The translations under genes and the position numbers were made by a program. This document shows, piece after piece, positions 1 to 64,000 of a stretch of DNA of 64,000 nucleotides. The DNA lies in contig NZ_MJUX01000001.1 of the NCBI RefSeq assembly GCF_001927245.1, positions 1,240,001 to 1,304,000 on the forward strand. The letters are read 5' to 3'. Numbering within the stretch: position 1 is the stretch's first letter; each line of letters opens with the position of its first letter. The stretch is from Acuticoccus yangtzensis (GTDB lineage Bacteria; Pseudomonadota; Alphaproteobacteria; Rhizobiales; Amorphaceae). Under the pieces are notes generated by a model. The model saw only the letters and a program-made list of their open reading frames with translations, ran no database searches and was not told where the DNA came from.

Positions 1-803
1 TCGCCGCGCTCGAAGCCCACCTCGGCTTCGCCCTCTTCGAACGCTGCGCCACCGGCGTTGTGCCGACCCCCGAAGGCGTCGCCTATCACGGTGAATTGGA
101 ACGCGCCCTCCTCGGCCTCGCCCGGCTGGAGGAGGCCGCTCGCGAGATCCGCGGCCTGAAACGCGGCCACGTGCGCATCGGCACCATGCCCGCCCTCGCC
201 GCCGCCTATACGCCCGACGTCATCTGCCGCATCAAAGCCGACCATCCGGCCATGCGCGTCAGCCTCGACGTCTACACCGCCCAGCGCGTCATCGACCTGA
301 CCGCCGCCGCCGCCTTCGACATCGGCTTCGCGCACCTGCCCGAACGCCGCTCAGACGTCGAAGTCATCGCCAGCTTCAGCACGGACTGCGTCGTGGCGAT
401 GCCTCCGGACCATCCGCTCGCCGTCACAGAGGCCGTCTCCGCCCACGACCTTGCCGATGTCGCCATGGTCGCCCTCGGCCAGCACACCACCATGGCCCCC
501 ATCCTCGACGGCGCGTTCGCGGAAGCCGACGTCGCCCGCTCGATTTTCGCGGAATGCCAGCCGAGCTTCGCCGCCTGCGCCCTCGTCGCCCGCGGGGCCG
601 GAGTGGCCATCGTCGACCCCCTCACCCCCACCATCTTCGCGGCCGAGTCCATCGTCACCCGCCCATTCGCGCCCGCCGTGCGCTTCACCTTCCGCATGGT
701 TCGCCCGGTCGGTGTGCCGCACTCCCATGCCGCCCGCGTCGCCGTCGATGCCGCGCTCGCCGCCGCCGAGGACAACCCGCTCATCACCTGCGCGAAGGAT
801 TAA
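1..803 (+). CDS. LysR-family transcriptional regulator (5' end cut by window)
   Basis: The reading frame is open from the first base, so the gene starts upstream of the window. The first visible residues (LGFALFER, then TPEG) match the end of the LysR winged helix-turn-helix and the start of the linker helix. The rest, about 240 residues, reads as the periplasmic-binding-protein-like effector domain (VRIGTMPALAAAYTPDVI, then a conserved C-terminal 'ARGAGVAIVDPLTP' stretch). LysR regulators bind DNA as tetramers and respond to a small molecule. The gene points the same way as the catabolic genes that begin 128 bases downstream, so it is a plausible regulator of that block, but this is inferred only from position. 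Its effector is unknown. Confidence 0.9.
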   Translation, partial: AALEAHLGFALFERCATGVVPTPEGVAYHGELERALLGLARLEEAAREIRGLKRGHVRIGTMPALAAAYTPDVICRIKADHPAMRVSLDVYTAQRVIDLTAAAAFDIGFAHLPERRSDVEVIASFSTDCVVAMPPDHPLAVTEAVSAHDLADVAMVALGQHTTMAPILDGAFAEADVARSIFAECQPSFAACALVARGAGVAIVDPLTPTIFAAESIVTRPFAPAVRFTFRMVRPVGVPHSHAARVAVDAALAAAEDNPLITCAKD

Positions 804-843
804 AGCCATTCCGATCGGTTATGCGATCTTCGCTTTTTTGAAT

Positions 844-871
844 TTGACGGCATAATCGGCCCCTCCATAGT
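844..871 (+). promoter_or_regulatory. Candidate sigma70-type promoter for the catabolic block
   Basis: TTGACG (844-849) and CATAGT (866-871) are separated by 16 bases in the AT-richer gap between the LysR gene and the first catabolic gene. The -35 match is good and the -10 is weak. A strong Shine-Dalgarno (GGGAGGG) lies just before the ATG at 932. The call rests only on consensus similarity. Confidence 0.35.
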
Positions 872-931
872 CTCGACCCGACCAAGGTTCACGCCAGCGT
901 CACAGCGCGCGGGCACAAGGGAGGGATTGCC

Positions 932-1870
932 ATGGCCCATGTGAAGCCGACCGGATCGTTCGTCGCGCTCGTCACCCCCATGAACGCCGACGGGTCGATC
1001 GACTTCGAAGGGTTCCGCACCCTCCTCGACTGGCATGCCGCCAACGGGACCACCGCCGTGCTCATCATGGGCTCCACCGGCGAAGTCTCCATGCTGTCGC
1101 CGGACGAGCGCCGCGCCATCATCTCCGAAACGGTGAAGATGCGCCCCGGCGCGATGCAGATGTACTATGGCTGCACCGGCACCAACACCGAGGCGACCAT
1201 CGCCAACGTGCGCTACGCCGCCGCCGAGGGAGCGGACGGCGCCATCATCGCCGCGCCCGCCTACATCTGCGCCGACAATGACGCGATCCGCGAATATGCC
1301 GCCGAGGTGCTGGACAGCGCCGACCTCGCGATGGGCTTCTACAACAACCCGCCGCGGGTGAAGACGGACCTTCATTGGACCGACATCCTGGCGCTCGCCG
1401 ACCATCCTAACATGGTCGTCCTCAAGGAGAGCACGACGCGGGTCGGCCAGGTGGCGCAGGTCTGCGCGGCCAAGCCGGACATGTCGATCATGTGCTGCTG
1501 CTCGCCCAATCTCGGCCTCGTCATCCCCACCATGGCGCTAGGCGGCCACGGCACGGCCAACATGACCGGCAACCTCATCCCGCGCGAGATGGCCACCATC
1601 TCCACGCCCTGGACCTCCGGCGAGGACGCCTTCGCCTGCCGCGAGGCGTGGCTCACCAACCTGCCCGTCCTCCACTTCGCCTATTCGGCCATCAACCCGG
1701 TCGCGGTGAAGACGCTGATGCGCGCCATCGGCCTTCCCTCCGGCCCGCTGCGCAAGCCGCTGCGCCCGCTGGACCCGGCCGCGCTCGCCAAGGGCATCGC
1801 CACCCTGGAGGCGCTGGAGCTCGACAAGGCCTACGGCTTCACCCTGCGCCCCTCCCTCGCCGCCGAATAA
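932..1870 (+). CDS. Dihydrodipicolinate synthase (DapA/NanA) family lyase or aldolase
   Basis: A 312-residue class I aldolase TIM barrel, normal length for the DapA/N-acetylneuraminate lyase superfamily. The phosphate/carboxylate loop GSTGE lies near residue 50, the YNNPPR segment carries the conserved Tyr, and VVLKEST supplies the Schiff-base lysine. The start is an ATG behind a strong GGGAGGG ribosome-binding site. It opens a same-strand block with an SDR, amidase, M81 enzyme, ABC importers and an FGGY kinase, so a catabolic sugar-acid or keto-acid aldolase/dehydratase is more likely than lysine biosynthesis. The substrate cannot be read from sequence. Confidence 0.88.
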   Translation: MAHVKPTGSFVALVTPMNADGSIDFEGFRTLLDWHAANGTTAVLIMGSTGEVSMLSPDERRAIISETVKMRPGAMQMYYGCTGTNTEATIANVRYAAAEGADGAIIAAPAYICADNDAIREYAAEVLDSADLAMGFYNNPPRVKTDLHWTDILALADHPNMVVLKESTTRVGQVAQVCAAKPDMSIMCCCSPNLGLVIPTMALGGHGTANMTGNLIPREMATISTPWTSGEDAFACREAWLTNLPVLHFAYSAINPVAVKTLMRAIGLPSGPLRKPLRPLDPAALAKGIATLEALELDKAYGFTLRPSLAAE

Positions 1871-1937
1871 AAAAGCGGCGTCACCTTCAACGGGGCCGCC
1901 TGCAGTGCGGCCCGCCCTCAAAGGACCAGAACCCAGC

Positions 1938-2693
1938 GTGGCGATTGAACGCACCGTCGTGATCACCGGCGCGGCGAGCGGCATCGGGGCTGCCACGGCG
2001 CGCCGCCTCGCCGCTCCCGGTACCGGCCTTCTCCTCACCACCCGCGCCAATGGGGACGGCCTCGCCGCCGCCGCGGACGCCGCCCGCGCCGCCGGGGCAA
2101 AGGTCGAAACCATGCTGGGCGACCTCACCGACGAGGCCACCGCCGCCGCCCTCGTCGCCACCGCGCGCGACCGGTTCGGGCGGATCGACGGCATCGTCTC
2201 CAACGCGGGCAAGGCGGCCAAGGCGAAGGTCGCCGACATCGCGGGTGAGGACGTGCTCGGCGCCGCCCGCCTCGCCGCGCTGCCCTTCCTGGCCCTCGCC
2301 AACGCCGCGCGCGCCGACCTCGTCGCCTCGCCCGCCGGGCGCATCGTCGCCGTCAGCTCCTTCGTCGCCAACGGTTTCGGCATCAACGGCACGCTCTTTC
2401 CGGCCACCGCCGCGGGCAAGGCCGCGCTGGAGGCGCTGGTGAAGGCGCTCGCCTTCGAGCTCGCCCCGACAGGCGTCACGGTCAACGCCGTCGCCCCCGG
2501 CTTCACCCGCAAAGACGGCGGCCACGCCGCACTCGGCGCCGAGGCCTGGACCGCCGCGGCCAAGGCGACGCCGTCGGGCCGCATCGCCGAACCGCAGGAC
2601 ATCGCCGCCGCCATAGCCTTCTTCCTCAGCGCCGAGGCAGGGCATGTCACCGGCCAAGTGCTGCGCGTGGACGGAGGTCTTTCGCTGTTGTGA
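1938..2693 (+). CDS. SDR-family oxidoreductase lacking the catalytic tyrosine
   Basis: About 251 residues with the classical short-chain dehydrogenase fold: TGAASGIG cofactor motif at the N-terminus, SNAGKA in place of NNAG, the catalytic-Ser region VSSFVANG, and the C-terminal VTGQVLRVDGG. The YxxxK motif reads TAAGK, so the lysine remains but the proton-donating Tyr is Thr. The usual reductase chemistry may be lost or altered. A GTG at 1938 is preferred because AAAGGA lies upstream and the protein then starts directly before the Rossmann fold; a GTG at 1905 would add 11 residues. It follows the DapA-like gene by 67 bases. Confidence 0.83.
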   Translation: MAIERTVVITGAASGIGAATARRLAAPGTGLLLTTRANGDGLAAAADAARAAGAKVETMLGDLTDEATAAALVATARDRFGRIDGIVSNAGKAAKAKVADIAGEDVLGAARLAALPFLALANAARADLVASPAGRIVAVSSFVANGFGINGTLFPATAAGKAALEALVKALAFELAPTGVTVNAVAPGFTRKDGGHAALGAEAWTAAAKATPSGRIAEPQDIAAAIAFFLSAEAGHVTGQVLRVDGGLSLL

Positions 2694-2864
2694 CGGGCGC
2701 ACAAATATCACTGCCACTTCAAGCGGACTGTATAACAATCCCGGCAACCAAATTGCATGGGTGTTCATGACCGCCGCCGCCCGGACCGGACCTCTCCCTC
2801 TCGCCGCCGGGTGCACCACCCCCTCGACCGGCGCGCCCATCGCCCGCGCGCCAGGAGCCCCTCG

Positions 2865-4352
2865 ATGACCGACCTCGCCGCCCTCTCCGCCACCGGAATG
2901 ACCGCCGCCTTCGCGGACGGCTCCCTCTCGCCGGTGGAAACGCTGGAGGCGGTCGAGGCCCGCGCCCATGCCTCGCAGCCGGTCCTCAACGCCTTCTGCC
3001 GCTTCGACCCCGAGGGCGCGCTCGCCGCCGCCCGCGCGTCCGAGGCCAGGTGGAAGGCCGGCACACCGCTCGGCCCGCTCGACGGCGTTCCCGTCAGCGT
3101 CAAGGACATGATCCTCACCAAGGGCATGGCGACGCTGAAGGGCTCGCTCACCGTGGACCCCGCCGGACCGTGGGACGAGGACGCCCCCGCCGTCGCCCGG
3201 CTGCGCGCCGCCGGGGCCGTCCTCTTCGGCAAGACGACGACGACCGAGTTCGGCGGCAGCCCCTACTCCACCAGCCCGCTCACCGGCCCCACCAACAACG
3301 CCTACAACCCCGCCTACGGCAATTGCGGCTCGTCGATGGGCGCCGCCGCACAGCTCGCCGCCGGCATCGGCCCTCTGGCGCTCGCCAACGACGCCGCGGG
3401 GTCGATCCGCATGCCGGCGAGCTTCGGCGGCTGCTTCGGCATCAAGCCGAGCTACGGCCTCGTCGCCAACTATCCGCCCAGCGCCGCCGGCAATCTCGGC
3501 CACGTCGGGCCGATGAGCTGGACCGTGGCCGACGCCGCCGCCATGCTCGCCCTCATCGCCGGGCCCGACCCGCGCGACCCCGACGCGCTGCCGCCGCAGC
3601 CCGCCGCCGACATCGCCATGCTCACAGGCGCCGCGCGCGAGGCCGGCGTCCGCGGCCTCAGGATCGCCTACTCGCGCGACCTCGGCCTCGTCGCGCCCGA
3701 GCCGGAGGTCGCCGCCGCGGCCGACGCCGCGGCCGCCGTCTTCGCCGAGCTGGGCGCCCACGTGGAGGAGGCGACCCCCAACCTCTCCGGCCTGTTCGAC
3801 GCTTACGACACGCTGCGCCTCACCCACCGCGCCGCCGGGATCCTGGCATTGCCGCCGGAGGAACGCGCCAAGCTCGACCCGGTGGTCGCCCGCGTCGCCG
3901 AGATGGCGGAGCACTATACGGTGTCCGACTACATCCGCGCCTGCAACGAGCGCATGCGGCTGAAGCGCGTGATGCTGGACTTCCACGCCCGCTACGACAT
4001 CCTGCTGACGCCCACCATGGCCGTCCTGCCGCACCGCCAGGGCATCGCCCAGGTTCCCGGCGACCGCCATTGGTACGAGATGAACGGCAAGATCTGGGCG
4101 CCCTACACCTTTGCCTTCAACATGACGCATCAGCCGGCCGCCAGCATCGTCTGCGGCCTCACCGGCGAAGACTCGCGCGAGGCGCCGGGCTTGCCGATCG
4201 GCCTGCAGATCGTCGCCGCCCCGTTCGCCGATGCTCTGGTGCTCGCCGCCGCCGCCGCGTTCGAGGCCGCGCGCCCGCCGCTGCGCCCCGTCTTCGGCGC
4301 GCCCCCCGCGGCCCAGGGAACGACCGTCCCCCAGGGCGGGGCCGTCGCCTGA
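2865..4352 (+). CDS. Amidase signature family hydrolase
   Basis: A 495-residue amidase-signature enzyme. The Ser-cisSer-Lys triad can be placed: Lys in VSVKD, the cis-Ser in the GNCGSSMG loop, and the nucleophile in DAAGSIRMPASFGG. The GSIR motif is canonical; the first Gly/Ser loop is slightly divergent. The ATG at 2865 follows CAGGAG; an upstream in-frame ATG at 2757 would add a basic, low-complexity extension and is unlikely. The family hydrolyses carboxylic amides. Its stop overlaps the start of the M81 gene (ATGA), indicating translational coupling, so an amide-linked substrate delivered by the downstream importers is a reasonable guess. Confidence 0.9.
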   Translation: MTDLAALSATGMTAAFADGSLSPVETLEAVEARAHASQPVLNAFCRFDPEGALAAARASEARWKAGTPLGPLDGVPVSVKDMILTKGMATLKGSLTVDPAGPWDEDAPAVARLRAAGAVLFGKTTTTEFGGSPYSTSPLTGPTNNAYNPAYGNCGSSMGAAAQLAAGIGPLALANDAAGSIRMPASFGGCFGIKPSYGLVANYPPSAAGNLGHVGPMSWTVADAAAMLALIAGPDPRDPDALPPQPAADIAMLTGAAREAGVRGLRIAYSRDLGLVAPEPEVAAAADAAAAVFAELGAHVEEATPNLSGLFDAYDTLRLTHRAAGILALPPEERAKLDPVVARVAEMAEHYTVSDYIRACNERMRLKRVMLDFHARYDILLTPTMAVLPHRQGIAQVPGDRHWYEMNGKIWAPYTFAFNMTHQPAASIVCGLTGEDSREAPGLPIGLQIVAAPFADALVLAAAAAFEAARPPLRPVFGAPPAAQGTTVPQGGAVA

Positions 4353-5893
4353 TGCGCATCGCGGTTCTGGGCCTGGAGCACGAGACCAACACCTTCCTCC
4401 CCACCACTACGGGATACGAGGACTTCGTCGCCCCCGGAGGCTGGCCGCCGCTGTCGGTGGGTGACGACGTCCTGAGCGCGCTGGACGGATCGGGCGTCGC
4501 CGCGGCGGGCGCCATCGAAGCCGCGAAGGCCGCCCGCCTGCGCAACGACGCGGTGGAGCTGGTGCCGATCCTGTGGACCATCGCGCTCCCCGGCGGTGTC
4601 GTCACCGACGATGCGTTCGACCGGCTCGCGGACGAGATCAGGCGCCGGCTCGCGGCGGCCCACGCCGAAGCCCCGTTCGACGGTGTCTTCGCCGAAATGC
4701 ACGGCGCGATGGTCACCCAGAGCCATGACCACGCCGAGGAGGCGCTCGCGCTCATCATCCGCGAGGTCGTCGGGCCGCGCATTCCCGTCGCCGTCGCGCT
4801 CGACCTCCACGGGAACATTTCGGACGGCTTCCTCGACGCGGTGTCGATCGTCGAGGCCTATCGCACCTATCCCCATGTCGACATGAAGGAGACCGGGGCC
4901 CGGGCGATGCGGCGGCTGATCTCCAAGCTCGTCGCCGGGAGGAAGCCGCCGACCAAGGTCACGGTGCGCCCGTCCTTCCAGATCGCCCTCACCTGGCAAT
5001 GCACGCTGTTCGGGCCGGGCCGCACCGCCGTCTCCGAGGCCGAGGCGCTGATGGCCGCGGACCCTGCGCTCGCCATCGCCACCTTCTTCGGCTTCCCCCT
5101 CGCCGACATTCCGGGCGCCGGCCCGACCATCGTCGCCCAGCACCAGGACCCCGCCGCCGCCAGGGCCGCCGCCGACCACCTCGCCGCCCTGTGGCACACG
5201 CTGGAGCCGCAATTCGACGGACCCTTGCCCGACGCGGCCGAGGCGGTGTCCGAGGCGATGCGGCTTGCGGCGGCGCCGGGCGACGGTCCCGTCGTCATCG
5301 CCGATACGCAGGACAATCCGGGCGGCGGCGGCCCCGGCGACACCACCGGCCTCCTCGCCGCCCTCCTCACCGCCGACGCGCCCGCGCTTCTCGTCCACAT
5401 CGCCGACGCCGCCGCCTGCGAAGCCGCCCATGCCGCGGGGCCGGGCGGGACGATCGACATCGCCATCGGCGGCCGCGCTATGCCCGAAACCGGCGACCCC
5501 GTGCCCGGCCCGTGGACCGTGGTCGCCACCGGCGACGGCACCTTCACCGGCGAGGGGCCGATGTACGGCGGCAACCGCATCACCCTCGGCCCGGTCGCCT
5601 GCCTCGCCAAAGGCCGCGTTCGCGTCATCGTCGCGCCGAAGCGGATGCAGGCGTCCGAGCCGGCTCTCCCCAAGCACCTCGGCCAGGACCCGGTCGCGGC
5701 GGAGATCCTCGCCGTGAAGAGCTCGGTCCACTTCCGCGGCGCGTATCAGAACGCCGCCCGCGCCATCATCGTCGCCAAGGCTCCCGGCCCCGTCACGGCC
5801 GACCTTTCCGACCTTCCCGCCCGCCGCCAGCAGCGCCCCGCCGCAGGCCGCCGCCCCGCTGCCGACTTTTCCCGAATGGAGGACCACCCGTGA
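4352..5893 (+). CDS. M81-family metallohydrolase (MlrC / DUF1485 type)
   Basis: A 513-residue protein of the M81 family, whose founder MlrC opens linearised microcystin fragments. It starts with the family signature GLEHETNTF and contains putative metal ligands in AEMHGAMV, DLHGNISDG and YRTYPHVDM, followed by the conserved QDNPGGGGPGDTT segment. Length is typical. The ATG at 4352 overlaps the amidase stop, and its own stop overlaps the GTG of the substrate-binding protein, so the three are one transcriptional unit. Members often sit beside Dpp-type importers and are thought to hydrolyse small peptides or amides; the real substrate is unknown. Confidence 0.88.
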   Translation: MRIAVLGLEHETNTFLPTTTGYEDFVAPGGWPPLSVGDDVLSALDGSGVAAAGAIEAAKAARLRNDAVELVPILWTIALPGGVVTDDAFDRLADEIRRRLAAAHAEAPFDGVFAEMHGAMVTQSHDHAEEALALIIREVVGPRIPVAVALDLHGNISDGFLDAVSIVEAYRTYPHVDMKETGARAMRRLISKLVAGRKPPTKVTVRPSFQIALTWQCTLFGPGRTAVSEAEALMAADPALAIATFFGFPLADIPGAGPTIVAQHQDPAAARAAADHLAALWHTLEPQFDGPLPDAAEAVSEAMRLAAAPGDGPVVIADTQDNPGGGGPGDTTGLLAALLTADAPALLVHIADAAACEAAHAAGPGGTIDIAIGGRAMPETGDPVPGPWTVVATGDGTFTGEGPMYGGNRITLGPVACLAKGRVRVIVAPKRMQASEPALPKHLGQDPVAAEILAVKSSVHFRGAYQNAARAIIVAKAPGPVTADLSDLPARRQQRPAAGRRPAADFSRMEDHP

Positions 5894-7389
5894 AGTTTCA
5901 TGCATCCCTCGCGCTGGCCGCTCTGGTCGCCGCCTCCCCGGCGATGGCCGGCCCGGACGACAACTCGCTGACCATCGGCCTCGGCGAAGAGCTCCCCGGC
6001 TTCGACGGCTACACCTCGACCTCGCGCGACGGTGTGGTGATGACGCGCCACCTGTTCGACACGCTGATCTGGCGCAATCCGGAGACGTTCGAGTACGAGC
6101 CGCTGCTCGCCACCGAATGGTCGCGCATCGACGACAGGACCTACGAGTTCAAGCTGCGCGAGGGCGTCACCTTCACCGACGGCTCGCCCTTCGCCGCCGA
6201 CGACGTGGTCGGCACCCTCACCTATTGGTCCAACCCGGAGAACGGCGCCCGCTCGCAGTCGTCCGTGTCGTGGATCGAGACGGTCGAGGCGGTCGACGAC
6301 ATGACGGTACGCATCGTCTCCAAGGAGCCCTTCCCGGCGGCGCTGGAGTTCGTCGCGGGTTCGCTCCCCATCTACCCCTGGGACTATTTCGAGGAAGTGG
6401 GCGCGGAAACCTTCAACCGCGAGCCCGTCGGCTCCGGCCCTTACAAGCTGGAGACGGCCCAGGGCGGCACCACCACCCTGTCGATCAACGAAACCTACTA
6501 TGACAGCCCGAAGGCGGCCTCGATCGAGACGCTGATGATCCGCACCATCCCCGACGATGCCACCCGCATCGCCGAGCTTCTGGGCGGCGGCATCGACTGG
6601 ACGTGGAACGTGCCCGCCGACCAGGTGGCGCAGATCGACTCGGTGCCCGGCCGCACGGGCGTTCTGGGGTCCACCATGCGCATCGCCTTCATCGGCCTCG
6701 ACGCGGCGGGCCGCACCGGCGAGGGCAACCCGCTCACCGACGTGAAGGTGCGCCAGGCGATCAACCACGCCATCGACAAGGCCGCCATCGTCGCCAATCT
6801 CGTCGGCGGTGACGGCGAGGTGATCGACGTTCCGTGCTACCCGATGCAGTTCGGCTGCGACGTCGACGCCGCCGTCACCTACGACTACGATCCCGAGAAG
6901 GCCAAGGCGCTCCTCGCCGAAGCCGGCTTCGCGGACGGTCTCACCGTGTCGATGACCTCCTACCGCGACCGCGCCCGCGCCGAGGCGGTGCAGGCCTATC
7001 TCGCCGCCGTCGGCATCACCGCCAACCTCGAGATGCTGCAGGCCCGCGCCTCCTTCTCCGGCTGGCGCGAGGGGCAGACCGAGGTGTGGTACGGCGATTG
7101 GGGCTCCTTCTCCATCGCCGACGCGCAGGCCTCGCTCGGCAACTTCTTCGACGGATCGTCCAACGACGGCTTCCGCGACGAGGAGGTGATGGCGCTGGTG
7201 GCCGAGGCGGCCGGAACCGTCGACGAAGAGGTGCGCAAGGCCAACTATGCCGAGGCGATCAAGCTGATCACCGAGCGCGCCTACATGGTGCCGATGCACA
7301 CCGTCGTGATGGGCTACGCCTACGATTCGGCGCTGAACTTCACCCCGAACGTGGACGAGATCCCGCGCTTCTTCACCGCCTCCTGGTAA
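5890..7389 (+). CDS. ABC importer periplasmic solute-binding protein, family 5 (Dpp/Opp type)
   Basis: 499 residues starting at a GTG that overlaps the previous stop, with GGAGG ten bases upstream. A Sec signal peptide (KFHASLALAALVAASPAMA, then GPDD) is evident. The mature part has SBP family 5 hallmarks: an early LGEELPGFDGYTS segment, YEFKLREGVTFTDGSPF, FNREPVGSGPYKL and VRQAINHAIDK. These proteins bind peptides, opines, glycosides or nickel chelates. Two permeases and two ATPases follow directly, so the importer is complete. Confidence 0.93.
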   Translation: MKFHASLALAALVAASPAMAGPDDNSLTIGLGEELPGFDGYTSTSRDGVVMTRHLFDTLIWRNPETFEYEPLLATEWSRIDDRTYEFKLREGVTFTDGSPFAADDVVGTLTYWSNPENGARSQSSVSWIETVEAVDDMTVRIVSKEPFPAALEFVAGSLPIYPWDYFEEVGAETFNREPVGSGPYKLETAQGGTTTLSINETYYDSPKAASIETLMIRTIPDDATRIAELLGGGIDWTWNVPADQVAQIDSVPGRTGVLGSTMRIAFIGLDAAGRTGEGNPLTDVKVRQAINHAIDKAAIVANLVGGDGEVIDVPCYPMQFGCDVDAAVTYDYDPEKAKALLAEAGFADGLTVSMTSYRDRARAEAVQAYLAAVGITANLEMLQARASFSGWREGQTEVWYGDWGSFSIADAQASLGNFFDGSSNDGFRDEEVMALVAEAAGTVDEEVRKANYAEAIKLITERAYMVPMHTVVMGYAYDSALNFTPNVDEIPRFFTASW

Positions 7390-7504
7390 GTCACGCTGAA
7401 CGTCCTATGAATGAAAGGGCGGCGGTCCTGCCGGGCCGCCGCTTCTCAACATCGGGCCGGAGCGCCCCGATCCGACCCGCTTGTCAGACAACACGTCCGA
7501 GGCC

Positions 7505-8425
7505 ATGCTGCGTTTCCTCTTGCAGAGATTGATCGTTGCCGCCGCGGTGGCGCTCACCGTGTCGGTGATCACCTTCGTGCTGTCGCACGTCGCCATCGAC
7601 CCGGCCGTCGCCGTCGCGCCCGACAGCGCGACCGATGCCGACATCGCCGCGATCCGCGCCCAGTACGGCTTCGACCGCCCGCTGCCGGTGCAATATCTCG
7701 GCTATCTCGGCGACATCGTCACCCTCGACCTCGGCACCAGCTACCTCACCGGCGAGCCTGTGGCCGGGATGATCGCCGAGCGCGTGCCGACGACGGCGCT
7801 CCTCGCCGTCTTCTCCATCCTCTTCGCGCTGGCGCTGGCGATCCCGCTCGGCGTTCTCGCCGCGTCCTTCCCGAACACCATGATCGACCGGCTGTGCCTC
7901 CTCCTCGCCGTCGCCGGGCAGGCCATTCCCAACTTCTGGGCCGGGCTGATCCTCATCCTCATCTTCGGCGTCAACCTCCAATGGCTGCCGATTTCGGGCT
8001 CTTCGTCGCTCGCCCATTTCGTGCTGCCTACCATCGCGCTCGGCACCTTCGCCATGCCGGCACTGATGCGCCTGACGCGGGCCGGCATGCTCGACGTACT
8101 GGCGTCCGACTTCGTGCGCACCCACCGCGCCATGGGCCTCGCCCCAGCCGCCATCCTGTTCCGCTGGGGCCTGTCCAACGCGCTCCTGCCGGTGATCTCG
8201 CTCACCGCGGTGCAATTCGGCTTCATGCTCGGCGGGTCGATCATCATCGAAAGCGTGTTCGCCATCCACGGCGTCGGCTATCTCGCGTGGCAGTCCTTCT
8301 CGCGGGCAGACATGCCGGTGATCCAGGCGATCGTGCTCCTCGTCTCGCTCGCCTACATCGTCCTCACCCTCGCCGCCGATCTCATCAACGCGTGGATGGA
8401 CCCGCGCATTAGGAGCGCGGCGTGA
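7505..8425 (+). CDS. ABC importer inner-membrane permease (DppB-like)
   Basis: 306 residues. MLRFLLQRLIVAAAVALTV is the typical DppB start with a first membrane helix, followed by a periplasmic segment (YGFDRPLPVQYLGYL is a family hallmark) and further helices. The coupling EAA-like loop reads FVRTHRAMGLAPAAILF. The ATG at 7505 is preferred over the TTG at 7481 because it matches the family start and has CCGAGG upstream. Its stop overlaps the GTG of the partner permease. Confidence 0.92.
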   Translation: MLRFLLQRLIVAAAVALTVSVITFVLSHVAIDPAVAVAPDSATDADIAAIRAQYGFDRPLPVQYLGYLGDIVTLDLGTSYLTGEPVAGMIAERVPTTALLAVFSILFALALAIPLGVLAASFPNTMIDRLCLLLAVAGQAIPNFWAGLILILIFGVNLQWLPISGSSSLAHFVLPTIALGTFAMPALMRLTRAGMLDVLASDFVRTHRAMGLAPAAILFRWGLSNALLPVISLTAVQFGFMLGGSIIIESVFAIHGVGYLAWQSFSRADMPVIQAIVLLVSLAYIVLTLAADLINAWMDPRIRSAA

Positions 8426-9294
8426 GCGTCCCGGCCGCACAGGTGCGCCGCCCGGCCCGCTGGCGCGCCGCGCTCACCCACAAGAGCCTCGTCATAGGCG
8501 GCGGCGTGGTGCTCCTCATCGCCATCGCGGCGATCCTGGCGCCGGTGCTGACCCCGTTCGACCCCGCCCAGCCGGACATCGCCAACCGCCTCAAGTCGCC
8601 CTTCTGGATGGCCGATACCGTGCCCGGACATTATCTCGGCACCGACCAGCTCGGCCGCGACTACCTCACCCGCCTCCTCTACGGGGCGCGCATTTCGCTC
8701 GTCATCGGCCTCGTCGCGGTGGCGATCTCGGCCACCATCGGCATCACGCTCGGCCTCGTCGCCGGCTATTTCGGCGGCAAGGTGGATGCGGTGATCGGCT
8801 TTGTCATCACCACGCGCCTGTCGATGCCGCTCGTCCTCATCGCCCTCGCGGTCGTCGCCATCGCCGGCGGTTCGCTGACCACGGTCACGCTGGTCATCGG
8901 CCTTCTCATCTGGGACCAGTTCGCCGTCGTCACCCGCACCGCCACGCAGCAGGCCCGCTCGGCCGATTATGTGCGCGCGGCGGAGGCGATGGGGTGCTCC
9001 CTGCCGCACATCCTCGCCCGCGAGATCCTGCCCAACATCATGCCCGCCGTCATCGTCGTCGCCACGGTGGAGCTTGCCAACGCCATCCTCTTGGAAGCGG
9101 CCTTGTCGTTCCTCGGCCTCGGCGTTCAGGCACCGCTCCCGTCGTGGGGCCTCATGCTGTCGGAGGGGAAAAACTTCATGTTCTTCGACCCCTGGCTGAT
9201 CACCCTTCCCGGCCTCTGCCTCGTCACCCTCACCATGGCCATCAACCTGATGGGCGACGGCCTGCGCGACGCGCTGCGGAGCGGCCGCCGATGA
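8422..9294 (+). CDS. ABC importer inner-membrane permease (DppC-like)
   Basis: 290 residues. The N-terminus has the DppC family's cytoplasmic stretch and first helix ([20 protein letters not shown]), the [24 protein letters not shown] signature, and the EAA loop around [11 protein letters not shown]. The GTG start overlaps the previous stop. It forms the heterodimeric channel with the upstream permease. The ATG of the next gene overlaps its stop. Confidence 0.93.
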
Positions 9295-10283
9295 GTGCGC
9301 TCACCCTGCTCGACGTCGACAATCTCTGCGTCACGCTGCCCACCGCGTCCGGCCCGCTGTCGGCGGTGCGCGGCGTCTCGCTCAGCCTGCGGCGCGGCGA
9401 GACACTCGGCATCGTCGGCGAATCGGGCTGCGGCAAGTCGATGACGGCTCTTTCCCTGCTCAACCTTCTGCCGTCGGGCGCCAAGGCCACCATGAGCCGC
9501 TACGCCTTCGACGGGGAGACCGTCACCGGGCGCGGCAAACGGGGCATCCGCAACCTGCGCGGCAACCGCATCGGCATGATCTTCCAGGAGCCGATGACCG
9601 CGCTGAACCCGGTCTTCCCGATCGGCTCGCAGCTCACCGCCGTCTACCGGCGCCACAAGGGCGGGTCCGAGGCGGCCGCGCGCGAGCGGGCGGTGATGCT
9701 TCTGGAGCGTGTCGGCATCTCCAACGCGGCGGCGCGCCTGGCGCAGTTTCCGCACCAGCTCTCCGGCGGCCTTCGGCAGCGGGTGATGATCGCCATGGCG
9801 CTGATGTGCGAGCCGTCCCTCATCATCGCCGACGAGCCGACCACCGCGCTCGACGTCACCATCCAGATGCAGATCCTGAAGCTCCTCGCCGACATCAAGA
9901 CCGCGTTCGGCACCGGCCTCATCCTCATCACCCACGACCTCGGCGTCGTCTCCCACGTCGCCGACAAGATCGCGGTGATGTATGCGGGCGAGGTGGTGGA
10001 GACCGGGCGCACGGCCGAGATCCTGGCCGCGCCGCGCCATCCTTACACGGTCGGCCTCTTGGGGAGCCTGCCGGACCCGTCGCGCACCGCGCCCGGCGCA
10101 CCTCTGGCGACGATCCCCGGCACCGTGCCGTCGCTGATCGACCCGCCCGACGCCTGCGCCTTCGCCGACCGCTGCGCCCGCGTGCTGCCGCGCTGCACTG
10201 CCGCCGCGCCGGCGCTGCGGCAGGACGGGCCGGGCCGCTCCATCCGCTGCGTCAATCCCGAGCCCGCCGCGTGGGTGGCATGA
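9291..10283 (+). CDS. ABC importer ATP-binding protein (DppD-like)
   Basis: 330 residues. Walker [11 protein letters not shown], signature LSGGLRQRV, Walker B with D-loop [13 protein letters not shown], and H-loop THDLGVV are all intact. The C-terminal oligopeptide-transport extension with a Cys-rich segment ([14 protein letters not shown]) is typical of DppD/OppD and often holds an iron-sulfur cluster. The signature has Leu where Gln is usual, a minor change. It overlaps both neighbours. Confidence 0.93.
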
Positions 10284-11278
10284 GCGCCGCCGCACAGAAG
10301 CCGGAAGTGTCCGCCGCCGCCCCCGTGCTGGAGGCGCGCGGCGTCACCAAGGTGTACAGCGTTTCGGCCGGCCTCTTCGCAGCACCGCGCCCGCTGACGG
10401 CGCTGGCGGGGGTCGACCTTGCTATCCGCGCCGGCAGCGCCATCGGCCTCGTCGGCGAGAGCGGGTCGGGCAAGTCCACCCTGGCGCGGCTCCTCCTCGG
10501 CATCGAGCAGCCCACCGGCGGCGCGGTCTTGTTCGACGGCAAGCCCCTCGGCGCACTCAGCCGCCGTGCCGTCGCCCGCCGGGTGCAGCCGGTCTTTCAG
10601 GACCCGTTCGGCTCGCTCAACCCGTCGCATGGCGTGGCCGAGATCATCGGCCTGCCGCTCGCCGTCCACCGCGTCGGCGACAAGGCGGCGCGCGTCGCCG
10701 AACTGATCGACCAGGTGGGCCTGCCGCGCCGTGTCGCCGACGCCCGGCCGCGCGAACTCTCCGGCGGACAGCGCCAGCGCGTCGCCATCGCGCGAGCCCT
10801 CGCCATCCGGCCGGACGTTCTGGTGTGCGACGAGCCCACCTCCGCGCTCGACGTGTCGGTGCAGGCGCAGATCCTCAACCTCCTGGCGGACCTGCGGCGC
10901 GAGACCGGCGTCGCCCTCCTCCTCATCAGCCACAACCTGTCCGTCGTCGGGCACCTGTGCGAGCGGGTCGCCATCCTCTATCTCGGCCGCGTGGTCGAGG
11001 AGGGACCGGCGGCGGATGTACTGGCCGTGCCCCGCCACCCATACGCCAAGGCGCTGGCGGCCTCCGTGCTCAGCGTCGGCGGCACGGGTCTGCCGGACCT
11101 GGGGCTGGGGCAGGAGTGGCCGAACCCGCTCGCCATCCCCTCCGGCTGCCGCTTCCACCCGCGCTGCCCCTCTGTGGTGGACGCCTGCCGCGAGACCGAC
11201 CCCGCCCTCACCGGCGTGCCGGGCGGCAGTGCGGACCGGCACACCGCCTGCCTGCGCGTCGCCGAGGGCACGCTGTGA
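10280..11278 (+). CDS. ABC importer ATP-binding protein (DppF-like)
   Basis: 332 residues, starting at an ATG that overlaps the preceding stop. Walker A GESGSGKST, Q-loop region PVFQDPFGSLNP, signature LSGGQRQRV, Walker B VLVCDEPTSALDVS and the SHNLSVV switch are intact. The C-terminal extension CRFHPRCPSVVDAC fits the DppF/OppF family. It pairs with the preceding ATPase to energise the two permeases. Confidence 0.93.
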   Translation: MSAAAQKPEVSAAAPVLEARGVTKVYSVSAGLFAAPRPLTALAGVDLAIRAGSAIGLVGESGSGKSTLARLLLGIEQPTGGAVLFDGKPLGALSRRAVARRVQPVFQDPFGSLNPSHGVAEIIGLPLAVHRVGDKAARVAELIDQVGLPRRVADARPRELSGGQRQRVAIARALAIRPDVLVCDEPTSALDVSVQAQILNLLADLRRETGVALLLISHNLSVVGHLCERVAILYLGRVVEEGPAADVLAVPRHPYAKALAASVLSVGGTGLPDLGLGQEWPNPLAIPSGCRFHPRCPSVVDACRETDPALTGVPGGSADRHTACLRVAEGTL

Positions 11279-11309
11279 CGCGCTCCCCGCGGCGCGCTGA
11301 GCCCCTGCC

Positions 11310-12755
11310 ATGAAACCCGACGTCATCCTGACTGCCGACCTCGGCGCCGGCTCGCTGCGGGCGGCCGCGATCGGCCTCGACGGGCGCACCCACGCCATCG
11401 CCCGGCGCGCCCTCACCATCGCCGCCCCACATCCTGGCTGGGCCGAGGCCGATCCCGCCGGCTGGTGGGACGCCCTCGCCGCCACCTTTGCCGAGGTGCT
11501 CGCCGCCGCCGACGTCGCCCCCCGCGCCATCGCCCTCACCGCGATGACCCGCTCCCAGGTGCTGCTGGACGCCTCCGGCGAGGTGCTGCGCCCGGCGATC
11601 CTGTGGCGCGACATCCGCGCCGCGGAGGCCGCGCGCGAGGCGGCACGCTGGGTGCCGGTCGCCAACCCCGCCACCGGCATCAACGCCTTCCACACCCTCG
11701 CCCGCCTCGCTTGGCTGAACGCCAACGATCCGGACGTCTTCGCTCGCACCGCCGCCGTGCTGGAGCCGAAGGACGCGCTGAACCTCGCCCTTACCGGAGT
11801 CCTCGCCGCCGACGGCGTCACCGCCGCCCGGTTCGACGATCTCGCCCCCGCCGCCGACGCGCCGGACTGGATCGGCCGCGCCTTGTCGCTGCTCGACCAT
11901 CCGCGCCGCATGCCGTGGGAGATCGTCGGCACCGTGACGGCGCGCTCCGCACCGTTCGACCGTCTCGCCGGGCTTCCCGTCTTCGGCGGGGCGATGGACA
12001 CCTGGGCGGGCGCGGTCGGCTCAGGCGCGGTGGAGGCCGGCATTGCCTACGACGTCGCCGGCACCTCCGAGGCGGTCGGCCTCGTCACCGCCTCGCCCGC
12101 GCGGGTGGACGGACTGGTGCCGATGCCGTGGACCGAGACCGCGCACCAGCTCGGCGGACCCACCCAGGCGGGCGCCGACGCCGCGCGCTGGGCCTTCGAC
12201 CTCCTGCGCCTCCGCGGCACGCTGGAGGACGCCGTCGCCGCCGCGGGCAGCCTCGCCCCCTCTGCCGGCCTGCCGATGTTCATCCCCTACCTCGCCGGCG
12301 AGCGCGCGCCCGTGTGGCGGTCCGACGTGCGCGGCGTCATCGCGGGCCTTTCGCGTGAGCACGGCCCCGCCGAAGCGATGTTCGCCGTCATCGAAGGCGT
12401 CGCGGGCGCGGTGGCCGACATCGTGCGCACCGCCGAGGCGTCGGGCACCACGGCACGGGCCATCGCCATCTCAGGCGGCGGCGCGCTCAGCGATGCGTGG
12501 TGCCAGATCAAGGCCGACGTCACCGGCCTTCCCGTGGTGCGCCCGCGCGAGGTGGAGACCGGCCTCGTCGGCTCCGCGGCGGCCGCCGCCTTCGGCCTCG
12601 GCGCCTTCCCGACGCTCGCCGCCGCCAGCGCCGCGATGAACGCGCCGGAGCGCACCTTCACCCCGCGCGCCGCCTTCGCCGAGCTTTTCGCGGCGCGCGC
12701 CGAGGCCCGCCTGTTCCTGAAGGTATTTGCACTTTCAATGAAGGTCGGCGAATGA
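11310..12755 (+). CDS. FGGY-family carbohydrate kinase
   Basis: 481 residues with the two actin-like ATPase domains of FGGY kinases. LTADLGAGSLRAAAIG is the N-terminal phosphate-1-like motif, LWRDIRA follows the substrate loop, and ISGGGALSDAWCQIKADVTGLPV with LVGSAAAAAFGLG is the C-terminal adenosine-binding region. Xylulose, gluconate, ribulose and erythritol kinases all belong here; sequence does not settle the sugar. Lying between a Dpp-type importer and a ribose/fructose-type importer, it probably phosphorylates a sugar or polyol brought in by the second transporter. Confidence 0.88.
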   Translation: MKPDVILTADLGAGSLRAAAIGLDGRTHAIARRALTIAAPHPGWAEADPAGWWDALAATFAEVLAAADVAPRAIALTAMTRSQVLLDASGEVLRPAILWRDIRAAEAAREAARWVPVANPATGINAFHTLARLAWLNANDPDVFARTAAVLEPKDALNLALTGVLAADGVTAARFDDLAPAADAPDWIGRALSLLDHPRRMPWEIVGTVTARSAPFDRLAGLPVFGGAMDTWAGAVGSGAVEAGIAYDVAGTSEAVGLVTASPARVDGLVPMPWTETAHQLGGPTQAGADAARWAFDLLRLRGTLEDAVAAAGSLAPSAGLPMFIPYLAGERAPVWRSDVRGVIAGLSREHGPAEAMFAVIEGVAGAVADIVRTAEASGTTARAIAISGGGALSDAWCQIKADVTGLPVVRPREVETGLVGSAAAAAFGLGAFPTLAAASAAMNAPERTFTPRAAFAELFAARAEARLFLKVFALSMKVGE

Positions 12756-12807
12756 TCGGCCCCTCCGCCCTCCACCACCCGCCCGCACCGCTGAACGACT
12801 GCCTTTG

Positions 12808-13806
12808 ATGACCGAGTCCACTGCCGCCGCCCATTCCGACGCTCCGCCGGCGCCCGGCGTCCGCCTCAAGACGGCGGTGGCGCGCTACGGCACCGCGGTC
12901 GGCGGGATTCTCGTCTTCGCGGTGTTCGCTCTGGCGGCGGACAACTTCCTCACGGTGGGCAACCAGTTCACCATCTTGCGGCAGGTGAGCTTCCTCGTCG
13001 TCTTCTCGCTCGGCTTCACCTTCGCGCTGACGGCGGCCGAATTGGACCTCTCCTTCGCCGCCGTCGCATCGCTGGCGGGTGTCGTTTGCGGCGGCCTCGT
13101 CCACCACGACTATCCGTGGCCGCTGGGGGCGCTCGCCGCGCTCGCCATCGGTGGCGCCTTCGGCCTCGCTAACGGCCTCTTCGTGACACGCGCGAAGATC
13201 CCGTCCCTCATCGCGACGCTCGCCACCGCGTCCATCGCCACCGGGTGCGCCTTCGCCATCACCGAGGGCGTCGCGTGGGTCGGGCGCTGGGACCGCTCGT
13301 TCCTGTGGCTGGGACGCGGCGAGATGGGCGGCGTCCCGGTCCTCGTCGTCTGGATGGCGCTCGCCGCGCTGATCGCCGTCTTCGTCATGCGCCAGACGCG
13401 CTTCGGCGTGTGGCTGACGGCGACCGGCCAGGCCGACGAAGCAGCCCGCCTCGCCGGCATCCCGATCCGCGCGATGAAGGTGTGGGGCCTCACCCTCTCG
13501 GGCCTGTGCGCCGGTCTCGGCGCCGTCCTGTTGACGGCCTCGCTGTCGTCGGCCGGCCCCACCTCGGCCAGCGACTTCCTCATGAAGGGCATCGCCGCCG
13601 TGCTCCTCGGCATGACGATGTTCGAGCCGGGCCGGGCCAACGTTCCGGGCACCGTGGTCGGCGCGCTCGTCATCGGCGTGCTCGCCAACGGCCTCGTCCT
13701 CGTCGGCGCCGCCTATTACGTGCAGGATATCGTGCTCGGCCTCATCATCCTCCTCTCCGTGGCACTCTCCGCCTCCGTCCTCACCAAAGCGGCCTTCACC
13801 GTCTGA
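12808..13806 (+). CDS. ABC sugar importer permease (RbsC/FrcC type)
   Basis: 332 residues with about nine hydrophobic segments. The family's features are visible: ALTAAELDLSFAAVASLAG in place of the usual GGIDLSVG motif, the KIPSLIATLATASI helix, ATGQADEAARLAGI and the late ASDFLMKGIAAVLLG helix. The ATG at 12808 directly follows an in-frame TTG. It imports a sugar or polyol with the binding protein and ATPase that follow. Confidence 0.9.
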   Translation: MTESTAAAHSDAPPAPGVRLKTAVARYGTAVGGILVFAVFALAADNFLTVGNQFTILRQVSFLVVFSLGFTFALTAAELDLSFAAVASLAGVVCGGLVHHDYPWPLGALAALAIGGAFGLANGLFVTRAKIPSLIATLATASIATGCAFAITEGVAWVGRWDRSFLWLGRGEMGGVPVLVVWMALAALIAVFVMRQTRFGVWLTATGQADEAARLAGIPIRAMKVWGLTLSGLCAGLGAVLLTASLSSAGPTSASDFLMKGIAAVLLGMTMFEPGRANVPGTVVGALVIGVLANGLVLVGAAYYVQDIVLGLIILLSVALSASVLTKAAFTV

Positions 13807-13820
13807 TCAGGGAACCCTCC

Positions 13821-14762
13821 ATGCGCTTCAGGTCCATCCTCGCCGCGGCCGGTGCGGCCGTCACCCTCGCCGCCACCCCGGCGCTCGCGACCGACATCGG
13901 CATCATCGCGTTTCAGATGTCGTCCGACACGCACGCCCGCGTGGCCAACGCCGCCGAGGCCGCGGCGGAAGAGCTCGGCTGGTCGGTGACGCTGCTGAAC
14001 TCGGCCGGCGCGATGCCGCAGCACGCGGCGCAGATCGAGAACCTGATCCAGGCGGGCGTCGACGGCATCATCATCGCCATGGGCAAGCCGGTGGAGACGG
14101 ATGCGCAGCTTGCCGCCGCCAAGGAGGCAGGCATTCCCGTCATCACCGTCGCGTCGGGCGGCAGCCAGCAGACGCTGTTCGACGTGCAGGCCAACGAGTA
14201 TCAGGTGGGCGCGCAGATGGCGCTCTATCTCCTCGGTGAGCTCGGCTACGAAGGCACCATCCTGCAGGAGCGGTTCGAGGGCAACGTGGCGACGCGTATC
14301 CGCGGCCGCATCCTCGACGCGGTGCTGGCGGAGAACCAGGCGGTGGAGACGGCGGGCACCCACGCCATGGCCCGCACCGCGAGCTGGCGCGAGGACGTGC
14401 GCTCCGGCATGGAGGCGCTGCTTCTGCAGAACCAGGGCAACGTGAACGGCATCTGGGCCTCGTTCGACGGTCAGGCCTTCATCATCGACGACATCCTGGC
14501 CCAGCAGGGTCTTTCCAAGGGCGACGTCGTCCTCGTCTCGGCCGATGGCGGGCCGGAAGCTTATGAGCGCATCGCCGACCCCACCAGCCTGCTGTCGGCC
14601 ACCGTGCGCGTGCCGTTCGAGGAGATGGGCGAGATCGCCGTCGACAGCATGAAGCGCATTCTGGACGGCGAAGAGGCCTCGGCCATCACCTCGGGCCCCT
14701 ATTTCCTCGTCGATGCGGTTCTAGTCACCGAGAACAACGTCGCCGAGTACCTGTCCGAGTGA
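13821..14762 (+). CDS. Periplasmic sugar-binding protein of the RbsB/FrcB type
   Basis: 313 residues. The signal peptide (MRFRSILAAAGAAVTLAATPALA) is followed by a peripla_BP_4-like fold: IGIIAFQMSSDTHARVANAAEAA, AAQIENLIQAGVDGIIIA and GDVVLVSADGG. The start is 14 bases after the permease stop behind AGGGAA. The C-terminal four bases overlap the ATPase start. It delivers the sugar to the preceding permease. Confidence 0.9.
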   Translation: MRFRSILAAAGAAVTLAATPALATDIGIIAFQMSSDTHARVANAAEAAAEELGWSVTLLNSAGAMPQHAAQIENLIQAGVDGIIIAMGKPVETDAQLAAAKEAGIPVITVASGGSQQTLFDVQANEYQVGAQMALYLLGELGYEGTILQERFEGNVATRIRGRILDAVLAENQAVETAGTHAMARTASWREDVRSGMEALLLQNQGNVNGIWASFDGQAFIIDDILAQQGLSKGDVVLVSADGGPEAYERIADPTSLLSATVRVPFEEMGEIAVDSMKRILDGEEASAITSGPYFLVDAVLVTENNVAEYLSE

Positions 14763-15535
14763 CGCCGGCGACGGACACGAGCGGCACGGCCGGCACGCCG
14801 ATCCTCTCGCTTGAGGGGATCGGCAAGACCTACGGCGCGGTGCGCGCCCTGTCCGGTGTGTCGTTCGACGTGCGCGCGGGGGAAACCCTCGCCATCTGCG
14901 GCGACAACGGTGCGGGCAAGTCGACGCTCATCCGCATCGTGTCGGGTGCGCAGACGCCGTCCGAGGGGACGATCCGCCTTGCGGGTGCGCCGGTCACCTT
15001 CGCCTCCCCGGCCGACGCGCTCAGTCAGGGTGTGGCGACGATCTACCAGGACCTCGCCCTGGCGCCGACGATGACGATCGCCCAGAACGTCTTCCTCGGC
15101 TCCGAGCTGACGACGCGGGTGATGGGCGTCCCGCTGCTCGCCAAGCGCCGCATGAGGCGGGAGGCGGCGGAGCACCTCTCGCGCCTGCGCCTCGCTGTGC
15201 CGGACATGAACCGGCACGTGTCGGACCTTTCGGGCGGGCAGCGGCAGGCGGTGGCGATCGCGCGGGCGCTGCGGTGGCAGGCGCGCATCGTCATCATGGA
15301 CGAGCCGACCGCGGCGCTCGGCGTGCGCGAGACGCGGCTTGTGCTGAACCTCATCAAGGAGATCGCGTCGCAGGGGATCACGGTCATCCTGATCAGCCAC
15401 AACATGGCGGACGTGATCGAGGTCGCCGAGCGCGCGGTGATCCTGAAGGGCGGCCGCAAGGTGCGCGACACGGCGCTCGCCGGCTGGACGGCGGACGACC
15501 TCAGCCACGTCATCATGGGCCACGAGGCGGCCTAG
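14759..15535 (+). CDS. ABC sugar importer ATP-binding protein, single-domain (FrcA type)
   Basis: 258 residues with one ABC cassette: Walker A GDNGAGKST, signature LSGGQRQAV, Walker B IVIMDEPTAALGV and the SHNMADV switch. RbsA-type ATPases have two fused cassettes of about 500 residues; this is a half-size form like FrcA of the rhizobial fructose importer, so it probably works as a homodimer. The GTG start overlaps the binding-protein stop. It is the last gene of the catabolic block; a 105-base gap follows. Confidence 0.9.
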   Translation: MTPATDTSGTAGTPILSLEGIGKTYGAVRALSGVSFDVRAGETLAICGDNGAGKSTLIRIVSGAQTPSEGTIRLAGAPVTFASPADALSQGVATIYQDLALAPTMTIAQNVFLGSELTTRVMGVPLLAKRRMRREAAEHLSRLRLAVPDMNRHVSDLSGGQRQAVAIARALRWQARIVIMDEPTAALGVRETRLVLNLIKEIASQGITVILISHNMADVIEVAERAVILKGGRKVRDTALAGWTADDLSHVIMGHEAA

Positions 15536-15640
15536 ACCCGGTAGGCGGACCTCCCCGTCGACCTCGCGCGAATTGCGGACGCCGGTCTCCGGAGCGACAA
15601 AGGCCAGGATGAGACCTGTCGACCATCATGAGGCGCGAAC

Positions 15641-18184
15641 GTGATCGACAAGAGCCTCCTCGAACGCTCCTCGCTGTTCGCCTCGCTGAGCGCCGACGGG
15701 CTGCGCGAACTTGCGCGGGTGGCGACGCTGAGCCACGTCATCGCGCCGGGGGAGATCCTCTTCGACATCGGCGAACCCAGCGACGCGCTGTTCCTCATCA
15801 CCCGGCCACGGCGCGACACCGGCGATGACGCTCCCGTCGCCCGCCTGGAATTTGCCGCGGCGGCCGGTCGGCCCATCCGCGCCGACCATGTCGGCGAGTT
15901 CGGCGTCATCGGCGGTGTCGAACTGCTGCTGGCCGGGCTCGCCCCAAAGCTTCCGCGCCGGTGCACCCGTGCCGTCGCGGTGACACCGCTCGTGGTGGCG
16001 AGGCTACCGGCGCAGACCGTCGCCGCCCTCGGTGAAAGCGATACACAGTTCCGCCGCCTGCTGGTGCGCGAAGGCGCCCGCCGGCTCCTCGATGCGATGC
16101 AGGTCCAGGTTCGCCGCCGCGAGGTCGGGGCGGAGATCGCCCTCGCCGCGCTGCTCGCCGAGGCCGCGGCGACGCACGGAACCTTTCACGGCAACCGGGT
16201 CGAATTCACCCGCAAGACGACACAGGACGAGCTGGCAGACGAGCTGGCGGTCAGCCGCCGGACGGTCGCCGTCCATCTCGCCGAATGGGCGCGCGCAGGG
16301 CTGATCACGACGACACCGCTGGCACTTCTGGACTTCAACCGCATCCGCCTGCTGGCGGACCTGCAGGACGTCGCACCCGCCGACGTGCATCAGGAGGTCG
16401 TCGGCGAGATCGACCATCTGCTCGACGCGGGCGACCTTCTGCGGGCGCGCACGCTCGCCCTCGGCTTTGCGCCGCACTTTTTCGATGCGCCGACGCTGGT
16501 GTTCCGTGCCGCACTTGCCGCGGCCCGTCTCGGCGCCACCAGCGAGGCTGCCGCTCTGCTCGAGCGCGGCGGCTTCGTACCGGGCATGACGGGCGCTGAG
16601 GTGTCGGACCTCGTCCGCGCCGGGCTCAATCGCCTGCGGGACGGCGACGATCAAGACGGGGCCGACGACGACGTCCGTCCGAGGACGGCGTCGGAGCGCC
16701 GACTCGCGACCGACATCGCTGCCCTCCTCGGCCGGCTGGAGAAGGACGGTTTTCGCAAGGCGGCGACGCCGCAGGAGGCACAGGCTCACGCGGTCCGCGC
16801 CGCAGCCGCCTACGCGACCGCGCACGACATCGCCCGCTCCCCCTTCGCCGCCGTCAACAGAGCCACCATGACTCTACTCGCCGGTGACGCACCGACCGCG
16901 GCGCAGCTCGCCCGCCCCTATCTGAGCGACCGTTCGCCGGCCCCCTCCTACTGGTCGGCTGCAACGGCCGCGGAGGCTCTCCTCATCGCCGGCGACAGAG
17001 ACGCGGCACGGCGCGCCTTCGATGCGGCGGCCGGACTGCCCGATTCCACCGATGGAGCACGCGCGACGACCAGGCGCCAGCTCCGGCTCATCGCCCCGGC
17101 GCTGGCGATGGACCCGGACACGCTCGCCGAGTGGATGCCCATCTCCCGACCCGCGGCAGGACTGGGGCACATGATCCGCGCGACGGACGCCGACGCGCCG
17201 ACCCGCGCCGCGACGGCGAAGCGCATCGCGGCCGGCGTCGAGCGCGCGTTCCAAGCCCGCACCATCGGGGCGCTCTACGTCTCGCTGTCCTGCGGCGCCG
17301 ACATCGTGCTGGCGGAGGCGGCCTTGGCCCGCGGCGCCGAGCTTCACGTGGTGCTGCCATTCTCGATCGCCGACTTTCGCGCCGCGTCCGTCGCGATCGG
17401 CGATGCCGAGGGCGAAAGCGACTGGAGCCGGCGCTTCGATGCGTGTCTGGCGAGCGCGGCGACGATCACCATCCTTTATCCGGGAGGCGTGCCGCGTCTC
17501 GGCAAGGATTGGTACTACCGGCAGACCTTTCGCCATTGCGCCGGCCGGGCGCTGGAACGTGCCACCCATCTCGACACCGAACCGCTTCTGATCTCGGTCG
17601 TCGGCGGTGGGGACCGCGAGACGATGGCGAGCAGTTCGCACGGGATGGGCGAATGGGTGGCCCAGGGGCTCGACACCGCCGTGGTGGACTTTCCCCTCAC
17701 CCGGCCGGCCCCCGCCGGTCCGGCCGCCGTGCCGTCCGTCGCAGGAGCCGCCGTCGTCTTCCTCTATCCGGTCGACGATGTCGCCCCGGACGCGGCCAAG
17801 CGGCTGTCGGACGCGCTTGCCGGCCGTTTCGGCGACGCGCTCCAGGTCCGGGCCCTCAAGAGCCGGCGCACCGCCTACACCGTCGTGGTCGCTTCGATCC
17901 GCGAGGTGAGGTCCGTGGTGGAGAAAGCGCGCGAATGTGCCGCGGCGAACGGGGTGACGATGCGGATCGTCTGCGATCACGGCGGCGTCCGCAGGGCCGA
18001 TGGGACGATCATTCACGACCAGCTCACCAGGCTGACCGGAGCGGCGGACGTTCCGGGCGCTCCGGCCGATATGACGCTGGCGACGTCCGCCTACGCGATG
18101 GAGGCGATCTTCACCGATCGGCGGGGCCAGACGCTCGTCCCGGCCGGAGCGGCGAGCGACATCTATGCGCTGACCTGGGACTGA
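15641..18184 (+). CDS. Multidomain regulator: cNMP-binding, Crp-type HTH, helical repeats, SLOG-like domain, degenerate cyclase-like domain
   Basis: 847 residues. Residues about 1-150 resemble a Crp/Fnr cyclic-nucleotide-binding beta-barrel (LERSSLFASLSADGLRELA, and a GEFGVIGGVE...TRAVAV phosphate-cassette-like part). About 195-225 is a Crp-type helix-turn-helix (TQDELADELAVSRRTVAVHL). A helical, TPR-like middle follows. About 515-660 resembles the SLOG/TRAFs-associated Rossmannoid module (SLSCGADIVLAEAALARGAELHVVLPF region, then SDWSRRFDACL). About 700-847 aligns by eye with the class III nucleotide cyclase domain that usually ends this architecture, but the expected metal-binding Asp positions look lost (FLYPVDDVAP in place of FADVVGFS, no clear WGD), so catalysis is doubtful. 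The GTG start has a weak ribosome-binding site. It leads the accessory locus. Confidence 0.75.
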   Translation: MIDKSLLERSSLFASLSADGLRELARVATLSHVIAPGEILFDIGEPSDALFLITRPRRDTGDDAPVARLEFAAAAGRPIRADHVGEFGVIGGVELLLAGLAPKLPRRCTRAVAVTPLVVARLPAQTVAALGESDTQFRRLLVREGARRLLDAMQVQVRRREVGAEIALAALLAEAAATHGTFHGNRVEFTRKTTQDELADELAVSRRTVAVHLAEWARAGLITTTPLALLDFNRIRLLADLQDVAPADVHQEVVGEIDHLLDAGDLLRARTLALGFAPHFFDAPTLVFRAALAAARLGATSEAAALLERGGFVPGMTGAEVSDLVRAGLNRLRDGDDQDGADDDVRPRTASERRLATDIAALLGRLEKDGFRKAATPQEAQAHAVRAAAAYATAHDIARSPFAAVNRATMTLLAGDAPTAAQLARPYLSDRSPAPSYWSAATAAEALLIAGDRDAARRAFDAAAGLPDSTDGARATTRRQLRLIAPALAMDPDTLAEWMPISRPAAGLGHMIRATDADAPTRAATAKRIAAGVERAFQARTIGALYVSLSCGADIVLAEAALARGAELHVVLPFSIADFRAASVAIGDAEGESDWSRRFDACLASAATITILYPGGVPRLGKDWYYRQTFRHCAGRALERATHLDTEPLLISVVGGGDRETMASSSHGMGEWVAQGLDTAVVDFPLTRPAPAGPAAVPSVAGAAVVFLYPVDDVAPDAAKRLSDALAGRFGDALQVRALKSRRTAYTVVVASIREVRSVVEKARECAAANGVTMRIVCDHGGVRRADGTIIHDQLTRLTGAADVPGAPADMTLATSAYAMEAIFTDRRGQTLVPAGAASDIYALTWD

Positions 18185-18439
18185 AGCGAGGCCTGAGCCG
18201 AGGCCTGACGCGGCGCCTGACGTGCGCCGCGGCCCGACAGGCGGTGGAATTTTAAATCATACTTTGCTACCCGGCACGGATAGGTTTTTCGGCCACCCGG
18301 TCGCGGCGCTCCATTTGCGGGCTCGATTTTTGAACGGCGGCCTGCAATGTTTGATTTTAGGCGAGGTGTTATCTTTGACTCGGCCAGCCTCCCACGACAG
18401 TGTTGCCGCACACGGTGCGTTTTCTCGGGATTGACGTCG

Positions 18440-19738
18440 ATGTTTGCCCGGTTGTCCCTGTGCATCGGCCTCGTCGCGGGCCTCGTCGGCCCCGTTCACG
18501 GTCAGGATGCGTCCGAAGCGGACTATCTGGCGGCGGTGCTCAGCCGCCCGTCCGATCCGGAGATATCGTTCCGTTACGCGCGCGCTGCGGCAGGGAACGG
18601 CAACGTTCGCGGTGCGATCGTCGCTCTTGAGCGCATCGTGCTGATGTTCCCGCACCTCGCCAACATCAAGCTCGAACTCGGCATCCTCTATTTCCGCACG
18701 GGGCAGGACGCTCTGGCGCAGCGCATGATCGCCGAAGCGCTCGAGGATCCGGGCGCGCCCGAGGCGGTGAAGGCGCGGGCGCGCGAAATCCTCGCCGCAG
18801 CGGAGAAAAATCAGAGGCGGTGGAGCCTGTCGGGTTACGCGTCCGCCGGGGTCGGCGTCGACAGCAACGCCAATTTCGGTCCGGACGATGGTGCGAGCAC
18901 GGTCAGGGGTACGATCGACCCTTCCGCGGCGGGGCAAGCCGACCTGTCCTTCGTCGGCAGCGGCGGCTTCGGCCTCGCATACGATCTCGGAACGCAGGCC
19001 GGTCATACCGCGGTCCTCAGCGCCGGGTTCTACTCGCGCCGCTACGTGACGCTGAACGATTACGACATGGACGTCGTCACGGGTGCCGCGGGCCTCGATT
19101 TCCGGCTGGACCGGGTTTTCGGCGGACCGAGCATTCTTCAGGTCCGCACCGACGTCATCCAGCTCTGGCGCGACTACGAGTCCTACATGACGGAGATCGG
19201 GCCGTCGGTGCGCCTCACGCTGCCGGCGGGTGCGCGCACGGCCCTCAGCCTCGGCGCATTCGCGCATTATCAGGACTTCCACGCCACCTCGCTCGTACCG
19301 GCCAACGACATTCGCGACGGCGCGATCCTCGGCCTGAGCGGCGAGGTGAGCTATCGCTTCACCGAGCGCACCAGCGGCGGGTTCGTGGTGACGGGATTGC
19401 GCAAACAGGCCGATGCCGCGTTCGAGGCCTTCGGCGAAGTGGCCGCGGGTGTCACCGGACAGCACAGCTTCCTGTCGCCCTTCGGCCAGCCGCAGCCGTG
19501 GACCCTGCAGGCCAACGCCGCGGCCGCTTTGCGCACCTATGACAGCCCCGACAGCGCGATCGACCCGGCGGAGACGCAGGAGGACGTGCGCCTGCGCCTC
19601 GGTCTGGCGCTCAACGTGCCCTTGGGCGACCGTGTCTATCTGACGGCTCAATCGGGGTTGGAAAGCAATATGTCGAACTACGACATCGACAGCTACACCA
19701 ACGTGTTCGGCCTTCTTCTTCTCTCGGCTCGCTTCTGA
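18440..19738 (+). CDS. Slam-like outer-membrane protein: TPR domain plus C-terminal beta-barrel
   Basis: 432 residues. A signal peptide (MFARLSLCIGLVAGLVGPVHG) precedes a TPR region (residues about 30-130: ISFRYARAAAGNGNVRGAIVALERI, IKLELGILYFRTGQDALAQRM). A barrel follows from WSLSGYASAGVGVDSNANFGPD to the last strand, ending in the Phe typical of outer-membrane proteins (LLLLSARF). This order and size match the DUF560/SlipAM (Slam) family, the type XI secretion translocon for TbpB-like proteins. The next gene, 14 bases on, carries a TbpB-like C-terminal domain, which supports the call. The ATG at 18440 is chosen because it begins the signal peptide; an upstream in-frame start would add 31 unlikely residues. 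Confidence 0.72.
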   Translation: MFARLSLCIGLVAGLVGPVHGQDASEADYLAAVLSRPSDPEISFRYARAAAGNGNVRGAIVALERIVLMFPHLANIKLELGILYFRTGQDALAQRMIAEALEDPGAPEAVKARAREILAAAEKNQRRWSLSGYASAGVGVDSNANFGPDDGASTVRGTIDPSAAGQADLSFVGSGGFGLAYDLGTQAGHTAVLSAGFYSRRYVTLNDYDMDVVTGAAGLDFRLDRVFGGPSILQVRTDVIQLWRDYESYMTEIGPSVRLTLPAGARTALSLGAFAHYQDFHATSLVPANDIRDGAILGLSGEVSYRFTERTSGGFVVTGLRKQADAAFEAFGEVAAGVTGQHSFLSPFGQPQPWTLQANAAAALRTYDSPDSAIDPAETQEDVRLRLGLALNVPLGDRVYLTAQSGLESNMSNYDIDSYTNVFGLLLLSARF

Positions 19739-19752
19739 CGCGGCGTGCTGTC

Positions 19753-21675
19753 ATGAGGTCTATGATGCGCCCTTCCGCTCTCGCTGCATGTCTCGTGTGT
19801 GCCATCGGAGCCGCCACGCCCGGCGCGGCCGCCGCGCAGCCGCAGGGCTTCACCGTGCGCCAGCTCAACTATGCGGACGGCACCCGGCAGACCTTCCGCG
19901 CCGGCGAGCGGGAGACCGTCGAGATCCTCTTTCGGGACGGCGCATCCGTCGTACTCGGCCCCGGCGCCGCGACGACGATGCGCCGCGACACGGACGGCCG
20001 CGTCGCGGTGGCGGTCGACGCGGGGATCGTGCGCATCGCAGGTGGTGCCACGAACAGGACCGTTCCCGTCACCATCACCACCCGCGACGCCGCCTTCGCA
20101 TTGACGGACGGCACCGCGATCATCGACGTCTCGCCCGCCGGGACGCGGGCGCATCTGTTCAACGGGGAGACGCTGGTCGCTTCCAAGGACGGCGTGACCA
20201 AAACGCTCTACCGGCCAGGTTTCCAGGTCGTCGCGGACGCTAACCGCCTCATGGGTCCTCGCCGGATGGCGCGCAGCCTCCTGCTCGACGACCTCTACCG
20301 GCTCGGCCCGGAGCTGAGGAGCGACGCCGGGGGCGCGGCCGCGCCGAGCCTCGTCGGCCAGATGAAGGTCGTCCCCCTGATCGGTCCGGGCGGCGGCGGT
20401 CTTCGATCTGCCCTCGTCGTGTGCTCCGGCGCCGCGGGGGACGATGGAGCCGGGCCGGTCTCCTGCGTGGAGGCGCAGCAGGACGAGGCCACGGCCGATG
20501 CCGCGCTCGAGGCCGCGCTGGCCGATCCCGCCTTTGCGCTCACCGATCTCGGCGGCGCGTCGGTGTCCACTGTCGGCCTGCCGCTCACGGTCCAGGCGAA
20601 CAGCTACTTCGCGTCGATCCTCAACCAGTTGTCGCGGCAGGTGCTGGAAACGGCGGACGGCGGGAGTACGCCGCCGACGGACACAATCGTCGCGGCGCTG
20701 GACATCGTCGCGCCCTACCCCGGCGTGGAGCTGACGCGCCGCACCATCGACGATCTCATCGCCCGAACACGGCCGGAGCTGCAGGCGCCCTACGGCGGTC
20801 CGCCGATCCCCGACATCGTCGGCTATGCCCGCGGGCTGAGCGCCACGGTCAGCGGCGGCGAGGCGGCGACCTACGCTCTGCTTTCGACCGCCGACGAGAG
20901 GCAGTCCAATTTCGCCTTCTTCAACGCCAACCCGCTGACGCGCGGCTTCGAGGCCTCGATCGAATTTCAAGAGTTCTCCCAGTCGATCACCCAGCAGGAC
21001 GACAGCGCCTTCCAAAACGCCGCCGTGTTCGCCGGATCCAGCAAGGGGCGCCCTTCGCTGGAGGTGGCATCGGGACCGGCGGTCGCCGCTGACGCGCAGC
21101 GCAGCGGCAGCGCCGCCCCCTCGCCGGCACCGCGGGACTACGAGCACCTGCGGTGGGGAACCTTCATCGGCCTCGAGCGGAACGAGGAGGGCGGGGTGAA
21201 GGTCGAGCGGGGCTACTCGGGGAGCTTCGCCGCGGGTCGGCCGCTGAGCGAGGAGGAGATCGCCGTCGTCGACCAGGCCCGGCGCGATACGACCGCGACG
21301 GTCACCTACGACGGCCACGTCATCGGCGACGTGATCGACGGCAACGTGGTGCGCGGCAATGTCGTCGGCACCTATTCCGACGACTTCGACTTCGCCGCGC
21401 GGCGAGGGCGCGTCACTGTCGACTTCGACCGGCGCACCTATACCGGGCGCAGTCGCGGTTTCCCGCAATATAACGCGACACTGCGGGCAACGGGGGCGGG
21501 AGGGATCACCGGACGTGCGCAAGGGACCTTCGTCGGCCCTCTCGTCAGCGCGACGAGCGACCGGCTCGACACTCCGGCCGGCATCGTGGGGGGCTTCAAG
21601 CTCTCCTCGCCCGACACGGCGGCGCGCAGCTACCGCGCGACGGGAACCTTCGCCGCGGAGGTGCAGCGGCGCTGA
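19753..21675 (+). CDS. Secreted FecR-domain protein with TbpB-like C-terminal beta domain
   Basis: 640 residues. The N-terminal export signal ends near AAAAQPQG; an LAAC lipobox-like motif occurs at residues 10-13 but leaves a very short hydrophobic part, so lipidation is uncertain. Residues about 55-190 resemble the FecR domain (VEILFRDGASVVLGPGA, VAVDAGIVRIAGG, RAHLFNGETLV). The middle is unrecognised. Residues about 515-640 resemble the TbpB-like beta-barrel of type XI substrates (ATVTYDGHVIGDV, GRVTVDFDRRTYTG, AQGTFVGPL, IVGGFKL, YRATGTFAAE). It is 14 bases behind the Slam-like gene. No ECF sigma factor, the usual FecR partner, is nearby, so FecR here may be a surface sensing or binding module. 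Confidence 0.72.
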   Translation: MRSMMRPSALAACLVCAIGAATPGAAAAQPQGFTVRQLNYADGTRQTFRAGERETVEILFRDGASVVLGPGAATTMRRDTDGRVAVAVDAGIVRIAGGATNRTVPVTITTRDAAFALTDGTAIIDVSPAGTRAHLFNGETLVASKDGVTKTLYRPGFQVVADANRLMGPRRMARSLLLDDLYRLGPELRSDAGGAAAPSLVGQMKVVPLIGPGGGGLRSALVVCSGAAGDDGAGPVSCVEAQQDEATADAALEAALADPAFALTDLGGASVSTVGLPLTVQANSYFASILNQLSRQVLETADGGSTPPTDTIVAALDIVAPYPGVELTRRTIDDLIARTRPELQAPYGGPPIPDIVGYARGLSATVSGGEAATYALLSTADERQSNFAFFNANPLTRGFEASIEFQEFSQSITQQDDSAFQNAAVFAGSSKGRPSLEVASGPAVAADAQRSGSAAPSPAPRDYEHLRWGTFIGLERNEEGGVKVERGYSGSFAAGRPLSEEEIAVVDQARRDTTATVTYDGHVIGDVIDGNVVRGNVVGTYSDDFDFAARRGRVTVDFDRRTYTGRSRGFPQYNATLRATGAGGITGRAQGTFVGPLVSATSDRLDTPAGIVGGFKLSSPDTAARSYRATGTFAAEVQRR

Positions 21676-21713
21676 GGCGGTCCGCATCGGCCGAAATCGC
21701 CCGCCGCCCCGGC

Positions 21714-21733
21714 GGGGCAGCTTTTGCCGCCCC
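21714..21733 (+). terminator. Possible hairpin terminator after the FecR gene
   Basis: GGGGC pairs with GCCCC, with one mismatch and a further GC/GC pair around a TTTT loop. It lies 38 bases after the FecR stop. There is no T-run after the stem, so a terminator role is weak; it may only mark the end of the FecR transcript. Confidence 0.25.
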
Positions 21734-21841
21734 GGACCCCGCCAGCCTTATCACGGGGGCGTCGTTGAGCCATAGTGAAGCCGATGTCACTCGCGGGATG
21801 AAACGAACGCACTGCCCCGGCAATCGGGGCTCCACCCCTGC

Positions 21842-23401
21842 ATGACGAAGGCCGTGACGGCGATGGCGTATACACCGGGCTACGAATACGACGTCTTCGT
21901 CAGCTACGCGTCCGTGGATGACTTCAACCTCATCGACGACGGCGACGGCTGGATCACCGAACTCGTCGAGCTTCTGGACAGGATGATCCGCAGCCGCCTC
22001 GGTGGCGGCGACGACCTCACGATCTACTTCGACCGTCATCGGCTGGCGAGCAATCACGGCCTGTCGACCCTGCTGGACGCCGTGCGCCAGTCGGCGACGT
22101 TCTTCGCCGTGGCGTCGAGCGCCTACAATCAACGGGAGTGGACGCAGCGGGAGATCGCCGAATTCTGCCGGCAGCCGGACTACAGCAACCGGCTGTTCGC
22201 CATCGAATATCTGCCTCTCCTGCCCGGCGAGCAGTATCATTCGATCCTTGAGAGCCGCAAACGTCTCGCCTTCTGGGAGCGTGACAGCGCCTTCAACGTC
22301 GAGCAGACGCTGGTGCGCGGCTCGGCCACCTACCGCGCGCGCTGCACCCAGGTGGCACAGCAGATCGCGACGCAGCTTTTCGCCATGCGCTTCGGCGGCG
22401 GCGCCGCGGCCGCACCGTCGGCTGGGACACAGGAGCGCGATCCGGCGACGCCGCTTGGCCGTCCTTCCGCCGCTCTCGCCCCCGCCGGCCCAGCCCAAGC
22501 CGCTCTCGCCCCCGCCGCGGCAGCGACCGCGCCCGCGGCGGTGCCTGCGCCGCGCCCGCAGGCCGTCCGCCTCGTCGTGGGGCAGACCGCCGCCGACATG
22601 GAAGACGACGCCGAACGTCTCAAGGCCTTCTTCGCGGATCTCGGCTACGACGTCACCTACCTGTCGGAGATGCGCCAGGGTGGACGGGACTTCAAAGCCG
22701 ACGCCGCCGAGGCGATGGAGGGCGCGACGCTCTTCGTTCTGCCGATCGGCGCCCATCCCGGCCGGCGGCCGAAGGATCTGCCGGAAGGTTACTATGCCGC
22801 CCAGCTCGACGTCGCACGCGACTGCGCCACGCCCACGATGGTCTGGCGCCGGCCCGACGTCACCGGCGCGAACACCACCGTGCCGGAGCACGCCGCGCTG
22901 ATCGACGACGATACGGTGATCGCCGCCACCTATCCCGGTTTCGTCAATCAGGTCCGGTATCTGCTGGAGGCGGCGGCACGGGCCATGTCGGCCTCGGCCA
23001 AACCCGCATCGGGCTATATCTTCATCAACGCGGACCAGTCCGACCGGGCGGCGGCGGAGCATTTGCAGGACGTCTTCGTGACGATCGGCCAGGACACCGC
23101 CGTGCCGATCTACGACGCCTCGCCGCACGAATTGCGCGAGGACCTGATCGAGCGGCTGAGCGACTGTGACACGCTGCTGCTCCTCTACGGCGAAGTCGGC
23201 CTGCGTTGGGTGCGTGCGCAACTGTCGATGCTGAGCAAGATGCGCCCGCACATGAGCGCGCGGATCAAGGCGGTCTGCATCGGCCCGCCCGCGGGCAAGT
23301 CCAGCAACCTCGGCTTCCGCTCGCCCGACCTCGAGATCCTCGACCTCAATCCGGACTGGCAGCACAGCCCGATCGTGGATCTCGTGAACAGGTCTTCATG
23401 A
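21842..23401 (+). CDS. TIR-domain protein with two further TIR-like domains
   Basis: 519 residues. Residues about 15-185 form a TIR domain: YDVFVSYASVDDFN begins strand A, IYFDRHRLASNHGLSTLL is the BB-loop region, and SSAYNQREWTQREIAEF holds the conserved Glu found in TIR NAD hydrolases. A Pro/Ala linker (about 200-240) follows. Residues about 242-395 (VRLVVGQTAADMEDDAERL) and 400-519 (GYIFINADQSDRAAAEHLQ, CDTLLLLYG) look like two more flavodoxin-type TIR-like units. It may start at ATG 21842 or 21863. No signal peptide, so cytoplasmic. Its stop overlaps the nSTAND1 start by four bases, a strong sign that the two act together. NADase activity is inferred, not shown. Confidence 0.83.
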   Translation: MTKAVTAMAYTPGYEYDVFVSYASVDDFNLIDDGDGWITELVELLDRMIRSRLGGGDDLTIYFDRHRLASNHGLSTLLDAVRQSATFFAVASSAYNQREWTQREIAEFCRQPDYSNRLFAIEYLPLLPGEQYHSILESRKRLAFWERDSAFNVEQTLVRGSATYRARCTQVAQQIATQLFAMRFGGGAAAAPSAGTQERDPATPLGRPSAALAPAGPAQAALAPAAAATAPAAVPAPRPQAVRLVVGQTAADMEDDAERLKAFFADLGYDVTYLSEMRQGGRDFKADAAEAMEGATLFVLPIGAHPGRRPKDLPEGYYAAQLDVARDCATPTMVWRRPDVTGANTTVPEHAALIDDDTVIAATYPGFVNQVRYLLEAAARAMSASAKPASGYIFINADQSDRAAAEHLQDVFVTIGQDTAVPIYDASPHELREDLIERLSDCDTLLLLYGEVGLRWVRAQLSMLSKMRPHMSARIKAVCIGPPAGKSSNLGFRSPDLEILDLNPDWQHSPIVDLVNRSS

Positions 23402-26400
23402 CCAGCGCGGACCGGCTCCCCTATCCGGGCCTGCGCGCCTACTCCCGAGACGAAACCGACCTTTTCTTCGGACGCGAGCGAACGACCGACGCGATGGTCG
23501 AGCGGCTCGCGGCGACACGGTTTCTGGCGGTCCTCGGCCCGTCGGGAAGCGGCAAATCGTCCCTCGTGCGGACCGGGCTTCTCGACGCGCTCGACCTCGG
23601 CCTCTACGCCGCGGCCGGCTCGGACTGGCGTGTGGCGGACTTCTCGCCCGGCGTCTCGCCGCTCACAAACCTCGCCCGTGCCGTCGCCCATTCCGGCGAC
23701 GCGCCCGCCGACGCGCTCGACGTCGAGGCCCTCCTCGCCGAGATCGAGCACAGCCCCTTCGGGCTCGTCCGGTGGGCCAACGGGGGGCACCTGCGCCGCG
23801 GCCAGAACCTTCTGCTCCTCGTCGACCAGTTCGAAGAGCTGTTCCGCTACAGCGACTATAGTGCGCGCGAGGAGGCCGAGGCTTTCGTCAACCTCCTGCT
23901 TGAGAGCGCGAGGGGCGACGCGCCCATTCATGTGGTCCTCACGATGCGGTCCGAATTCCTCGGCGCCTGCGCACTGTTGCCAGGCCTCGCCGAACGCATC
24001 AACGAGAGCCTCTACCTCATCGGGCGCATGACGCGCGAAGAGTGCCGCGCGGCGATCGAGGGGCCGGCGGGGGTGCTGGGGTTCGACGTCGAGACCGCGC
24101 TGGTCAGCCGGCTTCTAAACGATCTCGCCGCCTTCGCGCCGTGGGATGCGAAGGAAGAGGTCTCGCAACTGGAGCACCTCTCGCGCCAGGCCGATCAGCT
24201 TCCACTGATGCAGCACGTCCTCAACTGGTTGTGGATGCGCCAGGCGGGGGGCGACAAGCCGATCACGCTGACGCTTGCCGGCTACCAGGAGATCGGCGGC
24301 CTGCGCGGGGCGCTGGACCAGCACGGCGAGAAGATCCTGGCCGAGCTCGGCGAACGGCCGGGAGGCGATTGGATCCAGGTCGTCGAACCGCTCATGCGCG
24401 GCCTCGTCACGGGCACCAGCCTGGAGAGCGCCGTCCGCCGGCCCGCGCGGCTGGACGAGCTCGTCGCCCTCACGGGGCGCACCGAAGAGGAGTTGCGCAC
24501 CGTCATCGAGGCGTTTCGGGCGCCGCACTCCAGCTTCCTGCGCCCGGACCCCTCCGTGCCGCTGGGCGGCGCCACGATCGTCGACATCACCCACGAGAGC
24601 CTGGTCCGCCAGTGGTCGCGCCTCGCCGAGTGGCACCGGGCCGAAACGCTCGACGGCGAGCGATGGCGCCAGCTCGCGGCCGAGGCGGAGGCTCATGCCG
24701 CCGGGACGGCCGATCTCTTGTCGGAGACCAACCTCGCCGCCGCCTCGGAATGGCTCGATCGGGTGGGGCCGACGGCGCCATGGGCGGACCGTCACGGCGG
24801 GCGTTTCGCGACGGTCCACGCCTTCCTCAGGGCGAGCCGCGAGGCGATCGCCGCCGCGCACGAGGAGGAGCTGAAGCGACGGCGCCGGATGCGGCGATTG
24901 CGCGACGGTCTGGTCGCAGCGCTCACGGTGCTCCTGGTCGTCGTCACCGGAGCCTCGGTCTGGCTCTACCGGGCCAACCGGGAGAAGGACCGGCTGAACG
25001 ACGCCTTGTTCGACACGAATGTCCGCCTGACCGCGCTGAACCGCACCCTCGGCGACTTCAAGACGCGCTCGGTGGCGCTCGTGACCGACTTCGCCACGAC
25101 CATGGCCGAGGTGCAGGACGCGGCGGTCCTCGGGTTCAGCCGCTACGAGGAGAAGCTTTCCAACCTCATCGCGCCTTTTCAGGCCTACACGCTGAGCCAG
25201 GCCGCCGAGCGCCTGACGCCGGCGCAGATCATGCACTTCCGGCTGACCTACGGGCAGACGCTGGAGCGGCTGGGCGAGGACGACCGCTCCGTCGCCGTCA
25301 TCGCCGAGGCGTTCGAGCTGGCGCGCGAGGAGGCCGCGCGCGGGCGAGGTCAACTCGGCCCGGGCGCCCTGGTGCCCTTCTTCCAGGTCGTCACCGCCCA
25401 TAGCTGGAACCTGATGAACGCCGGGGACTATGCGGGCGCCGATGCCGCGCTCGACCTCTCCGAGGAGGTTCTTGCCCGCCTCGAAGACGTGGCGGAGGCG
25501 CCGCTCGCCGACGCCGTCGCGGGTGCGCTCTTCGCCCGCTCACGCTGGCACGACGAATCCACGACCGGCGACAGCGACGCGGCGCTTGCCGCGCTGCGCC
25601 GCGCCGCAACGTTCGAGGAACGCGCCCTCGCCGCCGATCCGGAAAATCAGGTCTTCCGGACGCGGGCGATGACCTATCGGCGCAACTTCGCGGGCCGCGC
25701 CCGTCAAGCGGCCGACGCCTTGCCGCCGGACGATCCGCAACAGAGCGCCCTGCGTCTCGCAGCCACGAACGCGGAGGAGGCGCTGTGCCTGGAGGCCGAT
25801 GGGCTGGTCGCGGCGGTCCCGCTCATGGCCGCCACCATCGGCTCGACCTTCGCCCACTGCACCGTCGTCGCCACGCGCCGGCTGACCGCGGACGGAGACA
25901 TCGCCGAGGCGCGCCAGGTGCTGGAACGCGCGCTCGGGCTCTTCGACATGCTTCTCGCATCCGATCCGGACCTCGCCCCGCTCCAGTTCGCCAAGCTCCA
26001 GCTTCTTCAGCAGCGGGTCGCGATCGAGCGTTCTTCCAGCGGCTCGAACGCCGCCTTGGCAGACGCCGGGCGAGCGCTCGCCGCTCACTGGTTGGCGCTG
26101 CTCGGCGAGGGCAGCCGGCTCACCGCCGACGTCTTCCGGTTCGAACAGGCGCTCCGCTCGATCGTCGACGCCTTGTCGGGCGAGGCGACGAGCGCGGCGC
26201 AGCGGGTCACCTTCTATCGCGCAGCGCTGGATGCCGTGGGCCGCACCCTCGCGGCGAGGCCGGACGGCCCGTCCTTCCGCCGCATGGACGCGATGACCGC
26301 CGCGCAGCTTGCCGCGGCGCTGGAAGGCGAGGACGCCGGCGAGAACGAGCAAGCCGCGCTCCACCGGCGCGTGATCGCGGACCACGAGGCCCTCGGGACC

Positions 26401-27588
26401 TTCCGCTCGGTGGACGAACCGTCGGAAGGGGTGGCTGAGGCGTGCGAAGCCTATGCCGGGATGATCCGGCTCCACGCCAGCGCCAAGCGCGTCGATGCCG
26501 CGCGGGAGGCGCTGGCGACCATGGCCGCACGCTGCGCGCCGGTCCTCGCGCGGTTCCCGTGGGACGTTCGACTGCGCCGGGCGCTGGACGGGGCCCGGAC
26601 GACGGTCGGTGCTCTGCTCTTCGAACGCGGGCGCTACGACGAGGCGAGGCCGGAGCTGGAGGCCGCGAGCCACGCCGGGGAACGCCTCGCGACCCGGTTC
26701 CTGGCGCAAATGGCGCGCCTCGGCCTCGGCGTACCGCGTGACGCGGACCGCGCGGCGACGCTCGACGCACAGGCGGAGCGCCAGCGTATCAAGCACCTGT
26801 CGATCCCCGTGTCGGTCGCGGGTCTCGTCTATGATGTGGACGTGGACCTTCACCAACGGCCGGACGATTTTCCCTATCGCGGCATCGGCGATCACGTCGT
26901 CATGCTGAAGACCTTCCGCGGCGCCGAGGTCGTCGGCGACACCGCCGCCCGTCTCGCAGAGGTCGATCGCCTCGCGCGCGAACGGGGCGTGTCCTTCCCG
27001 GCCATGGCGCGCGCTCTGGCGCAGGGCGACGAGCCGCGTCTCGTCTCGCCGGCAGACCCGCTGCCCCAGCCGGGCGAGGCCGACGCGCAGACGGCAGGAC
27101 AAACCATCGCCGAAGCGCGGACGGCCGCGCGGTCCGGCGCGTTCGAGGAGAGCCTGCGCCTGCTCGATGAGGCGCTGAAACGTGGCGCGGCGGCACACGA
27201 GGAGACGCGGGACGATCTCGTCACCGCCTACGGCAGCCTCGCCGGCCTCGCGCTCCGTTCGGACGCCTTCAGCCTCGCGCGGACTGCGGCCGAAGCCGCG
27301 CTAGCGCTCGATTCCGAGGCGACATGGGTCGAAGTCAACCGCGCCGTGGCCCTCATGCGTCTCGGCAACGTGGAGGAGGCGCGCGCGATCTTCATGCGGA
27401 ACCGGGGACGACTTCTTCTCGGCGGGGCGCTCTTGTGGGACCGTGCGGTGCTCGAAGAGTTCTCCGACCTTCGGGCGCGCGGTGTCGACGTTCCGCCGAT
27501 GGCGGAGATCACGGCCCTGTTCAGCCAGGCCCTGCCCGACCTGCCCAACTTAGCTGACCAGCCCGGCGCTGCGCCGACACCGCCCTGA
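23398..27588 (+). CDS. Membrane-anchored nSTAND1-type NTPase with C-terminal helical/TPR solenoid
   Basis: 1396 residues. The start YPGLRAYSRDETDLFFGRE is the nSTAND1 signature (YPGLRxFxxxxxxxFFGR). Walker A is GPSGSGKSS near residue 47, Walker B LLLLVDQFEELF near 140-150, and QADQLPLMQHVLNWLW is the conserved helical-third segment. One membrane helix (about 503-523, LVAALTVLLVVVTGASVWLY) separates the NTPase from about 870 residues of TPR-like alpha-solenoid without WD40 repeats. STAND NTPases are signalling switches that oligomerise on sensing a ligand with their repeats. By the positive-inside pattern (RRRRMRRLRD before the helix) the NTPase should be cytoplasmic and the solenoid periplasmic. 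It overlaps the TIR gene by four bases. Confidence 0.83.
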   Translation: MTSADRLPYPGLRAYSRDETDLFFGRERTTDAMVERLAATRFLAVLGPSGSGKSSLVRTGLLDALDLGLYAAAGSDWRVADFSPGVSPLTNLARAVAHSGDAPADALDVEALLAEIEHSPFGLVRWANGGHLRRGQNLLLLVDQFEELFRYSDYSAREEAEAFVNLLLESARGDAPIHVVLTMRSEFLGACALLPGLAERINESLYLIGRMTREECRAAIEGPAGVLGFDVETALVSRLLNDLAAFAPWDAKEEVSQLEHLSRQADQLPLMQHVLNWLWMRQAGGDKPITLTLAGYQEIGGLRGALDQHGEKILAELGERPGGDWIQVVEPLMRGLVTGTSLESAVRRPARLDELVALTGRTEEELRTVIEAFRAPHSSFLRPDPSVPLGGATIVDITHESLVRQWSRLAEWHRAETLDGERWRQLAAEAEAHAAGTADLLSETNLAAASEWLDRVGPTAPWADRHGGRFATVHAFLRASREAIAAAHEEELKRRRRMRRLRDGLVAALTVLLVVVTGASVWLYRANREKDRLNDALFDTNVRLTALNRTLGDFKTRSVALVTDFATTMAEVQDAAVLGFSRYEEKLSNLIAPFQAYTLSQAAERLTPAQIMHFRLTYGQTLERLGEDDRSVAVIAEAFELAREEAARGRGQLGPGALVPFFQVVTAHSWNLMNAGDYAGADAALDLSEEVLARLEDVAEAPLADAVAGALFARSRWHDESTTGDSDAALAALRRAATFEERALAADPENQVFRTRAMTYRRNFAGRARQAADALPPDDPQQSALRLAATNAEEALCLEADGLVAAVPLMAATIGSTFAHCTVVATRRLTADGDIAEARQVLERALGLFDMLLASDPDLAPLQFAKLQLLQQRVAIERSSSGSNAALADAGRALAAHWLALLGEGSRLTADVFRFEQALRSIVDALSGEATSAAQRVTFYRAALDAVGRTLAARPDGPSFRRMDAMTAAQLAAALEGEDAGENEQAALHRRVIADHEALGTFRSVDEPSEGVAEACEAYAGMIRLHASAKRVDAAREALATMAARCAPVLARFPWDVRLRRALDGARTTVGALLFERGRYDEARPELEAASHAGERLATRFLAQMARLGLGVPRDADRAATLDAQAERQRIKHLSIPVSVAGLVYDVDVDLHQRPDDFPYRGIGDHVVMLKTFRGAEVVGDTAARLAEVDRLARERGVSFPAMARALAQGDEPRLVSPADPLPQPGEADAQTAGQTIAEARTAARSGAFEESLRLLDEALKRGAAAHEETRDDLVTAYGSLAGLALRSDAFSLARTAAEAALALDSEATWVEVNRAVALMRLGNVEEARAIFMRNRGRLLLGGALLWDRAVLEEFSDLRARGVDVPPMAEITALFSQALPDLPNLADQPGAAPTPP

Positions 27589-27594
27589 GCGGAG

Positions 27595-27620
27595 CCGGAG
27601 TGCGGCACACCCGCCTCCGG
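27595..27620 (+). terminator. Possible hairpin terminator after the nSTAND1 gene
   Basis: CCGGAG-T-GCGG pairs with CCGC-CTCCGG around a five-base loop, with one bulged T. It begins six bases after the stop codon. No T-run follows, so this may be a weak or Rho-assisted terminator. Confidence 0.35.
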
Positions 27621-27696
27621 TCCCCGGTTGCGCCGCCCGGGTGGCGACAGTACCACCTCTAGATCGATATGTTTTTGTGTTGAGGGGATTGGGCGG

Positions 27697-29595
27697 ATGG
27701 CAACGTTGGGAACCGTCGCGGATCGCCTGGTCAGCGGATACTGGTCACTCACGGACGAGACCACGCGCTGGTTCCAAGAGGACCGCCTCGAATACAACAT
27801 CACCGGCTACCGCGTCGGCAACCAGTCCGACACCAACGGCCTTCTTCCCGTCCGCCAGGCGCAAGTCCAGAACGTCATGTCCTATTATGACGCGCTGTTC
27901 GGCGACATCGCCTTTCAGCAGACGACCTCGTCCAAGGCGCGTACGACGGACGTGTTCTTCAGCGATGGTCCGGGCAATGTCGCGGCGTCCACCCTGCCGC
28001 GGCTGAAGGGTGAGAGCGTCCTCTACGCGTTCACCAACGTCCCGCGCGACTTCAGCCGGACGCTCGACGAAGAGCCGGCGCCGGGGGCGACCCTGTCCGA
28101 CGTCGACAAGTACCACTACCAGACCTTCCTGCACGAGGTGTTGCACGTTCTCGGCCTCGGCGAGACCATGGTGGCCGGACGGCCTGGAACCCGGCTCGAC
28201 AACGACAGCTGGGACGTGTCGATCATGTCCTACGTCGACCAGTTGCAGAACCCGGCCGACGATGGAGCGACCTCGCGCCTCTACCTGCTGACCCCGCGCC
28301 AGGCGGACTTTCTGGCACTCGAGCGATATTACGACCTCAGCGCCGCGTTCGACGGACCCACCGTCTACGGCCGCGCCGATAGCGGCGGCGATTTGCCCTG
28401 GTCGCTGGACAATCTCGCCACGCTGATCTCCGAAGCCGCCTTCACGATCTACGACGCCGGGGGGCGGGATCATCTGAAGTTCGACTATGCCCTCTCCTAT
28501 CAGCAGCGCATCGATCTCACGATCGTCAACGGCACGATGACGGAGACGCATGCGTCCGACATCGCCGGGCAGAAGGGCAACCTGTCGCTGGCGGTCGGCA
28601 CCGTGATCGAGGACGCCACCGGCGGCGCCGGGCGCGATACGATCATCGGCAACAGGGTGAACAACCGCCTCGACGGCAACGCCGGCGACGATGCGCTGTT
28701 CGGCAAGAGCGGCCACGACAGGCTTCTCGGCGGCGACGGGAGCGACACACTGAGGGGCGGTCCCGGCAACGACACCCTCGTCGGAGGGGCCGACCGCGAC
28801 TTCCTGTTCGCCGGCATCGGCGACGATCGGCTCGTCGGTCAGAGCGGCGACGACAGCCTGCTGGGCAGCAACGGCGACGATACGGTGTTCGGCAATCTCG
28901 GCGACGACACGCTGGTCGGCGGCTTCGCAGACGACCGCGTCATCGGCGGCCGGCACGACGACGCCCTGTTCGGCGACCTCCAGGACTTCCTCCTCAACGG
29001 CAGACTGTCCCCGGCCGAGATCCGCCAACGTTCCGGCGCGGACTGGCTGGACGGCGGCGGAGGAAACGACACGCTCGACGGCGGTTCAGGGGACGACACG
29101 CTGATCGGCGGGCGCGGCCACGACAGCATGAACGGCGGTCTGGGCGCCGACAGCCTCACCGGGGGCAGCGGCGACGATACGCTGGACGGTGGGCGCAACG
29201 CCGACACCCTGTCCGCCGGCGAGGGCAACGACGTGCTCCGCGGCGGGCTCGGCGCGGACGTGATCCATCTCGGCGCGGGGACAGACCGCATCGTCCTCGG
29301 CCTTGCTGGAACCGACGTGGTGTTCGGCTTCGTCAACGGCGAGGATCGTCTCGACCTGACCGACGTGGATGCCGATCCGCGAACCGAAGAGTTCGATGCC
29401 TTCACGTTCGTCGGCCGCTCGCAGATCCCCGGCCTCGGCGAGCTCACCTATCGGATCGACCTGACGGACCCGCAGACGGGCGGCCCCGTCGTCACCATCA
29501 TCGGCAACACCGACCTCGATCCGCAGACTGCGGAAGTCGAAGTCCGCCTGATCGGGCTGAACGCGCTCGACGAAGACGCCTTCATCCTCGTCTGA
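27697..29595 (+). CDS. Serralysin-like (M10) RTX metalloprotease with altered zinc motif
   Basis: 632 residues without a Sec signal. The N-terminal half resembles serralysins: a metzincin zinc motif HEVLHVLGLGE at residues 146-156 and a Met-turn SIMSY (Met177). The third zinc ligand, normally His, is Glu156, an unusual substitution. The second half (about 325-525) is RTX nonapeptide repeats (GGxGxDxLx) that bind calcium and direct type I secretion through an uncleaved C-terminal signal. The ATG at 27697 follows GAGGGG; the preceding bases are T-rich and may hold its promoter. No type I exporter is encoded in the window. Secreted protease is likely; activity with Glu at the third position is uncertain. 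Confidence 0.83.
   Translation: MATLGTVADRLVSGYWSLTDETTRWFQEDRLEYNITGYRVGNQSDTNGLLPVRQAQVQNVMSYYDALFGDIAFQQTTSSKARTTDVFFSDGPGNVAASTLPRLKGESVLYAFTNVPRDFSRTLDEEPAPGATLSDVDKYHYQTFLHEVLHVLGLGETMVAGRPGTRLDNDSWDVSIMSYVDQLQNPADDGATSRLYLLTPRQADFLALERYYDLSAAFDGPTVYGRADSGGDLPWSLDNLATLISEAAFTIYDAGGRDHLKFDYALSYQQRIDLTIVNGTMTETHASDIAGQKGNLSLAVGTVIEDATGGAGRDTIIGNRVNNRLDGNAGDDALFGKSGHDRLLGGDGSDTLRGGPGNDTLVGGADRDFLFAGIGDDRLVGQSGDDSLLGSNGDDTVFGNLGDDTLVGGFADDRVIGGRHDDALFGDLQDFLLNGRLSPAEIRQRSGADWLDGGGGNDTLDGGSGDDTLIGGRGHDSMNGGLGADSLTGGSGDDTLDGGRNADTLSAGEGNDVLRGGLGADVIHLGAGTDRIVLGLAGTDVVFGFVNGEDRLDLTDVDADPRTEEFDAFTFVGRSQIPGLGELTYRIDLTDPQTGGPVVTIIGNTDLDPQTAEVEVRLIGLNALDEDAFILV
28674..29280 (+). repeat. RTX nonapeptide-coding repeats (metalloprotease)
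   Basis: Roughly twenty imperfect 27-base units coding GGxGxDxLx-type nonapeptides (for example GGDGSDTLR, GGPGNDTLV, GGSGDDTLD), in two blocks split by a non-repetitive stretch around 28980-29040. They form calcium-binding beta-rolls. Confidence 0.85.
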
Positions 29596-29985
29596 AGTGC
29601 GCTCCGGGGGCGCGGGACGAACCGCGCGGTTCGCATGCCGCACAGCCCCCCGAAATGTGAAGGGCTGCTGAAATAAGCCGCCGGATTTCGCGCACCGTCT
29701 GGTCATGGGCGGACGCAACGGGCGCCGCGGCACCGAGGACATGACCATGCATGGACGCATCCCTTCGTGGCGGGCGCGCTCGCGCCGGGCCGCACCCGCT
29801 CCCGGTCACACCGGAACGCGCATGCACCGCGACCGGTAGCGCTCCTCGGCTCCCTTCGACCGCCCGCACCACGCGCCCGCACCACGCGCCGCACGATGCG
29901 TCCGGCCAGGACCCTTGCGTTGCGGCACGTATGGCGCCCGCGGACCCGCCGCTCTTCAACGCCGCACACATGTTTGGACCCCGTC
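29596..29985. other. 390-base intergenic stretch
   Basis: No convincing gene. It contains a perfect 16-base palindrome near the 5' side (listed separately). The rest is GC-rich with no clear promoter match; a leader or promoter for the next gene presumably lies here. Confidence 0.4.
29618..29633. promoter_or_regulatory. Perfect 16-base palindrome (operator or short hairpin)
   Basis: CGAACCGCGCGGTTCG is fully self-complementary and lies 23 bases after the metalloprotease stop. It could be a dimeric regulator site or a weak hairpin at the transcript end. There is no loop and no T-run, so a classical terminator is unlikely. Confidence 0.35.
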
Positions 29986-30672
29986 ATGAGCAACACGAGC
30001 ATCCCTGCGGAGGCAACGCGTTTCTCCGTCTACCTTTCCGTCTTTCGGATCGGCAAAGACAACCGGACATTCACGCCGGTTGTGACCGGCCTCTTCACGC
30101 TGGATGAGGCGATCCAGGACGCCACCAGGCTTCAGGCGCCGGCTCGCTTCATGAAAACGCTGACGCAGCTTTATGAGACCGACGGCGGCATGGTGGTTCT
30201 CAGGAACCGGCACGAGATGTTGTTCTGCGCCCAGCTCGATGATCCGGGTCATCTGGACGGCCACTTCCAGCAGTCGACCGTGAACGTGCTGGAACCCGGC
30301 GAAATCCTGACCTGGCATCGCAGAGAGGCCGGCCAGCCTCTTTCGCCCGGCCAGGTCGTCACCACGACACTTCAGGGCATGACGCGGTTGCTCCGCACGA
30401 AGGTGGGCGGGCCGGCCATCATGCCGCGCGAGGCGTGGGAGATGCTGGAATATCTCCTCGAATTCAAGCGCATCGACCAACCGGTGATGCTCGTCGTCGA
30501 CGAGACGCTCAATACGATCAGCCGTTTGCGCGTCAAGGGTGAGCCGCTGTTCGACAGGACCGAGGCCGCCGCCGCCGAGGCCGACCGAGACGAAGACGAC
30601 GACACGGAGCCGAACCCGAGCGAAGAGATGGTCGCCGACGGCACGGCACGAGAGCAGTGGGCCCGGTGCTGA
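29986..30672 (+). CDS. Protein of unknown function between two RTX genes
   Basis: 228 residues, not recognised. The start reads MSNTSIPAEATRFSVYLSV. No signal peptide or membrane segment is seen. The centre contains alternating beta-like and helical stretches (LYETDGGMVVLRNRHEMLFCAQ, PREAWEMLEYLLEFKR). The C-terminus is strongly acidic (EADRDEDDDTEPNPSEE), which can occur in type I substrates or calcium-binding proteins, but no RTX repeat is present. Codon use resembles neighbouring genes. Its place between two RTX exoproteins hints at a linked role such as a chaperone or regulator; this is position-based only. Confidence 0.6.
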   Translation: MSNTSIPAEATRFSVYLSVFRIGKDNRTFTPVVTGLFTLDEAIQDATRLQAPARFMKTLTQLYETDGGMVVLRNRHEMLFCAQLDDPGHLDGHFQQSTVNVLEPGEILTWHRREAGQPLSPGQVVTTTLQGMTRLLRTKVGGPAIMPREAWEMLEYLLEFKRIDQPVMLVVDETLNTISRLRVKGEPLFDRTEAAAAEADRDEDDDTEPNPSEEMVADGTAREQWARC

Positions 30673-30941
30673 TCCGCGGGCCCGGGTGCGGTCTGCGCGC
30701 GACGGCCCGTCCGCCGCTGCTCCGCGATGGGGTCTCGCCGCGCTCCGGTCCCTCTCACCTGCGCCGGTCCGGCCGCGCCCTGAAGGCGCCCGCCGCACAC
30801 AGGGAAGCAGCAGCCTTCGGCCGTGCGCGCTGACGTTGACCAGCCCTTGCGCCCCGGTCCCGCCACGCGGGGCCGCCGCCTCGCTGCCATGAATGGCGCG
30901 CGGCTTTGCCGATGATGCACCCCGTCAAAGAGCATTCTTCC

Positions 30942-33044
30942 ATGAATATCATCAACATATCCTTCGACGATCTGGCCTACTGGATCGGTGCCGCCTCGAT
31001 ATTCACGGATCGGGTCGTCACCCCGAATCTGGACCGCATGGCCGACCTCGGCACCTCCTTCACCAACGCCTACACGCCGGTCGCCCTGTGCAGCCCGGCG
31101 CGCACGGCAGCCCTGTCCGGCCAGGCCCCGGTGACGACCGGAGTCTTCACCAATCAGGAGAGCTGGCGCAGCGGCGTCGCGCCGGAGGACACCCTGCCGG
31201 GAACGTTCCTGCAGAACGGCTTTCACGTCGCGTCCTACGGCAAGGTCTTTCATCAGAAGGACATTGCGCCGGATCTCGGCGCCAAGCTCTTCAGCGAATA
31301 CACGACGGTGATCGGCTATCGCGGCGGCGAACCCGCCGGAAGCGAAATCGAACCGATGCCGGACGCGTTCACCGACGAGATGGCGGACAATATCACTGCC
31401 GACAATTCCATCGCCTTCCTGGAGCGATACGACGGTGACGCGCCGTTCATGCTGAACGTCGGGTTCGTCAAACCCCACAAGAGCTTCACCGTTCCCGAGC
31501 GGTTCTATGATCTCTACCCGATCGAGTCGATCGACACGCCCGGCGAGGGGGCGGACGATCTGGCGGGCATTCCCGCCGCCGTGCTCGAGGATCTGAAATA
31601 CCGCGGCTGGCATCCCAAACCGGACACGCCGGAGTCGTGGAAGGAGTATGTGCGCGCCTATCTCGCCACCGTGACCTACGTGGATTGGGAGCTCGGCCGC
31701 GTGCTCGACGCCGTCGAGCGGACGGGCCATGCCCAGGACACCGTGATCGCCCTGTGGAGCGATCACGGCTACCACCTCGGCGACCGCGACGACCGGTGGG
31801 GCAAGTTCACGCTTTGGGAGGAGGCGGCGAAAATCCCCTTCATCTTCGCCGTGCCGGGGGTCACGAAAGGCGGTGAGACGGTCGATCAGGTGGTCAGCCT
31901 CCTCGACCTCTTCCCGACCCTTCTCGACGCCGCAGGTCTCGACATTCCCGGCCGGCTCGAGGGGGAGAGCCTGATGCCCTTCCTTGCCGATCCCGATTTT
32001 TCGCAGGATCGCGCGGTGTTCACCTGGATGGGCGACAGCGTGATGATCCGCACGCAGACCTACAGCTACATCTCTTATGCGGACGGGACCGAAGAGCTCT
32101 ACGACATGGTCGGCGACATGGAGCAGAACCGGAACCTCGCCGATGTCCCGGCGCATCAGGAAACCGTCGGCGCGCTATGGCAGCGCCTGATCGAGGCCTA
32201 TGGCGACGCCCCGCTCAGCAGCACGTTCGACGACGAGAGCGCGGCCCTCGGCCCCCTCGTTCGGGGCGGTGCGGATGACGATCGCATGGTGCTCGGCGGT
32301 GGGGACGACCATGCGGCGGGGCGGGCCGGGGACGATACCATCCGCGGCGGAGCCGGTGACGATTCGATCGCCGGCAATGCCGGTTCGGATCTCGTCGACG
32401 GCGGTCCGGGCGGCGACACGCTGCAGGGCGGCAACCAGCACGATACCCTGTTGGGCCGACAGGGCGACGACCGGCTGCACGGCGGGCGCGGCAACGACCG
32501 GCTGGTCGCCCACGCGGGCGACGATGCGATCTACGGCGACAGCGGAAGAGACAGCATCTGGGGCGGCAAAGGGGCCGACTTCGTTCTCGCCGGCCGGCAC
32601 GACGACGTGGTCAATGGCGGCAGCGGCCGGGACACCCTCAGCGGCGAACGCGGCAACGATCAGCTCAACGGCGGGGGCTGGGCCGACAGCCTCTACGGCG
32701 GGGCGGGCGACGATACGTTACGTGGCGGCGATCACCGCGACACCCTGGTGGGGAACAGCGGCGACGACAGTCTGATCGGGGGCCACGGGTCCGACATCCT
32801 GCTGCCGGGCGGCGGGAGCGACACGCTGATATTCGAAGGACGGTTCGGCAACGACACCGTGGCCGGGTTCGATGCTGCCGACGACACGATCGAGATCCGC
32901 GGTGCGAGCCTTGACGACGTCGCGATCCAGACGACGGCCGAGGGCACGCTCCTGACGGTGTCGGGCAACGCGACCGGCACGATCATGCTCGAAGGCGTCT
33001 TCGCGTTCGATCCCGCCACGATAGTCGACGACGTCATCCTCTGA
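30942..33044 (+). CDS. Sulfatase fused to C-terminal RTX repeats (predicted type I-secreted)
   Basis: 700 residues. It starts MNIINISFDDLAYW, an alkaline-phosphatase-fold start with metal-binding Asp residues. The sulfatase signature Cys50-Ser-Pro-Ala-Arg54 supplies the cysteine converted to formylglycine. WSDHGYHLGDRDDRWGK and DLFPTLLDAAGL match iduronate-2-sulfatase/choline-sulfatase relatives. From about residue 440 RTX repeats take over to a C-terminal region with hydrophobic ending, as in type I secretion substrates. No Sec signal is present. The ATG at 30942 has AAAGAG upstream; upstream ATG/TTG choices would add 10-12 residues. A formylglycine-generating enzyme and exporter must lie elsewhere. 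A secreted enzyme for sulfated polysaccharides is likely. Confidence 0.87.
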   Translation: MNIINISFDDLAYWIGAASIFTDRVVTPNLDRMADLGTSFTNAYTPVALCSPARTAALSGQAPVTTGVFTNQESWRSGVAPEDTLPGTFLQNGFHVASYGKVFHQKDIAPDLGAKLFSEYTTVIGYRGGEPAGSEIEPMPDAFTDEMADNITADNSIAFLERYDGDAPFMLNVGFVKPHKSFTVPERFYDLYPIESIDTPGEGADDLAGIPAAVLEDLKYRGWHPKPDTPESWKEYVRAYLATVTYVDWELGRVLDAVERTGHAQDTVIALWSDHGYHLGDRDDRWGKFTLWEEAAKIPFIFAVPGVTKGGETVDQVVSLLDLFPTLLDAAGLDIPGRLEGESLMPFLADPDFSQDRAVFTWMGDSVMIRTQTYSYISYADGTEELYDMVGDMEQNRNLADVPAHQETVGALWQRLIEAYGDAPLSSTFDDESAALGPLVRGGADDDRMVLGGGDDHAAGRAGDDTIRGGAGDDSIAGNAGSDLVDGGPGGDTLQGGNQHDTLLGRQGDDRLHGGRGNDRLVAHAGDDAIYGDSGRDSIWGGKGADFVLAGRHDDVVNGGSGRDTLSGERGNDQLNGGGWADSLYGGAGDDTLRGGDHRDTLVGNSGDDSLIGGHGSDILLPGGGSDTLIFEGRFGNDTVAGFDAADDTIEIRGASLDDVAIQTTAEGTLLTVSGNATGTIMLEGVFAFDPATIVDDVIL
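32262..32830 (+). repeat. RTX nonapeptide-coding repeats (sulfatase)
   Basis: About twenty imperfect 27-base units coding motifs such as GGAGDDSIA, GNAGSDLVD, GGRGNDRLV and GGAGDDTLR. They follow the catalytic part of the sulfatase and predict a calcium-binding beta-roll and type I export. Confidence 0.85.
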
Positions 33045-33079
33045 CATGGCGGCGTGGTTCGGGGCCTCGCGCCGCCCGT

Positions 33080-34057
33080 TCAGAGTGAGCCGGTCACGCG
33101 CGGCGCCAGCCCCGGCACGCCCTTCATCACGCCGAACAGCCCCATCATGTTCAGCGCCATCGTCGCCGCGGCGAGTGCGGTGACTTCAGCGTGGTCGTAG
33201 GCGGGCGCGACCTCCACGATGTCCATGCCCACGAAGGGCACGCCGGCGAGGCCGGTGAGGATGCGCTCGGCGGTGCCGGTGGAAAGGCCGCCGCAGACGG
33301 GCGTTCCGGTGCCGGGCGCGAAGGCGGGGTCCAGAACGTCGATGTCGAAGGTGAGGTAGGACGGCCCCTCCCCGGCGATCTCGGCGATGCGGCGGGCGAC
33401 GGCGGCGGGCGGGTGGTCGGCCACCGCGTCGGCGTCGATGGTGGTGAGGCCGAACGTCTCCTCGTTGCCGGAGCGGATGCCGACCTGCACCGAGCGGGCG
33501 GGGTCGATCACGCCTTCCTCGACGGCGCGGAAGAACATGGTGCCGTGGTCGATCCGCCGGCCGTTGTCGCGCCAGGTGTCGGAGTGGGAATCGAACTGCA
33601 CCAGTCCCAGCGGTCCGTGGCGGGCGGCATGGGCCTTCAGCACAGGGTAGGTGACGAAATGATCGCCGCCGAGGCAGAAGAGTTTGGCCCCGGTGGCGAT
33701 GATCTCGGCCGCGCGCGCCTGAAGCGTGGCGGCGAAGGCGGCGGTGTCGCCGATGTCGAAGGCAAGGTCGCCGGTGTCGACCACGTTGAGCCCGGCGAAG
33801 GGGTCGGCGGTCCAGCGCCACGGCCCGCCGGACCAGGTGACGCTGGCGGAGGCGGCGCGCACCGCGCGGGGGCCGAGCCGCGCACCCGGCCGGTTCGTCA
33901 CCGCCTGGTCGAACGGGATGCCGAGAACGGCGACGTCGGCGCCGGAAGGGTCGCGCTGGTAGCGGCGGCGGAACAGGCTCGTCGCCCCGCCGAACCAATT
34001 TTCGTTGCCGATGCCGTAGTCGCCGCCGGTGAAGGCGCGGTCGGTGGTGTCGTTCAC
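33080..34057 (-). CDS. Agmatinase/arginase-family ureohydrolase
   Basis: 325 residues. The binuclear manganese ligands are in place: GGDHFVTYP, FDSHSDTW and FDIDVLDPAFAPGTGTP. The C-terminus VGMDIVEVAPAYDHAEVTAL is the standard agmatinase/guanidinobutyrase ending. Substrates in the family include agmatine, guanidinobutyrate and formiminoglutamate; sequence alone does not decide. The GTG start overlaps the stop of the CHAD-CYTH gene. Confidence 0.92.
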   Translation of the reverse strand: MNDTTDRAFTGGDYGIGNENWFGGATSLFRRRYQRDPSGADVAVLGIPFDQAVTNRPGARLGPRAVRAASASVTWSGGPWRWTADPFAGLNVVDTGDLAFDIGDTAAFAATLQARAAEIIATGAKLFCLGGDHFVTYPVLKAHAARHGPLGLVQFDSHSDTWRDNGRRIDHGTMFFRAVEEGVIDPARSVQVGIRSGNEETFGLTTIDADAVADHPPAAVARRIAEIAGEGPSYLTFDIDVLDPAFAPGTGTPVCGGLSTGTAERILTGLAGVPFVGMDIVEVAPAYDHAEVTALAAATMALNMMGLFGVMKGVPGLAPRVTGSL

Positions 34058-35478
34058 GGCGCGCCCTCCTCCTCGGCGGCCGCGGCGGGCACGACGCCGG
34101 CCATCGCGGCGTTGTAGTAACGCGGATTGCCGGTCACCTCGCGCCCCAGCCAGGCGGCGTAGGGGACGGGCGCATCCGGCCGGGGCAGCTCCACCTCTGC
34201 GAGGACGAGACCGGGCTCGGGGCTCGCGAACTCGTCCACCTCCACGGTGGCGGCGCCGACGGGAACGATGAACCGGCGCTTGCGGATGGTGGTGCCCTCC
34301 GCCATCGCCATCAGCGCCTCGGCCTTGGCGAGCGGGATGCGGTATTCGATCTCGGTGCGGCTGAGGGTGGCGCCGCTGCTCTTCACGGTCATCGTCGCCT
34401 CCTTGCCGTTCTTGATGCGCACGCGCACGCTGACCCGGCCGGTCACGGCGATGTAGCCCTGCTCGATCTCGGCGCTGCTCTTGGCGGCGGCGCGCCAATC
34501 GTCCCCGGCGACGAGGAATTTGCGCTCGATCTCCAGCTCACCGGTCGAGGGCGTCTCCGGCTCGGCGTCGGCGGCGGGGTCGTCCACGGGCTGGCGGCGC
34601 CATGCCTTCCACAGCGCCTCGATGCGGCGGGCGACCACCTTCGGATCATCGGCGAAGACGCGGGCGGCGAGCATCATCGCCTCGGCATGCAGGGCGGCGC
34701 GGCGCTCCTCGGCCAAGGTGACGACGGGCGCCACCAGATCGGCCGCCAGCGGAGCGTCCTTCAGCGCGGCGACGAGAAGGGAGAGGTCGCGCTCCTCGCC
34801 CAGCCGGTCGGTCAACGCCTCCACCTCGTCCGCGAGCGCGCTCATCGGCCCCGGCCACAGATCGCGCAGGAGGCGGATGTGGGCGTGATAATACTTCACC
34901 TGCTTGCGAAGGTCGTGCAGGCGATCCGCGCTCGGCTTCTTGCGCACGGCGGCGAGATCGTCCGCCGCCCGGCGCAGGATCGCCTCGACTCCTTCGGCGA
35001 CGGTGGCGGCCTCCTTGCCCTTCACCGTCCACTCGCGCACATCGTCGAGCGCGCCGGCCATGGTGGCGCGGAAGTCCGCCATCGCGTCGGCGAGGTCGGA
35101 GGCGTCGGCGTGGGCTTCGCGCCGCCTGTCGACGAGGACGTTGCGCACGGTGGCGGCGGCGGCGCGGTCGAAGCGCGGCCCGCAGGCGTCGGCGAGACCG
35201 TCGAAGGCTTCCAGCAGGACAGCCGCGTCACGCACCGTCGAAAGGCGGCGCGCAGCATCGCGGAAGGTCGCGTTCTTGTCGCCATAATCGGCGAGGCCCG
35301 GCCGCACGAGCCGCACGAGGCCGCGCAGCTTCTTGGTGCGGCGGCGCACGCGGTGGACGGCGGTGGCAAGGTCCGACGTCGCCGCCGCCTCCTCCAGAGC
35401 GCGGCGGATCTGCGAGCGCGCCACCCGCCGGACCGCATCCTGCAACGTGGCGTCAGTGGGCTTGAACTGAAACGACAT
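34054..35478 (-). CDS. CHAD-CYTH domain protein (putative triphosphatase / polyphosphate-binding)
   Basis: 474 residues. Residues about 1-290 form a His/Arg/Lys-rich helical CHAD domain (VHRVRRRTKKLRGLVRLVRPG, LHDLRKQVKYYHAHIRLLRDLWPG) that binds polyphosphate in known members. About 305-460 is a CYTH triphosphate-tunnel domain with the ELEIERKFLV (ExExK) motif and alternating basic/acidic strands (VSVRVRIKNG, ATVEVDEFASPE). The order is reversed from the common CYTH-then-CHAD layout. The ATG at 35478 begins MSFQFKPTD; a start ten codons earlier is possible. Inorganic triphosphate hydrolysis is the likely activity. Confidence 0.87.
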   Translation of the reverse strand: MSFQFKPTDATLQDAVRRVARSQIRRALEEAAATSDLATAVHRVRRRTKKLRGLVRLVRPGLADYGDKNATFRDAARRLSTVRDAAVLLEAFDGLADACGPRFDRAAAATVRNVLVDRRREAHADASDLADAMADFRATMAGALDDVREWTVKGKEAATVAEGVEAILRRAADDLAAVRKKPSADRLHDLRKQVKYYHAHIRLLRDLWPGPMSALADEVEALTDRLGEERDLSLLVAALKDAPLAADLVAPVVTLAEERRAALHAEAMMLAARVFADDPKVVARRIEALWKAWRRQPVDDPAADAEPETPSTGELEIERKFLVAGDDWRAAAKSSAEIEQGYIAVTGRVSVRVRIKNGKEATMTVKSSGATLSRTEIEYRIPLAKAEALMAMAEGTTIRKRRFIVPVGAATVEVDEFASPEPGLVLAEVELPRPDAPVPYAAWLGREVTGNPRYYNAAMAGVVPAAAAEEEGAP

Positions 35479-35597
35479 GGTGGGTCCGTCCGCACGAGGC
35501 GCAACCATTGCGCCGACGCCAGAGGATTGTCACAGCCGGCGGCCCGGCGCCAGCGGATGTGCGTGCGGGCCCCGCCCTTCCCCTCGAACCCGCCGCG

Positions 35598-36341
35598 TCA
35601 GAGAAGGGCGCCGATGCCGCTGACGACGAGGAGCGCCGCCAGCAAGGCGAGCATGACGAAGATGATCCGCCGGAAGCCGTCCATGCTGAGGCGCGAGGCG
35701 AGACGGTCGCCGATCGGCATCCCCACCACGGTCGCCACCAAGGACAGGACGCCGAGGCCGAACCGCTCCCACGTCATCGTCCCTTCGACGAGAAGGGCGA
35801 GGATCTGGATGGCCGACAGCACGAGGAACATCGCCGAGATGCTGCCGACGAAGCCGGGACGCTCCAGCTTCAGCGCGGTAAGGAAGGCGATACTGACCAC
35901 GCTGGAGATCCCCACCGCGCCCTGCATCAGCCCGGCGAGGAAGCCGAACGGCGCGCCGAGGCGGCGGCTCTCCTCCATCGACACCTCGAACGGGGGCAAC
36001 AGCACGCGCGAGCCGAGATAGGCGAGCACCGCGGCGCCGAGGCCGATCTGCAACACGTCCACCGGCGCATGAGCGAGGACGAAGGTGCCGGCCCCGACGC
36101 CAACCATCCCCGCAATCAGATAGGGGACGAGATAACGCTGCTTCGGCAGCTCGGCGCGAAACTTCACCACCTGCTGGATGTTGGTGACGACGATCGGCAC
36201 GGCGACGATGGCGATCGCCGCCGGAACGCCGAGGTGCATGGACAGGACCGGCGTCGCCAGAAGCGGCAGGCCGATGCCGATGGCCCCTTTCATCACCGAT
36301 CCGATGAAGATGGTGACGAGAACGAGGGCGATCGTCAGCAC
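35598..36341 (-). CDS. TauE/SafE-family membrane permease (anion or sulfite exporter family)
   Basis: 247 residues with about seven hydrophobic helices, starting LTIALVLVTIFIGSVMKGAIGIG, the family's N-terminal helix with the G-rich GxxGxGxxxL motif. The middle repeat (PFGFLAGLMQGAVGISS) is the second half of the inverted repeat typical of TauE/SafE proteins. Proposed substrates are sulfite, sulfoacetate and other small organic anions. The GTG start lacks a clear ribosome-binding site, so the true start may be a little inside. Confidence 0.85.
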   Translation of the reverse strand: MLTIALVLVTIFIGSVMKGAIGIGLPLLATPVLSMHLGVPAAIAIVAVPIVVTNIQQVVKFRAELPKQRYLVPYLIAGMVGVGAGTFVLAHAPVDVLQIGLGAAVLAYLGSRVLLPPFEVSMEESRRLGAPFGFLAGLMQGAVGISSVVSIAFLTALKLERPGFVGSISAMFLVLSAIQILALLVEGTMTWERFGLGVLSLVATVVGMPIGDRLASRLSMDGFRRIIFVMLALLAALLVVSGIGALL

Positions 36342-36459
36342 GGTAAACGCCGGACCGCTGCCGCCGTGCAGACGGATGCGGGAAGGATGGTCGCGCGGCA
36401 GGCCGCGGACGGGCGCACGGCGCGGCCCGTGTCGGGGAAAGTCATGGGGGGTGAAACAG

Positions 36460-36870
36460 TCAGCTCACGGGTGCGGAGATCGGGCAATCGTCGAACGTGG
36501 GGTCGAGCTCGTCCACCCGGAAACGCAGCTTGCTCGCCACTTCGACGAAGACCTTCTTGCCATCTTGCTCCTCGACCGTGAAGCACGATGTGGAGGTCGT
36601 GGTCGCCCGCGGATAGGTGAAGCAGGTCCGCCCGTCCTCGTCGATCTCCACAAAGCCGGTCGAGATCTGCCCTTCGATGTTGTAGACGGTCTCGCCGTTG
36701 GGCGAGATGCACTCGAACCATTGCTCGTTTGTCTCGACGAGCACGCCCGACATTTTCACCCCCAGCATGAAGTCCCGCACTTCCTGCGCGGTGAGGGGAT
36801 CAGCCAGACTGTGGGTTGCAAGAAGAGACAGGGCCAACGACGGGCCCACCCAGGCAACTCGACCAAACAT
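36460..36870 (-). CDS. Small secreted protein of unknown function
   Basis: 136 residues from the ATG at 36870, chosen because it begins a signal peptide (MFGRVAWVGPSLALSLLATHSLA, then DPLTAQEV). The mature 110 residues hold three Cys (FECISPNG, TCFTYPRA, SCFTVEEQ) plus one near the end (DDCPISAP), so two disulfides are possible in the periplasm. A beta-rich fold is suggested. No family is recognised. Confidence 0.6.
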   Translation of the reverse strand: MFGRVAWVGPSLALSLLATHSLADPLTAQEVRDFMLGVKMSGVLVETNEQWFECISPNGETVYNIEGQISTGFVEIDEDGRTCFTYPRATTTSTSCFTVEEQDGKKVFVEVASKLRFRVDELDPTFDDCPISAPVS

Positions 36871-36973
36871 CCATGGTCCTCGCCGGAAACAGTCGAACGC
36901 GCCTAGCATAGGCCCCGCTTTCACGCAAATCTTCGCAGGGAATGCCGGCGCGTCCGTTGTCGTCCCGCCGCCG

Positions 36974-39265
36974 TTAAGCGGCGCCGGCCGCGTGCAGCGC
37001 CTGCCACACCCGCAGCGGTGTCGCCGGCATGTCGAACGCGCCCACCCCGCGCGAGGCGAGCGCGTCGTTGACCGCGTTCAGCCCCGCCGCGACGGCGCCG
37101 ACCGAGCCCGCCTCGCCGACACCCTTCACGTGCAGCGGGTTCAGCGCCGTCTCCACGTTCGAGAAGCCGGTGGCGATGGCGGGCATGTCGTCAGCGCGCG
37201 GCACCGAATAGTCCATGAAGCTGGCCGACAGAAGCTGCCCGTCGCCGGGGGCGTAGACGACGTTTTCCTGGAAGATCTGTCCGAGCCCCTGCACCACGCC
37301 GCCGTGGATCTGGCCGGACGCAAGCTGCGGATTGAGCACGCGGCCGATGTCCTCCACGGCCTTGTAGCTGGCGATCACGCAGGCGCCCGTGTCGGGGTCC
37401 ACCTCCACCTCGCAGACGTGGAAGCCGTTCGGGAAGGTCGCCTCCTCCGGCTTGAACGCACCCGCACCGGCGAGCGGATCACCCGCCGCGGCCGCCTCGG
37501 CACCGAGCTCGGCGAGGCCCACCGCGCGGTCGGTGCCGACGACGCGGAACACGCCCGCCTCATATTCGATGTCCGCCTCGGCGGTCTCGAGCTTGTCCGC
37601 CGCCTTGGTCTTGGCCTTGGCGACGAGCTCGTCGACCGCCATGAGGACGGCCGCGCCGCACGAGATCATGGCCGAAGAGCCGCCCATACCCTTGCCCTCG
37701 GGAACGATGGCCGTGTCACCCTGCGCGTAGCTGAAGAGGTCCGGGGACAGGCCCAGCTTTTCGGCCGCCACGTCGATCATCGCGGTCTCGAGCCCCTGCC
37801 CGGCGCTGAACGCCCCGCCGGTGAGAAGGATCTTGCCGTCGGCGCCGAGGGTGATGTCCGAATAGTCCGTCGCCGTGCGTTTGTAGGGGCCGCCGGCCGC
37901 CTCCACGCACATGGCGACGCCGAGGCCGCGCAGGAGGCCCTTCGCCTCGCTGGCCGCGCGCCGTGCCGGAAAACCAGCGACGTCGCAGAAGGCGGTGCCG
38001 TCGGCCAGCACCTTGGGGAAGTCGCCGCAGTCGTAGTTGAAGATGAAGGGCGATTCCCACGGCATCTCGTCCGCGGTGATGAGGTTGCGGCGGCGGATCT
38101 CGACCGGGTCGATGCCCAATTCGCGCGCCGCCTGGTCCACCGCCCGCTCGATGGCGAGAGTCGCCTCCGGCCGCCCCGCCCCGCGATAGGCCGACACGGG
38201 TGCCGTATGGGTCAGCATGCCCGTCAGCCGCGCGGCGATGACCGGCGTGCGGTAGACGCCGGCGATGCCGCCGACATTGAAGATCGGCGGCTGCGACCGG
38301 CCCGTGGCATAGGCGCCGAGATTGGCCCACAACTCCACGAACAGGCCGGTGAAGATGCCGTCCGCATCAAGGCCCAGGGTGACGTCGAGCAGGACGTCGC
38401 GGCCGGCCTCGTCGGTGAGGAAGTCCTCGGTACGGTCGGCGATCCAGCGCACCGGAACGCCCATTTTGCGCGCGGCGTAGAAGATCAGCATCTCCTCGCG
38501 CATCGGCCCCATCTTCATGCCGAAGGAGCCGCCGACGTCGCCGGCCACGACGCGCACGGCCTCCGGCGCCAGATCGAAGGCGGACGCCAGCGCACCACGC
38601 AGCCCCTGAGGCTGCTGATGGCTGACGTAGAGCGTGGTCTGCCCGTTCTCCTCACGCGCCAGAGCGTTACGCGGCTCCATCGCCGCCGGAGCGACGCGCG
38701 TCACCGGCGTCCTCACCCGCACGGTATGGGCGGATGCCGCGATCGCCGCCTCCGCCGCGGCGCGGTCGCCGTGCCCCCACTCGAAGCCGATGTTGCCGGG
38801 GCGGTCGTCGAACACCAGAGGCGCGCCTGGCGCCTTGGCCTCGGCCACCGTCGTCACCGCGGGTTCGTCGTGATAGTTGATCTCGACCGCCTCGGCGGCG
38901 TCCATCGCCGCGGCGCGGCTGTCGGCGAGCACCAAGGCCACCGGCTCGCCGACGAAGCGGACCCGCCCGTCCGCCAAGAGAGGCCGCGCGGTCTGGCTCC
39001 ACACCTTGCCGTCCGGCCCGGTGACGTTGAGCGGGGCCTGCACAGGGCCGATCCCGTCCGCCGCGAGGTCGGCCGCCGTGAGGATCGCGCGCACGCCGTC
39101 CATGTCCGCCGCCGCGCTGGTGCCGATATCGGAAATGCGGGCCGAGGCCATCGGCGCCCGCACGAAGACCGCCCGCAGCGCGTCCGGCGCCGTTACATCC
39201 GCCGTATAGCGGCCCGTTCCCGTGATGAAGCGTGCATCTTCGATGCGCCCAGTGCGATTGGACAT
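36974..39265 (-). CDS. Xanthine dehydrogenase-family molybdopterin-binding large subunit
   Basis: 763 residues. The N-terminal a/b hammerhead domain (GTGRYTADVTAPDALRAVFVR) and the molybdopterin-binding domain (AYRGAGRPEATLAIE, and the active-site Glu in GVGEAGSVGAVAAG) are typical of aldehyde oxidase/CO dehydrogenase-like large subunits. The loop is AYRGAGR rather than the CO-dehydrogenase form with selenyl-Cys partner, so it is not a form I CoxL. The FAD and 2Fe-2S subunits that normally accompany it are not in the window. A good AGGAAG ribosome-binding site precedes the ATG. Substrate unknown; an SDR gene lies just upstream on the same strand. Confidence 0.9.
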   Translation of the reverse strand: MSNRTGRIEDARFITGTGRYTADVTAPDALRAVFVRAPMASARISDIGTSAAADMDGVRAILTAADLAADGIGPVQAPLNVTGPDGKVWSQTARPLLADGRVRFVGEPVALVLADSRAAAMDAAEAVEINYHDEPAVTTVAEAKAPGAPLVFDDRPGNIGFEWGHGDRAAAEAAIAASAHTVRVRTPVTRVAPAAMEPRNALAREENGQTTLYVSHQQPQGLRGALASAFDLAPEAVRVVAGDVGGSFGMKMGPMREEMLIFYAARKMGVPVRWIADRTEDFLTDEAGRDVLLDVTLGLDADGIFTGLFVELWANLGAYATGRSQPPIFNVGGIAGVYRTPVIAARLTGMLTHTAPVSAYRGAGRPEATLAIERAVDQAARELGIDPVEIRRRNLITADEMPWESPFIFNYDCGDFPKVLADGTAFCDVAGFPARRAASEAKGLLRGLGVAMCVEAAGGPYKRTATDYSDITLGADGKILLTGGAFSAGQGLETAMIDVAAEKLGLSPDLFSYAQGDTAIVPEGKGMGGSSAMISCGAAVLMAVDELVAKAKTKAADKLETAEADIEYEAGVFRVVGTDRAVGLAELGAEAAAAGDPLAGAGAFKPEEATFPNGFHVCEVEVDPDTGACVIASYKAVEDIGRVLNPQLASGQIHGGVVQGLGQIFQENVVYAPGDGQLLSASFMDYSVPRADDMPAIATGFSNVETALNPLHVKGVGEAGSVGAVAAGLNAVNDALASRGVGAFDMPATPLRVWQALHAAGAA

Positions 39266-39330
39266 GACATCTCTCTTCCTGGCGAAAGGTCGGGCCTGAG
39301 ACGGCCCAAAGGCGGGGACTGGTGGCCCGG

Positions 39331-40107
39331 TTACATCAGCGATTGGGTGTCACCGTCGATGGATATGGCCTGACCTGAGATGGTCCGTCCACGCTCCGAG
39401 GCAAGAAAGAGCATCTGATCGGCCAATTGCCGCGCGGTGACGAAGGTGCGCATGGAGTTCATGGCGAGCGCCGCCGCCTCGATCTCCTTGGCGCTCACGT
39501 TCTTCGCCCGCGCCTTGCCCTCGAACACGCGCTGGATGCGGTCACCCGCCACCAGCCCCGGCAGGATCGCGTTACAGCGGATGCCGAACGGCCCGAGCTC
39601 GATCGCCAGCGACTTGGTGAAGCCGATGACGCCCCATTTGGCCGCCGCATAGGGCGAGCGCAGGCCGAAGCCGAACTTGCCCGCCGCCGAGGACAGGTTG
39701 ACGATGAGCGGGTTGGACGACTGCTTCAGATGCGGCACCGCGAGGCGCGCGCAGTTGAACTGGCCGGTGAGGCAGATGGCGAGGCAGTCGTCCCACTCCT
39801 CCGGCTCCACCTCGTCGACATACTTCGTCGGCCCGGCGATGCCGGCATTGTTGATGAGGACGTCGAGACCGCCGAGGTCGGCGAGCGCGGCCTTGAACAG
39901 CCGGTCCACCGCCGCGCGGTCAGATACGTCGCACACGGTGCCTTTGATCGCGGGATCGCTCGCCTCCAGCGCCTCGAGCGCGGCTTCATCGACGTCGCAC
40001 ACGTGGACGCGCGCGCCCTCTTCCACGAAGGCGCGCGCGGTCTGAAGGCCGATGCCCCCGGCCCCCGCTGTGATGAGCACCTTCAGGCCCTTCAGTCCAA
40101 GCTCCAT
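39331..40107 (-). CDS. SDR-family oxidoreductase
   Basis: 258 residues with all classical SDR motifs: TAGAGGIG cofactor loop, INNAGIAG, catalytic Ser in LSSAAGKFG, YAAAK, and the C-terminal ISGQAISIDGD. An NAD-dependent enzyme is suggested by Asp in VHVCDVD after the second strand. GGGGAGA precedes the ATG. It lies between the GntR regulator and the molybdenum hydroxylase subunit on the same strand. Confidence 0.88.
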   Translation of the reverse strand: MELGLKGLKVLITAGAGGIGLQTARAFVEEGARVHVCDVDEAALEALEASDPAIKGTVCDVSDRAAVDRLFKAALADLGGLDVLINNAGIAGPTKYVDEVEPEEWDDCLAICLTGQFNCARLAVPHLKQSSNPLIVNLSSAAGKFGFGLRSPYAAAKWGVIGFTKSLAIELGPFGIRCNAILPGLVAGDRIQRVFEGKARAKNVSAKEIEAAALAMNSMRTFVTARQLADQMLFLASERGRTISGQAISIDGDTQSLM

Positions 40108-40140
40108 GGTCGTCTCCCCTCGTTTCTCGTTGTCGTTGGG

Positions 40141-40842
40141 TCAGCGTGCGAGGCGGCCGGTGGCGGCGATCAGCCCCGCCGTCGTCTCGATATCCTGTTT
40201 GATGGCGGCGCGCGCCTCTTTCCCGTCACGCGCCCGCACGGCGGCGATGGCGCGCGCATGCTGCGCCTCCGCCCCGCCGATGGCGAGCCGCTGCGAAGAA
40301 AGGCGCAAATCGAGGTTCAGGACCGGGCCGATCTTCAGCCAAAGCCCGGTGATGATGGGCATCAAGGTCGGCAGATCGGCCGCCGCATAAAGTGCGAAAT
40401 GGAAATTGCGATTGGCCTTCAGTGCGGCGACGCGGTCCGGGATCGCCGCCTCGCACTCGCGCCGGAAGGCCGCGTCATGGGCCGCGATGCCGGCCATATC
40501 GCTGTTCTTGTGGTTGTAGGCGGCCTGCTCGGCGGCGAACCCTTCGATCGCCACGCGAACCGTGGTCAATTCGCAAAAGGCCTCGCGCGTCATCACCGGC
40601 ACGGCCACCGCCTTGTTGGGCGAAACCTCCAGCGCGCCGTCCGCCACCAGGCGCGACACCGCCTCGCGCACGGGCATGACGGACGTGCCGAGCGTTTCGG
40701 CGATGTGGCGCAGCGAAATCTTCTCGCCCGGTGCCAATTCGCCGCCCACCAGCCTTTGACTGAGCGCCGCGTAGACCTGCGTGCCGAGCGTGACCTTACG
40801 GCCGCTCTCGGAGCTGGCAACAACGGCGCTGGCTTCGGGCAT
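40141..40842 (-). CDS. GntR-family transcriptional regulator (FadR/FCD subfamily)
   Basis: 233 residues. The N-terminal winged helix (VYAALSQRLVGGELAPGEKISLRHIAETLGTSVMPVREAVSRLVADGAL, about residues 23-75) is followed by an all-helical FCD ligand domain with metal-binding His (HDAAFRREC, FHFALYAAA, EAQHARAI). It is divergent from the 3-hydroxyacyl-CoA-dehydrogenase/BKACE genes and upstream of the SDR and molybdenum subunit, so it probably controls one or both sets. A palindrome lies between the divergent starts. Confidence 0.9.
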   Translation of the reverse strand: MPEASAVVASSESGRKVTLGTQVYAALSQRLVGGELAPGEKISLRHIAETLGTSVMPVREAVSRLVADGALEVSPNKAVAVPVMTREAFCELTTVRVAIEGFAAEQAAYNHKNSDMAGIAAHDAAFRRECEAAIPDRVAALKANRNFHFALYAAADLPTLMPIITGLWLKIGPVLNLDLRLSSQRLAIGGAEAQHARAIAAVRARDGKEARAAIKQDIETTAGLIAATGRLAR

Positions 40843-40883
40843 TGAACGCTCTCGACAAACGAGGAGACTTGGTTCAGCGTAAG

Positions 40884-40893
40884 TGTGATCACA
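40884..40893. promoter_or_regulatory. Palindrome TGTGATCACA, candidate GntR operator
   Basis: A perfect 10-base palindrome in the 141-base gap between the divergent gntR-type gene and the dehydrogenase gene. FadR/FCD regulators bind short palindromes of this general size. Assignment rests on position and symmetry. Confidence 0.4.
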
Positions 40894-40983
40894 GACCGCG
40901 GCAAGCGGCGACGGCAGGTTTTGCGCTGATCCGGCCGAGGGAGGCGAATGCCTCGTCCACGGAACAGCGCCAGGGGGGACGGC

Positions 40984-41943
40984 ATGAAGGCGGCGATCAT
41001 CGGCGCGGGACTGATCGGACGCGCATGGGCGATGGTGTTCGCCCGCGGCGGCTGGTCCGTCAGCCTCTTCGACCCGGTGGATGGTGCGGCCGCAAACGCC
41101 CTTTCCGCATGCGAGGCGGGCCTTTCCACCCTCGCCGCCCACGGCCTTTGCGACGATCTCGCCGCCGCCTTCGCCCGCATCTCCGCAGCGCCCAGCCTCG
41201 CCGCCGCGCTGGATGGCGCCGCCCACGTGCAGGAGAACGGGCCGGAGGTGCTCGCCACCAAACAAGCGATCTTCGCCGAGCTGGATGCGCTCGCGGCGCC
41301 GGAGACGGTGCTCGCCTCGTCCACCTCCGCGCTGCAATGCTCGCTCTTCACCGAGGGTCTCGCCGGGCGCGCGCGCTGCCTCGTCGCCCATCCGGTGAAC
41401 CCGCCGCATCTGGTGCCGGTGGTGGAGCTTTCCGGCGCGCCGTGGACGGACCCCGCCGTCGTCGCCCGCACCCGCACGATGTTCGAGGCGCTGGGCCAGA
41501 AGCCCATCACGGTGAAGAAGGAGGTGGACGGGTTCATCCTCAACCGCCTTCAGGCCGTGCTTCTGGTGGAGGCGCTGCGGCTCGTCGGCGAGGGTTACGT
41601 GTCCGCCGAGGACCTCGACGCCACGGTGGCCGAGGGGCTGGGGCTGCGGTGGTCCTTCATCGGCCCGCTCCAGGTGGGCGAATTGAACGCACCCGCGGGC
41701 CTTGCCGACTATCTCACCCGATATGGTCCCTTCTTCGCGCGGGTGGCCGCCGGGTTCGACGGCGAGGCCGCGCTGAACCCCGACAATATCGACCGCTGCA
41801 TCGAGGCCTGGGGCGCCGCCCCCTCGGCCGAAGCCGTCGCCGAGATGAGCCGCTGGCGCGATGCCCGTCTCGCCGCCCTCGCCGCCCACAAGAGGGCTGC
41901 CGCGCCCTTCGCGCCCGCCCCCGCTTCCTCCGCCGATACATAG
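40984..41943 (+). CDS. 3-hydroxyacyl-CoA dehydrogenase-family NAD-dependent dehydrogenase (carnitine/gulonate dehydrogenase-like)
   Basis: 319 residues. GAGLIGRAWAMVFARGGW is the NAD-binding GxGxxG; ASSTSALQCS and AHPVNPPHLVPVVEL are hallmarks of the branch containing lambda-crystallin/L-gulonate and L-carnitine dehydrogenases rather than beta-oxidation enzymes. The catalytic His is in HPVNPPH. No C-terminal thioesterase domain, as some carnitine dehydrogenases have. The ATG at 40984 is at the Rossmann strand, 12 codons inside an upstream alternative. A BKACE gene follows eight bases later. Confidence 0.87.
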   Translation: MKAAIIGAGLIGRAWAMVFARGGWSVSLFDPVDGAAANALSACEAGLSTLAAHGLCDDLAAAFARISAAPSLAAALDGAAHVQENGPEVLATKQAIFAELDALAAPETVLASSTSALQCSLFTEGLAGRARCLVAHPVNPPHLVPVVELSGAPWTDPAVVARTRTMFEALGQKPITVKKEVDGFILNRLQAVLLVEALRLVGEGYVSAEDLDATVAEGLGLRWSFIGPLQVGELNAPAGLADYLTRYGPFFARVAAGFDGEAALNPDNIDRCIEAWGAAPSAEAVAEMSRWRDARLAALAAHKRAAAPFAPAPASSADT

Positions 41944-41951
41944 GAGCTTTC

Positions 41952-42878
41952 ATGGCCAACAAGGTCATCATCACCTGCGCCGTCACAGGGTCGATCCACA
42001 CGCCCTCGATGTCGCCGCACCTGCCGATCACGCCGGAGGAAATCGCCGACGCCGCGGTGGGCGCGGCCGAGGCGGGCGCCGCCATCGTCCACCTTCACGC
42101 GCGCGATCCGCAGACGGGGCTGCCGGACCAGTCGCCCGAAGCCTTCGGCCGGTTCCTCGGCGTGGTGAAGCAGCGCTCCAACGTGGTCATCAACATCACC
42201 ACCGGCGGCGCGCCGACGATGTCGGTGGAAGAGCGCATGAAGCCGGCCGAGGTGTTCAAGCCGGAGGTCGCCTCGCTCAACATGGGGTCGATGAATTTCG
42301 GCCTGTTCCCGATGCTGAACCGCTTCAAGGAGTTCAAGCACGACTGGGAGAAGCCCTACCTGGAAGGCTCCAAGGACCGGATCTTCAAGAACACGTTCGG
42401 CGATATCGAGCATATCCTGACTGCCTGCGCCGAAAACGGCACGCGGTTCGAGATCGAATGCTACGACATCGGCCACCTTTATACGCTGGCCCACTTCGTC
42501 GACCGCGGTCTGGTGAAGCCGCCCTTCTTCGTGCAGTCGGTGTTCGGCATTCTGGGCGGCATCGGCGGCCACCCGGAGGACGTGGCGCACATGAAGCGCA
42601 CCGCGGACCGGCTGTTCGGGAGCGATTATCGCTGGTCCGTGCTGGGGGCCGGGCGCAACCAGATGACGATCGCTGCCATCGCGGCGGCGATGGGCGGCAA
42701 CGTGCGCGTCGGGCTGGAAGACAACTTGTGGGCCGGTAAGGGGCGCCTCGCCACCACCAATGCCGAGCAGGTGACCATCGCCCGCGGCATCATCGAGGGC
42801 CTGGGGCTCGAGATCGCGACACCGGACGAGGCGCGCGAAATCCTGTCGCTGAAGGGCGGCGACCGCGTCGAGTTCTGA
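41952..42878 (+). CDS. BKACE-family beta-keto acid cleavage enzyme (DUF849)
   Basis: 308 residues. KVIITCAVTGSIHTPSMSPHLPITPEEIA is the family N-terminus and IVHLHARDP carries the two zinc-binding His. These enzymes condense a beta-keto acid with acetyl-CoA and release acetoacetate or acetoacetyl-CoA derivatives; substrates include 3-keto-5-aminohexanoate and dehydrocarnitine. Pairing with a carnitine-dehydrogenase-like gene directly upstream suggests the dehydrogenase makes the keto acid that this enzyme cleaves. Dehydrocarnitine is one candidate. TAGGAG precedes the ATG. Confidence 0.9.
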   Translation: MANKVIITCAVTGSIHTPSMSPHLPITPEEIADAAVGAAEAGAAIVHLHARDPQTGLPDQSPEAFGRFLGVVKQRSNVVINITTGGAPTMSVEERMKPAEVFKPEVASLNMGSMNFGLFPMLNRFKEFKHDWEKPYLEGSKDRIFKNTFGDIEHILTACAENGTRFEIECYDIGHLYTLAHFVDRGLVKPPFFVQSVFGILGGIGGHPEDVAHMKRTADRLFGSDYRWSVLGAGRNQMTIAAIAAAMGGNVRVGLEDNLWAGKGRLATTNAEQVTIARGIIEGLGLEIATPDEAREILSLKGGDRVEF

Positions 42879-42995
42879 CGCCGTGCGCGGCGGTTCGCGG
42901 CGAGGGCGCGCCGCCATCCGCCGCGCCCCCACCGCGACGCTCGTCCGCACGCCCGACATTCCGCCGGCCGCCGTGCCGCATCTGGAGCCTGACCC

Positions 42996-43691
42996 GTGAT
43001 CGAAGCCCCTCCCCTCATCAGCATCAAGCGCACCAGGCGCAGGCCGACGGAAGCACAGATCGCCGCCTTCCAGGGTGTGCCGACCGGCTTCGTGGTCGAC
43101 GCGCTCTATAATCGCGGCGCGCTGTCCTCGGCGATCGTGCCGCTGGCCGGGCGGGAGCGCCAGCCGACCATCGCCGGCCCGGCTCTCACGGCCGAATGCA
43201 CGCCGGGCGACGTTCTCGGCACCTTCGCCGCGTTGGGCTCACTGGTGCCGGGCGACATCCTCCTGACCGCGTTCGGCGGCTATCAGGGCTGCGCCGTCGC
43301 CGGCGACCGGCTGGCGGGGATGATGAAGAATTGCGGCGCCATCGGCTTCGTCACGGATGGGCCGATGCGCGATTATCCGGGCGTCATCGCCACGGGCCTG
43401 CCGGTGTGGTGCTCCGGGATCACGCCCGCATCGCCGCAGATGACGGGGCCGGGCATGGTCGGCTTCCCCATCCAGATCGGCGGCCAGGAGGTCGAGACGG
43501 GCGACATGGTGATCGCCGATCAGGACGGCGTCGTCGTGGTCCCGTTCGAGCGCATCGACGAGGCGCTGGAGGGTCTGGAGCGCGTCAAGACGGCCGAGGC
43601 GGAGGCCGACGCCAAGGTCGCCGCGGGCCTCAGGATCCCGCCGTGGGTCGAAGCGATCCTGGCGGGCGATCAGACGGTGACGAAGGACTGA
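42996..43691 (+). CDS. RraA-like / HMG aldolase-family protein
   Basis: 231 residues. The conserved segment GDRLAGMMKNCGAIGFVTDGPMRD contains the metal-binding Asp and the Arg of the RraA/HMG aldolase family. Members with this RD pair are class II pyruvate aldolases or oxaloacetate decarboxylases. The GTG start follows the BKACE gene by 117 bases. A role in the same catabolic path is possible, unproven. Confidence 0.85.
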   Translation: MIEAPPLISIKRTRRRPTEAQIAAFQGVPTGFVVDALYNRGALSSAIVPLAGRERQPTIAGPALTAECTPGDVLGTFAALGSLVPGDILLTAFGGYQGCAVAGDRLAGMMKNCGAIGFVTDGPMRDYPGVIATGLPVWCSGITPASPQMTGPGMVGFPIQIGGQEVETGDMVIADQDGVVVVPFERIDEALEGLERVKTAEAEADAKVAAGLRIPPWVEAILAGDQTVTKD

Positions 43692-43699
43692 CCACGAAA

Positions 43700-43725
43700 A
43701 AGCCCGCGGCGTCGGCCGCGGGCTT
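43700..43725. terminator. Bidirectional terminator hairpin between RraA-like and catalase genes
   Basis: An 11-bp perfect stem (AAGCCCGCGGC with GCCGCGGGCTT) closes a four-base loop. The A-run just before it gives a T-run on the minus strand, so termination of the catalase transcript should be efficient. On the plus strand the T-run is poor but the stem is strong. Confidence 0.8.
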
Positions 43726-43793
43726 CGCTCATAGGTGCAGGCTTCGCACGAAGGCGGCGCACTGTCGCGCCGCCCCCGGCAAACCTCGACGGC

Positions 43794-45350
43794 TTATTCC
43801 GCCGCGTGGGACATGCCGGGCAGGCCGTGGGCGGCGTTGCCGGCGGTCTTCTGCGGCGTGTTGCCGGTGATCGGCAGGCCGTTCGGGTCGTAGCCCGCGT
43901 CACGGCTCTTCGCCTCCCAGGCGGCACGCACACCGGCCTCGTAGCGCGGATCGCAGGCCCGCAGGTGGCCGAACCAGCGCTCGACGATCTCGGTCGGCAC
44001 GCCGACCATCGCCCCGCCCATGTTGGCGTGGAGACGGTCGCGCTCCTCCTGGCTCATCACCTCGGCATAGAGCGCGCGGGGCTGCTCGTAATCGTCGTAT
44101 TCGGTCCGGTCGTAGCGGTCGGCATCGCCGGAGATCTTCAGCGGCGGCTCCTGCGCGGACCGGTCTTCCTGCGCGCCGTTGAAGGAGTTCGGCTCGTAGT
44201 AGGCGTTCTCGTTGCCGGAGGCGAGGCCACCGTACATGTTCATCTCACCATCGCGGTGATAGTGATGCACCGGGCAACGCGGGCGGTTCACCGGGATCGT
44301 CTCATAATGCGTACCGAGGCGGTGACGGTGCGCGTCGGCATAGGAGAAGATGCGCGCCTGCAGCATCTTGTCCGGCGACCACGAAATCCCCGGGACGATG
44401 TTCGACGGCGAGAAGGCCGCGTTCTCGATCTCGGTGAAGTAGTTGTCGGCGTTGCGGTTCAGCTCGAAATAGCCGACCTCGATCGGCGGGTAATCCTTGT
44501 GCGGCCACACCTTGGTGAGGTCGAACGGATTGTACGGCGTCTTCTCGGCGTCTTCCTCGGGCATGATCTGCACCTGGAAGGTCCAGCGCGGGTACTCGCC
44601 CTTTTCGATGCCGTTGAACAGCGCTTCCTGGTAGCCTTCGCGGGTCCGGCCGATGATCTGCTCGGACTCCTCGTTGGAGTACCACTTGTGGCCCTGCTGG
44701 GTCTTGAAGTGGAACTTCACCCAGTAGCGCTCGCCGGCGTCATTCCACAGCGAGAAGGTGTGCGAGCCGTAGCCGTTCATGTTCATCGGCGTCTGCGGCA
44801 GGCCGCGGTCCGACATAAGGATGGTGACCTGGTGCAGCGCTTCCGGCGTCAGCGACCAGAAGTCCCACATCGCGGTCGGGGAGCGCATGTTGGTCTTCGG
44901 GTGACGCTTCTGGGTGTGGATGAAGTCCGGGAACTTGTACGCATCGCGCACGAAGAAGACCGGCGTGTTGTTGCCGACGAGGTCCCAGTTGCCCTCTTCG
45001 GTGTAGAACTTCAGCGCGAAGCCGCGCACGTCACGCTCGTGGTCGGCGGCGCCGGCCTCACCCGCGACGGTGGAGAAGCGCGCCAGCATCGGCGTCTCGG
45101 CGCCGGGCTGAAGCACCTTCGCCTTGGTGTACTTCGAAATGTCGCCCGTGATGACGAGCTTGCCGTGCGCGCCCCAGCCCTTGGCGTGGACCGTGCGCTC
45201 GGGGATCCGCTCGCGGTTCTGATGGGCGAGCTTTTCGATGAGCTGGTAGTCCTGCAACAGGACGGGGCCGCGCTTGCCTGCCGAAATGGAGTCCTGGTTG
45301 TTCGGCCAGGGCGCGCCGCCGGAGGTTGTGAGCTTGGGACGATCGACCAT
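43794..45350 (-). CDS. katA: Monofunctional heme catalase (small-subunit)
   Basis: 518 residues. The active-site His55 in ERTVHAKG, Asn127 in DLVGNNTP and the heme-ligand Tyr337 in [14 protein letters not shown] are all present, so hydrogen peroxide dismutation is expected. Length fits the clade 3 small-subunit type. A minor deviation is [11 protein letters not shown] in place of HAKGAGAFGEF in typical catalases. It reads away from the PEP carboxylase gene end and ends at a strong hairpin. A long inverted repeat lies upstream of its start. Confidence 0.95.
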
Positions 45351-45371
45351 CGGATTGGGCTCCTCGAATTG

Positions 45372-45418
45372 TTCTGATTGGACATGTAGGCAAGAGACCG
45401 CCTATCGTCCAATCAGAA
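45372..45418. promoter_or_regulatory. Inverted repeat upstream of the catalase gene, candidate peroxide-regulator site
   Basis: TTCTGATTGGAC (45372-45383) and GTCCAATCAGAA (45407-45418) are perfect 12-bp arms separated by 23 bases, 22 bases upstream of the catalase start. The span suits a LysR-type (OxyR-like) tetramer. No oxyR gene lies nearby. Confidence 0.55.
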
Positions 45419-45509
45419 TTTGGGGAGCGGAATATAGACGATCCCTATCTCGGTTTCCCCGATCGCAAAGCAGCGGCCTATCACCGCTCCTGGGGGAGAG
45501 CCCTCAGCC

Positions 45510-48236
45510 TCAGCCGGAGTTTCTGAGCCCGGCGGCGATGCCGTTGATGGTGAGGTTGATGCCGTGCGGCACCCGGTCGTCCGCGTCGCCCGCGCGGTGG
45601 CGCTTCATCAACTCGACCTGAAGGTGGTTGAGCGGGTCGAGATAGGGGAAGCGGTTGCGGATCGAGCGGGCGAGCAGCGGGTTGTCCGCCAGCAGCTCGG
45701 TCTGGCCGTTCACCTTGAACAGCATCGCCTTCGTCAGGTCGTGCTCGGCGCGGATGCGCGGGAAGATCGCGTCCCGCAGCGCCTTGTCGGTGACGAGTTC
45801 GGCATAGCGGGAGGCGATGGCGATATCGGTCTTGGACAGCACCATGTCGAGCGAGGACAGGAGTGTATCGAAATAAGGCCACTCGGCGGCGAGGCGGTGG
45901 AGCATGTCGAGCCCGCCTTCGTTGTCGGCCAGATAGCCCTCGACCGCGGTGCCGAAGCCGTACCAGCCCGGCAGCATCAGCCGGCACTGCGACCAGCCGA
46001 ACACCCAAGGGATCGCCCGCAGATCCTCGATGGCGCGCGAGTTCTTGCGGCTTGCGGGGCGGGAGCCGATGTTGAGGTTGGCGATCTCGCCAATCACCGT
46101 GGAGGACCAGAAATAATCCTCGAACCCGTCTGTCTCGTAGACCAGGGCGCGGTAGGCCTTGAAGGCGCGCTCGGACAGGTCATCCATCACCGCCATGAAT
46201 TCCGGCGGCGAGGAGCCGGCGGCCTCCGGCAGCATGGTCGCCTCCAGCGTGGCGGCGAGGATCGCCTCGAGGTTGCGCCGCCCCAGCTCGGGGTTTGAAT
46301 ATTTGCCGGTGATCACCTCGCCCTGCTCGGTGATGCGGATGGCGCCGGTCACCGCGCCCGCGGGCTGGGCCACGATCGCCTCATAGCTCGGCCCGCCGCC
46401 GCGGCCGACCGAACCGCCGCGGCCGTGGAACAGGCGGATGGACACGCCGTGCTTGGCGAACACGTCGACGAGCTGGTGCTCGGACTTGAACACCTCCCAG
46501 CGCGAGGTGAGGAAGCCGCCGTCCTTGTTGGAGTCCGAGTAGCCGAGCATCACCTCCTGCATGCGCCCGCGGCTGTCCAGAAGCGGCTTGTAGACCGGCA
46601 GGCTGAAGAGCCGGTCCATGATGCCGGGCGCGGCGCGCAGATCGCCGATGGTCTCGAACAGCGGCACGATGTTGAGGGCCAGCGTGTGGTCCATCGGCTG
46701 CATCAGGCCGACTTCCTTCAGGAGCACGGCCACTTCCAGAACGTCGCTGGCCGAATCCGCCTTGGAGATGATCGCGTTTTCGATCACCCGGTCGCCATAG
46801 GCCGCGCGCGCCGCCGCCGCCTGACGCAGGATGCCGAGCTCCTTCTCGGTCTCCTCGCTGTAATCGAGGAAGGGTGAGACGAGGATGCGCGGCGTCCCCA
46901 GCTCCGCCGACAGAAGCGCGATCTTGTCGTCTTCGGAGAGGCCGGCATAGTCCGCGGTCACGCCGGCCTTCGTGAAGAGTTCGCCCAGAACCCGCTCGTG
47001 GACGTCGGAATTCTGGCGCAGGTCGATGGTGGCGAGGTGAAAGCCGAAGATGTCGGCCGCGCGGCGAAGGTGGCGCAGGCGCCCGTTGGCGAGCCCTGCC
47101 GACCCGTTGGCCGACAGCGAGCGGTGGATGGCGGCGAGGTCCTGGCGGAACTCGTCCGGCCCGGCATAAGGCGGCGGGTCGAGGTGACCGTTCGGCTTGT
47201 GCAGCGCGGCGCGGGTTGCGGCGATGCGCTTGCTCACCCCGCTCAGGGCCCGGCGATAGGGCTCGGAGGCCTGATGCGGCGTCGGATCGGCGAGGGCGGC
47301 CATCTCGGCCACCTCTGCGCTCACCTTCACCAGCCGCTCGTCCAGCGACAATTCGCCCGCCAGGCTGAAGAGCTCGCGTTGATAGTGGTCGAAGATCTTG
47401 TCGCTGTTGAGGCCTGTGGCGGTCTTCAGCACGTCGGCGGTGACGAAGGGGTGGCCGTCCCGATCGCCGCCGATCCACGATCCCATGCGGAAGAAGGCCG
47501 GCAGCGGATCTTCCGCCGGATTGGCGCCGAGATCGTCCTCCAGCATGTTGTAGAGCCGCGGCAGCTCTTCGAGGAACGTATAGTCGTAGTAGGCGAGCGC
47601 GTTCACCACCTCGTCCGGCACGCCGAGGCGGTTGCGGCGCAGGATGGACGTCTGCCACAGCGTCAGGATGGCGCGTTCCAGCGTGCCCTCGGTGGCGGCC
47701 TCCTCCTGAGGGGTGAGGTTGCCGCGGTCGCGCGCGGTGAGGATGGCGGCGATCTCGCGCTCGCGGTCGAGGGCGGATTTGCGGCGCACCTCGGTCGGAT
47801 GGGCGGTCAAAACAGGGCTGATGAGGGCCTTGTCCAGGGCGCGGCGGATCTCGGTCGTGCCGATGCCGCCCTCCTTCAGCCGCTTCATGGTCATGTCGAG
47901 ACTGCCGCTGCGCGGCTCGGACCCGGCGATCTGGTGCGCACGGTTGCGGCGGATGTGGTGCTGATCCTCGCAGATGTTGGCGAGGTGGGAGAAGTAGCTG
48001 AAGGCGCGGATGACCTGGATCGCACCGCCCCGCGACAGGTGGGACAGGATGTCCTCCAACTCGTCGCGGGCGGTGGGGTCGTCGTCACGGTGGAAGCGCA
48101 GGCCGAGTTTGCGGACCTGCTCGACCAGGGCGTAGATCTCGCCGCCTTCCTGGGCGCGCACGACCTCGCCGAGGAGACGGCCTATGAGCCGGATATCCTC
48201 ACGCAGGGGGGCATCCTTGTCGGCTTCGGTGGTCAT
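45510..48236 (-). CDS. ppc: Phosphoenolpyruvate carboxylase
   Basis: 908 residues, normal length. LTAHPTEVRRKS holds the catalytic His, GSWIGGDRDGHPFV and MLGYSDSNKDGGFLTSRW are the signature motifs, FHGRGGSVGRGGGP is the mobile glycine loop, and the C-terminus ends near the ITINGIAAGLRNSG segment. It carboxylates PEP to oxaloacetate for anaplerosis. The ATG at 48236 follows GGGGAGA and is preferred over an upstream in-frame choice 64 codons earlier. Confidence 0.96.
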   Translation of the reverse strand: MTTEADKDAPLREDIRLIGRLLGEVVRAQEGGEIYALVEQVRKLGLRFHRDDDPTARDELEDILSHLSRGGAIQVIRAFSYFSHLANICEDQHHIRRNRAHQIAGSEPRSGSLDMTMKRLKEGGIGTTEIRRALDKALISPVLTAHPTEVRRKSALDREREIAAILTARDRGNLTPQEEAATEGTLERAILTLWQTSILRRNRLGVPDEVVNALAYYDYTFLEELPRLYNMLEDDLGANPAEDPLPAFFRMGSWIGGDRDGHPFVTADVLKTATGLNSDKIFDHYQRELFSLAGELSLDERLVKVSAEVAEMAALADPTPHQASEPYRRALSGVSKRIAATRAALHKPNGHLDPPPYAGPDEFRQDLAAIHRSLSANGSAGLANGRLRHLRRAADIFGFHLATIDLRQNSDVHERVLGELFTKAGVTADYAGLSEDDKIALLSAELGTPRILVSPFLDYSEETEKELGILRQAAAARAAYGDRVIENAIISKADSASDVLEVAVLLKEVGLMQPMDHTLALNIVPLFETIGDLRAAPGIMDRLFSLPVYKPLLDSRGRMQEVMLGYSDSNKDGGFLTSRWEVFKSEHQLVDVFAKHGVSIRLFHGRGGSVGRGGGPSYEAIVAQPAGAVTGAIRITEQGEVITGKYSNPELGRRNLEAILAATLEATMLPEAAGSSPPEFMAVMDDLSERAFKAYRALVYETDGFEDYFWSSTVIGEIANLNIGSRPASRKNSRAIEDLRAIPWVFGWSQCRLMLPGWYGFGTAVEGYLADNEGGLDMLHRLAAEWPYFDTLLSSLDMVLSKTDIAIASRYAELVTDKALRDAIFPRIRAEHDLTKAMLFKVNGQTELLADNPLLARSIRNRFPYLDPLNHLQVELMKRHRAGDADDRVPHGINLTINGIAAGLRNSG

Positions 48237-48513
48237 CGTGGTCTCCCCTGTCCACAAGGCAGCGCCGGCGCCATCCGAGCGCGCCGCGCCTGCCTCATTG
48301 CGATGCAATTCCCCGGCCAGGGCGCTATCCGCCCAATCTGTCGCCAATGATGAGCCGTCCGCTGCAATGTTCTGCGGAACAACCGGGTTCGATGCATAGC
48401 GAGCGCCCCCCTCCCCATGCATTTGCATACCTAAAAGTCACAACGATGGGCGAAGATGCCTCATACTTAGCATCGTTCGCGAATGTCCTGGGCACGAACT
48501 TTGGGGAGAAGGC

Positions 48514-48999
48514 ATGGACCCGCTGGCACTTGAAAAAGATGGCTTGACGCTGGCTGAGCTGCGCAAGGCGGTCGGGCGTGAGATGTGGGTCTCCCGCTGG
48601 TTCGAAGTCGACCAGGCGCTGATCGACCGGCACGCCGAGTCGAGCGGCGACAACCAGTTCATCCACGTCGACCCGGCGCGCGCCAAGGTGGAATCGCCCT
48701 TCGGCGGCACCATCGCCCACGGTTTCCTGACCCTGTCGCTTCTGCCGGCCATGTCGAACGACGCGCTGCCGCCGCGCGCCGGTGTGCGCATGACGCTGGA
48801 CTACGGGTTCGACCGGGTGCGCTTTCTGGCGCCGGTACGCTGCGGCTCGCGGGTTCGAGGCCGCTTCTCCCTCACCCATCTCGACGATCAGACCCCCGCC
48901 GAGCTGACCCTGACCTGGTCGGTGACGGTCGAGGTCGAAGGCGGGTTGAAGCCCGTGCTCGCCGCGACCTGGATCACGCGGCAATATCTGGAAGACTGA
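48514..48999 (+). CDS. MaoC-like hot-dog dehydratase
   Basis: 161 residues with the MaoC/(R)-hydratase motif: DQALIDRHAESSGDNQFIHVDP, then GGTIAHGFLTLSL, containing the Asp/His pair. NodN-type members share this length. It likely hydrates enoyl-CoA or a related thioester. GGGGAGAAGG precedes the ATG. It is divergent from ppc across a 277-base gap that holds an AT-richer promoter region near 48420-48490. Confidence 0.88.
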   Translation: MDPLALEKDGLTLAELRKAVGREMWVSRWFEVDQALIDRHAESSGDNQFIHVDPARAKVESPFGGTIAHGFLTLSLLPAMSNDALPPRAGVRMTLDYGFDRVRFLAPVRCGSRVRGRFSLTHLDDQTPAELTLTWSVTVEVEGGLKPVLAATWITRQYLED

Positions 49000-49445
49000 G
49001 CCGCACCGCCGGCCGACCTGTGGCGGCCGCCGCCCCGTCGTCGAGCGGCTTCGAGCCTGCCGAGCCGGCATTGGCCGCGTGGCGCCTCTCCCCGGCGCCC
49101 CCTCCCCAGCGCCCTCGCCGGTCCCGCGGCACTGGCCATCCCACCATCTCACTCGCCGTTCTGCCCGTTTTGCAGCGCCGCCGGCCGTGGCGGACCTGGG
49201 CCTCGGCACGCCGCCGCGCGCAACCGCTCGCCGGGCATGGCGTCGCGCGGCACGGCCTCGCCTTGCGGATCGGTCACAAAGCGTGATCGCCGCCCCCGCC
49301 GCAGCGCGTTGATGTTGCGGTATGTTGCCGCTAATCGAAACCTCCTGCCCTGGGCCGCAGCGCCCTTCTGCGGCAGCCGGACCCGCCTCGACGGGTCTTG
49401 CGGGGACAGATCGCGCCCGGTTGCGGCGCTGGCCGGGAGGGCCGC
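49000..49445. other. 446-base intergenic stretch
   Basis: Very GC-rich, without a convincing gene or terminator. The part around 49309-49335 (TTGATG, then GCTAAT) is a weak promoter-like match for the GST gene. Confidence 0.4.
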
Positions 49446-50096
49446 ATGGCAGACCTCGTCTTCTACACCAACCCGATGTCGCGCGGGCGCATCGCCCGGT
49501 GGATGCTGGAAGAGACCGGCGGCCCCTATGACGCCGTCATCCTCAACTACGACGATACCGAGCCCAGCATGGCCGGCGCCGCCTTCCGCTCCATCAACCC
49601 GATGGGCAAGGTCCCCGCGATCGTCCACAACGGCCAGGTCGTCACCGAATGCGCGGCGATCTGCGCCTACCTCGCCGACGCCTTTCCGGAGGCGGGCCTC
49701 GCCCCCGCCCCGGCTGACCGCGGCGCTTATTATCGCTGGCTCTTCTTCGCGGCGGGCTGCGTGGAGGCCGCCGTCACCACCCGCACGCTACAGCTCGAGA
49801 TCCCGGCCGTGCGCCAACGCATGGTCGGCTTCGGCAGCTACGAGCGCACCTTAGACGTGCTGGAGGGCGCGGTGTCGGCCGGTCCCTTCGTCGCCGGCGA
49901 CACCTTCACGGCGGCGGACGTCTATGTCGGCGCGCAGGTGATTTTCGGCACCAGCTTCGGCACCATAGAGCCGCGTCCCGCCTTCACTGCTTATGCCGAC
50001 CGGCTGAAGGCACGCCCCGCCTATCTCAAGGCCACCGCCATCGACGATGCCGACGCCGCGGCGAGGGCCGCCTCGGGCGCCGCCGCCCGCGCCTGA
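49446..50096 (+). CDS. Glutathione S-transferase family protein
   Basis: 216 residues. The thioredoxin-like N-domain starts LVFYTNPMSRGRIARWMLEE, with Ser in the position of the glutathione-activating residue, and contains NPMGKVPAIVHNGQVVTECAAICAYLAD (glutathione-binding cis-Pro and the ES-like TE). The helical C-domain is complete (GDTFTAADVYVGAQV). The ATG at 49446 begins the first strand. Substrate unknown. Confidence 0.92.
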   Translation: MADLVFYTNPMSRGRIARWMLEETGGPYDAVILNYDDTEPSMAGAAFRSINPMGKVPAIVHNGQVVTECAAICAYLADAFPEAGLAPAPADRGAYYRWLFFAAGCVEAAVTTRTLQLEIPAVRQRMVGFGSYERTLDVLEGAVSAGPFVAGDTFTAADVYVGAQVIFGTSFGTIEPRPAFTAYADRLKARPAYLKATAIDDADAAARAASGAAARA

Positions 50097-50169
50097 TCCC
50101 GCTTCAGCCCGCACGCCCTCTTGCGCCTCCATTCGCCCCGCCATTCGCCCCCGCTGCACGACGAGACCC

Positions 50170-50763
50170 ATGACCGCCAAGCCCCCCATCATCGCCGCCA
50201 CGCTGACGGACGACCACGTCACCCTCGTGCCGCTCGACCCGTCCCACCATGACGGGCTGGTCGAGGCGGCGAAGGACGGCGACCTTTGGCGCCTATGGTA
50301 CACGTCGGTGCCCTCGCCGGAGGGGATGGCGCGGGAGATCGACCGGCGGCTGGGGCTCCAAGAGGCCCGTTCGATGGTGCCCTGGACGGTGATCGACGCG
50401 GATGGGCGCATCGCCGGCATGACCACCTACATGAACATCGACAACACCAACCAGCGGGTGGAGATCGGCTCCACCTGGTACGCGCGCCGAGTGCAGCGCA
50501 CGCCGCTCAACACCGAGGCGAAGCGCCTGCTGCTCGGCTACGCCTTCGACACGCTGGACTGCATCGCGGTGGAATTTCGCACCCACTTCATGAACCGGCA
50601 GAGCCGTAAGGCGATCGAGCGGCTGGGCGCCAAGCTGGACGGCGTGCTGCGCAACCACCAGGTGGCGCCCGACGGCAGCCTGCGCGACACGGTGGTCTAT
50701 TCCATCCTCCCCGGCGAATGGCCCGCCGTCCGCAGCAATCTCACCGGCATGCTGGCCCGCTGA
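50170..50763 (+). CDS. GNAT-family N-acetyltransferase (RimJ/RimL-like)
   Basis: 197 residues. VTLVPLDPSHHDGL is the family start, VEIGSTWYARRVQRTPLNTEAKRLLLGYAF spans the acetyl-CoA pocket with the R/Q-x-x-G/A variant, and VEFRTHFMNRQSRKAIERLGAK is the RimJ/L C-terminal motif. Probably acetylates a protein N-terminus or small amine. Confidence 0.88.
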   Translation: MTAKPPIIAATLTDDHVTLVPLDPSHHDGLVEAAKDGDLWRLWYTSVPSPEGMAREIDRRLGLQEARSMVPWTVIDADGRIAGMTTYMNIDNTNQRVEIGSTWYARRVQRTPLNTEAKRLLLGYAFDTLDCIAVEFRTHFMNRQSRKAIERLGAKLDGVLRNHQVAPDGSLRDTVVYSILPGEWPAVRSNLTGMLAR

Positions 50764-51210
50764 GCCCTGCCGCGTCGCCACCCCCTATCGTTGGCCGCAA
50801 GAGCATCGTCGCCCCCTGATGGTGCTCGCCGGGCACCTCCCCCTCAGGCCGCGGCCCAGCTGGGCATCTTCACCCCTGACGGCTTGGCCGGGCATCTTCA
50901 CCCGCTGACTGTTCCGCCGGGCATTCAGTCCCTGGCCGTGGCCGCCGGGCGTTCACCGCTGGCGGTGCCCAACGGTCGAAGCGTGAAAGGCGGCGGGATC
51001 GCTCACCCGCCGAGCTGCCCGCCGACAGCGCGACCCCGCGCCGCGCTTCTCCCTGCCCCAGCTTGTGCGCCATGCTTAGGGACGTCCCGCGCCCCCCTGG
51101 GCGTGTGCGCACAGACGGCAGACGGCAGACGGCAGACGGCAGACGGCAGACGGCAGACGGCAGACGGCAGACGGCAGACGGCAGACGGCAGACGGCAGAC
51201 GGCAGAGACG
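50764..51210. other. 447-base intergenic stretch with two kinds of repeats
   Basis: No gene is convincing here. Around 50829-50960 is a decayed minisatellite of about 28-base period with a GGGCATCTTCACCC core seen twice perfectly (near 50862 and 50890). At 51112-51206 is a perfect heptanucleotide tandem repeat ending four bases before the next ATG. Confidence 0.6.
51112..51206 (+). repeat. Perfect CAGACGG heptanucleotide tandem repeat
   Basis: 95 bases of an uninterrupted 7-base unit, about 13.6 copies, ending four bases before the ceramidase-like start codon. A 7-base unit is not a multiple of three, so copy-number slippage would shift any frame read through it. On the frame shared with the downstream gene the repeat is open, reading (ADGRRQT)n. 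Confidence 0.95.
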
Positions 51211-51876
51211 ATGGACTGGCACCAAACGATCGACAATTATTGCGAGCGGCTCTCCCCCGCCTTCTGGGCCGAGCCGGTCAACGCCGTCACCAACGCCGCC
51301 TTCATCATCGCCGCGGCCGTCGCCCTCGTCATGGCGCACCGGCGCGGGCAGCTCGACGGGGCGGTGATCCTCCTCACCGTCATCCTGTCGGCCATCGGCA
51401 TCGGCTCGTTCCTGTTCCACACCTTCGCCACGCGCTGGGCGGTGATGGCGGATGTGATCCCGATCCAGATCTTCATCCTCACTTTTTTCGCGCTGGCGAT
51501 GCGCCGGTTCGCGGGAATGCCCTGGTGGGGCACGCTCATGGCGACGGCGGGCTTCGTCGCCTTCTCCATCGCCGGAGGGCGCGCGGCCGCCATGCTCGGC
51601 GACCTCAACGGCTCCGAAGGCTACCTGCCGCCGCTCGCCGGCCTCTTCGTGGTCGGGGCCATTCTCCTCGCCGCCGGACGGAGCGGGGCGGGCTGGTCGC
51701 TCATCGTCGCGGCCGCCATCTTCGCCGTCTCGCTCACCTTCCGCACGCTCGACATGGCGGTGTGCGGCGCCTTCCCTCTCGGCACGCATTTCATGTGGCA
51801 CACGCTCAACGGCGTGCTCCTCGGCCATCTCATCGTGGCCATGATCCGCTTCGGCGCCGTGCCCGCGCGCCCTTAG
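51211..51876 (+). CDS. Ceramidase-like integral membrane hydrolase (CREST family)
   Basis: 221 residues with about seven hydrophobic helices. Features of the alkaline ceramidase/CREST superfamily are present: ERLSPAFWAEPVNAVTNAAFI at the start, GSFLFHTFATRWAVMADVIPIQ with the zinc/catalytic Ser-His-Asp set, and GTHFMWHTLNG with two further His. The start codon follows a heptanucleotide repeat so that its ribosome-binding site is poor or lies inside the repeat. Expression could vary with repeat length. The lipid substrate is unknown. Confidence 0.82.
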   Translation: MDWHQTIDNYCERLSPAFWAEPVNAVTNAAFIIAAAVALVMAHRRGQLDGAVILLTVILSAIGIGSFLFHTFATRWAVMADVIPIQIFILTFFALAMRRFAGMPWWGTLMATAGFVAFSIAGGRAAAMLGDLNGSEGYLPPLAGLFVVGAILLAAGRSGAGWSLIVAAAIFAVSLTFRTLDMAVCGAFPLGTHFMWHTLNGVLLGHLIVAMIRFGAVPARP

Positions 51877-51901
51877 GCGCGCTGGTCGGCCGGGCCCCCG
51901 C

Positions 51902-52642
51902 TCAGCCCTTCTTCGGCGCGGCGATGGCGATCCCCAGAAAATCGTCGGCCTTCAGGCTGGCCCCGCCGACCAGCGCGCCGTCCACATTCTCGACCGCGAG
52001 AAGCTCGGCCGCGTTGGACGGTTTCACCGAGCCGCCATAGAGAATGCGCACCGGCACATCGAACCGCTCTTCCAGCTTGGCACGGATCAACGCATGGACC
52101 GCGGCCACATCCTCCACCGAGGGCGTGCGCCCGGTGCCGATCGCCCACACCGGCTCGTAGGCGATGACGAGCTTGGCCGCGTCCAGCGACGGCGGCGCGG
52201 AGGCGTCCACCTGGGCGGCGACCACGCTCTCGGTCTGGCCGGCGTCGCGCTCGGCCTCCGTCTCGCCGACGCAGACGATCGCCGTCAGCCCGGCGCGCTG
52301 GGCCGCCGCGGCCTTTTCGGCCACGAGCTGGTTGGTCTCGCCATGGTCCGCCCGGCGCTCCGAATGGCCGACGATCACCGCCGAGGCACCGCACGCGGCC
52401 AGCATCTCGGCCGAGATGTCGCCGGTGTGGGCGCCCTTCTCCTTCGGGTGGCAGTCCTGCCCGCCGATGGCGATTTTGGACACCGTCGCCCGGTCGGCGA
52501 ACTTGGAGATGAGGACGGCCGGAGGGCATACGAGAAGGTCGATGCCGCGGGCGGTGGCCTCGGGGGCACGGGCGATCATGCGGCCGAACTCCTCCATGGA
52601 GTCGGGCGTGCCGTTCATTTTCCAGTTGCCTGCGATGAGCAT
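51902..52642 (-). CDS. tpiA: Triosephosphate isomerase
   Basis: 246 residues with catalytic Lys8 (NWKMN), His93 (VGHSERR) and Glu163 ([10 protein letters not shown]), plus the phosphate loop ILYGGSVKP. It interconverts glyceraldehyde 3-phosphate and dihydroxyacetone phosphate. AGGAGG precedes the ATG. Divergent from ppiD-like gene; the reading direction away from it is normal for this locus. Confidence 0.97.
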
Positions 52643-52752
52643 TCTGTGTCCCTTTCCTCCTGCGGCCGGCGGCTGGGGCGCGCCGATTGGGCCTCTTGCC
52701 GCTGCAGTCTATCGTGCGTATGCCGCGCAGCGCGTAAACAAACGGCTCTACC

Positions 52753-54639
52753 ATGTTGAATGCACTGAGAAGTGCGGCGAAAGGCACCCTCGCCAAGCTT
52801 CTGATCGCCCTACTCGTCATGTCCTTCGCCGTCTGGGGCGTCGCCGACTTTGTGAACACGGTCAACCCGACCGAGGTGGCCCGCGTCGGCGACACGCCCG
52901 TGTCCTCGCGCGAGTTCGAACGCGTCTGGCGCATGCAAAATGCGCGCATTACGCAACAGCTCGGCCGCCAATTGTCGCCGCAGGAGGTCCAGGCCTTCGG
53001 CCTCGCCGAGAGCGTCCTGCAGTCGCTCGTTTCCGAGGCGGTGCAGGTGGACGCGGCGCGCGACCTCGGCGTCGACATCAGCGATGCCGCCCTTGCCGAG
53101 CGCATCCGCACCGATCCGCGCTTCGCCCCCGGCGGCAACTTCGACCGCATGGCCTTCGACCGCTATCTCGCCAATCTCGGCTACAACGAGAACGAGTTTA
53201 TCGGCATCGAGCGGCAAGGCGCCATCCAGGAGCTGTGGACGAACAGCCTCGTCGGCGGCCTCAACGCCCCGAACATCTACCTCGCCGCCGTCAACCGCTT
53301 CGCCAATCAGACCCGCACGGTGAGCTATTTCACCCTCGGCAACGACGCGATCGGCACCATCGACGATCCGTCCGAGGAAGAGCTGCGCGCCTTCTACGAC
53401 GCCAATCAGGACGATTTTCGCGCGCCCGAGCGGCGCAGCTTCAGCATCGTCACCCTGTCGGCGGACGAGCTGGCCGAGCCGGACCTCGTCAGCGAAGACG
53501 CCGTGCGCCGCGCCTACGAGACCGACGGCGCCTACGGCGAGGTCGAGCGGCGCCAGGTGCAGCAGATCGTTCTGGACGACAAGGAGATCGCCGAGAACGC
53601 CGCGCAGGCGATCAACGACGGCTACGCCTTCTCGTCGATCCTGCGCCAGCTCGACCGGCGCAGCGCCGACGTCGACCTCGGCCTGATCACCCGCGCCGAC
53701 ATCTTCGACCCCGCCATCGCCGAGGCCGCCTTCTCGCTGGAAGAGCGCAAGGCCACCGTGGTCGACGGCCGCTTCGGGCCGACGCTCATTCGCGTGTCGG
53801 AGATCCAGCCGGCCCAGAAGCGCCCCTTCGAGGAGGTGGAAGGCGAGATCCGCGCGTCCCTCGCCCTCGACGAGGCGATGGATCAGGCCCGCGCGCTGCA
53901 GACCGATGTGACCGACGCGGTCGCAGGTGGCGCCCCGGTGTCGGAGATCGGCGAACGCTTCGACCTTCCCGTTCAGTCCTTCAGCGCGATCGACCGCAAC
54001 GGCATGGACCAGGACCGCCAAGAGGTGGACATTCCGGGTGCGGCCGCGGTGATCAACGCCGCCTTCGCCGCCGATGCCGGCAGCGATGCCGTCGCCGTCG
54101 ACGAAGGGGACGCCACCTACTGGGTGCAGGTCGACACCGTGATCGAGGCAGACGTTCGCCCGTTCGAGGAGGCCCAGCTCGACGTTCTCGTCGCCTGGAC
54201 CGCGGCCGAGAGGACCGAACGGCTGAACGCTGTCGCCGAAGAGGCCGTCGCCGCGCTCGAGGGGGGCGAGGACATCGCCGCCGTGGCCGCGCGCTATGGC
54301 GCCGAGGTCGCGACCTCCGATCCGTTCACCTTCAACGCCGCGCCTGAGGGGCTGCCGGACGGCGTCGCCGCCGAGGCGTTCGAAGGCGGCACCGGCCACG
54401 CTGCCGCCGTGACGAACGGCGAGGAGCGGATCGTTCTGGAGGTGACCGACATCGTCGAGCCGTTCTTCTTCGAGAACGACCCGGCACTGTCGCAGACGCG
54501 CCAGCAGCTCAACCAGGGCATCGGCACCGCGGTCCTTTATGACCTGCTCAATGCCTGGCAGACCGAGGTCGGCGCCACGGTGAACCGCCAGATCATGGAC
54601 CAGATCACGGGCGTCGCCCCGGCACAGGGCCGGATCTGA
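52753..54639 (+). CDS. PpiD-like membrane-anchored periplasmic chaperone/prolyl isomerase
   Basis: 628 residues. A short cytoplasmic start and one membrane helix (LAKLLIALLVMSFAVWGVADFV) are followed by a SurA-type N-domain (VARVGDTPVSSREFERVW, LSPQEVQAFGL) and a parvulin-like region around residues 250-360. The layout is that of PpiD, which helps folding of exported and outer-membrane proteins at the Sec exit. Divergent from tpiA over a 110-base gap. Confidence 0.9.
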   Translation: MLNALRSAAKGTLAKLLIALLVMSFAVWGVADFVNTVNPTEVARVGDTPVSSREFERVWRMQNARITQQLGRQLSPQEVQAFGLAESVLQSLVSEAVQVDAARDLGVDISDAALAERIRTDPRFAPGGNFDRMAFDRYLANLGYNENEFIGIERQGAIQELWTNSLVGGLNAPNIYLAAVNRFANQTRTVSYFTLGNDAIGTIDDPSEEELRAFYDANQDDFRAPERRSFSIVTLSADELAEPDLVSEDAVRRAYETDGAYGEVERRQVQQIVLDDKEIAENAAQAINDGYAFSSILRQLDRRSADVDLGLITRADIFDPAIAEAAFSLEERKATVVDGRFGPTLIRVSEIQPAQKRPFEEVEGEIRASLALDEAMDQARALQTDVTDAVAGGAPVSEIGERFDLPVQSFSAIDRNGMDQDRQEVDIPGAAAVINAAFAADAGSDAVAVDEGDATYWVQVDTVIEADVRPFEEAQLDVLVAWTAAERTERLNAVAEEAVAALEGGEDIAAVAARYGAEVATSDPFTFNAAPEGLPDGVAAEAFEGGTGHAAAVTNGEERIVLEVTDIVEPFFFENDPALSQTRQQLNQGIGTAVLYDLLNAWQTEVGATVNRQIMDQITGVAPAQGRI

Positions 54640-54669
54640 TGACGCGGCCGGGACCGAGCCACGCCGGGG

Positions 54670-55701
54670 GTGCGCGTGGCTGACCTCAAGACCTTCATCG
54701 CCAAGGCCGCGGACGGCGGGGCTCTCAGCCGCGCCGAAGCCGCCGCCGCTTTCGACGTGTTGATGTCGGGCGAGGCCACACCGGCGCAGATCGGCGGCCT
54801 CCTGATGGCGCTGCGCGTCCGCGGCGAAACGGTCGACGAGATCGCCGGCGCGGTGGAGGTGATGCGCGCCCGCATGACGCCCGTCGCCGCCCCCGCCGAC
54901 GCCATCGACATCGTCGGCACCGGCGGCGACGCCAAGGGCACCTACAACGTTTCCACCTGCGCGGCCTTCATCGTCGCGGCCGCCGGTGTGCCGGTCGCCA
55001 AGCACGGCAACAGGGCGCTGTCGTCGAAGTCGGGCGCGGCGGACTGCCTCGCCTCGCTCGGCATCGCGCTGGACCTGTCGCCGGACGGCATCGCCCGCTG
55101 CATCCGCGAGGCGGGGATCGGCTTCATGTTCGCCCCCGCCCACCATGCGGCGATGAAGCACGTCGGCCCCGCCCGCGTGGAGCTTGGCACCCGCACGATC
55201 TTTAACCTTCTCGGCCCCATGTCGAACCCCGCGGGGGTGAAGCGCCAGCTTCTCGGCGTTTTCGCGCCGCAGTGGGTGCGCCCGCTGGCGGAGGCTCTTG
55301 CCGCGCTGGGCGCCGAGCGCGTCTGGGTCGTCCACGGCACGGACGGGCTCGACGAGATGTCGACCACCGCGCCGACCGAGGTCGCGGCCGTGGAGAACGG
55401 CGCCGTCACCACATTCACCGTCACGCCAGAGGATGCCGGTCTGCCGCGCGCCGACATGGACGACCTCATCGGCGGTGACGGCGCCCACAACGCCGCGGCC
55501 CTGCGCGACGTGTTGGCCGGCCGCCCCAGCGCTTACCGCGACATCGCCTGCCTCAACGCCGCCGGTGCGTTGATCGTGGCGGGGAAGGCCGCGACCTTGG
55601 CCGAAGGGGTCGGCCTCGCCCAGTCGCTGCTCGACGACGGGTCGGCAGCCGCGCGGCTCGACGCGCTGGTCTCCGTCTCCAAATCCGCCGCCGCGCACTG
55701 A
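54670..55701 (+). CDS. trpD: Anthranilate phosphoribosyltransferase
   Basis: 343 residues with the PRPP-binding [33 protein letters not shown] and the anthranilate-binding [13 protein letters not shown]. It makes phosphoribosylanthranilate in tryptophan synthesis. The GTG at 54670 (or the GTG two codons later) starts the protein; GGGGGTG lies upstream. The trpE/trpG genes are not adjacent. A 274-base gap separates it from the trpC-moaC gene. Confidence 0.96.
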
Positions 55702-55975
55702 CGCCAGCCGGCGGGCGGGCGCGCTGGGCCTCATCGCAGCCGGCCGCCGGCGGACCGCCACATCCGCCCGCTCCGGCCGCGTCACGGTCCCGCCTTGCGG
55801 TGCGCCGCACCAGCGCCATTCCGATCAGCGCCCGGCGCGGTCGATGCCGCAGGGCGCCTTCTCCAGCACCCGGCGCCGGTTGGCGATACCGGCCGCGGCG
55901 AAAATGCTCTAGAAGGCCAGGAGAGGGCGGCCCGTCGCCCCGACCGCCGCCGCAACGAGGAGCCGCCAGAGCCCG

Positions 55976-57259
55976 ATGGACGCCGCACCCGACATCCTCT
56001 CGAAGATCGAAGCCTATAAGCGCGAGGAGATCGCCGCAGCGCGCCTCGTGGAGGATGGCGCCTCGTGGCGGTCCCGTGCCGAGGCCGCGCCGCCGCCGCG
56101 CGATTTCACCGGCGCGCTGAGGGCCGCCGCCGCCGAGGGCCGCCCCGGCCTCATCGCCGAAATCAAGAAGGCGAGCCCGTCCAAGGGCCTCATCCGCGCC
56201 GATTTCGACCCGCCCGCCCTTGCCCGCGCCTATGCCGACGGCGGCGCCGCCTGCCTCTCGGTGCTGACGGACAAGCCCTCCTTCCAAGGCGCGCCGGACT
56301 TCCTCGGCGCCGCCCGCGCGGCCGTCACCCTGCCGGTGCTGCGCAAGGACTTCATGTATGTGCCCGAACAGGTGTTCGAGGCACGGGTGTGGGGCGCCGA
56401 CGCGATCCTCGTCATCCTCACCGCGGTCGACGATGAAGTGGCGCGCGACCTCGTCGACACCGCCCACGCGCTGGGCATGGCGGCGCTGCTGGAGGTCCAC
56501 GACGAGAGGGACATGGAGCGCGCGCTCGCCCTCCCGTCCGCCCTCGTCGGCGTCAACAACCGCGACCTCAGGACCTTCGTCACCGATCTTGGCGTGACCG
56601 AACGGCTTTCCGCGATGGTGCCGGCGGACCGCATCCTGATCGCCGAATCCGGCATCTCCACCAACGCCGACGTGGTGCGCCTCACGGCCGCTGGGGCCTC
56701 CGCCTTCCTCGTCGGCGAAAGCCTGATGCGCCACGACGACGTCACCCGCGCCACCCGCGCCCTCCTCGGCAACCCGCTGACCCACATCGACGCTGCCGGC
56801 GCCGCGCGGATGGTGGACGTGTCCGCCAAGGAAGAGACGAGCCGCGTTGCCGTCGCCGAAGGCACGGTGCGTATGGCGGCCGAGACGCTGGCGGCGATCG
56901 AAGCCGGCAACATGAAGAAGGGCGACGTGGTGGGCGTCGCGCGGATCGCCGGCATCATGGCCGCCAAGCGCACGTCCGAGCTGATCCCGCTGTGCCACCC
57001 GCTGCCTTTGTCGTCGGTGGCGGTGGACCTGACGCCGGACCCGTCGCTGCCCGGGTTCCACATCACCGCCCGCGCCACCACCCACGGCAAGACCGGGGTG
57101 GAGATGGAGGCGCTCACCGCCGTCTCCACCGCCTGCCTGACGCTCTACGACATGGCCAAGGCAATGGATCGCGGCATGGAGATCGGCGGCATCCGCCTGC
57201 TGGAGAAGTCCGGCGGCCGCTCGGGCCTGTGGCGCGCCGACGCGGACACCCCGGCGTGA
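55976..57259 (+). CDS. trpC-moaC: TrpC-MoaC fusion: indole-3-glycerol-phosphate synthase plus cyclic pyranopterin monophosphate synthase
   Basis: 427 residues in one frame. Residues 1 to about 265 are IGPS ([13 protein letters not shown] with catalytic Glu/Lys, [29 protein letters not shown]). About 267-427 are Moa[40 protein letters not shown], and [13 protein letters not shown] with the catalytic Asp392 and Lys395. The usual TrpC stop and MoaC start are replaced by GNP at the junction. In related bacteria these are adjacent separate genes. Both halves keep their active-site residues, so a bifunctional enzyme is expected. GAGGAG lies upstream; the stop overlaps the moeA GTG. Confidence 0.93.
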
Positions 57260-58422
57260 TCAGCGTCGACGAGGCGCAGGCCCTCCTCCTCGCCGCGGCG
57301 CCCCGCCTCGGCGCGCAGGACGTGCCGCTGGCCGATGCGGCGGGCCGTGTCGCCGCGGCCGACATCGTCGCCTTGCGCACCCAGCCGCCCTTCGCCTCCT
57401 CGGCGATGGACGGATACGCCGTGCGCGCGACCGACATGCCGGGACCAGTGCGTGTCGTCGGCGAATCCGCGGCGGGGCGCAGCTTCGGCGCGCCGATCGC
57501 GCCGGGCGAGGCGGTGCGCATCTTCACCGGCGCCCCGGTGCCGGAGGGGGCCGACGCGGTGCTCATCCAAGAGGACGCCGCCCGCGACGGCGACCGCCTC
57601 ACCGCCACCGACACCGTGCGCTCCGGCGACAACATCCGCCCTCTCGGCCTCGACTTCTCCGCTGGCGACACGCTGATGACGGCGGGCACCATCCTCGCCC
57701 CTCGCCACATCGCGCTGGCCGGTGCGGGCGGGCATCCGGCGCTCAGCGTCGCCCGCCGCCCGCGCGTCGCCTTCCTCGCCACCGGCGACGAGTTGGTCCC
57801 CCCCGGCACCCCGGCGGGGCCGGATCAGATCGTCGCCTCCATCACCCCCGCGCTGGCCGCCACCGTGCGCGCGGCAGGGGCAGAGACGATCGACCTCGGC
57901 ATCGCGCCCGACGACCGGGCCGAGATCGCACGCCGCTGCGCCGCGGGGATCGCCGAGGCGGACATTCTCGTCACCCTCGGCGGCGCGTCGGTGGGAGACC
58001 ACGACCTCGTCAAGCCGGCTCTGTCGGACATCGGTGTCGAGCCCGACTTCTGGAAGGTGGCGGTCCGCCCCGGCAAGCCGCTGATGTTCGCTTCGCGCCC
58101 GCTGGTGCTGGGGTTGCCCGGCAACCCGGTGTCCGGCGCGGTCTGTGCGGTGCTCTTCCTCGTGCCGCTGGTCAAGGCGATGCAGGGTGTCCCCTCGCCG
58201 CTTCCGGAGGTGTTCGAGGGCGTCCTGGGCCGTGACATCGCGGCAAATGGTGTCCGCCGCGACCACATGCGCGCGGTCCGTGACGGCCGCACGATCACCC
58301 CCGCCAGCCGCCAGGATTCCTCGATGCTGGCGACGCTTGCGTCATCTGAAGTTCTTTTGGTGCGTCAGCCGCACGAACCGGCCGCGAAGGCGGGTGATCC
58401 TTGCGTCTATATCGCGTTGTGA
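57256..58422 (+). CDS. moeA: Molybdopterin molybdenumtransferase
   Basis: 388 residues with [51 protein letters not shown] and [12 protein letters not shown], all MoeA hallmarks. It inserts molybdate into adenylylated molybdopterin. The GTG start overlaps the preceding stop. Together with moaC and moaA in this window it supplies cofactor for molybdenum hydroxylases such as the one at 36974. Confidence 0.95.
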
Positions 58423-58460
58423 TTGCTTGACAGGCCGCGTTCTGGGCTCCCGTCCTTGCG

Positions 58461-58475
58461 GAACACACGACGAAC
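58461..58475 (+). promoter_or_regulatory. LexA operator (alphaproteobacterial SOS box)
   Basis: GAAC-ACACGAC-GAAC, an exact GAAC-N7-GAAC direct repeat, lies 70 bases upstream of the lexA start and just before a -10-like TATAGAT. This is the LexA-binding form used in alphaproteobacteria and predicts lexA autoregulation. Confidence 0.9.
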
Positions 58476-58544
58476 GTGTATAGATGAAATCGGAATGATT
58501 CGGGTACTAATGCTGGTCAGAGAGCAGATAGGCGACATCGGACG

Positions 58545-59270
58545 ATGCTGACAAAAAAGCAATACGATCTTCTCATGTTCATTCATGAGCGGATGAGCTC
58601 GACCGGCGTCCCCCCGTCTTTCGAGGAGATGAAGGACGCGCTCGACCTCAAATCCAAGTCCGGTATCCACCGGCTGATCACGGCGCTGGAGGAGCGGGGC
58701 TTCATCCGCCGCCTCCCCAACCGCGCCCGTGCGCTTGAAGTTCTTCGCCTGCCGGATGTCGCTCTCGCCAAGACCCCGCCGCCGCACCGCCCGCGCGGCT
58801 TCTCCCCCTCGGTGATCGAGGGGAACGCCCAGCGTGACCCCGTCGCGCCGCGCCGCACATCGCTGCGCCCGGTCACCACCGCCTATGACATCGTCGACAT
58901 CCCGATGATGGGTCGTATCGCCGCCGGTGTGCCGATCGAGGCGATCCAGCAGCAGAGCGCCGCCGTCCATCTCCCGTCCGACATGATCGGCCCCGGAGAA
59001 CACTTCGCGCTGGAGATCAACGGCGACTCGATGATCGACGCCGGCATCCACGACGGTGACACCGTCGTCGTCCGCCGCACCGACCATGCCGACAATGGCG
59101 ACATCGTCGTGGCGCTGATCGACGGTGAGGAAGCCACGCTCAAGCGCCTGCGCAAGCGCGGCAACACGATCGCGCTCGAGGCCGCCAACCCGGCCTACGA
59201 AACCCGCATCTTCGGCGCCGACCGCGTGCAGATCCAGGGCAAGCTCGCCGCCCTCCTGCGCCACTACTGA
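58545..59270 (+). CDS. lexA: SOS regulator LexA
   Basis: 241 residues. The winged helix-turn-helix ([33 protein letters not shown]) is followed by the autocleavage site Ala127-Gly128 (RIAAGV) and the Ser162 (GDSMID) and Lys200 (ATLKRL) catalytic pair. It represses DNA-repair genes until RecA filaments stimulate its self-cleavage. The operator just upstream shows autoregulation. Confidence 0.97.
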
Positions 59271-59302
59271 GGCGCAGCCGAGGTCACCCTCGGCTCTGCG
59301 CC
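59271..59302. terminator. Terminator hairpin after lexA
   Basis: Directly after the lexA stop, GGCGCAGCCGAGG pairs with CCTCGGCTCTGCGCC around TCAC with a two-base bulge, a 13-bp stem. A short pyrimidine-rich tract follows. The gene on the other strand ends at 59317, so it may serve both directions. Confidence 0.6.
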
Positions 59303-59316
59303 GTCTCTTCCGGGCC

Positions 59317-60078
59317 TCAGAGCGAGGCGCAGACGTGGCCGCCGTCCACGGTGATCACGCTGCCCGTCATGAACGACGAGGCATCGCTCGCCAGAAGGCA
59401 CAGCGGCGCCGACAGGTCATCCATCTGCCCGAGGCGGCGCTGCGGAACACGCTTGATCAGCGCCTTACCGGCCTCCGTCTCGAAGAAGTCGCGGTTGATG
59501 TCCGTCTCGAAATAACCCGGTGCGATCGCGTTCACGCGGATGCCGTAGCGCGCCCACTCCAGCGCCAGAACCTTCGTGAGCTGGATCAGCCCCGCCTTCG
59601 CCGCCGCATAATGGGCGAGCGCCCCCGCCGGACGGATCCCGGTGATCGACGCGATGTTGACGATCGACCCGCCGCTGCCGGCCGCCTTCAACCGCCGTGC
59701 CGTCTCGCGCGCCACGGTGAAGCAGCCGGTGAGGTTGGTGTCGACGACGAACTTCCAATCTTCGTCGCTGGTCTCCATCGCCGGGGCCGCCGCCGACACG
59801 CCGGCATTGTTCACCGCCACGGTGATGGTGCCGAGCGCGGCCGCTGCAGCGTCCAGCCCCGCGGCGATCGAGGCGGGGTCCGTCACGTCCATCGGCACCG
59901 CGGTCACCTTGGCGCCGGACGCCGCAAGCTCGTCCCGCAGCGCCTCGAGCCGGTCGATCCGCCGCGCCGCCAGCGCCACCGATGCGCCCGACCCCGCCAG
60001 CACCTTGGCGAAATGCGCGCCCAAGCCGCTCGACGCGCCTGTGACCAGCGCGACCTTTCCCTCCAGCGAAAGCTCCAT
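59317..60078 (-). CDS. SDR-family oxidoreductase
   Basis: 253 residues with TGASSGLG, VNNAGVSA, Ser in NIASITG, YAAAK and the C-terminal MTGSVITVDGGH. The Arg-rich ARRIDRLE after strand two suggests NADP preference. It overlaps no neighbour; a PaaI-type thioesterase gene lies upstream on the same strand. A 3-oxoacyl-reductase-like role is possible. Confidence 0.9.
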   Translation of the reverse strand: MELSLEGKVALVTGASSGLGAHFAKVLAGSGASVALAARRIDRLEALRDELAASGAKVTAVPMDVTDPASIAAGLDAAAAALGTITVAVNNAGVSAAAPAMETSDEDWKFVVDTNLTGCFTVARETARRLKAAGSGGSIVNIASITGIRPAGALAHYAAAKAGLIQLTKVLALEWARYGIRVNAIAPGYFETDINRDFFETEAGKALIKRVPQRRLGQMDDLSAPLCLLASDASSFMTGSVITVDGGHVCASL

Positions 60079-60211
60079 TGCGATCCTCCTCGTCCGTGTT
60101 GTGAAGTGGGTCCCGGCCGCCGCGCCCGGCGCCGTACCATCGTTGCTCCAGCGGTAGTGCCGACCGGAAGGCGCCGCCCGTGAACCGCCGCGAGCCGCCG
60201 ACGGCGCGGCC

Positions 60212-60646
60212 TCAAGAGCGGGGCCTGCGCAGCTTCCACACGCCATCTGCGGTCGCGACGATCCGCCCGTCCACCCGCGCAGAGCCGCGCAGGAAGAGAA
60301 CGGAGCGGGCGGCACGCACCACCTCGACGTCCGCCTCCAGCAGCGCCGGTGCCACGACGCCTTCGACGAAGGACACGGTCAGGCTCATCGTCGCCTGCCC
60401 GGGCGCGTCGTGCGCCCGCGCCCCGTGCGTGCCGAGCGCATGATCGAGGAAGGTCATGATCGCGCCGCCATGAACGATCCCGGCCGCGTTCAGGTGCCGC
60501 TCCTCCACGCGCATCGCGTAGCGCACCTCGCCACCGGGCAGGGTGCGGGTGAGGAAGGGGCCGACATCGCCCATGAAACCGCGCGATGCGACGGGCGTCC
60601 ATCCGTCGTCCGCAAGATCACTGTCATCCACAAGCCGCCCTCCCAT
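60212..60646 (-). CDS. PaaI-family hot-dog thioesterase
   Basis: 144 residues. The catalytic segment NAAGIVHGGAIMTFLDHALG is the PaaI/HGG motif with conserved Asn and Asp/Glu-equivalent. It probably hydrolyses an acyl-CoA. The gene is 133 bases upstream of the SDR on the same strand. Confidence 0.9.
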   Translation of the reverse strand: MGGRLVDDSDLADDGWTPVASRGFMGDVGPFLTRTLPGGEVRYAMRVEERHLNAAGIVHGGAIMTFLDHALGTHGARAHDAPGQATMSLTVSFVEGVVAPALLEADVEVVRAARSVLFLRGSARVDGRIVATADGVWKLRRPRS

Positions 60647-60768
60647 CGCCAGCGTGGCTTATCACGAGCGGCCGGGCGGCTACCAGAGGAGCGGGCGAAA
60701 TCGTCCGCCCTTTTCGTCAGACGCTTGTCTCAAGCGGTGCGTCCCCGGCGGCACGTACCCCCACCCGT

Positions 60769-61692
60769 TCAGGCGACCCCCTCCGGCTCGCCGACTCGCC
60801 CAGGCACCGCCAGCCCCGTCAGCATCAGACGCGAAACGTCGTCGGCCGCCTCGTACTGCGTCCAGTGGCCGATCCCGGGGAGAACGTGTTGCCGGGCCCC
60901 GGCAGCATGTCGCGAGAGGACCTGCCACCGCTCGTCATGCTGGAAGGCCACCACGTCGTGCTCGCCGTAGATCGCGGTCACCGGAGCGTCCACCCGCGGC
61001 AGCGCTTCGACCAGGGCCGTCGACCGCGACACAAGACGGCTCGGCGTGCGCGCCCGCGGTACGTTCAGCGCCTGGATGTGCACCGCCAGAGGGTCGATCT
61101 TCGCCGGGTCGGCGAACATCATCGCCGCGAGGTTCGCCCGGTGCACCTGCGCCAGCTCGTCCGGCTCCACGTTGCGCACCTTGCGCAGCGGGGGCGGCGG
61201 GCCGAGGCGGAAGCCGAACCCCATCGCGCCGATGATGACGAGATGATCCAACCGCCCCGGCAGCATGGCCGCCGCCCGCGCCGCGACCACGCCGCCGAAC
61301 GAGAAGCCGGCGATCGAGACGTGTTCGCGGCCCAGAAGCGTCGTCAGCCCCTCCACCACGGGGGCGGCGATGACGTCGGACAGCGCCACACCCTCGTCCG
61401 GAAAAGGGCCGGGATCGGCCGAATCGCCGAAGCCCGGCATGTCGGGGACGAGCACCCGGTAGCGCGTGGCGAGCGGAGCGATGACCTTCAGCCAGTGCAG
61501 CCACGTGCCGTGTCCCCCGTGCAGAAGCACGAAGGCCGGACCGTTGCCGAAGACGTGCCACACCATCCGCCCCTCGCCGCAGCGGGTCTTCACCCGCCGG
61601 GCCGCTCGCTCGAATGCGGCGACCACCGCAGCAGGGTCCGCCGCAGGGTCGGCCAGGAGCTCTGCGGCCGCGGCCAGTTCGTCGTCTCTCAT
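60769..61692 (-). CDS. Alpha/beta hydrolase
   Basis: 307 residues. The oxyanion motif LLHGGHGTW, nucleophile elbow GFSFGG, an Asp after TAIYGEHD, and His in GIGHWTQYE complete the triad. The ATG at 61692 begins MRDDELAAAAELL; an upstream start would add 12 residues. Substrate unknown. Confidence 0.9.
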   Translation of the reverse strand: MRDDELAAAAELLADPAADPAAVVAAFERAARRVKTRCGEGRMVWHVFGNGPAFVLLHGGHGTWLHWLKVIAPLATRYRVLVPDMPGFGDSADPGPFPDEGVALSDVIAAPVVEGLTTLLGREHVSIAGFSFGGVVAARAAAMLPGRLDHLVIIGAMGFGFRLGPPPPLRKVRNVEPDELAQVHRANLAAMMFADPAKIDPLAVHIQALNVPRARTPSRLVSRSTALVEALPRVDAPVTAIYGEHDVVAFQHDERWQVLSRHAAGARQHVLPGIGHWTQYEAADDVSRLMLTGLAVPGRVGEPEGVA

Positions 61693-61855
61693 CGTCTCTC
61701 CTCGTGGGACGGCGCAGCGGCGCTGCACCGCGGCCTATCATCGCCCGCGCATCCGCCCGCGTGACACCCCGCAAGGCAGCGCCCGCGCCTCTACCCTCTA
61801 TTGGCCGAGCCTATCGCCCGCCGCGCCCGCCAACCCTTTTCGCGTCCGCCAACCC

Positions 61856-62254
61856 CTATCGCGCAGGGCCGGCCGCGCGCGGCGCAGGCGCCATGCCGGG
61901 CCGGTCGCGCGTCAGATCGACCGCGGCGAGCTCGGCCTCGTAGGTGGCGAACAGCGCATCGGCATCGGCCCCCAAAGCGTGAAGCGTGTCGAATGTGTAG
62001 AGGCCCGTGTCGTGCCCGTCGCTGAAGCCGATCCTGACCGCATAACGCCCCACCGGCTCCACCGTGCGGATGGTGACGCCGCGTTTCCCGCCGATCACTT
62101 GCCGGTTGCCGTGGCCGGTGCGCTCCGCCGACGGCGTCAGCACCCGCAAAAGTTCCGACCCGATGGTATGACGCGCCCCGTCTTCATAGTCGATCGTCAG
62201 CAGCGTATGGTCCCGATTGACCGTCAGGCGCACCGGCCATGAAATAGGTTGCAT
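61856..62254 (-). CDS. DUF971-domain protein (gamma-butyrobetaine hydroxylase N-terminal-like)
   Basis: 132 residues with the family pattern: WPVRLTV, DYEDGARHTIGSELLRVLTPSAE, GHGNRQVIGGKRGV, VEPVGRYAVRIGFSDGHDTGLYTFDTL. These small proteins often bind zinc or stand beside Fe-S/molybdenum cofactor genes, and this one is divergent from moaA across an 80-base gap. Exact role unknown. Confidence 0.85.
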   Translation of the reverse strand: MQPISWPVRLTVNRDHTLLTIDYEDGARHTIGSELLRVLTPSAERTGHGNRQVIGGKRGVTIRTVEPVGRYAVRIGFSDGHDTGLYTFDTLHALGADADALFATYEAELAAVDLTRDRPGMAPAPRAAGPAR

Positions 62255-62334
62255 GACACGTGTCCTTTCCAGAGGGGCTTGGATGTGTGGGCCCGGAACC
62301 GATATAGAGCGTTAAGCGACGCAAGAGGAATTGT

Positions 62335-63336
62335 ATGACGGCACAATTGGAGGACACGTTTGGGCGGCGCGTGACCTACCTGCGCATCTCGGTCACGGAC
62401 CGGTGCGATTTCCGGTGCGTCTACTGCATGGCCGAGAATATGCAGTTCCTCCCCAAGCGCGAGCTGTTGACGCTGGAGGAGCTGGACCGCGTGTCCACCG
62501 CCTTCGTACGGCGCGGCGTGCGCAAATTGCGCATCACGGGCGGCGAACCGCTCGTCCGGCGCAACATCATGAGCCTGTTCCGCAACCTGTCGCGTCATCT
62601 CAAGTCTGGCGCGCTGGACGAGTTGACCCTCACCACCAACGGCTCGCAGCTCGCCAAATATGCGACCGAGCTTGCCGACTGCGGGGTGAAGCGCGTCAAC
62701 GTCTCGCTGGATACGCTGGATGCGGACAATTTCCGCACCATCACGCGCTGGGGCCGGCTGGACCAGGTGATGCAGGGGATCGACGCCGCCAAGGCCGCCG
62801 GCCTGAAGGTGAAGATCAACATGGTCGCGCTGAAGGACGCCAACGAGGACGAGATCGTCCCGATGATGCGCTTCTGCCACGAGAACGGTCACGATCTGAC
62901 CCTGATCGAGACGATGCCGCTGGGTGAGATCGAGGCGGACCGGACCGACCAATATCTGCCGCTGTCCGAGGTGCGCCGTCGCCTCGCTGAAGAGTTCACC
63001 CTCACCCCGCTGATGGACCGCACCGGCGGCCCGGCCCGCTACATGCGCGTCGAGGAGACGGGCGGGCGGATCGGCTTCATCACGCCGCTGACGCATAATT
63101 TCTGCGAGAGCTGCAACCGCGTCCGGCTGACCTGCACGGGAACGCTCTTCCTGTGCCTCGGCCAGGATCACGCTGTGGACCTGCGCGAGCCGATGCGCCA
63201 GTCCGAAGGCGACGAGGCGCTGGACCGTGCGATCGACCACGGCATGCTGATCAAGCCGAAGGGCCACGACTTCGTGATCGAGCGGCGCAATGCCCGCCCG
63301 GCCGTCGCGCGCCATATGTCGACCACGGGCGGCTGA
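62335..63336 (+). CDS. moaA: GTP 3',8-cyclase (MoaA)
   Basis: 333 residues. The radical SAM cluster Cys24, Cys28 and Cys31 ([10 protein letters not shown]) and the C-terminal cluster CxxCx13C ([10 protein letters not shown], then LFLCLG) are complete, with the catalytic C-terminal Gly-Gly (STTGG). It starts molybdopterin synthesis by converting GTP. AAGAGGAA precedes the ATG. Its partner MoaC is part of the fusion 5 kb upstream. Confidence 0.97.
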
Positions 63337-63487
63337 CCCGCCGCGCGCCGCCCTCGTTCGAGGTCGCCCGGCGCCATTCCTGAAGTCACGGCCGCACGCG
63401 GTGGGAGCGCCCGCCGCTGCGGCCGTCCTGTGTCAACGCTCTGGCGGGCCGCCTGGTGTCACCGCCGCCCGCCTGGAAGGACTCGCC

Positions 63488-64000
63488 GTGCCCGATCATG
63501 ATCGCGCCCCCGCACACCCCGGCGCGGAGGACGACTTTGGCCCGGCGGGCCTTTCCGTAACCTCAGGCGACACGGGCCAGGACGACACGCCGACGCCGAC
63601 CGCGGCACGCAGGGGCACGGCGAAGGTGGCCGCCGGAGAAGCCCCCTGCCCGACCGGCGCGGCCGCCGCCCTGTCCATCGCACCCGCACCCACCTCCGCC
63701 GCACCGGCGCCCACCTCCGCCGCGCTCGCCCGGCTGGCCCGCGCACCGCGCTATTTCTCGGCCGCGATCGCCCGCCATCCGGCGCCGCTCTGGCTCCTCA
63801 TCGCGATGAGCTGCGTGCAGCCGGTCTCGCTCAACATGTACCTGCCGGCGATGGTCGCGATGCAGGTCGACCTCGGCACCACGCAGGCCGCCATCTCGGC
63901 CAGCCTCTCGGCCTATCTCATCGCCACCGCCGTCGCGACGCTCGTCGTCGGCGCCCTGTCCGACATGCTGGGACGCCGTCCCGTGCTCGTCGCCGGACTT
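63488..64000 (+). CDS. MFS transporter of the Bcr/CflA type (3' end cut by window)
   Basis: The frame from the GTG at 63488 stays open to the end of the window. About 97 residues of Pro/Ala/Thr-rich, low-complexity sequence (with APAPTSA repeated) precede the first membrane helix (LWLLIAMSCVQPVSLNMYLPAM). The second helix leads to the motif-A loop ALSDMLGRRPVLVAGL. The start is uncertain: such a long extension is unusual and the real start may lie closer to 63770. An efflux role is typical of this subfamily. Confidence 0.75.
   Translation, partial: MPDHDRAPAHPGAEDDFGPAGLSVTSGDTGQDDTPTPTAARRGTAKVAAGEAPCPTGAAAALSIAPAPTSAAPAPTSAALARLARAPRYFSAAIARHPAPLWLLIAMSCVQPVSLNMYLPAMVAMQVDLGTTQAAISASLSAYLIATAVATLVVGALSDMLGRRPVLVAGL

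Follow-up and report, generated by a model that had tools for sequence, protein, structure and literature searches.

The window analyzed here is a 64,000-nt stretch of the Acuticoccus yangtzensis genome (contig NZ_MJUX01000001.1). Five open reading frames within it, named A to E, lie in a row on the plus strand, with the following features:

15641 to 18184, plus strand: gene A, 847 aa, with a CRP-type N-terminal region, helix-turn-helix (HTH), TPR-S, SLOG-like alpha/beta domain and degenerate cyclase homology domain
16142 to 16342, plus strand: Crp-type HTH of A, residues 168-234 (Pfam HTH_Crp_2 above cut-off)
16616 to 16870, plus strand: TPR-S (ASK1-type sensor TPR) of A, residues 326-410 (Pfam above cut-off)
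17126 to 17710, plus strand: SLOG-like domain of A, residues 496-690 (motif GxDxxxxE, profile)
17744 to 18181, plus strand: degenerate cyclase homology domain of A, residues 702-847 (Foldseek, missing motifs)
18347 to 19738, plus strand: gene B, Slam-like TPR and barrel-type protein; likely start at 18440, matching the congener G606
19753 to 21675, plus strand: gene C, FecR-type protein with an N-terminus that looks by eye like a signal peptide
21842 to 23401, plus strand: gene D, with an intact TIR (Glu104), a DUF4062-like domain and a third TIR-like domain, the last two lacking the Glu
23398 to 27588, plus strand: gene E, nSTAND1 NTPase with a membrane segment and a TPR-containing C-terminal region; ATGA overlap with D
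24910 to 24966, plus strand: predicted transmembrane segment of E, residues 505-523 (hydropathy scan)

Re-checking the frames confirmed the original prediction of five same-strand genes. As called, A and B lie 162 nt apart, and C and D 166 nt. The ATG of E at 23398 overlaps the D stop codon by 4 nt (ATGA), and the G606 junction is of the same kind; the start at 23206 given by a mechanical ORF list was rejected in favor of this likely coupled start. A scan of the locus for promoters and terminators scored no better than shuffles.

The five genes had been proposed to form one system, in which a surface sensor arm, the Slam and FecR/TbpB pair (B and C), could join a cytoplasmic TIR/SLOG signaling arm. 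All five together were found only in the window's genome and in G606. The latter keeps the block and the downstream RTX genes in order, at identities of 78, 81, 81, 87 and 84% for A to E, despite a differing upstream flank, which favors a single system with C, exported by B, as the sensor arm or an output of A, D and E. Such a system nonetheless seems very unlikely to us: no B or C match was found at any of the 80 D-family loci (the best 80 of 112), D-E is present at only 1 of the 24 B-type loci examined, G606 itself, and the window's own genome holds another B-C pair, next to a CHASE2-cyclase. A single ancient five-gene system was rejected because B-C does not lie beside D-E at those 80 loci. 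The five-gene grouping thus fails the test of shared neighborhoods, but a three-gene core of A, D and E survives it; this arm recurs outside the genus, and the data do not support the surface pair as part of it.

B and C have a neighborhood of their own. A C-type gene immediately adjoins 18 of 22 called B genes, and a CHASE2-cyclase type gene is found at 9 of the 24 B-type loci (G606 plus 23 of 29 places, with the window's own place and five weak or broken ones left out). B contains TPRs, and the Slam label fits its relatives (SlipAM, PF04575, in 6 of 43 proteins of a mixed B- and C-type set) but not the Pfam scan of window B itself, from which SlipAM is absent. For C, the FecR half of the predicted FecR-TbpB label reaches 18 bits, under the Pfam cut-off of 24. 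Pfam gave no TbpB-type barrel match in window C and TbpB_B_D in 2 of the 43 mixed proteins; the C-terminus is similar to the TbpB-type part of an own-genome paralog, whose TbpB match is itself below cut-off (E = 0.0014). When B and C were each searched against PDB sequences, TPR matches were the best result, and C had none. By sequence, B and C are likely a Slam-like/FecR module separate from D-E, with C the likely partner of B.

That D and E form a conserved two-gene cassette is strongly supported. Among the best 80 of 112 confirmed D-family loci, an nSTAND1 gene lies directly downstream on the same strand in 74, the remainder being one fusion, four contig ends and one locus without it. Records of the pair come from Proteobacteria, Acidobacteria, Verrucomicrobia, Bacteroidetes, Cyanobacteria and other groups, and it is apparently both widespread and so far undescribed.

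D had been read as a triple TIR protein; it has one intact TIR (TIR_2, 47 bits against a Pfam cut-off of 28), while its other two domains are TIR-like and degenerate. The catalytic Glu104 is present in all 65 aligned D proteins (63 of the 80 loci, the window and G606). At the helix position equivalent to Glu104, judged across domains from the order of secondary structure, domain 2 has Gln in 60 of the 65, window D included, and domain 3 has Gln or Lys in 49. A DUF4062 Pfam match occurs in two D relatives and not in window D. Foldseek matches to a D model built with 55 of the 65 aligned rows include the TIR domains of MyD88, SARM1 and AbTir (best E = 2e-4). Taken together, D is probably an NAD-cutting TIR enzyme. 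Neither window D nor window E reaches any NCBIfam cut-off; for an FxsC-type TIR, FxsC_Nterm scored 25 bits against a cut-off of 130.

The predicted nSTAND1 NTPase overlapping D and bearing a membrane helix was borne out: beyond the 4-nt overlap, E matches nSTAND1 (PF20703) with 304.7 bits against a cut-off of 27.1, contains TPRs and has one hydrophobic segment in a hydropathy scan. Such a segment follows the NTPase in 56 of the 67 nSTAND1 partners whose length allows a judgment, starting at 479-521 in 52 of these 56, and K/R residues are in excess on the NTPase side in 43 of 52 single-segment partners. The E partner at a Rhizobiaceae MAG locus, L085, has a hydrophobic segment scoring 1.74, under the threshold of 1.9. 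E may bring its own extracytoplasmic part.

An intact TIR beside a STAND partner could also mean that D and E are an abortive-infection pair, in which E senses phage or envelope damage, D kills by NAD+ depletion, as in Swarozyc or other TIR/STAND defense, and the role of A is limited to controlling how the locus is expressed, with no signal read. Related DUF4062 proteins are antiphage NADases (partial text of PMC13174449), and the trypsin, SLATT and kinase neighbors of D-E are typical of conflict systems. Among 107 near genes (of 189 eligible, 108 of which were selected under a residue cap, mostly the immediate neighbor, with one nSTAND1 fragment dropped), Pfam classes included Trypsin_2 (7), DUF4231 (6), SLATT_1 (4), TPR-S (4) and FHA (4), compared with at most 2 each among 107 distant control genes (of 147 eligible, 128 of them selected). 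Several of the Trypsin and FHA neighbors come from closely related Bauldia-type MAGs. Weighing against defense, the neighbors were no richer in PADLOC families than distant genes (68 versus 113 families), and tblastn with D found nothing among 72,556 plasmids (cut-off E 1e-8) or among 50,697 phage records (cut-off E 1e-6). A likewise had no match in these plasmids (E 1e-8). PADLOC 2.0.0 gave no strong model match at this locus, the best being PDC-S66 for D (E = 2.7e-4) and mad8 for E (E = 2.8e-6).

A had been described as a cNMP/HTH/SLOG/cyclase-like protein. The Crp-type HTH is above the Pfam cut-off (HTH_Crp_2, 31.2 bits against 27) and is also seen in the A relatives of L085 and G593. The cNMP_binding match of window A is weak (E = 0.17); the G593 relative exceeds the cut-off for this domain (31.6 against 27.5). 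TPR-S (PF20308) scores 30.5 bits against 27.6, and the A-family profile matches MAP3K5 chains (E = 2.7e-5 and 8.7e-5); this bacterial TPR-S/SLOG-like/cyclase family is thus similar in sequence to human ASK1 in its TPR region. In a structure prediction that used 6 of 25 alignment rows, the CRP part was poor (mean pLDDT of 63). Foldseek matches to the C-terminus include the Rv1900c cyclase domain (E = 5.7e-3). The domain is degenerate in window A, which lacks the cyclase signature motifs and has lost the metal-binding Asp at both aligned positions. Among the four A proteins near D-E, loss of both positions is seen only in window A; the second is lost in G606 and L085 and the first in G641. None of these four keeps both, compared with 19 of 21 other A-family members that do.

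The SLOG assignment is tentative. Its GxDxxxxE motif, which we take to be SLOG-type, is invariant in all 25 aligned rows, and the domain is predicted with moderate model confidence to adopt an alpha/beta fold. It has no Pfam match and no meaningful match in a PDB sequence profile search, and comparing its profile to that of the D family gave nothing. Shared profiles provide further evidence, for which we used a profile built without members of the 80 D-family loci rather than one iterated on its own matches. This profile finds the same domain beside D-E genes and weakly matches proteins of L086, L122 and L095 (i-E = 3.6e-5, 2.7e-4 and 7.3e-4), which are presumably SLOG-type as well; the L122 protein also has DUF4231/SLATT_1 matches below cut-off. 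Two loci were left uncounted: L093, which joined the A-type proteins by single-linkage BLAST and was missed by the profile, and L101, where the profile gave an i-E of 0.21.

SLOG-like proteins with other outputs adjoin further D-E pairs. This recurrence with several different outputs argues against the abortive-infection explanation, as a reader of a signal fits varied outputs better than a plain repressor does, and we regard that explanation as somewhat unlikely.

The claim that the TIR, SLOG-like and STAND proteins act as a unit gains from their recurrence outside the genus. At L085, the divergent neighbor of D-E is a full-length CRP-type relative of A (866 aa, 32% identity), and this 21-kb locus has no B-C match. 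An A-family match of at least 90 bits was found in 13 of 48 D-bearing genomes searched (covering 50 of the 80 loci), and in 7 of the 13 the match is no more than about 10 kb away from D-E, against an expectation of roughly 0.07 from genome size; the other 6 were not placed near D-E, partly through fragmented assemblies. The A proteins of the window, G606, L085 and G641 form one clade (support 1.000), and all four lie near D-E. The loci L109, L135 and L138 are all from Verrucomicrobia and may not be independent of one another. Within the fetched loci, only 5 of the best 80 of 112 have a TPR-S/SLOG-like gene above 100 bits, so A is optional for the cassette.

Could three unrelated modules, A, B-C and D-E, have come together here by chance? 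In the order sample, where the window's own genome is counted, as it also is at class level, most A-family genes have no D or E relative in the fetched region (L073 is an exception), and the two intergenic gaps would also suit separate modules. These points are countered by the full-length A at L085, by the clade whose four members all lie near D-E and by a linkage to D-E well above expectation. Chance is unlikely for A with D-E, and as an account of the whole locus we consider it highly improbable. A probably belongs with D-E, as far as the comparisons of gene content indicate.

We favor, tentatively, a reading in which A, D and E are an NAD-based signaling system with D-E as its conserved core, and place the probability of this reading as a whole at roughly 45%. 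It builds on the gene pairing, the recurrence of A-type genes beside the pair, the conserved catalytic residue and the hydrophobic segment. In the proposed topology, E would be a STAND switch in the inner membrane with a cytoplasmic NTPase, and the large C-terminus with its TPRs would probably face outward. Signaling would run inward: the outer part would sense a ligand or envelope damage, and the NTPase would then oligomerize and cluster D, whose intact TIR would cleave NAD+ to a putative product of the ADP-ribose type; the two degenerate domains of D would have a part in assembly or binding. The presumed receiver of that product in the lineage of the window is A, through its SLOG-like domain, and TPR-S and the degenerate cyclase domain would relay the signal to the CRP-type DNA-binding region, making altered transcription the presumed output. 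Other lineages would have other outputs near the same core, among them kinases, cyclases, RyR proteins, trypsin-like proteases and SLATT-type membrane proteins, and the neighbor classes counted above favor this. B-C would be a separate surface module that has become a neighbor, and possibly a target, of A.

A bolder version, which we hold to be rather unlikely, has an outward-facing membrane STAND receptor controlling a TIR-made, NAD-derived messenger through which a SLOG-CRP factor directly drives transcription without killing the cell, the core being re-wired in other lineages by exchanging whatever output is attached to the SLOG-like reader, and the neighboring surface and RTX exoprotein genes being example targets of the factor. 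If either version is right, bacterial TIR signaling would be more than a suicide switch, as a transcription factor would read an NAD-derived signal under an outward-facing STAND receptor. Because D-E is widespread, while the D and E proteins of the window stay under every NCBIfam cut-off and score weakly in PADLOC, the pair is a compact, testable target.

Several known systems share parts of this locus. B-C resembles the translocon and cargo pairs of type XI secretion (Slam/DUF560; PMC12282271, PMC8406197), with the differences that the putative cargo carries a FecR domain and that some loci have CHASE2-cyclases nearby; the main text of PMC8406197 mentions no FecR and no adenylate or guanylate cyclase, and that of PMC12282271 no FecR and no cyclase. 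The D-E neighborhood shares its domain vocabulary with the SLOG/SLATT/RyR nucleotide-centered conflict systems, in which SLATT and SLOG-HTH proteins are predicted ADPR-regulated outputs (PMC9503650); the available part of that literature contains no description of the D-E cassette or of the A architecture. RyR proteins bind or cleave 2'/3'cADPR (partial text of PMC13232231). STAND/NLR-like conflict systems (nSTAND1, EACC1, TIR-AP-ATPase/FxsC) likewise combine a STAND NTPase, a TIR effector and a variable C-terminal part (excerpts of PMC8195603, PMC7159879), whereas here the TIR has a gene of its own upstream, which also encodes two additional TIR-like domains, and a membrane segment follows the STAND module.

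Swarozyc likewise has a TIR-superfamily protein with a DUF4062-type domain, described as DUF4062 plus an auxiliary domain with the catalytic Glu in DUF4062 (PMC13174449, whose available text does not mention nSTAND or AP-ATPase). In D, by contrast, a canonical TIR comes before the DUF4062-like domain, the residue corresponding to that Glu is Gln in 60 of 65, and the partner is nSTAND1; membership was rejected for want of the catalytic Glu in that domain. Membership in Thoeris, whose SIR2-SLOG effector ThsA is activated by cADPR isomers (partial text of PMC11204291), was also rejected, as the ThsA-type effector is missing (a Pfam scan of A to E and four flanking proteins gave no SIR2 or macro match) and window D has no ThsB_TIR match in Pfam. 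The likeness to Thoeris that we infer lies in the logic, an NAD-derived product of a TIR enzyme being read by a SLOG-type domain. The reader here, however, would be a CRP-type DNA-binding protein with TPR-S and a degenerate cyclase domain instead of a SIR2 effector, and the TIR is paired with a STAND NTPase that has a membrane segment.

Five same-strand genes lie in the window where the original prediction had placed them, here designated A (regulator), B (Slam-like), C (FecR-type), D (TIR protein) and E (nSTAND1 NTPase).

15641-27588, + strand: five genes, A to E

The start codon of E is probably the ATG at 23398, giving a 4-nt overlap with the stop of D. In a congener (G606), the A-B-C-D-E order is identical and is followed by the same RTX genes, while six other members of the genus have no match to A at a threshold of 1e-20 or to D at 1e-5. 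Upstream of A, the window has a sugar ABC transporter operon; its counterpart in G606 sits on a different contig, without the block, and the operon also occurs without the block in a further genome, G131. Given these absences and the block-free transporter operons, A-E appears to be an accessory block within the genus, with upstream surroundings that vary. Immediately 3' of E in the window (27628-29595), and also after E in G606, comes a gene for an RTX protein whose C-terminal domain is of M10 type, and another M10-RTX gene immediately precedes D-E in genome G113 (locus L067); this may be coincidence in RTX-rich genomes. The window also encodes a sulfatase fused to RTX repeats (30906-33044), present in G606 as two close copies, one adjoining the A-E block and the other, on that contig too, close to its far end.

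In an order sample of 150 genomes, counting the window's own, 4 have a D relative and 14 an E relative; all three D relatives other than that of the window directly precede an E relative. We then took the best 80 of 112 confirmed loci from a D profile search over species-representative genomes. An nSTAND1 domain lies directly downstream of D on the same strand in 74 of these 80 loci; the others comprise one D-nSTAND1 fusion, four loci cut by contig ends and one without nSTAND1 in the 1.5 kb available. The family is sparse, since only 2 of 385 genomes in a class sample, one being the window's own, carry it at 1e-10. We conclude that D-E is a conserved cassette, with a probability of about 0.95 for the pairing. 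Directly after D-E, loci L094 and L097 each carry an additional, weaker nSTAND1 gene, and in L101 (6253-9297) the pair has a tubulin-like gene (Tubulin_2) on its upstream side.

The original prediction also joined B and C to this system as a surface arm (Slam plus FecR/TbpB), a proposal that the relatives do not bear out: B and C profiles gave zero matches in the 80 D loci, and among 24 B-type loci D-E is present only in G606. B is a TPR protein with a barrel-type part. A B gene was called in 22 loci, and a C-type gene is its immediate neighbour in 18 of them (one gene intervenes in two, and two have none). Pfam matches in 43 B- and C-type proteins were to FecR (20), SlipAM (6) and TbpB_B_D (2), and 9 of the 24 B-type loci contain a CHASE2-cyclase type gene. 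The window's genome has a second such pair (L083; contig C12, about 105-112 kb), Slam-like/FecR-TbpB, divergent from a CHASE2-cyclase gene. B-C is a module distinct from D-E, and the proposed grouping of the five genes holds for D with E and, in part, for A.

In A (847 aa), a Crp-type HTH and a TPR-S domain both exceed their Pfam cut-offs; the protein also has a cNMP-binding region that is weak, a SLOG-like domain of alpha/beta type and, at its C-terminus, a cyclase homology domain. In L085, a locus from a Rhizobiaceae MAG, a full-length relative (866 aa, 32% identity), which has the same Crp HTH and a TPR-S match below cut-off, stands next to D-E in divergent orientation, with trypsin-type and kinase genes beyond it and no match to B-C anywhere in the locus. 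In genome G641, the gene for a SLOG-like/degenerate-cyclase protein follows E at a distance of 3.6 kb; it overlaps a kinase gene, and a SLATT-type and an FHA-trypsin gene are nearby. The A proteins of the window, G606, L085 and G641 form one clade of the A-family tree (support 1.000). Each of them lacks at least one of the two aligned metal-Asp positions (window A both, G606 and L085 the second, G641 the first), whereas 19 of the 21 other family members retain the two. A-family matches occur in 21 of 48 D-bearing genomes searched at 1e-10, weak cyclase-only matches included, and in 13 at 90 bits or more; in 7 of those 13, coordinates place the match no further than about 10 kb from D-E. The order-wide rate (13 of 297 genomes at 1e-20, own counted) is a rough yardstick, as the taxa differ from the D-bearing set. 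We consider it likely that A belongs to the D-E system.

A TIR/STAND/SLOG-like grouping built from different parts occurs in G037 (L073, 789-8938), where a TPR-S/SLOG-like/cyclase gene adjoins two others, one for a TIR protein and one whose product shows nSTAND1-like similarity to E (by eye, TIR-nSTAND1-WD40). In G593, which has no D relative at 1e-5, a CRP-type A relative that is broken into three overlapping frames, through either an assembly error or gene decay, adjoins a TIR-TPR gene with ThsB_TIR similarity (L186, 9605-14454).

With all members from the 80 D loci kept out of its construction, a SLOG-like domain profile matched strongly in five of these loci (L085, L089, L109, L135 and L138) and weakly in L086, L122 and L095 (i-E 3.6e-5 to 7e-4), with nothing significant in 24 control loci (380 kb). 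The domain may thus be a shared reader with differing outputs, which are a Crp HTH in L085, cyclase in L135, cyclase plus RyR in L089 and, from sub-cut-off matches, probably a SLATT-type 2TM in L122; L095 also has a separate TrkA_N-RyR gene.

D is the sole TIR_2 match (E 0.001 or better) in the entire genome. Its structure model (mean pLDDT 85.8) has three TIR-like domains of alpha/beta type, the first of them followed by a disordered linker, and its PDB matches, with modest E-values, include the TIR domains of MyD88, SARM1 and AbTir. In the first domain Glu104 is invariant across the 65 aligned members and Trp100 is conserved in 59 of them, while the position equivalent to the catalytic Glu, assigned by order of secondary structure, is Gln in 60 of 65 in domain 2 and Gln/Lys in 49 of 65 in domain 3. 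On these residues, we read D as one predicted active TIR domain plus two probably inactive TIR-like domains, so that the predicted triple TIR protein stands in fold, with the catalytic Glu kept only in the first domain. The second domain of two D relatives matches DUF4062; DUF4062 proteins are described in PMC13174449 as NADases that confer phage defence.

E is an nSTAND1 NTPase with TPRs (Pfam). Of 73 nSTAND1 partners scored for hydrophobic segments, 67 are long enough for assessment and 6 are not. A segment follows the NTPase in 56 of the 67 (starting at 479-521 in 52), in agreement with the predicted membrane helix, and 8 of the remaining 11 have a weaker one in the same region. Of the 52 partners with a single segment, 43 show a higher density of basic (K/R-type) residues towards the NTPase, which by rule of thumb suggests that the NTPase is inside and the C-terminus outside.

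Cited literature and the anatomy of A, D and E together allow a tentative signal flow, at somewhat less than even odds as a whole: an outer signal would switch E, D would then make an ADPR-type product, and A would read this product and act on DNA. The literature passages searched yielded no description of the D-E cassette or of the A architecture.

Trypsin_2, DUF4231/SLATT, TPR-S and FHA are commoner in the nearest neighbours of D-E than in distant genes of the same loci. Because PADLOC matches are not enriched in that comparison, we place D-E outside classic defence islands; its setting is that of nucleotide-signal conflict systems. In the literature, nSTAND1 and TIR are among the components of conflict systems (PMC8195603, PMC7159879, PMC10907252), cADPR isomers trigger the response of ThsA SIR2-SLOG effectors (PMC11204291), RyR-domain proteins bind or cleave 2'/3'cADPR (PMC13232231), and SLATT proteins and HTH-fused SLOG domains are predicted ADPR-regulated outputs (PMC9503650).
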